A stretch of DNA of 64,000 nt, taken from the NCBI GenBank assembly GCA_029378245.1, contig JARKIF010000092.1:61378-125377 (forward strand). The letters are read 5' to 3'. The notes below the pieces were generated by a model. That model made no database searches. It was given only the letters and a program-made list of their open reading frames with translations, and was not told the origin of the DNA. The stretch is from Roridomyces roridus. Lineage: Eukaryota > Basidiomycota > Agaricomycetes > Agaricales > Mycenaceae. Shown in pieces: positions 1 to 64,000 of this stretch. The position numbers and the translations under genes were made by a program. Every line of letters starts with the position of its first letter. Position 1 is the first letter of the stretch.

Positions 1-764
1 GCCAAAACATGTGGAAGGATTGAAAGAAGAATTGTTGTCAGTAAAGTTTGTTAAGGATCCCAGAGGCAGATCCAATGGGAGTGCAAAAGCTGAAAATTGC
101 CCTTTTGGGAGGAAAGCGTAGTGGCCCAATCGGGAATAGCATCCGAAATGTCAAACACTTTTTGAATTCAGAGTTGATGATACCACTCTGGGGTTAGAAA
201 ACATAATGGTTCCTTTGGTATGAAGCCTTGGGACACACTCAGCTTTCAAAACCTGGGGTTGGTTTCCAAAGACTTGCCTCTGAAAAAGTATTTTGCATTT
301 TGCGGGCCAGCCAATCAGTTTGATGTAAAACAATGTTAGCAACTCCTGTAGCTCTCGAGCGGCTCTACAACTTTGATTTTTTTTGATCCCCCATCTTTTT
401 TTGATGCATGCCGCTGGTCCAAATGTGCCGGTTACTCTTTCAGGATTGTTATCACATCTGGAAGAAGCCATCAATGTTCTCTTCCCATAGGGGATTCTCC
501 GAGAAGGCCGGAGGATGAAAATCAATTTTTAATAGCATATATAGCCTGTGCCGGTGTGCCGGATGTGCCGTGCGAGCCGGTCAACTAGTTCTGGCAGTCT
601 CTTCCAGAGATAAGAATTAACCTGAACTTTTGCAAAGCCTACGGATGATCCATAACATGTTTCTTTGCAAAAGTTTTACTATACCAGCTGCAACAGCAGT
701 GACTAAAACTCCTTAGCAAAATGACTTTTCTCCCAACAAGTACCAGCAGCCGCAGTCCATCAAG
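1..764. other. Region without recognisable gene
   Basis: No coding stretch here resembles a known family. The only structure I see is a 12-bp inverted repeat (626-637 against 663-674, ACTTTTGCAAAG and its complement) that could form a hairpin with a 25-nt loop just upstream of the MULE-like gene. Its role is unknown. Confidence 0.5.
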
Positions 765-3012
765 ATGGTACACTCCAGCGATTCAGCTGACCGTCGGAAG
801 GATATTCGGGCTCGTCCATTCAACCTCATCTGGAACACACCCAACTTGCAGCCACCCTCGGGGATATCCACCGAACACCCCGTTCCGGTCTTCCGTGTCT
901 TGTACAAATGTCTTGGGCACTGTACATACGGCAGCGACGGCAGCGGAGACGAGACGAGCTGTAGCTCTGAGGACTCTGACGAATCAGAGAGCGAGGAGTC
1001 TGGGAGCGAGGATGTGATTGGCAAAGCAGGCAAGGCAGGGTCGAATGAGCCCTTTGATCCTGATTCGGAAAACATCTGCGAGCTCAACAGAGCCCTGGAT
1101 GCGGGAGCAATCAAAAAGGCGAAGCCGACCCGCAGCAAGTGCTCCGTGATCGTGCATGTGGGTGGCTTGAATTTTCTTGCACGCTCTTTTGCTGATCTCT
1201 GTCTCAGGCTGAAGTTTATTCAAATGACCTGACCCGCATCCATTTCTTCCAGCGTCGCCAGCATGGTGCTGCTCAAACGCGCTATCTTGACATGTCTCCT
1301 CATATCCGTCAATGCATCATCGAGATGGTGTCCTTGTATAACCTTCCGGCCTCCAGTGTCAAACGGCGTGAGTCTCATGTTGTTTACATTTTGCTGATCG
1401 TCAACGGGTCTCAGGTCTCCTGCGCGTCTACGATCAAGACCCTCAACACTCGACCCCGAGCTATCGGCGGCCTATGTCGACTCAAGTTGACAATGCAATC
1501 AACTACCATCGGCGCAAAGACCGTCTATTCACGGACCCGTTGCTGAACATCGGTGTATTCACCGAGCACAACAAGGATAAAATATTTCAGTGAGTTCCCG
1601 CCGCACTTGCAAGTATGGACTTGACAAGGCCTTTCTGCAGTTACAGTGAGCCGAACTACGATACCGATCCTCCCAGCCAATTTGCCACTGGAATCCACCA
1701 CATTTATGGTACTCAGTGTGCTCTCCTTTGGGGCGGTCGCAACGGCATTGGATATGGCTCCACCTGGGCCAACATGAATGAGAACAGAGCACCCTTGACC
1801 ATCATGATCACCGTCAATGAGGACGAGTGTATGGTCCCCTGTGAGTTTTTCTCCCTCCTGCAGATTTTTTGCCGTTTCATCCCGTGTGATTATCAGGTTT
1901 CGCCTATCTCTCCGCTAACATCACCATCCCAACTCAAGCGGAATTCCTGCGGCAGGCCAAGGGTTTAGTTGAGCAAATGGCCCGGGATCTCATTGACGGT
2001 GAGCCGGCATCATGTAATCGCTGTGGTATGCTAAATTCATGCAGGGAAAGTCAAGGTAACCGCCGGGTTGGAGGAATTTGAGGATGAGCTCCTTGCTCAA
2101 GCACAGTTGGTTATCGACGCCGAGGATGGCTGGCGTCCTGCCTTCTTCATGATTGACAAGTCGCGGTCTGCAAAGGGGGCGATACAGGAGGGCAGGTCGC
2201 TTCCATTTCAAAGGAGCGCTCTTGTCTGACTTGCCTGCAGTGTTCCCGGGAATAATTATCCGAATCTGCCAGTTTCATGTCATGCAGGTACGCGTCTCGT
2301 CATTATACCATGTAGGCGCCTCACGGACACTCACAGGCTATCTTACGGTGGGAGCGCGATCATGGGGGCAGCGGGGAGAATCTACAGCGGCCGACATTGA
2401 GCCTTCTCCGCAAGCACCAGCTACTATACGCTGTTCGGGAGCTGCAACGTTGTCGGAATCCAGATGATTGGGATGGTTACACTCAACGTTTCCGACAAAG
2501 GCTAGAAGCCATTGCGGAGGGATCATCCACCACAGCGACTCAGCTCTGGAGCTACTTTGAGCACAATTGGTTCATCGTGGAGTGGCGTGGTATGTCGTCT
2601 ATATGCTCTTCGGAGTTTCTGTTCTGATTTTTCACAACAGCATATTGGACAGACATGGGACTACCGATAGGAGCCAACCGGGATGGGATGCTCTCCACCA
2701 ACAATTGGACGGAACGTGCCTTCAAAACCTTCCATCAAGTATTTCTTGGGAATCGTACCAACAAATCGTGCGTATTCTCCGCCTGGAAAATGTTTGTCTT
2801 ATGTGGGCTACCAGTGCATACTGCCTTGTTCTTATTTTGGCTAACGAATGGTTCTAATATTATCAATCCTGGAAACCCATCAAGCGCGTAAATCAAGAAG
2901 CCCTGGACATGGCCATTGCGGCGCATCACCTGTGGAGTAGCACCAACGCCATCCAGGAATTCACTCATGCCAATGGACGCCCAGCTTGGCGTGTCGCAGA
3001 TTATTCCAATTA
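765..3012 (+). pseudogene. MULE-type (Mutator-like) transposase gene, multi-exon, probably decayed
   Basis: A chain of short exons reads in one direction and together resembles fungal transposases with a MULE domain. The N-terminal exon carries an acidic Ser/Glu tract (about 950-1010). It is joined across a GT-AG intron (about 1159-1210) to a stretch with VYSNDLTRIHFFQRR, then LLRVYDQDPQHSTPSYRRP (about 1412-1480). The catalytic-type core follows: FMIDKSRSAKGAIQE (about 2149-2190), the FPGIIIRICQFHVMQ motif with the Cys-x2-His pair (2241-2286), and TNNWTERAFKTFHQ (about 2700-2740), all typical of MULE/SWIM-class transposases. The last coding stretch ends with ADYSN and TAA at about 3012. Introns have plausible borders, but I could not build a single clean reading frame throughout, so I call it a probable pseudogene. 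It would encode a cut-and-paste DNA transposase. I did not find convincing terminal inverted repeats around it. Confidence 0.6.
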
Positions 3013-3102
3013 AATATCATTTACCATAATTATGAATATAAATTTCGGATTTGTCAGCGATCCTGCTATTTCAAATCATCCATAGACCATACCACCTTCA
3101 GC

Positions 3103-3674
3103 ATGCAGCAGGCTTGGAGTGCATCTGAAGAAGAGGAGGACCTCCCTCCTCTGGTCGACGCCATATCAGATGATGAGAGCCCTGTCCGTTCTTTTGCGTC
3201 CATTGCCCTGTCAAGATGGAGCCCTGATACAATTTCCAGACTCACCAGTCCGATGCCAGCATACCTCACGAAGGGGTTAGCTTGACCCTAGACGTTCTTG
3301 TTTCTCGGGGCACAGAAAACCTTGCTGTCGTCGTATCATCCACTGAAGACGGAAGCACACGGAGTAGGTGTATGAATCTTGCAAATGAATTTAGAGTCTG
3401 ATTCTGTCTTGATCTAGCGGAGCTTTTGCTTGAAGTCCCGATTGCCCAGATGTCAGACCTTCAAGTGGCAGAAGCTGTCTGGCAAAGCATCGTGCTTCAC
3501 GGATGGCAGGGTCAGGTAAGGCCCACAGTAGCAAGCTGCAGTGGTTTTAACCGAGCTCCTGCTCAGATTGAAACTTTCAAGACCGACGCAGGATTCAATC
3601 CGGTGAGATTCAGGGCAATACTTGGCTATTATTTGGAGAAATGTAGGCAGGATAGTGGGAGGAGGGATCAATAA
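3103..3674 (+). CDS. Uncharacterised small gene, or 3' exons of the MULE-like gene
   Basis: Begins with an ATG at 3103 and an acidic stretch (SASEEEEDLPPLVDAISDDES). It continues through a GT-AG intron at about 3365-3418 to a second exon ending with TAA at 3672-3674. The product contains VSLTLDVLVSRGTENLAVVV and then QVAEAVWQSIVLHGWQG. No family is recognised. A one-nucleotide frame change is needed near 3276, so it may be broken. It lies only about 90 bp after the MULE-like transposase gene on the same strand, so it may be its C-terminal part or a companion gene of the same transposon. Confidence 0.3.
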
Positions 3675-4319
3675 AGCAAAGTGATTTGAATGCCAAACAG
3701 TTCGACACAAACGCGACGCGTTGCGGTTACAAACAAGACTCACCTTGCACCTTCATGCACACCAACGGGGCGCCTACACCGTGGCCTCCCCGACGCTTCA
3801 GTTGAACCACGATGGTTTAAACGTTGCGGGTTGAAAGCATGGTGCCCAGAAAACTAGTCCTTCCAGCCTTTTCTGTCCGTTTTGCTGAGAAGATGACAGT
3901 GGTGGTCGATAAGGCTCCTTGTGCTCTTGGGAATTCTTGGGACATTTCTGAGGTCCTGGTGAGTGTCGTTAACCTGGGTGGAGTACTCTTTCAAAATCTT
4001 CACTCTTCACTGATCTGTTCCGACAGAAGGCTTTGAAATCTTCTTAGATTTCGTCCCCAGTATTCAAATTGGGCAGTTTCCGGTCTTGTTGAGCCATAAA
4101 ATCATGCGTCCCCTTGCTCTACGAAACCGTTTGATCGTAAAGTAAGCTGGACGCATTGCTCGGTGGCTGTGCATGCTCGGCTCTTGGATTTGCCTCCATG
4201 GAACCAAACGAGTTATCGTCTCAACCTCCACTCGAGAATGTCCTGACCCAGATCAACGGCCTACAGGTAGCTAGCTATATACCTACAAAGACAATAGAGC
4301 CAGATCTGTACCAAGACAA
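3675..4319. other. Region without recognisable gene
   Basis: Short open frames exist, but none resembles a protein family or shows credible exon structure. The right end (about 4275-4319) has degenerate ACAATA-type repeats that continue beyond the solo LTR into 4661-4755. Confidence 0.4.
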
Positions 4320-4660
4320 TGTTGAATGGTGGGAACGGGTTGGCAGTTAGGTACCCGGTTCCCTTTCCCTCTCGCGATTGTCATGGACGTTTACATACAC
4401 GATAATTATGTATCAGGATCCGTGTGGGACAGATTGACTCGATATAGTTACATTAGCAGTACCAATACCGGATAAACAGACCTAGGATACTCATAGTAGC
4501 TTACTAGTCGGCTCCCGCTCTTTGTATAAGTAGTTTCCCTCTCTGAGGTTATTCCTCAGAGAGAAAGAACCCGAATACACTGGTTTCTCATATACTCCTC
4601 TTAGTTGCCCTTTAGTCGACCTCGTCGAGCGGACCATCCTCCGGCCCTCTTATTCCAACA
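4320..4660 (+). mobile_element. Solo LTR (341 bp), probably copia class, copy 1
   Basis: The element begins TGTTGAATGG and ends TTCCAACA, the TG...CA ends of an LTR, and is flanked by a perfect 5-bp target duplication GACAA (4315-4319 and 4661-4665). A TATA-like TATAAG lies near 4526, followed by a short inverted repeat (CTCTGAGG...CCTCAGAG), consistent with this strand being the sense orientation. A near-identical copy (about 98% by eye, about seven differences) sits in inverse orientation at 5135-5475. No matching internal region is attached, so it is a solo LTR left by recombination. Superfamily assignment is inferred from size and ends only. Confidence 0.85.
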
Positions 4661-4755
4661 GACAATAAGAAAGATCACTACCAGAACAATAAGAAAGATA
4701 GTGATCAGAACAATAAGAAAGAAGATGATAGTGAACACAATAAGAAGGAGATGCA
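4661..4755 (+). repeat. Tandem repeat of about 24 bp, four imperfect copies
   Basis: Four successive units share the core ACAATAAGAAAGA with variable spacers. The first unit starts with the LTR target duplication GACAA, so the LTR inserted into this array or its edge. A similar ACAATAAG-rich stretch occurs inside the 697-bp insertion at about 29840-29890. Confidence 0.6.
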
Positions 4756-5775
4756 TATCATCATGTGATCGGACACTCCAAACCGCAATCTCCAACATCT
4801 ACGGCTTGAAGCAGGCAGGTCGACAATGGTCCCTCGAACTCAATTCTCGTCTCGAAGCCATTGGCTTCAAACGGATCAAATCCGATTGGAGCGTGTATCG
4901 GCGTGTCCGTGCCGCCGAGCAGTCCTTCATTGCCACCAGCGTGGACGACATGCTCATTGCGTCTACAACCCAAAGCGAATCCGACGCCGTTGTCGCTGAA
5001 CTGGCATCCCAATTTGATATCACCGACAATGGCGAGCCCAAGTTTCATCTTGGCTGCTCAATTGAACGGGACCGAAGCAACAGAACAATTCAAATCAGCC
5101 AGAAGGCATACACAGAGTCAATCTTATGAGACTTTGTTGGAATAAGAGGGCCGGAGGATGGTCCGCTCGACGAGGTCGACTAAAGGGCAACTAAGAGGAG
5201 TATATGAGAAACCAGTGTATTCGGGTTCTTTCTCTCTGAGGAATAACCTCAGAGAGGGAAACTACTTATACAAAGAGCGGGAGCCGACTAGTAAGCTACT
5301 ATGAGTATCCTAGGTCCGTTTATCTGGTATTGGTACTGCTAATGTAACTATATCGAGTCGATCTGTCCCACACCGATCCTGATACATAATTATTGTGTAT
5401 GTAAACGTCCATGACAATCGCGAGAGGGAAAGGGAACCAGGTACCTAACTGCTAACCCGTTCCCACCATTCAACAGGCTTTGGGTTTGACAGATGCAATT
5501 CCGTGAGCACGCCCATGGATCCGGGAACTCGATTGTCGCCTCTGTCCTCTGAGGACGCCAAACGAGCCAAGGATTTCTCTTACTCGACCATTGTCGGCAA
5601 GACCATGTACCTCAAGACGTGTAGCCGCCCTGACATTGCCTATGCGGTTCGCGAGCTTGCGCGCCCATGGCCAACTATGGCCCATCACACGTTGCAGCCG
5701 CGAAGCATTTGTTACGCTATCTTCGGTGGACCGTCGACTACGGTGTCACTCTTGGTGGAGGTTCCGAGTATAAAG
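4756..5775 (+). pseudogene. Ty1/copia reverse transcriptase/RNase H remnant split by a solo LTR
   Basis: The left piece (about 4766-5134) contains the copia reverse-transcriptase hallmarks IYGLKQAGRQW and SVDDMLIAS (the D-D catalytic pair) followed by FHLGCSIERD. The right piece (about 5476-5775) resumes with STPMDPGTRLS, MYLKTCSRPDIAYAV and, in another frame, AAKHLLRYLRWTVDYGVTLGG, which is the segment leading into copia RNase H. A 341-bp solo LTR sits exactly between them. Besides the insertion there is a TGA at 5126-5128, where the family expects Arg (CGA to TGA would be a C-to-T change), and a frame change near 5665. The 5' half of pol, gag and both own LTRs are missing, so this is a dead fragment. 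Confidence 0.85.
5135..5475 (-). mobile_element. Solo LTR (341 bp), copy 2, inserted in the copia RT remnant
   Basis: Reverse-complement copy of the LTR at 4320-4660, starting TGTTGGAATA and ending CATTCAACA on the plus strand. The flanking pentamers are GACTT (5130-5134) and GGCTT (5476-5480), a target duplication with one mismatch. Removing the LTR plus one pentamer rejoins the copia reverse-transcriptase reading frame, so the insertion post-dates that element. Confidence 0.85.
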
Positions 5776-6199
5776 TCATTTTTCATTGAAAAATATCTGG
5801 CTCAAGTGGTAGGCGGAGACGATCCTGCAGGTCACATGTCAGGCTATTTCAGCTTGACGCAAGTCCAAGACACAGATCACATGATCTCAAGTTGAGTGAG
5901 ACACAAGACAGAGACACAAGTGGCAAGTTGAGACGCGACTTGGAGACACAGGTCATGTGACTTCCAAGTTGGGTTCTATAAGGAAATTATGTGATAGAGA
6001 TAATTTGAAATACCAAAACTGGAAATTTCCTCATTTGGCCATGTTTTGGCTGCTGGCCTTTGACATGTTTTGAGATTCTACCACATGGGCAACTGAGATT
6101 ACAAAGTAGTATCTTTCATTCCTTAGTTTAACAGCACATTGATCAAATGAAATTCCAAACACTTTATTCTACCCATTGGTCTCCTCAAAAGATACAGTA
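5776..6199. other. Region without recognisable gene
   Basis: AT-rich non-coding sequence with short direct-repeat words (CAAGTTGAG, GACACAAG around 5865-5960). No open frame with recognisable content. Confidence 0.4.
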
Positions 6200-6757
6200 C
6201 AGTGACAAACCCGGAAGCGAAACAATCAAGCAACTTGATGTATAGACAGGGCTACGGATGACCACCTGGGCCGAAATTTATTTCGGACATACTTAGGGGT
6301 CCAAACTACTCATACATAGCATTAGAGCCCCAACGGATTGCTAGGAGTTCTTCAGCAACACAATCTTCTGACCCGCTGATTTTGCATGATTACTGGGAAG
6401 AGAAACAAAGGATTTCTCAGTCAATGGCACATTTTTCACAGGTTTTTCTGTTCATAGATTGATTCAGCAGCCTCAAAAACCCCCGTTTATCCACTCTGTG
6501 TCTCCAAAGAAGTTGCATAGTGTCGGGGAGTGAGCGGAGATCAATCAATGTTGTGATCTCTACCTAAATCTCACAACTGGGAAACCTTTCAGGTGTGGCA
6601 CCCTTCAATCAGGTGCATTGACCCCAGAACTTGACGTAGGCCAGTTTTATAGTCCAAATAATGTACTCCCCCAGTTTCAATGGCCAAGCCTTCCGGGACC
6701 GCTCAAAACGGGTGCTGTTTCGGTACCCAGTTTGTTTCGCTTCCGGGTTTGTCACTG
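6200..6757. mobile_element. Non-autonomous Tc1/mariner-type MITE (558 bp)
   Basis: Two perfect 24-bp terminal inverted repeats (6200-6223 and 6734-6757, beginning CAGTGACAAACCCGGAAGCG) are flanked on both sides by the dinucleotide TA (6198-6199 and 6758-6759). A TA duplication with CAGT-starting ends is the signature of the Tc1/mariner superfamily. The interior has no transposase-like open frame, so movement would depend on a transposase from elsewhere. Identical repeats suggest a relatively recent insertion. Confidence 0.85.
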
Positions 6758-7659
6758 TAAGTAAGTAGTACATTCCTGTTAGTGCTTCAAGTGTTGAGCG
6801 AGATGTGCCCAGTGTCTAAGACTACAGAGCCGGGACCAAGCCGGGACCAATGATGCGCCCTAGGCGGGATGTGCGCACAAATCAGTGATGGCTTGGACAC
6901 ATTGGGTTCAAGCCTACTTTTTCATTCTTTTGTGCTTGCCAGCTGCATAATTGAATCAAAATCCAGAACAGACTCCTCACACATTTGCTGACAGTGGGCA
7001 GGACTAAGGCAGGACCCGACGCGCGACTGATGCGCCATCAACGACGCCCACACCATGCCATCCGCTCGGGTCGCCAGTCCTCCCTTCATGAACATCAAGA
7101 AATATTCATTCAGTGTTACCTACATCATGATACATGAAACATGGACCCGGAATACATGGGTGGTGCTGGGATTCATGGGTCAGCTTGAGGTATGCCGTGT
7201 CTTGCCGCTCGCGGCAGATGTGCCGATCAGAATTGATCCAATCGAAGAAACCCCCCCTCCAAATATTTTATAACATTGGGGCTTCCGTATAAGGGGGGTT
7301 TCTACTCGCACCCGGGGTTTCTCAATAGAATTATCCCTCAAACTGCCATTCAAATTGAACGGAATGGGTAGACCCCCAGATACTTGCCCACAAGGTAGAC
7401 CAACCTGAGACCAACCCAAAACCTGTGCCTTCATCCAATGACTTCTGATTGTTCAAAAAGAGGGTGAATACCTAATTCACAAGGGGCTAGGATTGTTTTG
7501 AACTTGAATATTTTCATCCCTTTCGCCTCCCACCCGTTGTGTGACTCTTTTCGGACGGGGTTAGCAAATGTCACGTGTTCTTGGCCACCTCTTGCGCTGT
7601 AGTGTGGCTACCACCCGCACGAGGACTTCTTCAAGTTCTTAGAAACCAGTTGTGCGTTA
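6758..7659. other. Region without recognisable gene
   Basis: Non-coding by eye. It contains a near-perfect inverted pair AGAAACCCCCC (about 7248) and GGGGGGTTTCT (about 7294) that could form a hairpin, and a short tandem GCCGGGACCAA at about 6830-6850. The last three bases (7657-7659, TTA) are the left target duplication of the Plavaka-like element. Confidence 0.4.
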
Positions 7660-7704
7660 TGTCGGAAAAATGCCAAAATGATTACATTGGATTATAATGG
7701 ATTA
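7660..7704 (+). repeat. Left terminal inverted repeat of the Plavaka-like element
   Basis: Begins TGTCGGAAAAAT directly after the TTA target duplication. Pairs with 35217-35261 on the other strand, sharing the first 12 bases and the inner words TGATTACAT and GATTA. Confidence 0.8.
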
Positions 7705-7858
7705 GGGGATTTCCGTGGATTACAACATGTTGCAATCCACCCCGGGGTGGATTATAACCGTTTGGAACCCATTCTGAGATACCCCCCACTTTATAGTGGC
7801 TTGCCAGGGATTCGGGGATTGGGTTTGTGTATTCAGGAACTCAGCATAATATATTGAT

Positions 7859-9516
7859 CTACTCTACATTGTGTAAGCGTAGGAACATGTCGGCGTCGAC
7901 GCAGTCCATCACATAGAATATCTCCCGTGCGGCTCCAGGAATGGGAGCTAACAAGCATCCCCGTGTGATATGCTCGACTGCGATGAAGGCCGTTTTGCAT
8001 TGGCCAGGCCGGGCCGGTTGCCATTCACGAATTGGACAATCTGTGCGCGTCTTGGGGTGACAGGAAGATCGGCGATATGGACGTACAAGAGCCAAGTCAA
8101 TGGTCTGGCCGTCAGGAAGCCGGCATCGACACAGAAAATCGAGCCGGGCCATTGCAGACTCGTCGCCCTCCGCCGCGTACATCACCGAGTCGTACCGGGG
8201 TCGCTCATGGAACATTGGATTGCAACGTAAGATGTCGCGGCCTTGTTTCCAGTTAACGCGAGATTGAAAATCGACGTACAAAGTCTTGCATTGCACAATC
8301 TAAGGGCCGTTGAACACCCAATGAGCACATTCGGGATTCAAAAGTACTGAATCTGGCGTACCTCGATGTCATCTTCCCGACGAAGGTAAATCCCAGGGTG
8401 CTGGCGGGCAATGTACTCGCGCAGCCGCATGTCAAAGTTGCGGAACTCAGAATTTCCACCTTCAAGCTGCTCGACGCTGTGAGAAGACCGGGGACGAGAG
8501 GCAGTTCCCAGTCTCCAGTGTACCATCGTCATGGGAGCAGCTGCAAGAAGTTCGTCCTCGTCATCCTTCATGCGTTGCCAGGCGTCTACTTTCACGTCGA
8601 GGTACGCCAGGGTTTCCTCCTTCTCGTCGATGACAGAAATCTGTGCGCCGGCAGGGCGAACAACTGAGCACGGCAATTTTTGAGCAAGGAATCTTACCTA
8701 CCTGATGTTCGGCACGTTTCCCATTTGTTTTCTTGTACATGGCGCTGACCTCCTGCTGAAAGCCCTCTCCAACCCGAGTGGTAGTATTTCGGGTGGCGCC
8801 TTTAGCACGGATGTCGGCGGACGCATGACTGAGCATGTGCTGTTTGAGAAACCTGAAGTCTTTCCCAAACTCATCATTTATTTCCTGTGTATCATTGAGA
8901 TTTGACTCGGGGGAAATTGAACTGTGCACGCACAAGGCAGATCGACTCATACTCGGCAATCATACTGTCCAGTAGGTCCAGTCGGTCTTGGTGGCGACCT
9001 CAAGTCCGAGCATAATGTTGATCTTTTGCATGATGCGGACAACGCGAACCAGACAGGATTTATTCGGCATGAGTTGAACGAGGCACGGCAGAGCGCACTT
9101 CATCCAGATTCAGAAATCTTCAGAAATACAAAGTTTAGATTCGAACTGACTTTCAGGATAGTCAGGAAGGTTTCGCTCTCGCTATAGTCTATCGTAGTTG
9201 GAGCAGAAAGGTGAGCGAGATCTCGCCAACGGGGGAGATTATCAAAGCTGAGAGCAATTGTCAGTCAGAATTCAATCGTCAACCTAGTAGGCCTGAGACA
9301 GACTCACTTTTCATTGAACTCGGACGCCCGATTCATTTTTTGCAAAACCGCTACGATCACCTTCCAGAGGTGACGTCCCCAGACGCCACCATCAAAGACG
9401 TGTAGCTTGTCAAGGCTCGCCGCACCATAGGCATCTGAGTTCTTGAACTCCCACAGAAAATGCTGCAACAAAATTCGGTGTGCAAGTTGCAGCGGAGATT
9501 GAAAAGAACTCACCTT
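7859..9516 (-). pseudogene. Plavaka-like transposase, C-terminal part
   Basis: Reads from 9516 down to TAG at 7859-7861. The first 54 nt (9516 to about 9463) are an intron beginning GTGAGT; the next exon encodes HFLWEFKNSDAYGAASLDK and GVWGRHLWKVIVAVLQK. Further exons, joined by GT-AG introns, encode FRFLKQHMLSHASADIR with TTRVGEGFQQEVSAMYKKTNGK (about 8710-8890), WQRMKDDEDELLAAAPM (about 8530-8590), and finally LYVDFQSRVNWKQGRDILR, PRYDSVMYA, CKTAFIAVEHITRG and VDADMFLRL. This is the usual C-terminal order of the basidiomycete Plavaka-type transposase family as I recall it. The exons look well preserved; the gene is interrupted only because the gypsy element sits at the splice donor at 9512-9516. 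Family name is from memory of motif patterns; a profile search against the Plavaka domain would settle it. Confidence 0.7.
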
Positions 9517-9992
9517 TGTCACGCGCTGACCTATTTGCGCACGTGACAACGCCAAACAAACCCGATATACATTGGCGCCGCACAGCGTTAAAGTCATGGG
9601 AACCCTGTCTCGATCGGATTGAAGAAGAAGCCGAGGAAGACATTATTTAAAGACGTGGGATAAGTTTCATATTTATGCACGACAGCGTGGATGAGGGATG
9701 AAGTTTTCGATCAGTGAACTGTCAGATCATGACAGGCTTCTATGAAGAACACGGTGTAGACATGACAATAGGAAACGACAAAGATGCAGAACAATAGTGC
9801 ATGTCGGAAGCCAGGACAATTAGTGTAGCATTGTAGATCTATTCCTCATAGTATAAAAGCAGTAGCTAGTCGTCGTATTCTGTACCCTCTCCTAGACTTT
9901 TATTCAGTTCATTTTACGAGCTTTAGTAGCGCACTACCCAATCCACAGCATCTTACCGCTGTTGGACGCGTGAAACAAGTCTTGTCGTGACA
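9517..9992 (+). repeat. 5' LTR of the gypsy element
   Basis: Starts TGTCACGCGC and ends GTCGTGACA. A TATA box (TATAAAAG, about 9851-9858) precedes the probable transcription start near 9893. The first 127 bp contain the displaced copy of the pol C-terminal codons that are functional in the 3' LTR. Confidence 0.95.
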
Positions 9993-9993
9993 T

Positions 9994-10005
9994 AATAAAA
10001 GTCTA
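9994..10005 (-). promoter_or_regulatory. Putative self-primer binding site
   Basis: AATAAAAGTCTA, one nucleotide past the 5' LTR, is a perfect 12-nt reverse complement of TAGACTTTTATT at 9893-9904 in the LTR, about 35-42 nt downstream of the TATA box, where the mRNA should start. In Tf1-type elements the first 11 nt of the RNA fold back to this site and prime reverse transcription. I see no match to a common tRNA 3' end here, but did not search all tRNAs. Confidence 0.7.
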
Positions 10006-10493
10006 CCCTCATACCGCTCATACCTCCCCCCGACATATCCTTTCCATACGCCTCGGCGTCCCTCCCCCACTACTTGGATTCTCGTAATTGAAGATCCACT
10101 CATACCTCAAGCATCACGTCGTTGAATCGCGACGTTAAACAAGCGCCAATCTTTGGTCGAACTATTTTGATAGACAGTCGCTGTGCTACGGGAAACGTTG
10201 AGTCCGTCCCCGCACAATAGCAGACGTTGGCGTTCGGGTGGCAATCTTCGGAGAGTACCCTCGCGCAGATACCGGGAGAGTCGTAGAAGGCCCGGGTCTG
10301 TTCTATCGGCAAGCGTTCCGACCGAGAAAACCACCACCGGCTTCGTGCCGCTCCTACCCAAGCCGCGACGGCGTTTCGCGCACCATCATCCTCCTCTTCC
10401 GGCACCTCTAGCCGTGAAGCCCGTTCCGTAGCGGACCAACTCTTGGCCGCTTCCGCCACCACCCACCACACCTTCCATACCGCCGCCCCTGCC

Positions 10494-11609
10494 ATGTCCC
10501 ATCACGGCAGCCCCATCCCCTATGACCAGCCTCAGGCTGGTTACTCGTACCCTCCCCAACAAATCTACCCCTCCCGCCCTCCTACCCGTTCTCCCCCTCG
10601 CCCCCTTCCCACACGACCCGACTCACAACCCCCCGCCCAGCCTGGCCTGACTGAGTTACTTCAGGCCCTCCCCCCACGCCCGGCACCAGCAAGGATGACG
10701 CTGGCCCGGCTTCCCCCGCCGTTTGACGGCAATGACAAATCCAAGTGGGAAACTTGGAACGATAGTGTCATGACTTACCTCATGGCCTACGAACACGACT
10801 TTGGTACGGATCACCGACGTATCTTTTTCGTGCTCTCGTTGCTGGGCGACGAGAAGAGTACTGCGTGCCCGGCCTCGAACTGGTCACGCAACTGGAAGGC
10901 GAAGCATTTTCGCCTTGATCAACCCCGTCCCTCCTTCGCGGAGTTCTTGACGGAGTTGGAGTCGACGTTCGCGGATCAGAACGTCAAGGAGACGGCGCTA
11001 TTGCGCCTGATGAACACTCGGCAGGGAACGTCCACCCTGGCCGACTTCCTCCAGTCGTTCGAGTTGAACGCGGAGCAGGCGGGCTACACGCCCGGAAACG
11101 TGCTGCATGACACATTCCTGTGTCAAGCATTGGAAATCCTGGTCTCGGACCAGGTACGCAAACAGCTGTATGCTGGAGGCGTCGAGATCCCGGGAACCTA
11201 CCCCGGATTGAAAAGCCGGTTGATGACCATCAACGGCATCATTGAGCGCAGGAAGCTCATCAACTCTCGCTGGGGAGCGGGAGGTGGAATGTTTTGGACG
11301 CCGGCGCAGCAGCAGCCGCCGCCCAAATTCCCCAAGGCCACGACACTGGTGCCGCCGCCTCGACCCCAGGGGACGGCCCCCCATTTGGCGACCCGGGTCA
11401 CTCCCGGAAACCCAGCGCCGATGGATGTGGATCGAACGCGGCAGGCCGCATTCAAGTGTTATAATTGTGGCAAGGAGGGCCACATGAAGCGGGAGTGCCC
11501 GGAGCCTCCCAAAAAGAAGTTTAATATCCGGTCGATCAAGACCGAGGACTACACGCAGGAGGACCTGCAGGCTCTCGCAAGCATGCTCCGCGAGAAGGGT
11601 TTTTGTTAG
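10494..11609 (+). CDS. gag: Gag (capsid/nucleocapsid) of the gypsy element
   Basis: Encodes about 371 residues from the ATG at 10494 to TAG at 11607-11609. The first 70 residues are Pro-rich and low-complexity. The capsid-like region follows (PPPFDGNDKSKWETWNDSV, then SFAEFLTELESTFAD, ALLRLMNTRQG and FLQSFELNAEQAGY). Near the C-terminus is one CCHC zinc knuckle, CYNCGKEGHMKREC (about 11457-11498), for RNA binding. Gag packages the element RNA in virus-like particles. The frame is open a little upstream of this ATG, but the next in-frame Met gives the natural start. The stop overlaps pol in the -1 frame at a GGGTTTT heptamer, so Gag is also the N-terminus of Gag-Pol. Confidence 0.92.
   Translation: MSHHGSPIPYDQPQAGYSYPPQQIYPSRPPTRSPPRPLPTRPDSQPPAQPGLTELLQALPPRPAPARMTLARLPPPFDGNDKSKWETWNDSVMTYLMAYEHDFGTDHRRIFFVLSLLGDEKSTACPASNWSRNWKAKHFRLDQPRPSFAEFLTELESTFADQNVKETALLRLMNTRQGTSTLADFLQSFELNAEQAGYTPGNVLHDTFLCQALEILVSDQVRKQLYAGGVEIPGTYPGLKSRLMTINGIIERRKLINSRWGAGGGMFWTPAQQQPPPKFPKATTLVPPPRPQGTAPHLATRVTPGNPAPMDVDRTRQAAFKCYNCGKEGHMKRECPEPPKKKFNIRSIKTEDYTQEDLQALASMLREKGFC
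11597..11603 (+). promoter_or_regulatory. -1 ribosomal frameshift site between gag and pol
   Basis: GGGTTTT lies in phase as G-GGT-TTT, exactly the X-XXY-YYZ form of a slippery heptamer, two codons (TGT TAG) before the end of gag. Slippage by -1 continues GGG TTT TTG TTA into the pol frame. A stem with AGGGC (11608-11612) and GCCCT (11637-11641) could follow about 5 nt downstream as the stimulatory structure. Confidence 0.75.
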
Positions 11610-14600
11610 GGCGCCCGGTCAAGGCCGAACCAGTGTGCCCTCCCGTATCTATTATCCATGGACAGTATACGCCGCTAGAGGCGGTAACGGACAGCACGAA
11701 CAATGTGCAAAATAGTGTACCTGTAAATTATGTAGAAAAAACTAGCCTACAACGTAGTATACAAGAATTTCTTGTAGGCGAAGTAGAAAAGCCAAAAAAA
11801 ATACGTATCTTGCAGAATGAGAACCGGAAACGTAATTTAAAGAATCGTCGCATGGATGAAGAAAACAAGCGCTGGAGCGCTTTTAAAAAGGCCCCTGGAA
11901 CCCAAACCAGTGATAAAAATAGTGAGAAGAAAAAGGGCGGCGATGCCGCGGAGGCTCAATCCTCGAAAGAGGAGGTAGCGCCTAAGCATACACGGGTGCC
12001 GTTCGGTCTCAGGAAGAAAGAGGCCGCACAATGGCTAGCACGCCGTGCTATGGGAGAGACGGAACAACGCTTAGCTCAGGAGCTGCGTGAGTTCCAACGG
12101 CAACGTGTCCACCACGAGATGTTGGTGGCAGTCCAGCTGGAAGCACTGGACACAGGGAAAACACGTTCCATTCGTGCGTTGCTGGACAACGGGTGTACCA
12201 CCACATGCATGGACAGGGACTATGCCAAGGCCGAAGGCTTCGAGCTCAAAAAACTCGACATGCCGATTGTGGCCAGGAATGCCGACGGGACCGAGAACAC
12301 CAAAGGCAAGATCACTCATTACGTAGAGATGATCATGTCTATCGGCCCGCATGTCGAAAGACAAAAGTTCCTGATCACGGGCTTAGGCAAAGCACGTGTG
12401 TTTATTGGGTACGATTGGTTGTTTAAACACAACCCAGAGATCAACTGGCGGGACCAGACGATGAAGTTCAGCCGATGTCCGGCAGAATGTGGCATGACCG
12501 GACTGGAATCCGGAAAAGGTGTCACACGGGAGGAAGCGGTGGAAGAAGGCGAATCGATCCTATTGGTCGATTTCGCGCCTGTTGTGGAGCTGCGAAGCAA
12601 GGCGACGCAGGCACAGCAGATGGCCGAACAGGCTTCGGCAGAAAAGGAAAAATTGACGGAAGACAAGATCCCAGAGCAATACCGGGAGTACGTCAAAGTT
12701 TTCGCAAAAGAGTCCTTTGACTCATTGCCGGAAAAGCGGCCTTGGGATCATGCGATCGAATTAAAGCCCGGATCAAAGGCTGTCGATTGCAAGATCTATC
12801 CACTCTCGTTAGGCGAGCAAGAAAAGCTGAACGAGTTTCTTGAAGAGAATCTCAAGAGAGGACGGATCAGACCATCCAAGTCGCCGATGGCTTCGGCATT
12901 CTTTTTTATTAAAAAGAAGGACGGGTCCCTTCGACCGGTACAGGATTACCGGAAGCTCAATGAGATGACGGTGAAGAACAAGTACCCGTTGCCTCTGATC
13001 TCGGAGCTGGTCAACAAACTCCGAGGAGCTAGATTCTTCTCCAAGCTTGACATACGTTGGGGTTACAACAATGTACGGATCAAGGAGGGAGACGAGTGGA
13101 AAGCGGCTTTTCGGACCAATCGGGGATTGTTCGAGCCACTTGTGATGTTCTTTGGGTTGACAAATTCACCGGCCACGTTCCAAACCATGATGAACGACAT
13201 TCTTTGGGATCTCATCAACGAGGGCCATGTGATTGTATACCTAGACGACATCTTAATTTACACAGACTCCCTGGAGGAGCATAGAAGGATTGTTTCACGC
13301 GTCCTGGAGACGTTAGAAAAGAATAAATTATTCTTGAAACCCGAGAAGTGTGAATTCGAGAAGACGGAGATCGAATATCTCGGGGTGATTATTTCCCACA
13401 ACTCCATGCGGATGGACCCGGTGAAAATCAAAGGGATCATGGAGTGGCCAATGCCAAAGAACGTCAAGCAAGTGCAGGCGTTCCTCGGCTTTGTTAACTT
13501 TTATCGGCGATTTGTCCGCGGCTTTGCCGACATTGCCAGGCCCCTCACTAAGCTGACGGGGAAGGCTGCGTGGTCCTGGGGACCGGAGCAAGAGAAGGCG
13601 ATCAACAAGTTGAAGGAACGGATCACGGAGGATGTCATCTTGGCATTGCCAACGGATGATGGGGAATATCGGCTTGAGGCCGATGCATCAGACGGAGCGG
13701 TTGGAGCAGTGCTCAGCCAACTCCAAGAAGGAGTATGGAGGCCTGTCGCTTTCATGTCTCACGGCATGAGTGACACCAAGAGGAATTACGAGATCTATGA
13801 CAAGGAGATGCTCGCAATCATGCTTGCTCTTGATGAGTGGAGGCAATTCCTACTCGGTGCAAGGCACACGTTCGAGGTTCTGACGGATCACAAGAACCTC
13901 CAATACTTCAAAAAGCCGCAGAAAATCAATCGTCGGCAGGCACGATGGATCATCGAGTTGTCGCAGTACGACTTCTCGTTACGGCACCGGCCCGGAGCTT
14001 TGAATAAGCAGGCCGATTTGTTATCCCGCAGGGCGGATCATGACCAGGGGAAGGAGGACAATCAGGAAGTTGTCCTGCTTAAGCCCGAATATTTCCGAGC
14101 GCAGGAAATCACGCTCGAAGGCGTCGAGAAGGATCTCCTGGAAGAGATCCGAGCGGAACGCAAACGGGACGGCAGCATGAGGTCTGCCTTACTGAAAAAG
14201 CTCCCTAGATGGGAGGAGGAGGACGGCATTGTCTATTACAATGGCCTTATTTATGTTCCGCATAACACGGAACTTAGAAATAAAATTATTGGACTCCATC
14301 ACGATCCGGCGATCGTGGGACATCCCGGAGGGAACCGGACCCAGGAGCTCGTTGAACGAAACTACTGGTGGCCGAAGCTCGGCAACAATGTTTCCGAGTA
14401 TGTAAAGTCGTGCGAAGCGTGTCAGAGGTCACGAGTTCTTCGGCACAAGCAGGGCAAGCTGAACCCGCACAAGATTGCGGAAGGTCCCTGGCAGATCATT
14501 TCGATGGACTTGATCGGGCCGCTGCCGATTAGCAACGGTCACAACGCGATTCAAGTCTGGGTGGACACCTTCAGCAAAATGATTCACGTGGAGCCCACAA

Positions 14601-15835
14601 CCATGGAAATCACGGCTGAAGGAGTTGCGCGTTTGACACGCGACCGTGTGATTAGATATCACGGGGTACCTCAAAAGATCATCTCGGATCGGGATCCGAG
14701 ATATGTAGGAGGCTTTATGCGGGAGCTCAATAAGATCCTGGGGATCTAAATGAACCCGAGTACGGCACACCATCCGATAACCGACGGGCAGACGGAGCGG
14801 ATGAACCAGGAGATCGAGAAATATCTCCGAATATTTATAAATTATCATCAGACGGACTGGGCCGAGTGGCTCTCCCTGGCGGAGTTCTGTTACAACGACA
14901 AGGCCAGTTCAGCAACGAAGGCCTCGCCGTTTTATTTAAATACCGGCTATCACCCTTGGAAAGGGATCGAGAATGCCGTGGAGACGAGGAATGAGGCCGC
15001 CGAGGAGTTTGGCACGAAAATGAAGAAAATTCGTGATGAAGCCACGGCGGCATTAGAAAAAACACAAAAAACAATGGAAAAATCATATAATCTACGACGG
15101 CGACCAGCGCCAGTATTTAAAAAGGGAGACAAGGTCTGGATTGAGGCGACGAACATCCAGACAGATAGACCCTCGAAGAAGCTGGGAGATAGGAGGCTCG
15201 GACCGTACGAGGTTCTGGAGAAAGTCGGAGCGTCTTCCTATAGGTTGAAATTGCCGAGCACGGACAAGTCACATCCGGTGTTCAACGAGGCGATTCTCAC
15301 ACCGTATACGGAACCGCCCGAGAATCGAAGGGAGAAATGGCCGCCGCCGAAAATCATATCCGGCGAGGAGGAATATGAGGTGGAGGAGATTCTGAAACAC
15401 CGCAAGATGGGGCGCGGGTTTCAATATTTAATAAAGTGGAAGAACTATCCTATGGGAGAAAGGACGTGGGAACCATCGCGCAACTTGACGCATGCAAAAA
15501 AGCTGTTGGACAAATATAACAGGGAACACAGCATTGATGTCAGGACACTACCCACGCTCCCGGCTGGATATTGGGACGGCGAATGCAAAAGATTCGTCCC
15601 AAAGGAGGAGTCCCAACAATACTCAAAGAAGAAATTATTTATACCCGATGAAAATTGGTTTGTCGACATCGACGAGGACGTCGATCCTAGAGAGGGGGTA
15701 ATGTCACGCGCTGACCTATTTGCGCACGTGACAACGCCAAACAAACCCGATATACATTGGCGCCGCACAGCGTTAAAGTCATGGGAACCCTGTCTCGATC
15801 GGATTGAAGAAGAAGCCGAGGAAGACATTATTTAA
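11603..15835 (+). CDS. pol: Pol polyprotein: protease, RT, RNase H, integrase, chromodomain (one in-frame stop)
   Basis: Expressed by -1 frameshift from gag. After a basic spacer come the aspartic protease (ALLDNGCTTTCMD, about 12175-12213; Asn replaces the usual Ser/Thr in D-S/T-G), reverse transcriptase with VIVYLDDILIYTD (about 13230-13268), RNase H (LEADASDGAVGAVLSQ, about 13675-13722), integrase HHCC (HHDPAIVGHPGGNR, CEACQRSR) and the D-D-E core (MDLIGPLPIS, ISDRDPRYVGGF, TDGQTERMNQEIEKY). A GPY/F-like module (RRLGPYEVLEKVG) and a chromodomain (YEVEEILKHRKMG...YLIKWKNYPMGERTWEP, about 15372-15476) follow. A TAA at 14747-14749 interrupts integrase, in the same frame as the continuation ATG at 14750; Lys AAA to TAA would explain it. 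The final 44 codons lie inside the 3' LTR. Without readthrough, integrase and the chromodomain would be lost. Confidence 0.93.
15687..15701 (+). promoter_or_regulatory. Polypurine tract of the gypsy element
   Basis: AGAGAGGGGGTAA lies immediately before the 3' LTR, as expected for the plus-strand primer. It is inside the pol coding sequence (codons for Arg-Glu-Gly-Val). Confidence 0.75.
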
Positions 15836-16177
15836 AGACGTGGGATAAGTTTCATATTTATGCACGACAGCGTGGATGAGGGATGAAGTTTTCGATCAGT
15901 GAACTGTCAGATCATGACAGGCTTCTATGAAGAACACGGTGTAGACATGACAATAGGAAACGACAAAGATGCAGAACAATAGTGCATGTCGGAAGCCAGG
16001 ACAATTAGTGTAGCATTGTAGATCTATTCCTCATAGTATAAAAGCAGTAGCTAGTCGTCGTATTCTGTACCCTCTCCTAGACTTTTATTCAGTTCATTTT
16101 ACGAGCTTTAGTAGCGCACTACCCAATCCACAGCATCTTACCGCTGTTGGACGCGTGAAACAAGTCTTGTCGTGACA
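15702..16177 (+). repeat. 3' LTR of the gypsy element
   Basis: Same 476-bp sequence as the 5' LTR with no difference seen by eye. The pol stop codon TAA is at 15833-15835, so U3 doubles as protein-coding sequence. Followed by the ACCTT target duplication at 16178-16182. Confidence 0.95.
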
Positions 16178-17586
16178 ACCTTAAAATCATGAAGACCGTG
16201 CTTTTTGAAGTGTTCGTTTCGGGCCGTAGCGGAACTGTTGGGAGCCGTTCGCACGACTTTCACCATGCCCTGCGTGGTACGCTTGGGGAACGTGCGTGTG
16301 ATGTCCGGAAGGTCGTCATGGTGGACGAGACACTGGGGGCAGGGATGGAGGGATCGAGAGTTCCGTATGGCGAGCCACGCAGCTAGCTCCTCCAAGTCCA
16401 TGGACTCAATGAGGACGCCGGGGTGAGTGAAGCGCACCACACCGTCGCCAAAACGCAGCGCTTCGCCCGTGTGTGAGAGGTCTTTGATAGACGCAAGAAT
16501 GCGCCTGCAGACCTCACGGTAGATCAGCCGCTTAATCCGATCGTAGTCTGACCTTTCGTTACTCTTCAGATTTTTGGGGTCGATATGGGCTATTTCAGGG
16601 GGCTAGATATTTGCTCCAGTCATCAGTACCACAGAAAATTCCCTAAATTTCCACTTGCCATCGTGACGAAGCCGACCAAGGTCGATCCGCCGTTTCCCGA
16701 GCCGTTGCGTGTCATTGAGTGAATCCAGGACCCGCGGAGCAGAATGGGATGCATCTTGACCTTCGTCGACACCAACCCCTTGTCCAACCAGACATGAAGG
16801 CCAAGATAACAGGAGGGCATCGACGGATCGTCTGGAAGGGAGTCCTGTTCGGCGCAATTGAGCAAATGAGCGCAAAAGGGAAGTTGAGCACGCACATCAA
16901 TCTCTCTCCAGGTCTCCCCGGTACAAGGTTCATCGTATAGGGGATTCGAGTAGTCAATCTGTCCGTTCAAACAGAGATAGCATTCCTGCGAGAACCAAGT
17001 GCTCACAGGTGCCAAAGTCTCGTCGGTAATCCAACGTTTGATGATCTTCCACGCATCACGCAGTTCGATGTCGACCTTGTACCTCCCACTGAAAACCTTC
17101 CCATCAAAATCCACGTGAAAGGTTTGAGACTCGAACTACGGAGTGAATGAGTGTAAGCACAGAAGCAAAATGCTAGGATCGGACCTGAACATTGCCGAGA
17201 CGAGCAACTTCCACAACCTTGTCCAGGTCCGCGTGAGTTCGAAAGCTGACGAGACAATCCGTCAAGAAGGCGCCTGAACGGAGATCTCGGAGGTCTTTGT
17301 TGATTTGAGCGTTTGGCATCCGCCTTTTCACGCAACGTGAAGCAAATTTGTGGTCGTGATAGCTTCGGAATGGAGCCCACGGACAATCATCTGTTGATTC
17401 GGAGAGAGTAGATGACTCGGGTTGCGATGCTTTGTCATCGAGACTGATGATTTCAGGTTCTTTATGTGCGTGCAGGTGGTGTTTGACGTAGATAAAGCGA
17501 CGGGGTAGGGAAGGGGGATCGCACGTATCTGGACTAGCCGCAGGTGATGAGGGGCTCGGCCCGTCTGCGTCGAAACTGAGCTCCAT
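16178..17586 (-). pseudogene. Plavaka-like transposase, central part
   Basis: Reads from about 17586 downwards. Exon one includes CPWAPFRSYHDHKFASRCVKR with DLRSGAFLTDCLVSF. After a GT-AG intron (about 17137-17185) comes DAWKIIKRWITDETLAPVS, YLCLNGQIDYSNPLYDEPCTGETW, and LHVWLDKGLVSTKVKMHPILL followed by RNGSGNGGSTLVGF. After another intron come SNERSDYDRIKRLIYREV, RFTHPGVLIESMD, HPCPQCLVHHDDLP and ARNEHFKKHGLHDFK. The open frame runs to AAG at the exon edge, and the gypsy insertion falls precisely at the following GT donor (the target ACCTT reads AAGGT on this strand). The sequence resumes at 9516. This is the N-terminal/core region of a Plavaka-type transposase. The reading frame itself appears intact. 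Confidence 0.75.
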
Positions 17587-17814
17587 ATCGGCGTCTTTGA
17601 CTCACCTTGTCCACCTAGGTTTACGCATTATATAGGGATTTCAGTCCATACCCCGAACGTGTTAATTCAGGGGTGCACCAAAAGGTCATTTCCCGGGACC
17701 CTACGGGCAAAACCGGTTGGCCCACGGCTCCGTCGGCATTCCTGCTATGATTCGGCACCCACGGCAATGCTGTGCAGCACTGGTTAACCACTTATTCAGC
17801 CGGGATAACCTCCC

Positions 17815-18085
17815 CTCGCGTTAACGCGTAAAATACCCCTTCGATTAACGCGAAAGATGCTGTTCGCACCCCTTCACTCAACGCGATAATACACGCTTTA
17901 ACAGGCATCAAACAAACAAGGTGAGAAAAAAAAACAGGACAACGCGTGATCATGTATTCAACGTGTTAAATGAGACAAAGAGCGTGACTATATACTTATA
18001 CTTAACGCGTTAAATGAGAACAAAGAGCGTGACCATCTATTTAACGCGTAGAAAGGCATCCCAGCCATTCAACGCGTTAAACGCC
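17815..18085. repeat. Left subterminal cluster of TTAACGCGTTAA-like motifs
   Basis: About eight full or degenerate copies of a 12-bp palindrome: GTTAACGCG at 17821, ATTAACGCG at 17844, TCAACGCG at 17878, CAACGCGTG at 17940, TCAACGTGTTAAA at 17959, TTAACGCGTTAAA at 18002, TTTAACGCGT at 18040 and TTCAACGCGTTAAA at 18067. They lie between the left end and the transposase stop codon. Confidence 0.8.
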
Positions 18086-18098
18086 ATCCCAAATGCAG

Positions 18099-21000
18099 CT
18101 ACTCGTCCACCTCACCACCCATCAGCAGCTCCTCATCGCTGTCAACGTCACCCCGGCCATCGCTACCCTCTCCATCCGACACATGCCCTTCACCCTCCTC
18201 CACCGTCGCCGCAGAAAACCCGTACGGCAGCACCTCAGGCCGGTGCCGCTTCTGACCCCTACGCAGAGGAGCTGCGGTACGTACCGCCTCAGCTCGCTGG
18301 TGAAGCTCCCGGCAAAGATGAGCCTGCTTTGCGGCGTAGGCTACCTTTCCCTCCGCGATCTCAGCATCTATCACCCCCACCCCCACCGCAGCGCCCCTAA
18401 CCTGCCACAGCCGTTCTCGATACTGGTGCGTGGCAAGGAGGCGCCGCCACTCCTCCTCCAGCATGCGTCGCTCCTCCGTCCAACGGCGAGATCGTGCCCA
18501 TGTCTTCGCGTATTCGATGCGTAGAGCTGGGCGAATGTCAATCGGAGCTGCACCCAAAAAGGAAATCGAAAGTACTCACCCTCGTCGAGGTCGACATCAG
18601 TGCCAGAAGTGCCAGCCATGGTCCAAATCCACGACACCTCCCTGAACTTCTCACCTCCACGCACCGGCCCCTCCTCGCCATCACCCATCTCCACGTCTTC
18701 CTCCGGCAAGCCGCCCTCCCTGCGTAGCTGCTGCGCCCGATCCGTTGCGCGCTTGCGCTTCTCTCCCTTCTTGGCGAGATCATCCGCGTTCTCCATGCAA
18801 CGGATGTCGACTTTCCGCAACCTCGGCCACCCAACCGCTGTTTCATCCCCTCCAGCCAAAGACAGCCTCGCTTGCCACCCCATCTGGAACTTCTCAGAAT
18901 GGGCTCGGATCTTGCTTTCGTTTCGGGCGACCAGCGTTCGCGAGCGAGTATTCTGGGCCTGATGCCGAGAGTAGTTCTTCTTGTACAGCAGCAGCCGCGA
19001 TTTCATATGCAGCTGATTTCGGAGGCGCACAAGCACAGCGTTACACGCAGGGACGTCGCGGCTGGTGAGTGCTAGAATGGCAGCCGGCTGGTAGGTAGCC
19101 TGCAGCGTACGGAAGCGAGTAAGCCGCCTGTTAAACTTGCTGCGAAGCTGCTTCAAGCTCTCCTTCGAGGACACTGCTGAGCTAGCTTTCTTGAGCTCCA
19201 CCTGCAGCCGAATTTTGCGCCTGTAAGAGAAACTAATCAGAACAAATCTCAATCTCAAAGGCGCAACCCCCACTCACTGGCTATCCTCCAGCTCGAGGCC
19301 CAGCGTGACGAAGGCACACGGGCTGACGTCGTGTACCCGTGTTCTCCCGGCCGCCACCTCCTTCTCGTCCTCCTCCTCTAGCCGCTTGCGCACCTCCGCC
19401 TCCGTCAAACCCTTCACCGTGGCCTCGTACGGGTTAGGTTTCGAGCCGTCCGCCTCATACTCCTCCACCATCTTCCTCCAAACCGGGGCACGATCTTCCT
19501 GCTGCTGGGTGAAGGCTGAAAAAGCCTGTAGCTGCACTATTTCCTCCTTTCTGGCTACATCCAAACACCGACGCAGGAGATCAGCTGTCAAAATCGTCAG
19601 AAGAGCCCTGGAGAAAATGGGAAAGGACTCACGAAGACCGATGGTCTTGAGCCAATTCCAAAAGCTCCAGTGGCAGTCGAGTGCGTCGTGCCTCGCACCC
19701 GGGCCACTAACCCTCGTGCTTGTCGCAATTCCCCCAATGGAGGCCCACGGGCGCTCGATTCCCTCACCATCCGTCTGACCGCTACCCGGCACGTAGTTCA
19801 GGGAATACCGGACTTGACAGTCTCGCGTATGCCCGTGTATATGCATCTTGGGGATGACGAACCGGAAGAGCTCCAGCAGCATCGCAAGCCGTATAAGGGG
19901 AGGGAGCTCCTTCAATCTTTCCAGCACATAGATCGCCCACTGGCAGACGATGTCGTAGGAGACGATCTTGCGGATGCGAGGGTCGAGATGACGGAGGATG
20001 GATGCGAAGACCCAGTCGGTGTTAGCGAACCTGGGACGATGTTAGTTGAGCCAAAACCACGGCGGAGGCATGGAATAACACAAAGCCGCACCTTTCGCCT
20101 TTCTGAAGATCCCCCACGCCGTTCGGCTGCACAAATTCGTGGCGAGCGCAGACGCCCATGACAACACCGGTGGTGGCGTAACCCCTGGAGAATTTGGTGT
20201 TGGCGTAATCGAGCGCGGCAAGGCCGCTGCATGTACTCATCTGGAATATATAAGTCTGCCATTTGTAGAGAAGGAAGGATATAGTCGTACCTCCTTCTGA
20301 TCCGTCACAGTAAGCAGATACTTACGGTACTCCTCTGGCTCCACCACATACGCCCAGCCCGTACCGAGGCCTGGATCGCGCAGCTCGCTGGAGATGATCC
20401 GTCGCTTCAGTCGGAAGCAAGCGTCCAGAGCCAGGACCATGACATACAAGCACCTTGCACAATCAAAATCAGCATCGCGTGCCAGGAAACTCGAGAGGCA
20501 AAAACTTACTGGTCCTCGGGCGCGGCGTTCTCAAAACCCTCGGGTAAATTCACTCCTGGGCGGGGACACACAGGGCAGAGAACAGCCAGCTCACCGGGGG
20601 ACGTGCCCGTTGAGCCGGATTCTGCGTGCCCTCGCCCTCCACGTTTCAGCAGAAGCAGGTGCCGCCATTGACGTGCCATCCGCAAAAACGGTTCGTAGCG
20701 ATCCGGAGGCTCCACGCCCGTGTTATCCGTCAACCGTTCCAACACGCAGTAAAAGTCGTAAGCTGTCATCTTTGACTGGTGGGAGTAGAGGGTGAAGCGG
20801 TCGAGAGCAGTGAATGTGGCGCAAGTACGAGGCCGCTTGTCCGTCGAAGGATACCAGCCAAAGCGGAGGAGCTGCAGATGATGATGTAGGAACTGCGGGG
20901 AGCGGGACTCTGCTTGCAGCTGGAGCTCGCAGCCACAGAAGTCCACCGCGACTTCGTGGAAGCCATTGTCGTGGAGGACAATAAAACCCTCATGGGCAGG

Positions 21001-21771
21001 ATGAGGCGCCGAGCAACATCCGTTGGCATGGTGGCCGAGTTGGACGCGAAGCCCCATGGACTTGAGATTATGTCGGGCAAAGAACGCGCCATTCCATTTC
21101 TGTCCAAAGAATTAGTAGCTGCAGATGACGACCAGAAGGAAGAATATACGGCAATTCTATGCAACGGCAGGTGGGCATGCGAGGAGACGCAGCAGTCGCT
21201 GCACAACATCTCTCCTCCACAGCAGTCCTCGCATCGAAACAAAGCTGCTCTCCCGCTGCCTATGCACCGCGGACAGATATCACCCGATTTACCGCGCCCA
21301 TCCCTCCAGAGCAGCGTGTCGAGGTACGTGTCTCGCAGCTCCGTGTGCCATCTTGCCATAGCCTCGTCCTGCTACCGTCAGTTTGCAGCACAACAAAAAG
21401 GTGAAGAAAACGCACCGCGCGCTTCACCCTTGGAGGACTCTGCTCCGTGTTTTCAGTCCACTCCTCGCCCCAGATACCGTCCTGCAAATCGTATCGCTCC
21501 TCACCAAGCCAATGCGTGTCCGTTGTCACTGCTTGGACGGATTGTGTGGGACCGGATCATCGACGTTTGACCGGAGATGAAGACGTCGCCACGGGCTGAG
21601 CCTGCCGAAGAATGCGCCGCCCATCTGCAGAAAGTCCCTCCTTCACTGCCCACACCGAAACCACCTGGTAGTCGTCTGACGAGTCAGAATCCGACCCGCC
21701 GACAGTGACGGTAGTGGCTGCAGCAAGAGTTGTAGGTCGTCTTGCTTGTTTTTTCTGGCGGGGTGGCATCA
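18099..21771 (-). CDS. KDZ-type transposase
   Basis: Multi-exon gene from MPPRQKKQARR (ATG at 21769-21771) to the stop at 18099. The N-terminal third has a CxC2-type cysteine cluster (WHTELRDTYLDTLLWRDGRG, then CPRC...CEDCCGGEMLCSDCCVSSHAHLPLHRI, about 21180-21330). The RNase H-fold core shows ALDACFRLKRR, CARHEFVQPNGVGDLQKGER, SYDIVCQWAI, PKMHIHGHTRDCQ and TDGEGIERPWA, the acidic catalytic and zinc-binding motifs of the KDZ family. The C-terminal part is charged and coiled-coil-like, ending in an acidic tail. It would cut and rejoin the element ends in the nucleus. A TGA at 21557-21559 interrupts the N-terminal exon; it needs either a 36-nt intron or a CGA-to-TGA mutation as explanation. Introns carry ordinary GT-AG borders. 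Activity is plausible but unproven. Confidence 0.85.
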
Positions 21772-21819
21772 TGCAGCGTCTTGTTTTGTTGGTGCTTGTA
21801 AGGTTGGGGCATGGCGTAG

Positions 21820-21935
21820 AGTTGTCGCGTTAAAGGAGGGAGGAGGAAGTTGTCGCGTTAAAGGAGGGAGGAGGAAGTTATCGCGTTGGCTGTGGGAGAG
21901 GCTGTGTGGTCATGTGATTAGCGCGTGTTCCTCAA
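21820..21935. repeat. Internal cluster of CGCGTTAA motifs upstream of the KDZ transposase
   Basis: Two tandem units TTGTCGCGTTAAAGGAGGGAGGAGGAAG (given here as spaced words: GTCGCGTTAAA, then GGAGGGAGGAGGAAG) at about 21824-21878, followed by ATCGCGTTGG and TTAGCGCGTG. They sit in the divergent promoter region just upstream of the transposase ATG. Confidence 0.6.
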
Positions 21936-22030
21936 CTTGCAATAAGGACAGTGCTGCTCACAAAAAGGAATAGAGCAATGAGAAAGAAAGAAAAGGGGAA
22001 AGAAGAAAGTCGGTGAGCAGAGCAAAAAGG

Positions 22031-22032
22031 GC

Positions 22033-22064
<32 letters not shown>

Positions 22065-22175
22065 GAAACAAGTTACGGTCAGGTTGGAGGTTGGCACTGA
22101 GAATCGAACTCGGTGCTAACTGACAGAGGGCCATCAATACGACAGGCAACGATACAAGTCCGACAAGTTGCCGAC
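22031..22175 (-). other. Degenerate tRNA-like sequence followed by a poly-T run
   Basis: On the minus strand, 22175-22090 has an 86-nt stretch whose ends could pair as an acceptor stem (GTCGGCA with TGCCAAC, six of seven) and a T-arm-like CCGAG-TTCGATT-CTCAG that contains a B-box. It is followed about 35 nt later by about 25 T residues (22056-22031). D-arm and anticodon arm do not fold well, so it is at best a tRNA-class pseudogene or a SINE fragment. Confidence 0.25.
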
Positions 22176-22267
22176 GAAGACTAAGGGAGTGGACCCTCCT
22201 ACATGTTTTCTTTGTGCCTCGGAGTCGTCATGTGAGCTCTCGGCCATCAAAGGCCCAACTTTTTGTC

Positions 22268-22668
22268 TTCTATCCGTCATGTCGTCTCCTTCTCCTCGGC
22301 CAAACCTTCCACCAACCAACTCAGCAACAGGAGAGCGGTACACAACGTATGTGCCCTTCCTCCTCTCCCTTTCCATGGCTGACGAATACGGCCTCACCAG
22401 CTTTGACGCCCACTTTGCCGCTGACGCCCACTTGGCCCTCCACGCACACGCGCACACCGAGCCCTGCAAGAGCACATTCGCTGCACTCAGCGCGTTCGGG
22501 ACGTTGGATGGGGAGGGTATTGAGAGGCCATGGGATCTTGCTTCGAAAAACAAGAAGGTGCGTGCTCTGCCCCCCTGGCTGACGATTCTCCTCACCTTTT
22601 TCTCAGGCGAAGCTATGATGTCGTCGAGCGTTTTTTTCCACTGTCCTTATCGTACCCCGTGTGTGTAG
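22268..22668 (+). pseudogene. Fragment with KDZ transposase motif, or unknown gene
   Basis: An open frame starting MSSPSPRPNLPPTNSATGER contains LDGEGIERPWDLASKNKK at about 22503-22557. GEGIERPW is the acidic core motif of KDZ transposases and also occurs in the intact copy at about 19710 on the other strand. The rest (an Ala/His-rich segment) does not match the family. It may be a scrambled relic of a second KDZ gene, or part of the 5' end of the TET/JBP gene; I cannot decide. Confidence 0.35.
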
Positions 22669-22770
22669 AGCATTTTGAAATAACCAAGAGTCGTTCACCA
22701 ACTGCTACCTGAAAAAGACCTCGCCACCGACTCTTTCTCAAAAAGGAAATAAGCGCTTACTCAGCCCCGC

Positions 22771-24608
22771 TTGCCAGCAGACCTCACTCCGTTGTGCGAT
22801 GTCCCACCCATTCAGCGCGACAACGGCCCACAATGCTTCTCAAGGTGTGTGCCTTGCTTCCTCCTTCTCTCCTGCCCTTTTTCTTTTCTTCTTTCGCCCG
22901 ATTCCCACCACAGAGCAGGGCATTTTTACCTACACCTCATCCATCCCCTCCTTTCCTTCTTCTCCACCTAAAGACGTGTTGTTGGCTCACACCGCGTACC
23001 AATCTAGCAACCCTTGGCCCACCCATCGTCTGCCAGCAATACGACCTGCGGGAAGCTCTCCTTCGCGAGAACGAGGCTCGAATCCAGCGCGAGGACAGCG
23101 GCGTCGTCCCCGAGGGCGAGGAGGCTGATCTCGAGTATCCTCCTCATTTGGCTTCTGTCCCCAACACCCCCTTTGTTCCTCCACCTCCACCCACCAAGCC
23201 AGCTCGACCCTCTGCCTCCGCCAGGAGCAACAGCAAGAAACGCGACAAAGCGCGTTCCAAACGGCAGCAAGCAGCGCGCGCAGCCGAGGCTGCTATCGAC
23301 CCACCAGCCCCAAACCCTCGCGTTCTCAAGAAGGCCGCCGCCTCCTCTCCTATCAAGCTCGCCCTTGACGCTGCCGATTTTCGCGCGTCACATCCCCGTT
23401 GGACGGGCATGCCGGGGCACGCAGACCACCCGCTCTTTGTGCACGCACGTGACGCAGAGTACCTCAAAGAGCACCTGCAGTACGCAGACTGGCAGGGAGA
23501 GTACGTTTTTTCCTTCCTTCCTTGCCACCTTCGGTCCTCACCTCGCGTGCAGAAAGACGCATGTGCTCCTCGACAAGCACGGTCACGTCATCGGCACTCT
23601 CGTCGCCCCTCCTCTGCCTGGCGAGTCTTGGGCTCCCGTTCTCCAAGACGCTAACAAAGCCGTTCGAGGAGCGCGGCAGGAGATGTCGTTCACCGAGAGC
23701 GCCCACCACCATCGTCGTGCCTTTGACGAAGGGGAAGGCTTTCCATCCGAGATGACGGGAATGGCCTTTGGTGGCGGTCGGTCGCAAGGAGCCAGGCAAC
23801 GTCAAGGCCAGCTCAGCGAGGAATGGGCGTGCCATGGACAAGCTGGTGGGTAACCACGCCATCCGCCGCATGTGTACATTTCCCGTTGGTGGGTGCCTGT
23901 AGCTCCAATCTCCTTCCCTTTGCTAACACTTCTGCAGGTCCTTTCCAGGCGCTCTGCAACCCTATATTCTCCAAGTATCACCGCACCAAGCAGCAGCTCC
24001 GGCAGCGGCAACCTGGCCTCCGCAGCGTCTTCCCCAAGTCCCCATTTGCCGCCCTCACTGCCAACCTCGGCCCTTTCTCCGTTTCACCCCCTCACGTCGA
24101 CCACGGAAACAAGGCCGACGGGATGTGCTGCATCACCGCCCTCGGCGAGTTCGACCCCGATCGAGGCGGGCACCTCGTCTTGTGGGACTACAACCTCCTC
24201 GTGCGGTTCCCCCCGGGGTGCTGCATCCTCATCCCATCCGCCGTCGTCACGCACTCCAACACCCCCATCCAAGACGGCGAGGAGCGCTACTCGCTCATCC
24301 AATACTCTGCAGGAGGGCTATTCCGTTGGGCTGCGAACGGGTTCCAATCCGACCTGGCTTGGGCTGCGTCTGCAACGCCGGAGGATCACACCGCGCGGGA
24401 ACGCGCTCGCAGAGGACGATGGGAGAACGCTCTGAGGGAGTTCCCCCTTTGGAAGGACATCAAGGTCGGGAACTACATGGGGCGCGTGCGCGTGGAGGTT
24501 TGGGCGGCTGCTGAGGCTGGAGATATCAGCGACCTCACGGACGACGAGGATGGCGAGAAGGAGGAGGGCACTGGGGTACCTCCTGCGAAGAAAATCCGTT
24601 GCGCGTGA
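22771..24608 (+). CDS. TET/JBP-type 2-oxoglutarate/Fe(II) dioxygenase of the KDZ element
   Basis: Expected to oxidise methylated pyrimidines in DNA, like TET and JBP enzymes, in the nucleus. The upstream part has GPPIVCQQYDLREALLRENE and a basic Lys/Arg/Ala segment. The catalytic double-stranded beta-helix is in the last long exon: PHVDHGNKADGMCC gives the His-x-Asp iron ligands, VTHSNTPI the distal His, and ERYSLIQYSAGGLFRW the region expected to hold the 2-oxoglutarate-binding Arg. It ends with an acidic tail and KKIRCA, TGA at 24606-24608. Introns lie at about 23502-23553 and about 23878-23938. Two one-nucleotide frame corrections are needed (near 23028 and near 23785 before KEPGNVKASSARNG). 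The true start is uncertain: the exon with CDVPPIQRDNGPQCFS has no clear ATG. It is transcribed away from the KDZ transposase, an arrangement known for fungal KDZ-TET/JBP elements. Confidence 0.8.
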
Positions 24609-25199
24609 TGGGCTCTTTTGCTAGCTACCCACCCTCCATACGGCTCTGTTATTTCACGTATTGTCGACTGCTTTTTTCTGACTTGCTTCTAATGTAAAAT
24701 GCTCTCGTTTCGTGTCTGCGGCAGGGGTGGAGATCTGGAGACGACTAATTCGTTTCGGGCACAGGCTTCTAATTCGGGAACATTTGTCGTTTAATTCGGG
24801 AACATCTGTCGTTCCCTCACTAGCCCCTGCACCGTTACTCCTCAAATCTTGAGGACATCTTTTCTGGCCACTTATGAGTGGATTTGAGAAGACTCTAACA
24901 ATTTTTCTGCTGAAGACAAATGATTTAATATAAAATCAGGCGGGCATCCCACAGAGCTGGGAATTATTTTTCTGAGTCCTCTACCTTCCACCTCCTTTGA
25001 ATAAAATCGCTGAGGCCATAGACCGCTTGGAACGATGGAGACAAATTAAAAGATCATTTATTTTGATTCGAGAACTGACATTGCACCCCCGAACAGGTTT
25101 CGTATTTACATCTGTGACCCACCCTCTCTCTCTTCCACTCCACATCCTGTCGACACCACTCTCAACCTCGACAGCACACCGCCTCGCAATCGAGCTTCC
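24609..25199. other. Intergenic region in the KDZ element
   Basis: No gene seen. A short direct repeat (TAATTCGGGAACAT, about 24771-24803) is present. Confidence 0.4.
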
Positions 25200-26149
25200 A
25201 TGGCCCGGAAAGTGGGTCGTCCGCCTTTGGACCCCGTCGAGAAGGAGAGACGGCTCAAGAAATCCAAAAAAGACTACGAAGAGCGGTGCGTTCACTCATA
25301 TTTGCCTGTCGCTTCCATAGTGACACTCTCTCTTAGCAACCACGATAACCGGCTTCGCAAGGCGCGAGAGCGCATGCAACGGTGCGTGCCTCTCCTTTCC
25401 CAACCCACAGCTCCCCCAATCCCAGCAGAAAACGTGCCAGGGACGCTCAGAACCCAATTACTCATTTCAAAGCAAAAAGAAAGGCCGCGGGGCACTCTGA
25501 GAGCTATCGCGACAGGTATGTTCTCGTTCCATCCCAAATGCAGCTATTCTAATTGTCCCAAAGAAAATTCGCGGAAGAGAAGGCTGAAGCTTGTCGAGCC
25601 AAGCATGAGCAGAGCGTACGAAAGTACGCATCCCCTCCTTCCCTTACCCACCGCTGCTGCTGATGCCTCCCTCGTTTCTCGTTTACCAGCGAGTTGAGCA
25701 GGAGCGAGCTTCTCGCCAAGCATCTCCCTGCACGCACGGTGCGGGCTGCCTTGACGATGCCATCTTCGTTCCCTCTCCGCTCAAATCACACTGTCCACCA
25801 CTCGGATGCCCAGCACCCGCGTTCTCTCTCCGCTATCGCCACTTCCGATAGCGAAGACGAGTTCCTCACCGACGAATTCCAACAAGACGGCGCTGGCGGA
25901 TTTCCCAGCCGTCCCTCGCATCCGGTACGCTGCCCGCATTGCTACGGGGAGGAATGTGTTGGATGTGCATGCCTGTGTGAGGCGTCGACAGAGTGGATAT
26001 CGCATGAGGGCGGCCACTTCTTCGAGACCTGCAAACGGTGCGGGTTTGCCGACTGCCCGGGCTGCGTATGTATTTGCCCGCTGAGCGATGAATGGATCGA
26101 GCACGGGGGTCATGTGGGCAGGGTGAAGAAGAGGCGTGGTGGCCGATAG
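25200..26149 (+). CDS. GRPP-motif, cysteine-rich small protein (KDZ cargo)
   Basis: Starts MARKVGRPPLDPVEKERR, where GRPP resembles an AT-hook core. Several short exons joined by about 47-55-nt GT-AG introns encode a highly basic, Arg/Lys/Glu-rich helical segment (RLRKARERMQR, KFAEEKAEACRAKHEQS, VEQERASR). The last exon (about 25700-26149) carries two related zinc-cluster-like units: CPHCYGEECVGCACLC with WISHEGGH, and CKRCGFADCPGCVCICP with WIEHGGH. It ends VKKRRGGR and TAG at 26147-26149. Similar Cys-rich proteins are dispersed in basidiomycete genomes, but I know no function. DNA binding is an inference from the GRPP and basic segments. Same strand as the TET/JBP gene. Confidence 0.55.
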
Positions 26150-26433
26150 GATGGATCCTTCTTGGTGGGAGGGTGTAGTTCTTCGACTTTTTGCCTTTTT
26201 TTTTGGAAGGCCTATTTCGATGTGGGTGACTACAAAATTGGCCTGTGCACTCACCCAATGTCCTCTCTACATGACGGACCTGTTAATGGCACTGTCTAGT
26301 CAATGTCTCGTGACTTTCGGTATGGACGCTGGTTCGACTCTCAAGTGCTTCCTTCTTTTTTTTCTTTGTGGCTTACTGACTTACCGGTGAGTGCTATCAT
26401 TTTGGCGCTAACGCCTCATCTCTTCTCACTACC

Positions 26434-26820
26434 ATGTCTCAGGATGCCGAGGTCATCCAGATCCAACCAAGCCACACCCGCCGCTTCCACCACCGACGCG
26501 AACCAAGAAAGCAGGCTCAGCACGACGATGTCCCTCACGGCTGGGACCCGGACGTCATCCACACGCTCCCACCCTCACGCGCCAGCACCGACGACACCGT
26601 TGAGAGAGTCGCGCGAATTCGCACCAGAGCAAAAGCAGCCGCAGACGCCCGACGTTCGGCAGACGACAAGCTCGTCAAGCTTTTGAAGGCGGGGCCGGAG
26701 GGACGGACGAAACGCAAGTAGGTGATTTTAGATCTGCGTTGTCTGTTTTGCTCAAAAGCATACAGGCTTGCAAAGGAAATGAGGAAGGCTGGGAGGGGTG
26801 CCTCGACCTCGAGGAAGTGA
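26434..26820 (+). CDS. Small basic protein of unknown function (KDZ cargo)
   Basis: About 113 residues in two exons. The first (26434-26719) starts MSQDAEVIQIQPSHTRRFHH and contains HGWDPDVIHTLPPSRAS and a Lys/Arg-rich helix. The intron runs GTAGGT...ACAG (about 26720-26764). The second exon adds LAKEMRKAGRGAS and TGA at 26818-26820. No family is recognised. It lies directly before a cluster of CGCGTTAA motifs. Confidence 0.45.
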
Positions 26821-26851
26821 GCCGCGTTAGCTAGTCCCTTGTATTCACTGC

Positions 26852-26965
26852 AATTAACGCGTTAAAATTTGCGTCTTGTATTTCTACTGGTACTGGTACT
26901 TGCTAGTTTCATCAAATGAGTTTAACGCGTCGAACTTGGGGTGGAAGCTTAACGCGTTAAATCGC
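26852..26965. repeat. Internal cluster of TTAACGCGTTAA motifs
   Basis: Three copies: ATTAACGCGTTAAAA at 26853, GTTTAACGCGTCGAAC at 26919 and CTTAACGCGTTAAAT at 26949. Two are perfect 12-bp palindromes. They lie between two plus-strand cargo genes. Confidence 0.75.
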
Positions 26966-27050
26966 GTGGTGTTTATTTGCGCGGAACGTGACTTCTGTTC
27001 TTGTCGTTCTTTGCTTCCACTCCACCACCATCCAATCTCGACTCATCGCC

Positions 27051-27920
27051 ATGGCCGTTTACACATGCCCAATGCCTTTTTCCCGGGGCATCAACTTCGG
27101 TAACCACAAGGACCACGACGGGAGCACGAAGAGGTTCTGGTTTGTGGTGTTGTTCCAGGGAGTGTACACGCTCTAGTGTGTCCCTTGCTCTCTTACTGTC
27201 TGGGTTACTGACAACGTCTATCAGCTCTGACGCAGCCTCTCGCATGGACGAGCGTCTCTGCGGCCGCGATCTCTTCATTTTCTTGCGCCACGTCCATGCG
27301 GAGGAATTTTGGGCATGCCACTGCGTCGCCGACCATCGTCATGACCAACGCGGTGAAATTGGGCCGAATCGACACATCCGGACTCCTCCACCCTCTCCCT
27401 CCGACGCTGAAGACGAAGACGACCTCTTCATCGACGACACCCCTCCCAAGAAGAAGCAACGCGGGGAGACTGCCATCCCGAGCTCGTGCTCGCCGAGCGT
27501 CTTCACTCCCGTTCCGAGGGGTGCGGTCACTCCCGTTCCGAAGGCCGCGGTGAAGATGGAGACACCCCGGTCCAGCCGCAAGCACGAGACACCCAAGATG
27601 CTGTCGCACTCGGATGCACATCGTGCACCCGCAGGCTCTGCATCAGAGTCGATTTCGACTGGGCTGCCCTCTTACTCCGTTTCCAGCCCGATCCCCTCGT
27701 CCTCCTCGATCTCGGCACCCCCTCCCTCTCTGTTTGTCCTTCGCAGCCCTGGCAAACAGGCATCGCTCTTCAAGGGCAGCTGGTGAGTCCTTTCTTTGCA
27801 TGTCTGAATGCGCGTTAATGGTCTTGTAGGCAGGAGGTAGTGGCGGCGGCAGAGCCCAGCGAGCGTGTCTCGCGTCTCACTGCGGAGGAGCTCAACGACG
27901 GCGAGTCGTTCTTCGGTTGA
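27051..27920 (+). CDS. Uncharacterised cargo protein with possible RNase H1 N-terminal-like motif
   Basis: Starts MAVYTCPMPFSRGINFGNHK at 27051. The segment STKRFWFVVLFQGVYTLYSDAA resembles the FYVVxxGxxxGVYxSW pattern of RNase H1/viroplasmin N-terminal domains (weak). An intron (GTGTGT...TCAG, about 27177-27223) follows. The next exon has CGRDLFIFLRHVHAEEFWACHC and then a Ser/Pro-rich tail with short repeats (FTPVPRGAVTPVPKAAV), a KKKQR basic motif as possible nuclear signal, and a third short exon ending ESFFG with TGA at 27918-27920. Function unknown; the fold guess needs a profile search. Confidence 0.4.
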
Positions 27921-28503
27921 GGGATGGGTGTGGTGGCAGGGATTTCTTTTCGTCTTCATGTAGTACAAAGTCGGCGTGTATGTAGTACAGCATTGGCGTG
28001 TCATGGGGAATGAATGGATCTTGCTGGGATTTTTCGGAGCGGAGAGGTTTTTGTCAATTGAGATCGAGGGACTTGGGAAATAAAATAAAAAGATGCTCAC
28101 TTCGGGGGATCGAACGCAAAAGGATTGGTGGTGGCAGAGGTCCACTTCACAGGCCCCATGACCGTAAGGAAATTGGGCCTGCGCCTTGGACCTCTGCCCC
28201 ACCAATACCTAGAGTGTTGGTGGTGGTGATTTAAATATACCATTGACATAATTGACGTTGACGTACCGCAATTCAAAATGTATTTTGGACCAAGCCCTTG
28301 ATCTCCGCACTGACAGCGTGTACTCAGTCGCCCACATTCCCTCCACGCGACTTGACTTCTCTCACCTCCACCATGCTCAACTCTGCTCGACGTCGCCCCG
28401 TCCGCCTTGCTCAAGATGTCTCCCTGCGAATGCAATGATGGCCACCGTTGCTAGTATTTGGCCACACACGTGCTGCACCAACGCATTTGTCGCATCGATT
28501 CCC
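27921..28503. other. Intergenic region in the KDZ element
   Basis: No gene seen apart from the probable promoter and 5' UTR of the next gene. An in-frame upstream ATG at 28435 would add an N-terminal extension to it (MMATVASIWPHTCC). Confidence 0.35.
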
Positions 28504-29526
28504 ATGAGCAAGAAATCTTCGAAACCCAGAGGCAAAGGCAAAGGCAAAGCTCCCCAGGCCGACGAACAGGGCCCCAGGAAGAAACCCGGCAACGATTGCC
28601 ACTTCAAAGGAGCGCGCCGCGCCTTCCTCGACAGCCATCTCCCCACGTTCCAAGCCCTCTCCAAGAACGAGGACGGTACGACCAAACATGGTGGGGCATC
28701 GTCGATGTTCCCTGCGATGATGGCGGACTGGTGGAAGCAATGGCCTTGGCGTCTCCCTCTGGATCAAGAGGCCCTGCCCGACATCGACTACGCCCTGGAG
28801 CCTCAGACGCCCGATGAGCACACGCAAAAGGAGGCCATTGTAACTGAGATGACCAAGGTACGCCCTCTTTACCTCAATAAAAACCCTGTCTGAACGTTAT
28901 CAGAAAATACGCAACTGGTTCCAACGCCAGCGTAGCAGCCTCGGCCTGGTCAAGAACCCCATCAACCGGATGCTCGAAGAGCTTATCCCTGACGCGGACG
29001 ACGACGACGAGGACCACCCAGGGAAGAAGCCTTCGTTCGTCCAGTGGTACATGAAGCAGCTTGGGTACAGCAAGAGGTGTGCCGACGCGTTCAAGCTCCT
29101 GCATCCAGACGTGGACCACCGCGTGGGTTTGAATCTGCGTGTCGAGGTCGCTCGCAACCTGCTGGAGCAAGAGCCGGAGGAAGTACGTGCTAGGCTCGCA
29201 GCACGTTACGAGGACGCGTACAAAAAGCCTGTTGTCATGGACGACGCTGAAGGCGATGGGGGCAACGGTGCAGGAAAAGAAGACGTCGAGGAAGAGGAGG
29301 AAGAAGGAGCCTCGGAATACAAGGTCCTCATCACAGAGGAGGAGAAAGAAGTGTACGTACTGCTTTACGTTTGGGGTTCGGACGCTGACGTGGGGCACAG
29401 CGCTAGAAAGCGGTTCTCCAGCGTGGCCGATCCTCTCGTCGACCGCCTGCGCAAGTACACGGGCTACGAGATCGTCATACTTGCAGGAAGGCTTGAGGGA
29501 GAGGGCCGGGATCGACGCACGATGTA

Positions 29527-30223
29527 ATGTCCGTGCCAGAGGATAGGACAAAGGGGCCGGAACCTGAGGTCGGAGGTCGGAGGTCGGAGGTCGGAGGTCG
29601 GAGGTCGGAGGGACGTAGACCGAGGGTAATCCGGATGAGGTGAACGCTACTCGGAGGGAGAGCGCACCAGCCACTTGACTTCCGAGAGAGGAGTACTCGG
29701 AGACTAGATTGGCACAGAGGAATTGCGGAGGCAACACACGTTAATTAACTACTGACGTACATCACAATCGTATGTCCTATTTATACTAAGTAAGTATGAC
29801 ACGACCTAATGGAGTCAGAAGTATGAAAGACAATAAGCTCTATACTACAACAATAAGAGAGAAGAAGATAAAGATAATCACAATAAGGGAAACGCTCAGA
29901 AGAACTTCATTGCGTGAAAACCCTATAGGATTGTGCAATACGAACAGATCGGATGCATCAAGGTCGGAATGTCCGGATCAGTCGGAAATGATCCGAACCG
30001 GAGGAGTCGGAAGGTCCAAGGGAGAGTCGGGAGAGTTGGACATGCATGGATATAACAACGTAAGATTGTGCAATATGACGTGATCGAATGCATCTTGGAT
30101 GGAAGAGGCCGGAAGGTCGGAGGGACCGGAGGGCCCAGAGGGATCGGAGGGCCCGGAGGGATCGGAGGGCCTCGGATCGAAGTCGGGATGACATGGATAT
30201 AACACACGAGCACTGTGCACACC
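29527..30223. mobile_element. 697-bp solo-LTR-like insertion in the KDZ cargo gene
   Basis: Flanked by a perfect 5-bp duplication ATGTA (29522-29526 and 30224-30228) and excisable with full restoration of the host exon and its splice donor. Contains a GGAGGTC heptamer repeat (about six copies, 29571-29612), a second GGAGGG(A/C)CC repeat zone (30118-30175), a TATA-like TATTTATAC (about 29777) and ACAATAAG-rich sequence. No open frame. Size and 5-bp duplication fit a solo LTR, but the ends are ATGTCC...CACACC rather than TG...CA. Confidence 0.7.
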
Positions 30224-30544
30224 ATGTAGTAAGTATTCCTCATTCTTCACCGTTGGTTACCATTTCTAACGAACGTCCGTAGTGTTCAAGGGGGTGACGA
30301 CTACAAGAAGCATGCCGGCCTCGACTTCAGGTCGTTCAGCGTTAAGCACTACGCCTCCGTCATCAACGGATACAGCAAGTACGTCTGGAGCTGCCGTACG
30401 TACCTCTTTCTTCTCTATTCTTGGATGGATAGATATCTTACCCCCTCTTAGACGTGACCAACAAGGCCTTGCAGGCAGGACAAGACCCGACAGCGTTCTC
30501 CAGCAACTCTCACAAGGGCAACGCAAGCACCACGGGTGAGCCAG

Positions 30545-30745
30545 CGGCTGCACCCTCTGGCAACAATGCCGGCATCACAAACGATGAGCGCGTCCCTGCC
30601 CCCTCCCCAGACAACGCCGGCATCACCAACGACCAGCGCGTCCCCTCCCCGAACAACGCCGCCGTCACCAACGACCAGCGCGTCCCCACAGCCTCCCCGA
30701 ACAACGCCGGCATCCTCAACGAGGGCATTCCCACACTCTCCGGTA
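30545..30745 (+). repeat. In-frame coding minisatellite
   Basis: Five degenerate units of about 36-42 nt encode variants of PSPNNAGITNDQRVP inside the cargo protein. Unit boundaries keep the frame, so copy number changes would alter protein length without breaking it. Confidence 0.7.
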
Positions 30746-32337
30746 ACAACGCCCCTCCTCTGCCGGTAGTGGCCAGCACGGTGGTTCCCACGTTTGGGGA
30801 ACACCTCACGAGGGAGCTGTCGGAGATGGCAAGCGAGCAGCGTGAGGCACGCCTCGTCGAGTTGAGCAAGATGGCACCCACCGAGCTGGGCTTTGCGGAG
30901 CAGAGTGCTCACGCGCGTCGCTTGATGCGTGGGCTCGGGTTCTCGGCGACGCCGTCGTCCACAGCGCTGGGGTGGGGTCCAAACTCGCAGCTTCTTGGGA
31001 AACGCAAGCCTGCAGTCAGGAAGGGAGGGCGGAAGGGGAAAAAATCGCGGCGTGACGATGACGCAGAGGAGGGCGAACCCGAGGGAGAGGAGGAGAGTGA
31101 GGGAGAGGAGGGTAGCAAGGGCGAGGGGGAGGACGAGGCGAACGAGAAGGAGAAGGAGAATCGGGAGGAGGCGGGGGTGGATGTGGAGATGCTCGACGTG
31201 GGGACGAAGCCCGTCAAGCCCAAGCCCCGCTTCGCAGGGGGGAAGAAAAACCAAGACCCGAGGCAGGCGGCGGAGAACGCAAAGGACCAGCTGCTGCTGG
31301 TGGACCTCAAGCTCGGCCCTGCCCTCGGTCCCAAATTCGACTACGCCGTCGATCTCTGGATGAAATCCGAGGTCGATGCTAGGTTTGCCATCGACGTAAG
31401 TGACTCCTTCCTTCAATACAAGCGGTCAAATCACTGACGTGCTTCAAACAGAAAACCACCGGCAAGCCAAGCACAAAGTCTCACAAGCCCCAGATGCGGC
31501 CTTGCGAGCTTACGGAATGGGTCAAGAACGCGCGCAAAGCGGGGTGGCGACCCTCCAAAGTGGTTGGCGCGATTGACCGCAGGATGGTCAAGTGGTGGGT
31601 CGAGAGCAACCCGGAGTGGAGGCAGATGACGCGGGAAGACGGGACGCCCTGGCTGCGCCAAGGAGATGCCTCCCTCGCCGACGTTGATCTGAGGGGGCCG
31701 AACGGGTTCCTCAACGTGATGATGGGCCTCAAGATGTGGAGCGAGCGCTGGGGAGAGGGTGTGACAGAGCCTCCGGCAATCTGGTCGGAGATGTTGGCGG
31801 ACGTGAGCTGGGTGCTTGAGCGGTAAGTGTTTTTCGCTTTTTTTCCTCATTCTTCTTCTGTTTTCCTCGCATACTGACACATTCGTTCTACCTCAGAGTT
31901 ACCTCTGGTCACGGTGCGCATGCCGTCCCTGCCATCAATGCTCAGACTCCCGCCCCCGCCGCCATCAACGGTGCCGACGAACCCGCCGCCAACGCTGCCG
32001 AGCAATCCGCTGCACCTGTTGCCAACGCTGCGGCAGAACCCGTCGCCAACGCTGCCGACAAACCTGCTGCCGACAAAACCGCCGCCAAAGCTGCCGAGCA
32101 ATCTGCTGCACCCGCTCCCGACGCTGCTGACAAACCCGCAGCCGACGAAGCAATGGACCTCGATCTCGGCTCCATCGACCTCGATCTGCTCTTGGGTCTG
32201 ACCCCCGAGGAGCAGGATGATCTCCTCAAGGAGCTGGAGCTTGACAACGAGGTCAGCTAGTGGGAGGGAGCACCCTGTTCTTTCGGCATGGTGCCGCCGT
32301 CAATATGTACTGGCCAAATTGTCTTTTTTTGATTAAA

Positions 32338-32432
32338 TATAACGCGTTTTTTGTATGGGAGGGCGTTCAACGCGTTAGGACGCGGGATTTCCGTTGAGAG
32401 TTTAACGCGTTGAGCGTTCGACGCGTTAAACG
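32338..32432. repeat. Right subterminal cluster of TTAACGCGTTAA-like motifs
   Basis: ATAACGCGTTTT at 32339, TTCAACGCGTTAGG at 32368, GTTTAACGCGTTGAG at 32400 and TTCGACGCGTTAAACG at 32417, with a degenerate TTTAACGTGTTCG at about 32608 inside the terminal repeat. Mirrors the left cluster at 17815-18085. Confidence 0.8.
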
Positions 32433-32651
32433 CCGTTCAATCACGTGCAACCCACCATCTTTTATTTTTTTTTAAAACAATTTCAGAAACAATATTAATT
32501 AAAAGCGAAAATGATTTGTTTTGATGCCGAAAGCTGACAGTGCGGCTGGACAGAGCTCCGGCAGCCCTGCCGCGTCCCATTTGGGAATCCCTCCCAGAAT
32601 CCCTGGTTTAACGTGTTCGCCTATGGCGTAATATCCCTGTTTAATGTGTTT

Positions 32652-32970
32652 ATTTCACTGGACCAGCTGTTCGACTTCCGGAATCATCTGCGTATCCGAG
32701 CTGGTGTCAACATGAACTGGAGCCTGGGTGCCATGAGTTTGAGACAGTCATTGAAAAAGGTCAACGCACCGGGTCTCCAGATGTATTTCTATGAGCTCTC
32801 CGCGACAGATCCGCCAGCGCCTGCTTGCGATTCGCAGAGTTGATACCACAGATTGTTTCGTGATCCGCGAAGTGTTTGAGGATGGGTTCGTCACAATATC
32901 GACAGTGTTTGATTTGTTGCAGCCGGAATGCCTGCTTGGCTGGACGCCGCTTACGCCGTGTAGCGGGCAT
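32652..32970 (-). pseudogene. Plavaka-like transposase, N-terminal exons
   Basis: From the ATG at 32968-32970, MPATRRKRRPAKQAFR is followed by a small C2HC/C2H2-like motif (HCRYCDEPILKHFADHETIC) and RKQALADLSRRAHRNTSGDP. An intron starting GTGCGTTG and ending CACCCAG (about 32726-32771) leads to APVHVDTSSDTQMIPEVEQLVQ, which runs into a stop where the KDZ element begins. Such an N-terminal zinc-finger exon on this strand fits the start of the transposase whose body resumes at 17586. The join cannot be proven because the target duplication is unclear. Confidence 0.5.
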
Positions 32971-33318
32971 GGTGAAGGGAGAGAGAGAGTAAGAGTTGAG
33001 TAAGAGTCGATTGTGCATGACCGTGTTTGTGGAGCAATTTTGATCCGTCAAACCCGTGACTCCGAGAAGGCCGGTTGGTCCCTGTTGGTCCGCACCTCTT
33101 CCTCTCTCACCATGCGTCTTCCATTCACACCCTGCGGACGACCTGCTCGGTGCATGCCCCTTGCTCGACCACAACAGCGTCGCCCTAGCTTTTGACATCC
33201 ATCTCGCGTCTGACCTCATCCTGTGCGGTGGAGAGTGGTGTTGTGGGGCGGGTGGAGCGCCATGTATATAATGGTGAGTCGCTCGCCTCGCTTGCTCCAT
33301 TTCTTAACCACAACCACC
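32971..33318. promoter_or_regulatory. Divergent intergenic promoter of the Plavaka-like element
   Basis: A 348-bp gap separates the start codons of the minus-strand transposase and the plus-strand companion gene. A TATA-like TATATAA lies at about 33267-33273, about 45 bp upstream of the latter's ATG. Confidence 0.45.
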
Positions 33319-35004
33319 ATGCCCCGCAGGAGCCGCTCTCCCAGCCAGGAGCGCCCTCAAACACGACCTCGTCCTCCACTTGCAGATGCGCTCAATCTGT
33401 CGCAGCAGTTCACGCCGCACAAGACTCCGCGCACGATGCGGAAGGTGTGTACCTCGTCTACATGTCGATTCTGCTCACATGACTCTCCATTCCAGCTGCG
33501 TGGCGACATGCAAGTACGCTTGAACGAGCACCAAGACCTTCTCGCCGACAAGGATCAACAAATCGCTGACCTCACCAACCAAGCCCTCGACAACAACCAT
33601 CGCCCTCGCAAACGACGCCGTCGTAACCACCGTACAGACGGTGTGGACAAAGGCGACGCCGGCCTCAACCTGGACACCGCTCAAGACCTCATCCGCTCCG
33701 CTGGGCGCCGCTTCGCTCTCGTCAAGGGGCTCTTCCTCTATGACAAGGAGAGTACTTGGTCCGTGGCTCAAGACGAGCGCTTCGACCCTTCGAAGGAGTT
33801 TCAGTCGGACGAGAATCGTGTGCAGGGCCAGCTTCTCGATGTCCTCGAAGTCCTTCCCCCGACGTCAGGCGGCTGCGGCAGAAGGATTGGGTTGCGGAGA
33901 GCGTGCGTCTGCTGTGCCTAGCTTCTTGATCCCGTACTAACGCGCTCAAGTTCACCGACGGTCTCGAGGGCGAGCGTGGCACCATAGGCCATCGCATTCG
34001 TGGGGAAAGCCTCCAGTACATTGTCGCCGACCCCGCCGCTTTCGACACGTCGACCTCTCGCAAGGCCGTGTTCAAAGAGTTCATCGGCTACAACACTTCC
34101 TCGGGAACGTCGCGGGCGTTCTACTCCAACTTCAAGGTCGAGGTACTCTACGACGAGTATGATGGTACCCTTCAAGTGGACCATCTCTTCCGCAACAGCA
34201 TCCTCCTCAAGGTACGCCATACCTGTCTTTGTGGATCTCCTGCTGATATCTTCGAGATCTATGCATCCATCATTCGTGGGCCCAAGGGAGCGAAGGGTCT
34301 TCTCGACGGCACATTGCAGCGACCGCGGGGCAAGTCCGTCGAAAAGAAGTATCACATCAAACGTATCACTGCCGGCGCCATCGCCAACTGCGCCATTTTG
34401 GTCCGTCCTCACTCTGTCGTCGCTGCCTTACTGATCGCCGGATTCAGGCTATCTGGCTCCACTCGCCTGACACGCAACTTCAGGAGCGTGGCGACACTAC
34501 GCGGATCAACTATCGTAAGCGCCACTCCGAATACTTGCGGTTCATCGTCGGCGGCCTACAGGACGGAGCTGTGTGGACGGAGGAGCTCCTTCGCTACTGG
34601 AACGATAAGTTCTTCGATGACGGCACCGATGGAGACGAAGACGACGTCGACGGCGATCGTGATGCAGAGAACGCAGACATCGAGGAAGATCGGGCCATCC
34701 TTCTGAACGCCCCGCGTCGCTCGCCGAGGCCCTCGGTACGTTTGGTCCATGCATTCTTAATGTTACTGACTCGATGAGCTAGCCTTCGTGTCAACCGACT
34801 CCCGGTCCTTCTCAACCTTCGCAGCAGTCATCGTCCCCTCATCGTCTTCCTTCCCCTTCACGTCACCCTTCTCCAGCACGTCACCCTTCTCCTCCGCGTC
34901 GTCGATCCCCCTCTGCATCTCCGAATCGGGGTCAAGACCAGGCAGCGCAAGAGGCCGGGGGCACGCCGCGTCCGACGAGGCGATCAAATGCCGGGTGGCG
35001 ATGA
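33319..35004 (+). CDS. Companion gene of the Plavaka-like element (DUF6698-like family)
   Basis: Starts MPRRSRSPSQERPQTR, an Arg/Ser/Pro-rich segment. After a first intron (about 33445-33496) comes MQVRLNEHQDLLADKDQQIADLTNQA (coiled coil). The family core follows: AGRRFALVKGLFLYDKES, GQLLDVLEVLPPDVRRLRQKDWV, FIGYNTSSGTSRAFYSNFKVEVLYDEYDG, IYASIIRGPKGAKGLLDG and RGDTTRINYRKRHSEYLRFI. A last exon (34784-35004) adds a Ser/Pro/Arg-rich tail. This pattern recurs in many basidiomycete proteins that I associate with DUF6698 and repeats; the name is from memory. Introns have GT-AG ends, but a one-nucleotide shift is needed at a C-run near 33853. Its position between transposase and right terminal repeat marks it as a passenger or second transposition gene. 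Function unknown. Confidence 0.55.
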
Positions 35005-35216
35005 ATACTTAAATTGAATGTGCACTATTATATTATATAGCGAATCAAATGTATTTTTTTTTCTTCCCTGGATGAGCCGCATTGCAACGTCTTGCAATGT
35101 TGACATGGATTGTAAGTTGATAATCCATTGTAAGGTCCGGGGTGGATCGTAAGCAGTTACAATCCTAGGATGTTCCGACCTAATCCACGAAATCTTTATG
35201 GGATTGTAACGTCGTG

Positions 35217-35261
35217 TAATCATATATAAACCCATGTAATCAACCGTGGATTTTTCCGACA
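35217..35261 (-). repeat. Right terminal inverted repeat of the Plavaka-like element
   Basis: Complement starts TGTCGGAAAAAT and is followed outward by TTA (35262-35264), matching the left target duplication. Inside it (35060-35216) are repeated GGATTGTAA/TTACAATCC words also seen at 7681-7745. Confidence 0.8.
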
Positions 35262-35378
35262 TTAATTGTGCTCCATTATTAGCATTACTTATGAAATGCA
35301 GTGTCCGCGTGTAAAGGATAGAAGATGATAATAACTAGCAAAGTCCGTATGATCATAGCAAAGAAAGGTCCAAACCAC

Positions 35379-38300
35379 TCAAGCATGGTTGAGTAGAACT
35401 CTGTCAATTGCCGCGTTGATGGCGGTCTTGCGCGGCGTCAGGTCCATGCCAAACTGCGATTCTAGTTGCCGACGGATTTCCCGTTTTGTGATCGAGTTGA
35501 GGTCCGCAGAGCGTAGCACGTCCTGTACTGCGCGCTCGAGCTCTGCATCACTCGGTGCCCCTGGTGGTAAATCAACCTCCGCGGGGCTGCCTGTTGTTGG
35601 AATTGGTATGTCAAGATAATTCGTAGTCGGTCGTGTGTCCATCGGATAGCCATGTAGAGACTGGGGTGTGTTGCGCCCAGATTGGTAACCTGGGGAGGGG
35701 AATTGCATCGGTGCGTAGCCTCCGACCTGTGACGGCGCAGGCGAGTACCCGCGAGGCTCGTACGTGGTCTCTCTGCCATAGAGCGACGCGGTATGCACCG
35801 AATTGGCATAACCATCGCCTCGAAGTTTCGGCGGGGGAGCCCAAGACCCGATGCTGTGGTTGGATTCCTTGTCCCACAGTTCGTTCTCGTAGTCGTTCCA
35901 GGACTTGAGAGGGATCACTCGGGAGTCGAATTTGCCCTCGTCCTAGAATGAATCAGTAAGGATCGCTGAGGAAAGAAAAAAGTACCAACATGAACAATCA
36001 TCTTCTTTCCAGACTCTCCCATGACAAGACGAGTAGCGCCCCAAGAGAAATCATCCATGCGCCAGAAGGAGTAAAGGGGCAGCATGAAAGAGAAGACGGG
36101 AATGGCAAGGATATAAAAGACCATCCATCCGATCATGTCCCATTTGCGGCGGAGAATGAAGACCAAGGCCTGAATGGCGTAGATGGCGATAATCATGACG
36201 AGAGAGATGGTCTGAATCTGCTCGCCCTCGGCAACGACGACGTAGACGAGGTAGACTAGATACGCGACGGTGACGGGCTGGGTCAAGGTAGAGACCAAGT
36301 CGATCATAACAATGAAGCGCATGGAGAAGCAGCAGAAACCGCAGAGCTGCTCGAGGAAGACAAGCTCTCCTAGATTGTGCACCGTCGAGTTGATCCACCG
36401 ACGACGCTGCGACAAAAGAACCTTCCAATCATCAGGCGCAACAGTGTACGCATGCGCGTCCCGCACAAACTGCGTCTTGAACAGCGGGAAGTGCTTCAAT
36501 AGCAGCGTCGTCAGATACCGATCTTCTCCGAGATGGAGCAGGTTTTTCATGTGCAGCGTGTCCACGCGGTTCTCCGAATAGTCGGCGATGAGTTGATTCG
36601 AGATGAGGAGGGGTTTGTGGGTGTCGGGAGTACGGAGACGGTAAAGGGTAAAACAACCAGGCAGACAAGTCACGGAGCCAAACAAACTCTCGAAGGCCTT
36701 GGCCATGTTGTGAGAAATGAAGTACTCGTAGACCTGAAACATTAAGTCGGGGTCACAACTTGGTATGATTGCTGCTTACCTGCATCATGGTGATAATGGA
36801 TTGCTTCGCGTTTGCAAGCTCGGTTTCACCACAGACCCCAAGTAGCTTCTTATCATGGATCATGGAAGAGATCAAACGGTTGACGGAGAACTGGTCGACA
36901 GTGGTATCCGCGTCTACCATGAACACATACTCGTAAAAGGTCGGGTTCACACCAATCACATTCTTGATCTGGTGGTACATTTCCAACTCGAGCGGATTCA
37001 TGGGCGAGTTGAAGTGGACCTAACAAAGGAATCAGGAAAGGTCACGTGGAATACGACACTGGACGCACCTTGTTCAAAAAGTGCATCAGCAGCATTTGAG
37101 AGTCTCGTTTACCGCGATTGCCTGGACGGGATCGCTCGGTAGGCTTGCCGACCTTGGCAACGACAAGATAGGGGACAACATGACCTTTGCACTCGTACAA
37201 GCCCGAGTAGACCTTGCCCATGTTGTGCTGCTTTGCTCCCTCGCCGAGCGAAAGAAAACTAAGCGGCTCAGGGTCGAGATTGGGGTCGGCCCCAAGAATG
37301 TCCAGTACAATACGAGGTGTAGGACGGTCATTGCCAGATCCGACGATCATACCATCGCAAATGATGAGCAGAAGCTTGCGCTTGTCATCATACTTGAGTT
37401 GCGCGAGCGAGTCAATCGTGCGGCGGAGGGATTGGTCGCCTTCCGTATAACAGGGAACTTGACAGATCACGAACTTGTCGTGGTCTTCCGGCGCACGGAC
37501 GCCCGCTAGAGAAATGGATGCCAGGAACTTGAAGCCAATGACGGAAACCATGATGATGGAGAGAATGAGCAGGAGGTAGGTCGAAAATATGCATTTGGCA
37601 GACTGTCGGGTGTCAACCTTGCCGACGATGAACAGGTTTCGAAGGCAGACTCTCTGGCGTTGCAACTGGTCCGAGGTGAGAGGAAGGCCGTTGATCAACT
37701 TGGTCACGTCGCCGCCCGCGTTCAGCTTGAAGATATCGACGACCTGGTCCGACATGAAGTTGCTGTCCACTTGTGGTGCCGCCGTTCCGGCAGGCGGCAC
37801 GATTCCGGGAGGGTTCTGCACATAGTTGGTGAGGTCATAGACCAGGCCGTTATAGATGCCGATGGAGCTGCCGTTGTTGGCCATGGAGCGGACTTCTTTT
37901 GGGGTCAAGCCGACGAAGCCGCGGCGAGCGGTCCAACGCATCTGGACCATGCTCTCAAAGTACCAGTCTGGGCGCGAGTCGTTGGTGAAAAAGCGGAAGT
38001 CGTGGTACTGAGCGTTCTTATCCGTGACATTCTTGGAGCTGAATGTAACATACGGGCTAACCCCGCCGTCGACACCATTGCACAGCGCGCTGACCTGGAC
38101 AGGGAAGATGCTGTCCGCGTTGGTACCCCCATAAGTCTTCAAGAGGGTCTTTGGCGGAACAACCGAGACAACGCGGGTGTGCTGAGACGCGACAACATTC
38201 AGGTCAAACACCTCCCCGCGCACCGAAGTGAACACGTTGTTGGGATTCGTCTGGAAGTTGTGCCCGGCGAGCTCGGACGAGCTGAATACATGCTCCGTCG

Positions 38301-41300
38301 GGCAGATGAGGCGACCAAGGAACACGATGACGAACGCTGTGCAGACACAGATAAACCAGATCATCAAGTTGAGCGCAAACTTTTCGCGCCATGCTTGACG
38401 CACATCCAGCCGCTTCATCCTTCCCAGGTAGGACAGGCATGGATTCGGCACCCACCACGTGAGAATCCAGCAAAGGAGGACCCATCTCCGGCGGGCACTA
38501 CTCTCTTTGATGATCTCGGCCGTCTCCCCTTCCTGGATTTCCCCTGCAAGCGCATCCTTGTCCAGTAACGGCGCAGAACCTTTCACATCACCCGCGCCGA
38601 ACATATTGCGACTGGGAGCATAGCTCTCGCTCCCAAAGTTGGACGCCGACTCTGCGTCGACGGCAGACGTGTAGCGGCTACGGGCATCAAAGTCCGAGTC
38701 GCCGCCATGAAGGGCCTTGTGCTCATCGTACCCGTCATCCTCGCGTTCGTATAGATCTGCCCGCTGGAACGGAGAGGCGTGCGCAACGAGAGGCAGGGCC
38801 GCGTTCGAGTCACCAAATGGCCCGCTTACTCCAGCAGCCCCCCACGGAGAGCTCTCGCCTTCCAGGTGTGGCGACGGATAGGGTGCGTACGGATCAGCCG
38901 ATAGCCCACGAGGGTCCAACCCACCCTCCACTTCGCCATCCCGCAGACGATTGCGCTTCTGCTCTTCGCTATCTTGCGCACGCAGTCGGTCCTCGAACTT
39001 GTGGAAGGCCAGATGGGACAGATAGACCTAGGTATAAAGTTAGAAATATGCCCTTGCATTGAGAACAGACAAGACTTGCCTTGTGGACGCCAACCACGAG
39101 ATCCTTCTCTGCCAGACCGACGGCGGTCCGTGCTTGCTCGACTCTCTCCCTGGGATCCCCCTCCACGACACCTGCATCAGCCATACCACTGCCATACCGC
39201 ACACAAAACTCGTCCACCGTCATCCCAACCTCGAATACGGTTGCACACCGCCGCGCTGCCGCCGTCAGTCCAGCACTGCGAACTTGTCCCTTGACCGATC
39301 GACCCTCAAGCTGATTGGGCAGCTGCGACTCGTTAGGGTTGATACAGAACACGTGCCATGCTTGGGTGTCGTCGAGCGTGGCAAAGAGGGTGTCCAGAGC
39401 AGATCGGAATTCGCCGGCGATCGCCGCGGTCCCCGACACACCAAGCGCAGAGTCGTCCACCACCGCGTCGTCATCCTCCGGGATGGCGCCGACAGGAGAC
39501 AGCGGAGTGCTACGCTTCGGGGCGTTCTTGCGCCGGGTAGAGGGAGCACGCATGGGTTTCACAGGCTGCTGTGCCGCGACGATGGTGTCTTCATTCCTCG
39601 GGTGGGCCGTGGTCGAGATGGCACGACCCATGTATAAACCCTTGACAAAAGGATTGACACTGCCAGTTCCGCTCTCGCGATCGTTGTCCCCACGTAGGAG
39701 GCGCAAAAAGTCTGGGTTGAGAGTGTCGAGGTTGCGCTCGAGGAAATGTTCGGCGCTGTAGGTGACAGGCCCGTTGAAGTGGTTGATGGTGAAACCCAGA
39801 GTGCCGGCGGATGTCTTGAAAGAGGAATGGTTGCCCCATCGCTTGGCGAAAGCTTCGACCATTGTCGCGTCCGACTTCTTGGGCGCTCGCCGAGCCTGGT
39901 CGTCCATAATGTGTATCAGGCCTCCGGGCTTGTTTTGCAACAGGCGGATACACTCGGAGTTGTCAAAGTAGGGCACAGTAGCGGGTGCGGGAACAAATCG
40001 AGGGATGAGCCCTTCGGCCGTGTATTCGCTCACGTGTGACTCGAATAGCTGGTTCTGCGTCCAACTTTGGAGTCGCTCGTTGGCAAAATTGATGCAGAAC
40101 TGGTCGAGAGAGTTTGGGCGGGAACTCATATTCTGAGGACCTGGGAGGTCAAAGAGCCCGATCAAGGTCGAAAAGTCGTCCTTGCACAGGCGTTGGTTGA
40201 TGTGTTCGTTGAGCCAGGCAAAGAGGAGCGAGTAGAGGGATTTAGCGAGATCGTCCCGATTGTCTGACGCGCCGTCCGGGTCAAGGAAGATTGTGCACAA
40301 CTCCTTCTTGACGAGCTTGGTTTTGTAGCTGAGGGCCTGCTCAAGGTCCTCGGGGTGAACACCGAGAAAGTCTGCTGCGATTTCGCAGACATCGGTGTTG
40401 CGCACGACTGCCGCATCCTCGTTGCGACTGCGGTCGATCGTAAACTCGAGATTGCCGAGATGCAGAATGGCAGCGACGAGCTGGCACGTCTGAGCTACAT
40501 GACGCTTGGACAAACCAATGGTCTTGAGAGCGACTTTGAGCTGGTCAAAGCGCACAGCATCGTCGGTAGGGCGGGCGTTTGGGGCGGGGGCAGCACGATG
40601 CTGGCCAAGATAGCGATACGTCGTCTTGTCGGCGAGGTGGAGGTGCTGGCGTTCCTCGGGCGTCGCACCGGCCACGAGGTAGTAGAAAATGTGGAAATTG
40701 CGTTCGCCATTGGGAGCACCAGCCACGCGATTACGCTCCAGATAGTAGTCGAGGGTTTTTATGCCCTGTAGACGACCTCGGTCACTGAATTGCAGCTCTG
40801 TGTATTTGCCAAAGCGCGAAGCATTGGGATTGAACAGTGTGCGAGCGTTTCCGAAAGACTCGAGTACAAACTCGGACGCAGGAACTTGGGCCGCGAGCTT
40901 GGAGCCTTTTTTGCCCGGGTTGCTGACGCTAAGCTCAAGGAGCGCCTTGATGGCCAGGCGGCGGTTCTCTGACTTTCCGCTGGCTGTTTCCCCGCTGGAA
41001 ACGGAATGTGAGAAAGGCGATGCATCGGCCAAAGGATGCCGCTGAGGGCTTACCTGAATACAATGGACTGGTCCTGAGAGGTGCGCTTCATGTGAAAGTA
41101 TGCATTGTTGGCGAGCTGGAAGATGTGGGGCGGGAGAGGCAGCTTTTGATCGTTGGTATCGCGGTACTCGGCGGCATAATTATAAAGGACAGAGTCAGAG
41201 CTGGAGGAGACGTATTTGTGGGGATTGAGGGCAACGAGGGCTGAGGAGCCGAGGTCGGTGTATATCGCGTCGGCCATGAAACGCTCGCGGAGGCATGCGA

Positions 41301-41385
41301 CGATGACATCGTCCGACACCGACGAGAGCGTGGCGAGGTCCGTGACGGCCTCCAAACGCTGGTGAAGAGTCGACTGCCGGTTCAT
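35379..41385 (-). CDS. Chitin synthase with N-terminal myosin-like motor (class V type)
   Basis: Makes chitin at the plasma membrane for cell-wall growth; the motor-like part aids delivery or docking of secretory vesicles. From [14 protein letters not shown] the first exon ends in QDQSIVFR; the next gives GETASGKSE (P-loop), [10 protein letters not shown] (switch I) and a degenerate switch [11 protein letters not shown] cytochrome-b5-like segment ([13 protein letters not shown]) and several membrane helices follow. The chitin synthase core has [46 protein letters not shown] and the QRRRW motif. The C-terminus ([16 protein letters not shown]...[14 protein letters not shown] region) is a DEK-C-like helical domain. 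Introns at about 41025-41083, 39030-39080, 37022-37070, 36736-36780 and 35944-35990, all GT-AG. About 1,900 residues, normal for the class. The Plavaka-like element ends 118 bp past its stop. Confidence 0.95.
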
Positions 41386-41699
41386 CTCGACAAGTTTTCA
41401 AGGGCTACAGAGAGTTGTAGCAGAGAAAATAAAAAGGTTGCAAAATGACGCACCGTGCGTGTCCTTGTGCTCGTGGTGGACGCAGGTATGAGCAGGTGAC
41501 GCGGATTATGCGGCTGGAGTTGATCGGCGGTGAGAGGCGTGGAGGTGGGTGAATGTAGAGAGAACGACCGAGCGACGGCGGGGACGTGGTCGTCGTCGAC
41601 GGTCGGGTGGAGTGGAAACGAAAGAGAGAAATACTGATCGCTTTTATTACACGTGTGACAAAGTACGTCAGGCTACAGGACCGCACTAAGTACTCGAAG

Positions 41700-44473
41700 C
41701 TATCCCATCCTCCTTGAAGGCATCTCGTTACCGAGACCTTGAGAAAAGCGCGCACCTCGGCCGCGCGCGCCGCCTTTGCAAGAAAAATCAGTGTGATGCA
41801 TGCAAGAAAATTGAAATGGCTACCTCTTGTGCGGTCCCCACGGCCGCGTCGCTCTTGGGTCTGCTCGCCACGCTTCTCTCCCTTGTTCCCGTCGGTGCGG
41901 TCGCCCCAGCCACCGGTTCCTCCCATTTTTATGTCCAACGCCTTCTCGTTCTGTTCAAGCATGGCACCAACCTTGTCCGCTATCGTCTGCGCGAGTTGTT
42001 GCGTGCGCGATAGCTCAATGCGGTGGAAAACAACGACACCGCCGGACTGGTCGAGCGATGCGGGCAACTCGTCGTTCCAAATCATCTTGGACACGATGGA
42101 GGTGACAGTACGCAGGGGTAATGAGAAGGTGCGCGAGAGCAGGGAGAGGGAAAGGGTAGTATAATGTGGTGCGTAGGTGAAGAGATATGTACGCAGACCT
42201 TGTTCTTGGATCCGTTTGGCAAGCATTTCCTTGACTGCTGCAGCCTCGGGCATGAGACTCCAGATTTTGATGCTCTGGATCAGGTCACGGCACTGCTCCC
42301 ACTCCCCGTCCTGCAATGCTTTGCTTGCCTGCATAATATGGTCCCGTGTGCTCTCCGGCGGGCCCGTGAACACCTGGCGGTCGGCAAAATCAAGCAGTCG
42401 ACGGAACGGCTTGGAAATTGCTTTGCGCTTGAGCTCGTCCGAATCGATGCTGGCAAGCAGTGGGATTTCAACGAGCATGCTAGAGACGAGGAAAGCTGCC
42501 TCTAGCAATTCCGTGTTGATGTGCATGTGGAAGGGGAGCTGGCGCTGCTTCTCGGCTTTTTCCTGCTCGGGAGTCAAAACCTGGAACCGCTGCGTGTGTA
42601 CACCCTGCGCAAGCAACTCTTTGACGCGCTGAGTCGTAAAGATATCCAGGAGCGTCGCCTGAGCCTCTTTGATCAGCCCGCAGCGGAAGGCGCAGAGGCC
42701 AAGCTGCACGACGGTGCGATTATACAAAATTTGAGTGGCAACGTCGGCTGAATGTATCGACTCTTGCAGATGTGACATGAGAAGCATATCACGAGCCGTG
42801 TGGAAATCATTGTGAAGGGCGTGATGATATATATGGCTGAGCATTGCACGAGTGCGTAGAAGGGAGTTGCCGGACTTGTAGAGATAGACGCAGAGGGCGT
42901 GAATCAGACCGGACGTGGTGCCTTGACTCGTGAGCCGCATGGCCGGTTTGGTGTCGGAAGCTTCGACTGCAGCTTCCAGCGCCTGCACGACGGCGTCCGG
43001 CTGGGTGATCTCCGTTCAATACAAGTCGAGATGGGTGTAGGGAATGGGGCAAACCTTGGAATAAATGTGCTCCAGCCGCCGCATTATGACGCGGCTGAGA
43101 GGCTCCTCTTGCTTGGTATTTTCGTAAAAGGCCTGGGCACGACAGATGGTGCAGTACAAGACCTTCTCGTCCTTGAGTCGGTCGATGTACTCGGTCCCGT
43201 GTGGGTCGATGTTCTGGAGGCTCTTTGTAAACTCGTCCTCCAGACGGTCCACAAAGCTGATGATGCTCCCCCGGATGCGGACAATGCCGCCTTTCTCTTC
43301 GGGATCTTCGGGGAAGCGTTCCTTGAGTTCATCATAATCTTCAGTGATCTCCTGGATAGAGAAGGCCGGGTTGGATGCGACGATGGCGATAAGTTGATCG
43401 ACTTCGCGCTGCGACGAAAGCCAGAGTTCAATGGGCATGTGTGTCGCTACCGATGAGTTGTAGTCGAAACGCGACGAGATGAGGGCGAGTAGTACGCGGA
43501 TACGTTGATAAGCCGTCACGGACACTTCAAGCAGCTTCTCCAATATGCGAATTTGCTCAGCACGATCCGTGTTCTGAGAAAATAGATCAATTTGATAGGT
43601 GGGAGGTATCTGACGAGTCACACCTTTTTGCCTCGCGCGTCCTGCACCGCCAGGAGGGTTTTGAGGATGCCCTCTGACGAAAACAACATGGCTTTTCCAC
43701 CTTTGCCCATGGTTTTAAAGTCACCGCCCTCGTTGTCGTCATCAAGCGGAGCGGAGGTGGTTTTGTTTACACCGGGTGCGGGTGCATCTCGGACGACAAG
43801 CGCGTTGTATTCGCGTTCGAACGCTTCGGGGTCCTGCAAGGTCCAACTCAGACGCGAACGCAAAAGATGATATAACAACACACGGCATTGTACTGTTCAC
43901 ATCCGACTCATATTCCTTGACGGATTTTTTGATCTTTTGCTTCATTGCCGTGAGGGCCTTTGCATTGGTGGCATTTGTTTTCTTCTTGGCCTCCTTCTCT
44001 TTTGCGAGGGCACTGTTGATCGAGTTTTCGAGGCTGATGAGAGTGCGGACGTAGAACGGCGGGATGGGCTCGGAGACGTTGTGCTGGCGCTGAATCATTC
44101 GAACGAGCTTGTCGAACTCGTTGGAAATCGCGACCCAGTCATTGATTTTGAGGGCGTTTTCCATCACTTTACCCGTGGCCTCCATCTCGACGAGACGACG
44201 TTCCTGTGCACTCATGATGCGTACTGCCTGCTGTGGCTCGTCGTCGTCGTCGTTTTCGGCTGCATCCGAGTCGTCGCTGTCGTCCGAGTCGTCCGAGTCA
44301 CTGTCGGACGAATCTCCAGCAGTGCGGAGGAAACTAGCCATTCCATTCCGGACCACGGGCGCCTGGGCAGGCCTGGAGGGGGCGGCATCGTCGTCGCTGG
44401 AGAGAAGTTCCTCCTCCTCGTCGGAAGAGTCAGACGAGTCCGAATCTGCGGCAGTTCTGAAGAATCGCGACAT
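41700..44473 (-). CDS. NIP1: Eukaryotic translation initiation factor 3 subunit C
   Basis: Core scaffold of eIF3, which binds the 40S ribosome and joins it to eIF1, eIF2 and eIF5. Starts [22 protein letters not shown], the acidic N-terminal tail typical of the family, with [19 protein letters not shown] after it. The conserved body contains [37 protein letters not shown], the helical repeats around [27 protein letters not shown], and the PCI domain ([41 protein letters not shown]). The last intron (about 41773-41820) leads to an [12 protein letters not shown] tail ending with TAG at 41700-41702. Other introns at about 43833-43899 and 43017-43061. Frame is continuous across exons. Confidence 0.95.
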
Positions 44474-44644
44474 GGAACTGAAAGTGAAAAATGGCTGATG
44501 CCGATTACATAAGGCACATGATGCTACTTCAGGTCAACTTCAAGTTCCTACAACTTCCTCTCCCGATACTGCTCAGCAATGAATCCTTCCCCCATCGACA
44601 ATGCAACCAAGCCTGTTTTTCGTTTTTAATCCAAAGAAGGAAAT

Positions 44645-45427
44645 TCATGAGCTATGCTCACCGGCAATGATCGAAGACACAAAACGTCTGTCCCACGGCC
44701 GGTTCCAATGCTCGTAGCCAAAGTAGCCCACGGTGCCCAAGATTCCAAGATTCATCTATCCGAAACCGTTGAGAAACCCGAGTGGATGCAGCCAAACGAC
44801 AACTTACCAGTCCAACGATGCCACCAAGGACACCCGGCCGCAATACTCTCTCCTTGAGCTGTCTGTAGATCATGGCGCCCTCCTCTTTTGCTCTGCGCTC
44901 CTCCTCCTGGCCCGCGGCGGTCTTGAGGTACTGAAAAAAGTTTCAGTGTGATTGGGCGAGAGTAGAGAACACGTACAGCTTCAGCTGCATATCCCTCGAG
45001 ACCCAAAAGTGCGAATGTTTGCAGCCAGGGTTGTAGAGATTATGGTCGTATCGCGACGGTAATTCGGCTGTACGTAGAACGCGCGAGCTGCCCCAACTAA
45101 CAATCCAACATTCACTAGCATTGTCAGCTGGTGGTAAATAAGAGGTGCTTGGGTGCTGTACCGATCCGATGAGGCCGCCGGCTACGCCTGGACGCAGAAG
45201 AACGCTCTTTGCAGACTGCCAAAGATAGATGCCCTCTGCCTTTGTTTCCTCGAGATGGTTGGGGCTTTCCCTGCCGGTCGGGGTTTGCCCGACACGACAT
45301 TTACTTTCTTGGTGCCATCAATGTATTGGGGAGCAGAGGGCTCAGCAGTGTTGAGAAGGGCGGGGTCGGGATGGGGTTGCTCTGAGAGAGGAGGTGCATT
45401 TTTTGCGGTAACTTCTGCGTAGGACAT
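44645..45427 (-). CDS. OM14-like mitochondrial outer membrane protein
   Basis: Starts MSYAEVTAKNAPPLSEQPHP, the characteristic N-terminus of basidiomycete proteins with an OM14 C-terminal domain. Two related Gly-rich membrane segments follow: LLRPGVAGGLIGS with VNVGLLVGAARAFYVQP, and VLRPGVLGGIVGL with MNLGILGTVGYFGYEHW. Between them lies LLGLEGYAAEAYLKTAAGQEEERR. OM14 in yeast is an outer membrane receptor for ribosome-nascent chain complexes; role here is by homology. Two single-nucleotide frame corrections are needed (before EETKAEGIYLW and before TFALLGLEG at about 45027), and one splice site is unclear, so the locus either carries consensus errors or is damaged. Confidence 0.7.
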
Positions 45428-45695
45428 GGGTGGTGGTTAAGGTGGTTGTGGTGGTGGTTCAGAAGACAGTTTGCTGGTACTTATGAAGGAGCGTTTGCCG
45501 TCTGAGAACTCTCGCAATGATTATGATGATGACGTCGACGGACCCTACGTCACCTTCGGTTTCACGTGACGATTGCAAACAAGTACAAATTCGTTCAAGC
45601 TTCAAAACGTTCAAACCTTGCAGATCTTTCGTCCAATTGCAATAGCGACCACTTCTGACCTTGATCCAAACTCCATAAATTCAAATTACTACACA

Positions 45696-48600
45696 TTAGA
45701 ATACATCCAGAGAAGTGGACAGTCGGTGTATTATGTTGGCGACTCTCGCAATCCTTGTTCCTCTGAGCCGTGCCAGATGAATGTGAATGAATACACACCT
45801 CACAGTACAATTCCTTGGCCTGTCCAGAGTCAACCGGCGCCGGCCCTGCTGATAGGAGGGAGCAGGAAAAAATGTCGTGGCCGGGTTGCTCACAGATCTT
45901 TTCGGGTTCAGTCAGTCATTTTGAAGGGTTTTCGGGTTATCCTCTGAGCCGTGTCCAGATAAATGTAAATTAATACACACCTCACAGACACCTTCACTAT
46001 CCGAGGCTTGCGAGGAAGCGACACTGGCAGGACGCCGTCGTATATCGTTTACCTTCATTGCTCCTTTGGAAGATTTGCGCTGGCGTGCCAATTTATCTTT
46101 CGCTCGTTCGAGCTCCTGCTCAAGCTCGTCCTCGCGATATATCTGCGGATGCATCAGGAGGACTATTTGCCCAAATAACTCTCCAACCTTGGACTCTATC
46201 AGTGCCTCTAGCTCGCTGATTTCCTTGTTCAACTGAGGTATTGTCAAGTATTCAACAAGGGGACAGGTGCTTTTCAACACGTACATCATGCGCCACTCGC
46301 GCGCTCTTCATTTCCGAGTCGGCCAGCCGCTTACCGTAGCTGCTCCATCTCCAGCTAAACATATCAAAAAAGGCCGAAAGTTATTGCTCGTCTACTCACC
46401 TCAAACTTGGCCTTTTGATCCCTGAGCGTACGTTGGAGAGACGCCGCATCGCCCGATGGAGGCTCATCCAAAGAATTTTCCTCCCGAATCAGGCTGTTGT
46501 CGAGATTTGCCTCTAGTATCTGAACCTCTTGACGCAATTGCTCTGTCTCGGAGACTAGTAGTTGATTCTCGGATTCGAGCAGTTTCGTGCGTTGTGTCGC
46601 AGCAAGACTCTCCTTCTGAAGCTCCTGAACAATATGCCTGGCGCGCAATTAGCAAACAGAAAACTCTGACAAAAGCTAATCACTTGAGACCCTTGATCTC
46701 TTCACGAGCAACGGATAGGTCGTGTTTGGATGTCGAGGCAGAGTGCGGCGATTGTATCCCATTGTCAGTGCCATATCGCGGTTTGTTTTCTTGTTCAAAG
46801 CATCGATTTCCGAGGACTGTGCCGCCAGTGCTTGGCGCAACTTTTGTGCTTCTTCCGATGCTTCAGTCTCACCACGACGAGCCTCTTCAAAAGTTGTTGC
46901 AGCTTTTGAATCTCGTCCGTGAACCGCAGTCTGTCGGTCGAGGCACGATTCGCAACCTGGGCGACCGAGAAGGCAGATCCCCTTCTTCTTCACCGCCCGC
47001 GACCAATCCATCCAGGTTCTACAGCGGTCAATAAAAATGACCTGGACAGCGGATCAAATGCTTACCGCCAACTCCGCACGCAGACCCTCCACTTCAGCCC
47101 TTGCATCTTCCAATGCGGCTGTGCTCTCTTGCAGAGCTGCTTCTACTTCTTCGACGCGGCTCCGCGCACCAGCCTCGGATTTGATCATGTGCTCGACCTC
47201 CTTGCGGCCCTCATTAAGCTCTTTTTTCATGGCTTCTTCCTTCTCCTTGAGCCGCCGCATGCGGTCTGCAAGTGCGGCTTCCTCCCGCTCAGATGCCGCA
47301 TGTGCATCTTCGAGCGCATCCTCCAACTTGCCAATCTTCTTCTGTAAATGAACCACCTGTTCCCGAAGAGTTTCGTTGTCAATTTCAGTGGCGGAGGAGG
47401 CTGCCGCCTTTGGTGCCGAGTTCGGAGATGGTGTTCGAGCGGCTGATCGAGCCTCTAGCGAGGTTATGCGAGCTTCCAGCTCATATCGCTCGCGATCTGC
47501 TGCACTGAGTCGTTCCTCATACAGAGCAATGGTTTCCTGCACGTAAGGTCAGTGAACGAGCCAAATGTGAGAAGCAGAACCGAGTACCTGGCCTGCTTGC
47601 CTTAATTCGTCCACCCGCCCTCCGAGTTCTGCCCGGTCTTCCTCTAGCTCAGTTTGTGCCCGCTTGAGCCGGAGTTCCAAAGATGCAATCTCAGCTTGCT
47701 TAGCCTTGAGCTTGCCTTCGCCCTCCCGTTCGGCCTTCTCTTTCCCAGATATGGTTTCCTCCAACGTCTTGGCCGAAAGCAAGCTGGAATCGAGCTCCTG
47801 ACGGAGCGCTTCAAGACGTTCCTCCCCCTGCGCCTTCTCTTCCTCCAGATTGGCGAGGACTGAGGTACGAGCAGCTTCCAGTGTCTGAATCTGAGCGGTC
47901 CGTTCCTGTAGAGAGTCCTCTGCTGCCTGGAGCTTTGCTTCGAGTTGCGAAACACGACTCGATGCGGCTTCATGCTCCATTTGCAACGTGCTCAAAGTCT
48001 CTTGATCTACAGTGGGAGGAGGAGGAGCGCTACGTAACCGGTCGTTCTCATATTCAAGGGCTTGGATACGAGACTGTAGCTGATCCCGCTCGTCATTGAG
48101 CCCGGATCTGCTGGAGGACGCAGACCCCGGGCGTGGAGATGACCACGTCGAAAGTGAAGCACTTTCGTCGGTCAGAGAGACCGAACGCGCAGAGGGCGAT
48201 GCCGGCGGAGGCATGGCTACAGCGCTAGGGATTCGTGCACGAGGTGTGCTCACGGATGGTCTGCTCGTCCCTGTGGCAGAGATGCGTCCCCCCAGAGACG
48301 GTTTCGGCGTGGTAAAAGGGGAGCTGGGAGGTCGCGTTGGTGAAGAGGTGGTGCGTGAGATGAGGGACGGGGAAGGAAGGGTACGCGACGGACTGGCGGT
48401 AGAGGAAGATGCAGTATCGCGCGAGCTAAGTTGTTTGGCGGTCATGGAAACATACTTTGACGCTCGTGAACCTGCGGTGAGTTTCTCTGCCAGCGCCGCA
48501 GGACTTGCAGTGCCGGCTGGAGGTTTTCCAAGAACTCGGCCTTTTGCACGAGCGGCAGGAGTAGTCCCCGGTGTGGCTCGGCCCGGATAAGATGGTGTCC

Positions 48601-49333
48601 GCGAGGTCGACGCGGATGGAGTAATACGGCCGCTTGTGCTAAAAGAGAAGGAAGTCGAGGGGGTATTTCTCCCGGAGACGGAGGGTTGTGGTACGGCCGC
48701 CGCGAGACGAGGCGACAGACGACGGTCGGTGGATGGCACCAGGGCCCACCGTTGGTGCGGAAAGCTTTGTAGTGGCAACAAACACACCACAGTTGGCCGG
48801 ACATGAAAAATACTGTTTCCTGACGCGAGCGTATTAGATCGGGCTGGCAGAACGCGTATTGAAACTAACCCGTTCACTGAGCCATTATTCTTGCCTTTGC
48901 CAGAAAAGCCACCGCCGAGCTCGACGCCAGCCCAGAGACCTGGTTTTCCGTCTATGCCACCCAGGTATCGCAGGGTGCCCTCGTATCCCAACGACTCGAT
49001 TCTGACATTATCACCAACCTCGAATGGTCTGTTTCCGGCGCGACTCGTGCTTCTGGCGAATGGGTCCGATTGGCGACTTGAGGGACGAGTCGTAGGAGTC
49101 TTTGCGCGCTGAGACGCGACAGAAGAGGCTCTGGGAGCAAATGAAGTAGATAGAGGCGAAAGGGAGGCGGCTGAAATATCGCTTGTCCGATGTTGGGCGG
49201 GATCGTTGGCCTTGATTGCGTCTGCAAAAGCGCGGGACATGTACTCAACATCTGGTACGGGTACGGGCCCAGCGGCACTCGACGTCGAACGGCTGCGACC
49301 TGGTGTCGGGATAGCACTTTTGCGAGGCTTCAT
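45696..49333 (-). CDS. CLIP-170-like CAP-Gly microtubule plus-end protein
   Basis: Tracks growing microtubule ends. From MKPRKSAIPTPGRSRS a Ser/Pro-rich leader runs into the CAP-Gly domain: FEVGDNVRIESLGYEGTLRY, GLWAGVELGG, GKNNGSVNGKQYFSCPANCG (intron at about 48815-48869). A Ser/Thr/Pro-rich basic linker is followed by long coiled coils (LNDERDQLQSRIQALEYENDRL and similar through about 46370). The C-terminus has two zinc knuckles of the CX2CX4HX4C type: CEICEQPGHDIFSC and a second, CEDCESRQHNT, whose last Cys needs two one-base corrections (family end CPHSLDVF). Another frame change is needed near 48700 after the CAP-Gly domain. Both knuckles are split by introns at the same place (after Cys-Glu), and the two introns share sequence. 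Diverges from RPN8 with only 78 bp between start codons. Confidence 0.85.
45754..45798 (-). repeat. Intron B of the CLIP-like gene, related to intron A
   Basis: A 45-nt intron starting GTGTGTATTCATTCACATT and ending AACAAG. Its first 38 nt or so match intron A (45898-45980; starts GTGTGTATTAATTTACATT) at nearly all positions. Confidence 0.7.
45898..45980 (-). repeat. Intron A of the CLIP-like gene, related to intron B
   Basis: An 83-nt intron ending GAAAAG. Interrupts the first zinc knuckle after Cys-Glu; the 5' half is shared with intron B. Confidence 0.7.
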
Positions 49334-49411
49334 GGAAATTGGGTTTGGGCGAGTTTCACGTGACTGTCAATTTCCTTTTCGGGTCACTGACGCGTCTTCC
49401 TCTCTCCCCAT

Positions 49412-50466
49412 ATGCCTGCTGCAACGACAGAACAACTCGCGACGCTCCAGAACACGACCGTCGTCGTCCATCCTCTCGTGCTTCTCTCCGTCGCCGACCA
49501 CCACGCTCGCTCCGTGTCGCGCACCTCTACAAAGCGCGTGATTGGTGCTCTCCTTGGGCAGGACAATGGCAAGATCATAAATGTGGCCAACTCGTTTGGG
49601 ATTCCTTTTGAGGAGGACGACAAGGACAGCAAGAGCTGGTTCCTTGACCACAACTACGTGCAGGAAATGTACGACATGTTTCGCAAGGTGAACGGTGTGT
49701 GTCGCTCGTCTGGTAGCTAGTAGAAACCCTCATCTTTGTGCAGCCAAGGAACGTCTGATCGGCTGGTATCACACCGGCCCCAAGCTACGTGCATCCGACC
49801 AAGAGATAAACGATCTCTTCAAGCGTTTCGTCGCCCGACCGTTGATGGTCATAGTCGATGTCCGACCACAAACCGTCGGTATCCCCACAGATGCTTATTT
49901 TGCTGTCGACGAAATCAAAGACGTCCGTGTTGCCGTTTTGTCGCGTAAATATGCTCACAACACGCATCCAGGACGGCACAGAAACCCTGAAAACGTTTGT
50001 CCACGTTCCCTCAGCCATCGAGGGCGAAGAGGCGGAGGAAATTGGTGTCGAGCATCTTTTGCGTGACATCAAAGACAGCACGACCACAACACTGGCAACG
50101 CGCGTCGCAGAGCAACTCGCTTCACTCCGTGGCCTGCAGTCCCGCCTGTCTGATATACAAAAGTACCTTGTCGACGTCTCACAAGGGGTGATGGCTGTCG
50201 ACCACAAGATCGTGTACCACCTCCAGGATGTATTCAACCTGCTCCCCGACTTGGCAGATCCGACGGTCCGCGAGAGCTTTGCTGCGAGCACAAACGATGC
50301 TTTATTGGTCGTTTACCTCAGTAGTCTGTTGCGCGCAGTCATCGCGCTACATGCGTTGGTGGACAACAAGGCGACTGTTGGGAGGGCAGAGCTCGAAGAG
50401 GGCGGGGGGGAAGAGAAAGTCAAGGAAAAGGCCGTCGAGAAGAAGGAAGAATCGAGTAAATCGTAG
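49412..50466 (+). CDS. RPN8: 26S proteasome regulatory subunit Rpn8 (PSMD7)
   Basis: Lid subunit that pairs with Rpn11 in the 19S particle. Two introns (about 49694-49742 and 49922-49970). Motifs: [79 protein letters not shown], then [33 protein letters not shown] and [14 protein letters not shown]. The MPN domain lacks the His-x-His JAMM zinc ligands, as expected for Rpn8 (catalysis is by Rpn11). It ends in an Lys/Glu-rich tail, TAG at 50464-50466. About 320 residues, normal length. Frame is intact. Confidence 0.95.
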
Positions 50467-50526
50467 CGACTTTAGAAAATTTGAAGCAGTTTGTTGTGCC
50501 AAATTTCTTCTTGTTATCAACTTGTT

Positions 50527-53171
50527 ATGCTCCTGCTCGCTCGCAGATGCAGTAGCAGGTTGACTCCATGCCGTCCCCTGCGCTGGCGCCCTGCATCCAC
50601 GGCGGCTGCTCTCGCCTCAGCAGAAGCTCCCCAACACAAGCTCACGGAAAAAGACAAGGAACGGTTGACCTTTCAACGGAACATTGGCGTCTCGGCGCAT
50701 ATCGACTCGGGCAAGACGACTCTGACAGAGCGGATATTGTATTATACTGGCCGTATTCGAGATATTCATGAGGTACAGCAGTATCATTCAAAATATCCGC
50801 GTCTTGCTAATTTGTAGGTTCGCGGTCGCGACTCGGTCGGCGCCAAAATGGACAGCATGGACTTGGAGCGAGAAAAGGGAATAACAATCCAGAGCGCGGC
50901 CACTTTCTGTGATTGGGAAACGACCGACGTTGCAGATGGCTCGAAACAGAAATATGCGGTTAATATCATCGACACTCCAGGCCACGTCGACTTTACCATA
51001 GAGGTCGAACGCGCACTACGCGTTCTCGATGGCGCCATTCTGGTTCTCTGTGCTGTAGCTGGCGTACAGAGTCAAACTACCACCGTCGACAGACAGATGA
51101 GACGCTATGGTGTGCCTCGCATCTCGTTCGTCAATAAAATGGATAGGTATCCTGCTGCTCGTTTCTCCTCGTATTCCTAACTGATAATCCAAAGACCGGG
51201 TGCCAATCCATGGCGTATAGTCAGCCAAATCCGCTCCAAACTGAGAATCCCTGCAGCGGCTGTCCAAGTCCCTATCGGTGTAGAAGACGGATTCCATGGC
51301 GTGGTTGACCTCGTGCACTGGAGAGCGATTTACAATCAAGGACAAAAAGGGTGCGCGCATATTACATTACAAAACACCTTCTCAATTGTGATCCAGTATC
51401 GACGTCGTGGTTTCCGACGAAATTCCCGAGTCCGTTCTGGTACTGGCAAAAGAAAAGCGCACAGAGCTCATCGAACAGCTTGCCGAAGTGGACGGGAAAT
51501 CGGCGAACTCTTCCTCAACGACGAGCAACCTTCGAATGATCAGGTAGCTGCTGCAATCAGGCGCTCCACCATTGGCCTCAAATTCTCGCCGGTCTTCCTC
51601 GGCTCTGCGATTAAGAATACTGCAGTCCAGCCCCTGCTTGACGGTGTTTGCGCCTACCTTCCCAATCCTTCCGAGTTGGAGGTCGTTGCTCACGATACTA
51701 ACCTGCCGGTGACCGCCCCGCCTGTCCCGCTGTACCCTGCGGCTGCTGCGCCCTTGGTCAGCCTCGCCTTCAAGCTCGAAGAAGGTCGTTTTGGTCAGCT
51801 CACTTACATGCGAGTGTATCAAGGCAGCCTCAAGAAATCCACCATGATCTATAATGCTCGGACGGGAAAAAGAGTCAAGGTCCCACGTCTCGTTCGCATG
51901 CACAGCAACGAAATGGAGGTACGCCGTATTACCCAGCATATGTTTATATTTATAATTCTGGACGGCGTAGGATATTGACTCGATCGGCCCTGGGGAAATC
52001 TGTGCCATCTTTGGAGTTGAATGTTCCTCCGGCGACACTTTCACAGACGGTTCAACAAGTTTCTCTATGGTAAGGAGATGAGATTTGGCAACATCAATGC
52101 ATCCGACTATTTTGCAGACATCGATGTTTGTGCCGGAACCCGTCATTTCACTGGCCATAAAAGCGACTGGGATCGAAACGCCAAACTTTTCACGTGCGCT
52201 GAATCGTTTCCAAAAGGAGGACCCTACATTCCGTGTGCACCTGGACCAGGAAAGCAAGGAGGTATATATCCGTGTCTCTGTCCAATATTCACCTCTCACC
52301 CTCTCTAAAAGACAATCATATCCGGAATGGGTGAGCTACACCTTGAGATATACGTCGAGCGTATGAGGCGCGAGTACAATGTCGAATGTGTCACGGGAAA
52401 GCCCCGTGTCGCTTTCCGGGAGACAATATCCAAGCGGTCTGCTTTTACTTATGTTCACAAGAAGCAGACCGGAGGCGCAGGCCAGTACGCCAAGGTTGCG
52501 GGTTACATAGAGCCCATGGAAATGGACCCCGAGACCGGAAAAGACGTCGCATTCGACAATTTGATCATGGGCGGTACCATTCCCACCAATTATATCCCGG
52601 CAATAGAAAAGGTGCGAAGACTAAGACCTGACTTGACATATACTGAAAAATTTTCAGGGCTTCTATGAAGCCCTCGAGAAAGGAACGCTGACGGGGAATC
52701 CTATCTGCGGTGTGCGATTCGTTTTGCAAGATGGCGCGTTCCATGCTGTGGATTCGTCTGAACTTGCTTTCCGGAACGCGACAATCGGAGCGTTCCGTGA
52801 GGCGTACAAGGCAGCTAGTGCATTGCTACTCGAGCCTATCATGAAAGTCGAAGTGGTCGCACCTTCGGAATTCCAAAGTGAGTTGATTCACGTGCTTATT
52901 TGTTATGTCTTGTTTATGGCGCGTAGGCAATGTGATCGGCGGGCTGAATACTCGTCGGGGGACCATCGTGGACAGCGAAGTCCGTGACGATGAATTCACG
53001 GCAATCGCTGATGTCGCGCTCAATGACATGTTCGGATATTCCAACCAATTGAGAGGATCCACTCAAGGGAAAGGCGAATTCAGTATGGAATACAAGAACC
53101 ACGCCCCTGCTTTGATGCCCCTGCAGTTGGAGCTCGAGGAAGCACACAAGAAAACGTTGATCAAAAAGTAA
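50527..53171 (+). CDS. MEF1: Mitochondrial translation elongation factor G
   Basis: GTPase that moves mitochondrial ribosomes along mRNA. The N-terminus [20 protein letters not shown] is Arg-rich without acidic residues, as a mitochondrial presequence. GTPase motifs: [14 protein letters not shown] (P-loop), [34 protein letters not shown], and FVNKMDR. Domain II and later: [115 protein letters not shown]. Multiple 45-60-nt introns (for example 50773-50818, 51148-51194, 51351-51396, 52612-52657 and 52877-52925). Stop TAA at 53169-53171. Starts only 60 bp after the RPN8 stop codon, so the two may be read in tight succession. Confidence 0.95.
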
Positions 53172-53213
53172 TAATTAATCCTAGAACCTAGAGTATAATA
53201 AACAACCTCCACG

Positions 53214-54710
53214 CTACCTCGGCAGAAGGTCAAGTTCACTAGGGTCTACGGCGGAAAAGTCTCGATTCTTTACACGTCTCGTCGCAAGCTCCCGCTGTGA
53301 CAACCATAGATGAAGAAGTTGCAACAAGTCCTTTGCCTGTGAACACCGTTGGTTAGCAATGCACGGTCTTGCAGGGCTGCCGGTTCTTACAACTGCAAAC
53401 AGCCCGAGACCAACTGAGTTTCTCCACCTGGTAAAGAAAGACTCAGCAGTGAACGGTGAATAGAGGGAATAGATGCACCAGACGGGGTCACACTGGTCGA
53501 ATTTGCGGATATCCCCCCATACCGCCCTCAGGACAAGCTTCAAAGTCCGGCCCACGTTTGGCTCGGTCGCAGCGGCTCGCTGCCACAGATCCTTGGCCGT
53601 GTATCGCTTCAGCGGCGGTGGAGGAAGGAAACCCTTCCAAGCTGGGCGCACAGCCAGGAAACGGTGCAACAGGCCAACATGGGTTGACAGTCTGTGCAAG
53701 AAGCCACCCATGACGTTGGCGATTAAAGGCAGCAAGAGGGCACCGCCGACAATACGCGCAGCTTTCCGCAAGTCCAGTGTGACGATAGCCCCCTCTTCAT
53801 TGGCATTGCCATTCTCAGCATTGACTCCCCGCCTGGCTGCGCGCGCATCAGCAGCACGTTCCATATCATCTAGGAAACGCTGCAGCCACCCTCTGATCCC
53901 AGGATTATTCCTAGGTCGGGGTGGAGCGGGTTGTGTATCCAGGACCCAATGCTTAAACTTTGCAAAGTAATGGCTGTATACTTGCTGGCAAATCGGAAGG
54001 ATGACGAAGCCAAAAACAAAAGGTGAAGGTGGCCAAGGGAAAGTAGAGTCGGTGCGCGAATCGTCGGCCTGGAAAGCAAAGGTCGGCCAGGTTGCCAACA
54101 GAGCAGAGAGAGTGTAGGGAAGCCCGATGCGGTTGAGGACGAGCCCCATAGGGACCAGACACATATTGAATTTGGCGATGAGCGGCCAATTTTCACGATC
54201 ATTGGTCAAGAGAAGGTCGAACATTCTGCAGACACTGAGTATTTAAACAGACACAAACGAGCCGACGTACTCATCGCCCACGTATTTCCTCAACGCCCAC
54301 GCCCCGTAACCGAGGTGGCCTCGATATACCGCTCTCACGATAAAGTAAAACCCGGCGAAGTAGAACAGTATGTCGGATTTGGAAAGGTACTTGTCGGTGG
54401 CTCGCAAGAAGCGTAAGATGGCGGGGTTTTTGCTTTCCAGTTCGTATTGAAATTTGCATTGTGGACATTGGCGAGCGCGCGCTTCACGACCAGTGCCTTC
54501 CGAGGCCTTGACCCATGCAAGGAGACAAGCCTCATGGGCTACCAACTTTGTGGAATAAGCTGGATTGAGGGAAATGAGGATGGGACTGACAGTGCAGGTG
54601 CAGGGATGAACCCAAGCTCGTGGTGGTGCGGCAGCATCTGTCTCCTCGTCTCTGCAAATGTAACAAAGCTTGACGCGGAGGTCATCCAGCGTCGGAGGTC
54701 GGTCACTCAT
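53214..54710 (-). CDS. RING-CH (RING-v) membrane E3 ubiquitin ligase, MARCH-like
   Basis: Starts MSDRPPTLDDLRVKLCYICRD. The RING-CH ligands are CYIC, HPCTC (then an intron GTCAGT...AAAG, about 54548-54592), VAHEACLLAWV and CPQCKFQYEL. Several hydrophobic segments follow (ILFYFAGFYFIVRAVY, FVFGFVILPICQQVY, VGGALLLPLIANVMGG), so the protein is an integral membrane ligase with an N-terminal cytosolic RING. A second intron lies at about 54225-54270, and another near 53340-53440 brings in the C-terminal FSAVDPSELDLLPR, stop at 53214. Substrates cannot be inferred. Tail-to-tail with MEF1 with 42 bp between the stops. Confidence 0.85.
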
Positions 54711-55002
54711 GGTGCAGGTCTTGAGTGAGTCTGCGAGGGACGAGGAACGAGCAGTCGTTAGCGGAAGAGGGAGAGCACGGGAGCCGGATCAATCGCTGAC
54801 ATCATCAAGACGCGGCTTTCGCTCTCGACCGCCGTCTCGCGTCGCCTCTGAGTCCCCCCCACCCATCCGCCTTTTTTTTCATTCTTTCCCCGTACTTTCT
54901 AGCCCATCTCTACGCCACGCGCCATATACGCCCTCACACTCCTCATGGGTCGTCATCATCCCATAGTTAGCTTATCAAAGCCTTGACAAAATGTTACAAT
55001 AC
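54711..55002. other. Short intergenic region
   Basis: Upstream region of the RING-CH gene and 3' side of the eIF2 gamma gene. No further gene seen. Confidence 0.4.
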
Positions 55003-56670
55003 TTAGTCTACTTCCAATACTGTGCCGCGCTGTACACTCCCCCATCCTACAAGTCGCCAATGCTTTTCGATCCGGCGTGACAATGCGACCTTTTCACCAA
55101 TCTCCGTGCAGGCAGGCGAAGTGAGCTGAATCTTGGCCAGGTCTGCGCGCACGCTCAATACACGTCCACCGGTGGAGGTAGAGCCAATGTTAATGAGCAG
55201 AAGCTCGTTCTTGACAAGCTTCGAAACTTTGGTCTGCTTTTTGTCTTCCGTCTTGACACCCAGCAGCCGCCGCAGGAGGAAGAGACTGATTTCCAATTCT
55301 GTGTATGGTGAGCCAAGGACCAAAACCGCCGCCACAACTGACCGGTATAAATCTTGGGCAGCTTGCCGACTGAGCCAAGGACCTGCCCAACGAGACGGTC
55401 GGCTCGGCAGAGGGTTGGGTCAATCTTTGTGCCAACACCAATAAGGCCACCGGGAACTGCAAAGTTGAGTAGATTGTTCTCTGCATGTAACGACATGATG
55501 CGGCTGAAGATGGGCTTGCATTGGTTACGACCGGCGTTATCTTTGGTGACTACGCCAGGTCGAATCTCAACTTCCATGCCCAGTTTGAGGACACCAGTGA
55601 GAATCGAGCCACCAGCAACACCGCCCTTGAGATCATCCACCTCTGCACCGGGTTTATTGACATCAAAAGAGCGGATGACAATAAGACGTGGCTCAGAGGT
55701 AAAGTCCCGTATCGGAATTGGAATCCGCTTGACGATATACTCGTTGACAGCGTCGATGTTGTACTTGAGCTGCGCAGATATAGGTACGATTGGAGAGGAT
55801 TCGGCGACCGTGCCTGCGTGTGGTCAGAAAAAAAAAGCGTCGAGAAATCAAGACTGACCCTTGACGAATGCAGAGATACTCTTCTGGTGCTCCAGTGCCT
55901 GCGCCTCCTTGATCAAATCGACCTTGTTCTGGAGGATGATGATATGCTCCAATTTCATGATCTCGACGGCAGCCAGATGCTCCGAGGTCTGCGGTTGTGG
56001 GCAAGTCTCGTTGCCAGCGATGAGAAGGAGAGCAGCGTCCATGACAGCTGCGCCGTTGAGCATGGTGGCCATGAGAATGTCGTGACCAGGACAGTCGACG
56101 AAAGAGACATGGCGGATGAGTTTCATCCGCGAGTTGCACCCCGGCCGCTCACAAGCTGGATTGTCCTCTTTGTCTGACCGATACGACCGATAGCATCCAG
56201 GTCGCGGACAGGCCTCATTCTGGCATTTGTATATCTGGATGAATGGAGTGAGTTGTTGGGCACAGATGACGATGAGCTGCGGCACGCACCTTTGCATTGG
56301 CATATCCAAGTTTAATTGTAATATTCCTAACCAGCTCGTTCTTGAACCGAACGGTCATGACACCAGATATGGCCTTGACCACAGTAGATTTTCCGTGGGC
56401 GACATGGCCGATCGTACCTGGACGTGGACGATGAGCAAGATGCGAGAGTGGCGCGATTCAGGCTAACCCAGATTTATAGTGGCCTATGCGCATTGAGCAA
56501 GGGTATGATATGAAGAGATGTGGACAGACTTGTTTTGAAATGACTTCCGGAGACAGAGGCGTGAGGGTCGCAACATCTACAGAGTGGATTTCGAGTTTTC
56601 CGACATCGGCCTCGTCCTCTGAGCCCGAGTCTTCTTCGTGTTCTTTTTGCAGTGTTTCGTCGCCAGCCAT
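55003..56670 (-). CDS. GCD11: Translation initiation factor eIF2 subunit gamma
   Basis: GTP-binding core of eIF2 that carries Met-tRNAi to the 40S subunit. Starts [20 protein letters not shown]. Short early exons rebuild [18 protein letters not shown] (P-loop) with [22 protein letters not shown] Cys cluster typical of eIF2 gamma follows ([26 protein letters not shown]). Then [16 protein letters not shown] (G3), [10 protein letters not shown] (G4), [35 protein letters not shown] and [22 protein letters not shown]. It ends [19 protein letters not shown] with TAA at 55003-55005. Introns are GT-AG and 45-60 nt. One intron near 55290-55345 separates GKLPKIYT from [14 protein letters not shown]. 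Confidence 0.95.
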
Positions 56671-56783
56671 TTTGTGCGAGAGCGGAAGAGAGAGCGAGGT
56701 CGTGATGACTCGACCAAACACGAGGTGCATGTACTCATTATCTTGTAACAGCTCTACAGTACCACGCCCTATATACAACTAGT

Positions 56784-57624
56784 TCATGCAGGCAACTCGA
56801 ACTTCTGTCCTTGAAGGACTCTGTGTTACTGGGTTAGTAAAAAATACAGAAACAGAACGAAAACGCACTTTGTGAAGTACACGTAGAAGAAATCGATATA
56901 CAGTCCCGTCTGAACGATGCCTGCGGTAACTGCGATCGGGTCCACGACGTTGTCGGAAAAGTAGCGGTATATCCAGTTGGGGATATAGAGTGCTCGGTAT
57001 GCACCCAGGGCGGCCAGGTAGTGGGTGGTTATCGTCTCAGCCTCGCCGGTCCGTTGGAGCATGAACAGCTGGGGAAGGATGGCGACCGACTCGAGGAAGA
57101 TGGAGAAGGACCAGAGGATCTCGGTGAGGTTGAAGTGGTAATTGAAGATGAGCGACAGCACGACGCAGGGCCCCAAAAGGTACTCGATCCGGAACGTGTC
57201 AATGGATGGGTCGTGTGTGGGTCTGCAAAATTGGTCGGCACAAAAGCGGGAGGAGACGGGCTACTGACCGGAAGCGGTAGCGCATAATGTAGAGGATGTA
57301 GCAGCTGCTTGCGATGAAGAAGAGCTTCATCACAAAGTTGTACACGGAAACCCAACGGAAGAACAGGTCCAAGTAGCGAGCCACGAAGACGCCAGCATAG
57401 AGCGCTTGCGTTTTGAATGATATGCCTGCGGGGGTTCTCGCTCAGTCAGTTTTGGGCGTGGGACGTGGCGTGTTGTGGCCACCTCGACATGAACGCGTCG
57501 TCTGCATCTTGTGCAGCAGAATCAGAATTGAGGCCAGATGGGACAAGTCGCCTGCGACGTGTGAGACAAAATGGCAGTGGGAGAGGCGCTACACACCCAG
57601 TAGACGGAAGAGGTTCATGGCCAT
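56784..57624 (-). CDS. ERD2: ER lumen protein-retaining receptor (KDEL/HDEL receptor)
   Basis: Seven-helix Golgi/ER membrane receptor returning escaped ER proteins. Exons rebuild [29 protein letters not shown], then [106 protein letters not shown] and [14 protein letters not shown]. The last exon adds [14 protein letters not shown] complement at 56784-56786. These are near-invariant ERD2 motifs. Four introns, all short; the last is GTGCGT...ACAG (about 56823-56869). Frame intact. Confidence 0.95.
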
Positions 57625-57795
57625 AGCAGAGAGACGTGTTGATTATGTAATGAAAAGTGACCCAACGAAGTTGTTGTCATGGTCGACACAACTCCCGACA
57701 ATGTGGACGACAAAAGTCGAAAGTCCTGCGTTGCCACTTGAGACATTCCCCCAAGTTCAGTATGTACAGTGTACAGCAGCAGAATAAAAGCGACA

Positions 57796-60700
57796 CTAAA
57801 ACAGAACAACAAAGTTACTTGGAAATATATGTTTGCCAGGCACCCGTCGCGAGTCGTCCAACAACTCGCCGCTCCACCATCCGTCCTCGGGCGTGGCAGT
57901 GACCGCGATGATATCCCCCTCCTGAAAGTCAAATTCTTCCTCGATGGTCGCCGCATAATTGAACAGCGCCTTGACTAGAGCGACAAGAGTGAATAATAAT
58001 AGATACCGCAACCAAAAGATCTTGGACTCACCATAGAACAAAATCCACTTGCCGTCCGATGTCTTCTGCTGAGCCTGATGAGGCGATGGCGAACGCTGTA
58101 CGGGTTGCTGATGAGGTTGGAGCTGCATCTGTTGTTGGGGTACCCGCACAAGTTGTTGCTGCTGCTGTTGCTGCTGCTGTGGCATCCTGACCAGCTGCTG
58201 CTGCTGCTGCTGACGTGCATCGGGAAAGTAGGAACTACTCGTCGATACCCCTCGTTGAAGCTGACTCACGGTCCCATATCCACTCGAATGAGGTTGAGGG
58301 TGGTATACCTGCTGCTGTTGTGCGGGTGCAGGTGGCTGGTATGGCGTCGTATTATATGCTGGCTGAACAGGTGGTGGTGGTGGAGGAACGTAGCCTGGTT
58401 GTGGGTGTTGGAACGGGGTGACAGCATAGCTGGGTTGCTGCGGTGGCGGGGCAGGTGAGACGCTGCCAGGTCCAATGTAGCTCAGACGCCGTTGAGGTTG
58501 GACCTGTGGGTTGTAAACAACCTGCGACGGGGGCCCCTGAACTGATTGCCGATGTTGTGGCTGATATCGTTGAGCCATCTCGTCATGCACCCGCCCACTG
58601 GGATCGAGCGTGATACCAGTATTGTTCGGGCTCACGCCAGAGTGTTGTGGCGGCGCGGCGAAGCTGTGCCGCACATTCGCAATGACGGGGGCAGGGCTTG
58701 GGCCGCGCGATATTGGCTGCGGGCTTGCACTGCGAGAGCCCGAGCCAATGCCAGCATAGCCCTGGGTACTCGGCGGGCGGGCGAGGCTTTGGCCTTGTTG
58801 CGAACTCTGACTGGGATTGTACATGTGGCTTGGGCTAGTACTCGGCGGAGCACCAGTGTAGCTGCCGCGGCGGCTGTTTGAACGACTGATACTTTTGCGT
58901 TCGCCCGGCAGGGATTGATGGTAATCCGTCAACACATCAGTCACCATGTCCGTCCCTGGTGCCGGGCCGGCAGATGCCGGCCGCATGAAGGCGGCTGTGA
59001 TGGGGGCCGGATTGGGTGATGACGGTCGTGAGGCGGACGGATGAGGTCCTACAACAAATTCGGCTGATTGCCGATAATCACGCATCGCAGAGGCAGGAGA
59101 CTGCGCCCGCGCTTGCTGCTGCTGCTGCTGCTGCTGGCCCTGCGACATTGGACCACTGGGAGCGGCCAGTGACATCGACGACGAAGGCCGTGTGTTGGGA
59201 TTCCGTGTGCTTCTTCTTCGAACGGCACTGGCCGCGCTCTGCAGATCTTCCATCTGCTTCGCAAGGGGGTCAAAGCCGCCTTTCTGAGCCGATGCACTGA
59301 CCCGGCTCGACGCCAAAGTCTGCTGTGTGGGGTCCTTGGTCAAGTCGACCTTGTATGCGTTCGACCCGACTTTGATGAAAGTATCAGCGGTGGGGTCTAT
59401 GGGCTCTGCAAGAGGATCGGGCGGAGGTACGCGATATGACGGCGATACAGATTTGGTGGTGGCGGAGGTGGGTCGGCGTGAAAGATCGGATGGAGCACCG
59501 TTGCCGTTCACGTACGGTTGTTGCTCCGCCCGGTGGTTTTGGGCTGGCGGCTGCTGGACCGCTACCGATGGCGTGGGCTCGTCAGTGCGACGCGTGCCGC
59601 CGGCGCCAACACCTGCTGCATTTGTTGCCGGCTCCTCATTCTCTGTTTGCGCAGACGGCTTCCTCAGCGGCGGAGGACGCTGCGACGAGCGAGGAAAGTT
59701 GGCAGGATGAAAGGTTGGACGGGACTCGGAAGAGGGGATGGCATTGGGGTCTTTGAAGTTGACGAATGTAAGGGGATCCGGTATCTGGTTGCCTGTGCCA
59801 TAGTTGCGCACAAAGAATTCCATGTCCTTGTCGGGTTCCATCTGCTCGAGAGAGAGACGGATCTTTTCACAAGACTGCAGAAATAATTGAGCGGCATCCC
59901 ACTCGATATTCTGAAACCCACCTCGTCGTCAGAGACACATACAGTTGACACAGCATTCGCATATGCCCACATATTGTCTTTGGTGAACTCGAGGCGATCT
60001 TCCTCTAAATCCTGGCAGCTGTCGCAGAAGACCTTCCAGTCTTGCTCCCACTTTGCGACAGTATCAGCCAATGCGCGGGCAAAGTTGGCGAAATCGCGTT
60101 CGTTGGATACGACAGTCTGCTGAGCGCGTTCCAACTTGAGATGAATGCGCTCTGCTTCTTTGCCCTGCACAAGGCCAAGCTGGCCGGTGAAAGAGTTGAT
60201 GAGCATACAGTCCTTTTCGTACTTTTCCCGCGCTTTGTTCACATAGCCCTCCTGCGTCTGTTTGGCCTTGAATTCCTTCTCGATCGCAGTCTGGTACGTC
60301 TTCTTGTGGTGTTGCTGCTTTGCATAGAAGGCCGCCGCCTGGACCTCGAGGTCGGCACGCACTTGCTGTGACAGCGTCAGATGAAAGGCCGCTTGCCGCT
60401 CTGTTTCGGCGCGGATGGAATCCAACGAGGTTCGGAGCTCGCTGAAGATGTGGTCAGCTTTATGGTCCCATTGCTCGATGTTACACTCACTCACCCGATC
60501 TCATCTCTCCCTAATGTCTGCTTGGCTAATTTGGCCAATCGTCGTGCATACTCGTCCTCGATTGTAGCTCTAGTTCGCGTCAGGGACAGTAGGAACAGCA
60601 GAGACATTGCTCTCGGACCTCTCCTTCCAGAAGTTGCGGAGCTCTTCCATTGTTCTCGTAGCGCCGCGCATGCGTGCAAAGAGAACATCAACGCCGACAT

Positions 60701-60813
60701 CGGCATGGCCCCAGAAAGCGTTACAAAAGTCAGTAGATCGGTCGTGCGGTACGGGGGTCGCCCCGCGCATATTTGGAGAGCGAGGTCGTGGATGGCTGTC
60801 GTCGCGCTGACAT
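57796..60813 (-). CDS. F-BAR and SH3 domain protein, Cdc15/Imp2-like
   Basis: Membrane-bending scaffold that in fission yeast organises the cytokinetic ring. The start MSARRQPSTTSLSKYARG leads to the F-BAR domain: STDFCNAFWGHADVGVDVLFARM, GATRTMEELRNFWKER, ATIEDEYARRLAKLAKQTLG, then helices through LRTSLDSIRAETERQ and KWEQDWKVFCDSCQDLEEDRLEF. A long Ser/Pro/Gln-rich linker has several poly-Gln runs (about 58150-58215, 59110-59137). The SH3 domain closes the protein: VKALFNYAATIEEEFDFQEGD, GWWSGELLDDSRRVPGKHIFPSNFV, TAG at 57796-57798. A one-base shift in a G/C homopolymer region (about 60755-60770) is needed to link the start to the F-BAR frame. Divergent from bL28m with 51 bp between start codons. 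Confidence 0.88.
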
Positions 60814-60864
60814 GGAGTGGGTTGAAATTGAAACCGTGACGCGCGTGATCGCCGCATTCCTTTT

Positions 60865-61536
60865 ATGAAACCAACACTTGCGCTGTTTGGTGTCCGCGCC
60901 ATTTCCGAGGTCGCCGTCGCTCCCCAGCCCTTGAAGCGTGCCCAGTTTGGTCTCTTTCAAGGAAAAACGAAACAATACGGAAACAACGTCCCCTTCTCTC
61001 TCCGCAAAACTCGTCGGACATGGCTCCCAAATGTCCAACGAAAACGTCTCTTTTCAGAGACCCTGCAGTCCATGTTCAGGTCAAAGTAACCACCGCCGCG
61101 CTAAAGACAATAAAAAAGGCGATTTCGATTCGTGCCGTCGTTTGCGCTCTGCTGAATTCTCTCCAGAAAGGCGGTGTGGATAATTACGTGCAGCAGACCA
61201 GCGCGGACCTTCTCGGATGGAGGGGCATGAAGATACGGCTCATGATTCGCGAAGCGCAGGAGAAGAACGCCAGTGAGACCGCGTCGGCACCCAAAAGACC
61301 CGCTCGGTCAAACTGGCTCCTCTTCGAGCGCCAGTACCAGACCCAATCCAACGCTCAAGGCCCTGGCGAATCCAGGCATTGCCGCCAGTTTTGTTCGTTA
61401 CACTAGACGAATGGCCGCCAAAGCTGCTGGAAACAAGGGTTTTGCGTCGTGCGTCAACTTACAGCTCATGTTTGGCCAACTAAATTCTCTACAGGGCGAA
61501 AGATACCATAGAATACATCAAGCAGCAAAAAACTAA
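60865..61536 (+). CDS. Mitochondrial ribosomal protein bL28m
   Basis: Large-subunit mitochondrial ribosomal protein. The first exon MKPTLALFGVRAISEVAV continues into the bL28 signature RAQFGLFQGKTKQYGNNVPF and TRRTWLPNVQRKRLFSETL. The rest is in a shifted frame: VQVKVTTAALKTIKK, then KGGVDNYVQQTSADLLGWRG. A 48-nt stretch between IKK and KGG (about 61112-61159) reads open but looks like an intron ending CTCCAG. A last segment (LANPGIAASFVRYTRRMAAKAAG, about 61345-61435) is in a third frame. At least two one-base corrections are therefore needed. N-terminal mitochondrial targeting is likely. Convergent with the alanyl-tRNA synthetase gene, ends about 20 bp apart. Confidence 0.75.
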
Positions 61537-61557
61537 CTTGTCTTGTAGCTTTGTAAA

Positions 61558-64000
<2,443 letters not shown>

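Follow-up and report, generated by a model that had tools for sequence, protein, structure and literature searches.

Introduction

In En/Spm (CACTA) transposons, the subterminal motifs of TnpA are methylation-sensitive, and VANC, known from VANDAL elements of Arabidopsis, is not known to be an oxygenase. TET-carrying Kyakuja elements of Agaricomycetes were reportedly treated by Iyer et al. in 2014. Such Kyakuja elements with a 7-bp target-site duplication (TSD) have already been published, and that article describes the function of TET genes in fungal transposons as lacking experimental validation (Kojima, 2025; PMC12730594). Zisupton and Dileera, in contrast to Kyakuja, have TSDs of 8 bp. An AG-type Kyakuja TET is defined by Gly/Ser at CcTet position 331 and Asp at 337 (Kojima, 2025; PMC12730594). 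Gly331 and Asp337 of CcTet itself serve 6mA (PMC11040006).

Here, we analysed a window of 64 kb (the whole stretch of DNA presented) from Roridomyces roridus. Judged from sequence, our best reading, to which we assign a probability of about 0.7, is that it harbours a TET-carrying KDZ transposon with a putative self-encoded anti-silencing module.

Boundaries and insertion of the element

The whole element occupies 17603..32669 (15,067 bp), slightly more than the interval 17634..32638 in which the earlier note had placed a KDZ transposon with related inverted ends. The comparison of ends and gene content among copies in the R. roridus genome, proposed there as a check, confirmed that the ends are conserved. 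Insertion of a mobile element at this locus is proven by an empty allele, found in contig C112, together with the TSD and the CA..TG termini (full form CACC...GCTG). The left TSD, TTTGACT (17596..17602), has one mismatch to the right one, TTCGACT (32670..32676), which is identical to the empty site. The left terminus begins with CACCTTGTCCACCTA (17603..17650, forward strand) and the right one ends with TTCACTGGACCAGCTG (32620..32669, reverse strand); each contains, 17 bp inwards, a diverged palindrome with 3 mismatches. Exact 7-bp TSDs were detected in four other copies, namely the split copy (GCAGCCT), the nested copy (TCTGTTT), C235 (GGTAGCT) and C279b (CTGGGAC); none was found for the C13 copy. 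The element belongs to the cut-and-paste DNA transposons of the KDZ group, with TET-carrying Kyakuja as closest match.

Misjoins or exchanges do exist in this assembly, because the TSDs of the C334 and C279a copies agree only crosswise, each carrying the flanks of the other, and because the split copy, in which TET and g5 are interrupted, spans two contigs. Hence, one might regard the gene clustering as an assembly artefact or as nested unrelated transposons. However, this explanation is refuted already at the window locus, where the empty allele was found and the TSD has only the one mismatch; given also that four loci have exact TSDs and that the genes are inherited together, with protein identities of roughly 50-80% from locus to locus, we consider it extremely improbable.

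Transposase and TET/JBP dioxygenase

The transposase gene (18099..21769, reverse strand) comprises nine predicted exons for 1,075 aa and shows a pN/pS of 0.20. It was claimed before to encode a KDZ transposase with a CxC2 cysteine cluster, which is borne out by the matches to PF18758 (203.4 bits versus a curated cut-off of 26.6; KDZ domain at 19655..20443, reverse strand, in the genome search) and PF18803 (E=1.4e-38). Relative to the C20 copy, it has a 120-bp in-frame deletion at 19046. Between the transposase and TET genes lies a short KDZ-like relic with the motif GEGIERPW (22381..22600, forward strand), which matched KDZ with E=5.3e-4, below the cut-off, and has a pN/pS of 0.52 in its own frame.

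Divergent from the transposase, the TET/JBP dioxygenase gene is located at 23037..24608 (forward strand), its 5' exon(s) being uncertain. The window gene contains a 4-bp tandem duplication (23775..23778, forward strand) that represents a frameshift and is absent from the C20, C323 and nested copies. The assignment as TET/JBP dioxygenase, also made in the earlier note, gained support from the fold, the HxD...H iron triad and the 2OG arginine. When a model of P0002, the homologue from the C235 copy, was used in a fold search, CcTet, TET2, NgTET1 and CMD1 topped the list, which points to a TET-like double-stranded beta-helix fold for this family. Among 28 sequences, H294 and R305 are invariant, while H241 and D243 are conserved in at least 90%; the window ORF reads HVD...H...R. 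The Pfam profile Tet_JBP yielded 15.2 bits for the window ORF, 25.2 for P0006 and 11.7 for P0002, all under the cut-off of 34.9 bits, which is a detection aid and not a defining feature of TET/JBP dioxygenases. A six-frame search of the genome with this profile gave no match, and the controls were silent too; likewise, the TET profile matched no PDB sequence at E<=10. The pN/pS values of TET against the nested copy are 0.29 and 0.22. Based on ungapped spacing only, 82 of 100 anchor-matched TET proteins carry Asn (+5) and Cys (+11), whereas 20 of 120 were unmatched. The PE-type TET, with HxE in place of HxD (Kojima), was also considered and ruled out, since HxD is present in this family.

The gene array g3 to g6

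TET and four further genes are oriented in one direction, opposite to the transposase. The first, g3 (25200..26149, forward strand), has an AT-hook-like (GRPP) N-terminus and a tandem Cys/His cluster, both labelled by eye; its pN/pS against the nested copy is 0.28, and its AlphaFold2 model is poor (pTM 0.28). The recurrent genes g4 (26434..26721, forward strand; 95 aa) and g5 (27051..27920, forward strand; 257 aa) have pN/pS values of 0.40 and 0.44, respectively. The last gene, g6 (28504..32260, forward strand), encodes 905 aa in the C477 copy; its pN/pS, computed with the help of that copy, is 0.62 overall, 0.24-0.34 in three exons, and near-neutral in the fifth and seventh exons (0.77 and 0.96). 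The window g6 contains a multicopy 679-bp repeat (29523..30201) with an 8-bp TSD matching at 7 of 8 positions, and in the nested copy two stops conflict with the g6 model. A homologue search for g6, in which the 7,989 candidates with the highest word overlap were scored, found only the window's own gene model and is uninformative on the spread of g6.

No domain was recognised in g4, g5 and g6, and none by Pfam in g3. The labels RNase H1-N-like for g5 and homeobox-like for g6, given in the earlier note, found no support, as neither the N-terminus of g5 nor the N-terminal part of g6 matched any Pfam family at E<=10. The proposal of at least four further cargo genes holds, with g3, g4, g5 and g6 travelling with the element.

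The order TET-g3-g4-g5-g6 is the same at 11 loci, nine of which have the transposase on the same contig; for a tenth, the split copy, it is located on C20, and one locus is without a detected transposase. Each of the 12 genomic clusters of g5 has a TET gene at a distance of less than 12 kb, and 19 of the 20 clusters of g3 have one within 8 kb; the cluster row C235:166769 counts the g5 and g6 of its neighbour and is not an array. The alternative of ordinary single-copy host genes, checked inside this genome, thus fails. Furthermore, purifying selection acts on all six genes, whose pN/pS is below 1 with the nested copy, 67% identical, as reference.

It could be argued that the element is a plain TET-carrying Kyakuja and that g3 to g6 are chance passengers without function for it, in line with the absence of recognised domains. 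Moreover, in 31 of 78 TET clusters a KDZ neighbour is present while g3, g5 and g6 are all missing; hence, the wider group can do without the array. Nevertheless, the constant gene order and the selection on all four genes at such divergence argue against passengers, an explanation that we regard as improbable.

A double-CpG palindrome and signs of methylation

Palindromes of the type TTAACGCGTTAA form a left (17820..18081) and a right (32339..32430) subterminal array. Three variant sites with 28-bp spacing (two of TTGTCGCGTTAA, one of TTATCGCGTTGG) are situated just upstream of the transposase ATG (21822..21889), and two exact plus one variant palindrome upstream of g5 (26854..26961). With up to 2 mismatches, the 64-kb window contains 23 two-strand matches (13 places), all in the element, versus 0.83 expected. 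Across 11 end windows, 58 sites were counted inside elements versus 1 outside, and 31 of the 45 exact copies of TTAACGCGTTAA genome-wide fall within this element family. An exact palindrome 90-118 bp upstream of g5 is conserved at the 10 loci computed; the nested copy has a one-mismatch version upstream of g5.

Between two young copies, 70 of 99 substitutions are CpG transitions, as are 36 of 48 in the non-element flanks. Because such transitions dominate in both comparisons, the region was probably methylated; since the flanks are included, this methylation is not element-specific. The CpG o/e is 0.97, i.e. without depletion, and genome searches gave 7 matches for DNA methylase and 2 for UDG.

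These data would also fit palindromes that merely serve as usual binding sites of the transposase, and a TET that acts genome-wide, unlinked to them. The palindrome lies 17 bp inside in 8 of the 11 end windows (none at that position in the other 3), which together with the subterminal arrays fits transposase binding, and CpG transitions are not restricted to the element. But the sites upstream of g5 and the variants close to the start of the transposase gene also suggest a regulatory role. We therefore see this alternative as a serious one, with a chance of about one in three.

Proposed mechanism

Since the TET gene, four genes in fixed order and repeated CG-holding sites travel together, our data suggest an element family that may be able to defend itself against silencing. 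Under this self-defence reading, the host would methylate CpGs, including those of the palindromes. Such methylation would keep the transposase, or a DNA-binding protein encoded by the element (g3, g5 or g6), from binding, and it would also silence transcription of the element. TET would then oxidise 5mC on the element, whereby sites and promoters stay usable, and g3 and g6 probably assist in targeting or regulation. Because of the TET frameshift and the interrupted g6, the window copy may be unable to produce a functional module by itself; if mobile at all, it would depend on TET and g6 from other copies.

It is plausible that the module alters or reads the methylation of the DNA in its vicinity. 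Signs in favour of such a role are the TET fold, the CpG palindromes, which are located terminally and close to gene starts, and the excess of CpG transitions, found in the flanks as well. A more specific version, in which element DNA-binding protein(s) recognise TTAACGCGTTAA at the ends and at internal promoters and bring or gate a TET tuned to 5mC, not 6mA, with the transposon demethylating itself and not the host, appears less likely than not to us. If true, the module would parallel VANC by oxidative means, and the four-gene array would serve as its targeting apparatus. As the TET enzyme is accompanied by a defined set of genes under selection and by short candidate binding sites that contain CpG, the anti-silencing idea is directly testable with an oligonucleotide and purified proteins.

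Comparison with known systems

The element shares the KDZ transposase, TET/JBP gene, 7-bp TSD, CA..TG termini and Agaricomycete host with TET-carrying Kyakuja, but compared to those elements (PMC12730594) it adds four conserved genes and CpG palindromes. By ungapped spacing only, its TET appears to differ from the AG-type described there in having Asn (+5) and Cys (+11) instead of Gly/Ser and Asp. The family TET is 14-18% identical to CcTet of Coprinopsis cinerea (PDB 7vpn, 7w5p, 8jkk; PMC11040006); by the same ungapped spacing, it lacks the Gly331/Asp337 of CcTet and has Asn at the position of hTET2 Asn1387. A limited literature search, including PMC8889193 and portions of the text of PMC12730594, found no TET-carrying Kyakuja with such an array or palindrome. 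Hence, the co-inherited four-gene array, the Asn/Cys TET pocket and the double-CpG palindrome are apparently new.

The idea of transposon-encoded anti-silencing and the repeated target motifs in the element resemble VANDAL/VANC of Arabidopsis (PMC5735166), which however belongs to another transposon superfamily; binding and demethylation by the window element are inferred only. With En/Spm (CACTA), which has no TET and another transposase, the element shares a repeated subterminal motif with methylatable cytosines.

The element and its empty allele

In the 90.8-Mb assembly of Roridomyces roridus the window lies at C494:61378-125377 (C-numbers denote assembly contigs), and the segment 17603-32669 represents a single insertion; the haplotype on C112 continues across the unoccupied site, where the overlap measures 7 bp. 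The element clearly belongs to the KDZ transposons, while its assignment to Kyakuja is made by the length of the target-site duplication (TSD) and the termini, not by a tree. TET-carrying Kyakuja elements were already known (PMC12730594).

The neighborhood contains further repeats. An LTR retrotransposon at 9517-16177, Gypsy-like by eye and with 476-bp LTRs that are 100% identical, is also missing in the allele on C112, whose empty site shows a 5-bp overlap; it is a very young insertion adjoining the KDZ element. At 4320-5475 there is an inverted repeat whose 341-nt arms are 98% complementary and stand 474 nt apart.

A co-inherited and constrained gene array

The transposase gene, with nine predicted exons on the minus strand, encodes 1,075 aa with KDZ and CxC2 domains and is followed on the plus strand by the TET/JBP dioxygenase gene and four further genes, g3, g4, g5 and g6; the gene models are predictions from the conservation between two copies. 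A plus-strand KDZ-like relic (GEGIERPW) directly upstream of TET at 22381-22600, kept in the nested copy described below, may be a scar of the TET capture.

The complete gene order was found at nine loci (the window, C334, C279 twice, C13, C35, C235, C330 and the nested copy on C477), all nine including g4, and the split copy on C20 and C477 adds a tenth. However, some of these loci may be alleles, judged from the 100% identical TETs of C235 and C330, hence the nine should not be counted as nine independent insertions. C113 carries the array genes except the transposase, which the genome search did not detect there, and C323 only transposase, TET, g3 and g4. Genome-wide, the TET query gave 78 clusters, at least 48 of them with a KDZ match within 9 kb (150 of 209 KDZ candidates scored). 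All 12 clusters of g5 lie within 12 kb of TET (one of them is a distant exon belonging to the split copy), and 19 of 20 g3 clusters lie within 8 kb of TET, the remaining one standing beside a KDZ match. For g6, 5 of 25 clusters are without KDZ or TET within 20 kb. Distant relatives of its C-terminal domain (29-45%) at C334:1778490, C113:843154, C451:16722, C2:1528690, C90:609445, C105:17123 and C157:499097 each lie approximately 8-11 kb from a KDZ match, which suggests that g6-like genes are present in other KDZ elements.

Between the window and nested copies, the transposase had a pN/pS of 0.20, the two parts of TET 0.29 and 0.22, g3 0.28, g4 0.40 and g5 0.44, compared to 1.01-2.89 in a shifted-frame control for these genes. 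The g6 protein, 905 aa as read in the C477 copy, gave 0.62 overall against the nested copy, with 0.24-0.34 in the third, fourth and sixth exons and near-neutral values in the fifth and seventh (0.77 and 0.96); the nested copy shows two in-frame stops when read against the g6 model.

Ends and condition of the copies

The split copy is approximately 99% identical to the window element, with C20 holding the left half and C477 the right. An exact 7-bp GCAGCCT stands at the outer side of each, hence the halves were once one element. It is broken inside its own TET gene (C20:41181 and C477:80469, window 24043-24053) at an 11-bp repeat (CATTTGCC[G/A]CC), where the two outer sequences begin with similar inverted motifs; the interrupting sequence, if a single insertion, would exceed 120 kb over two contigs. 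Its g5 is interrupted by the nested element (C477:84180-98882), which has an exact 7-bp TSD (TCTGTTT) and, when aligned globally without a 679-bp repeat, is 67% identical to the window element.

End regions were examined at both ends for C334, C279 (two elements), C235 and C13 and at the right end for C35, whose left end was not found in the end window examined; C330 and C113 fall outside this set. Exact 7-bp TSDs flank C235 (GGTAGCT) and C279b (CTGGGAC), and comparison of both end regions of C13 gave none. The related elements C334:79148-93708 and C279:68241-82830 (C279a) each bear the other's flanks, GCATACT and CAACAGG crosswise, as after ectopic exchange or an assembly misjoin.

The window copy itself is damaged. 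Its TET carries a 4-bp tandem duplication at 23775, not present in the C20, C323 and nested copies, which shifts the frame, its g6 is broken by the 679-bp repeat at 29523-30201, and its transposase has a 120-bp in-frame deletion relative to C20. This repeat has at least 34 near-full-length matches elsewhere in the genome at 93-97% identity (manual count, 39 of 217 candidates scored); the right end of C279a is 6 bp away from one of them, C279:67559-68234.

A CpG palindrome at ends and near gene starts

The palindrome TTAACGCGTTAAA, which contains two CpGs, gave 23 two-strand matches (13 places) with up to two mismatches in the window, all within the element, compared to 0.83 expected; with the 12-mer at up to three mismatches, there are 22 sites in the element (15.1 kb) versus 8 in the remaining window (48.9 kb). 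Both subterminal regions contain such sites, and others stand upstream of g5 and, in a variant form, upstream of the transposase. Across 11 of the 12 end windows (the C35 left window, without a located end, was excluded), 58 sites with up to two mismatches fall within elements (9,626 bp) and 1 outside (10,285 bp). At 8 of these 11 ends, namely both ends of C334, C279a, C279b and C235, a site stands inside the terminus at a distance of exactly 17 bp; at up to two mismatches, none occupies this position at the two C13 ends and the one C35 end. The window copy has three-mismatch forms there at both termini, and the nested copy one three-mismatch and one two-mismatch form. At the 10 loci computed, an exact palindrome precedes the g5 start by 90-118 bp; in the nested copy the palindrome there has one mismatch.

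The exact 12-mer occurs 45 times in the genome (reversed control 11). By manual count of coordinates, 31 belong to this element family, of which 20 are in elements whose two ends were both located (C494, C477, C235, C279, C334, C13) and another 11 in the span expected for C35, C330, C113 and C323; 3 more are on C24 near KDZ matches. Exact TTAACGCGTTAA sites outside array elements lie at C24:1346707-1351213, near these matches, and at C1:243886-248665.

Signs of methylation and possible relief of silencing

CpG transitions make up 70 of 99 substitutions between the window and split copies. The flanks show the same excess when compared with C112 (36 of 48); methylation would accordingly span the neighborhood and not the element alone. 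The observed/expected CpG ratio is close to 1, which speaks against a loss of long standing. The genome contains DNA methylase and UDG matches.

Relief of silencing by the TETs of such elements is Kojima's proposal (PMC12730594). To this the window element adds the conserved array of four genes, the CpG palindrome found at the ends and near gene starts, and Asn and Cys in the TET pocket. We infer that the g3-g6 array, the palindrome and the Asn/Cys TET may form a targeted anti-silencing system. Such a system would presumably resemble TnpA of En/Spm. It would also resemble VANC, as described in PMC5735166.
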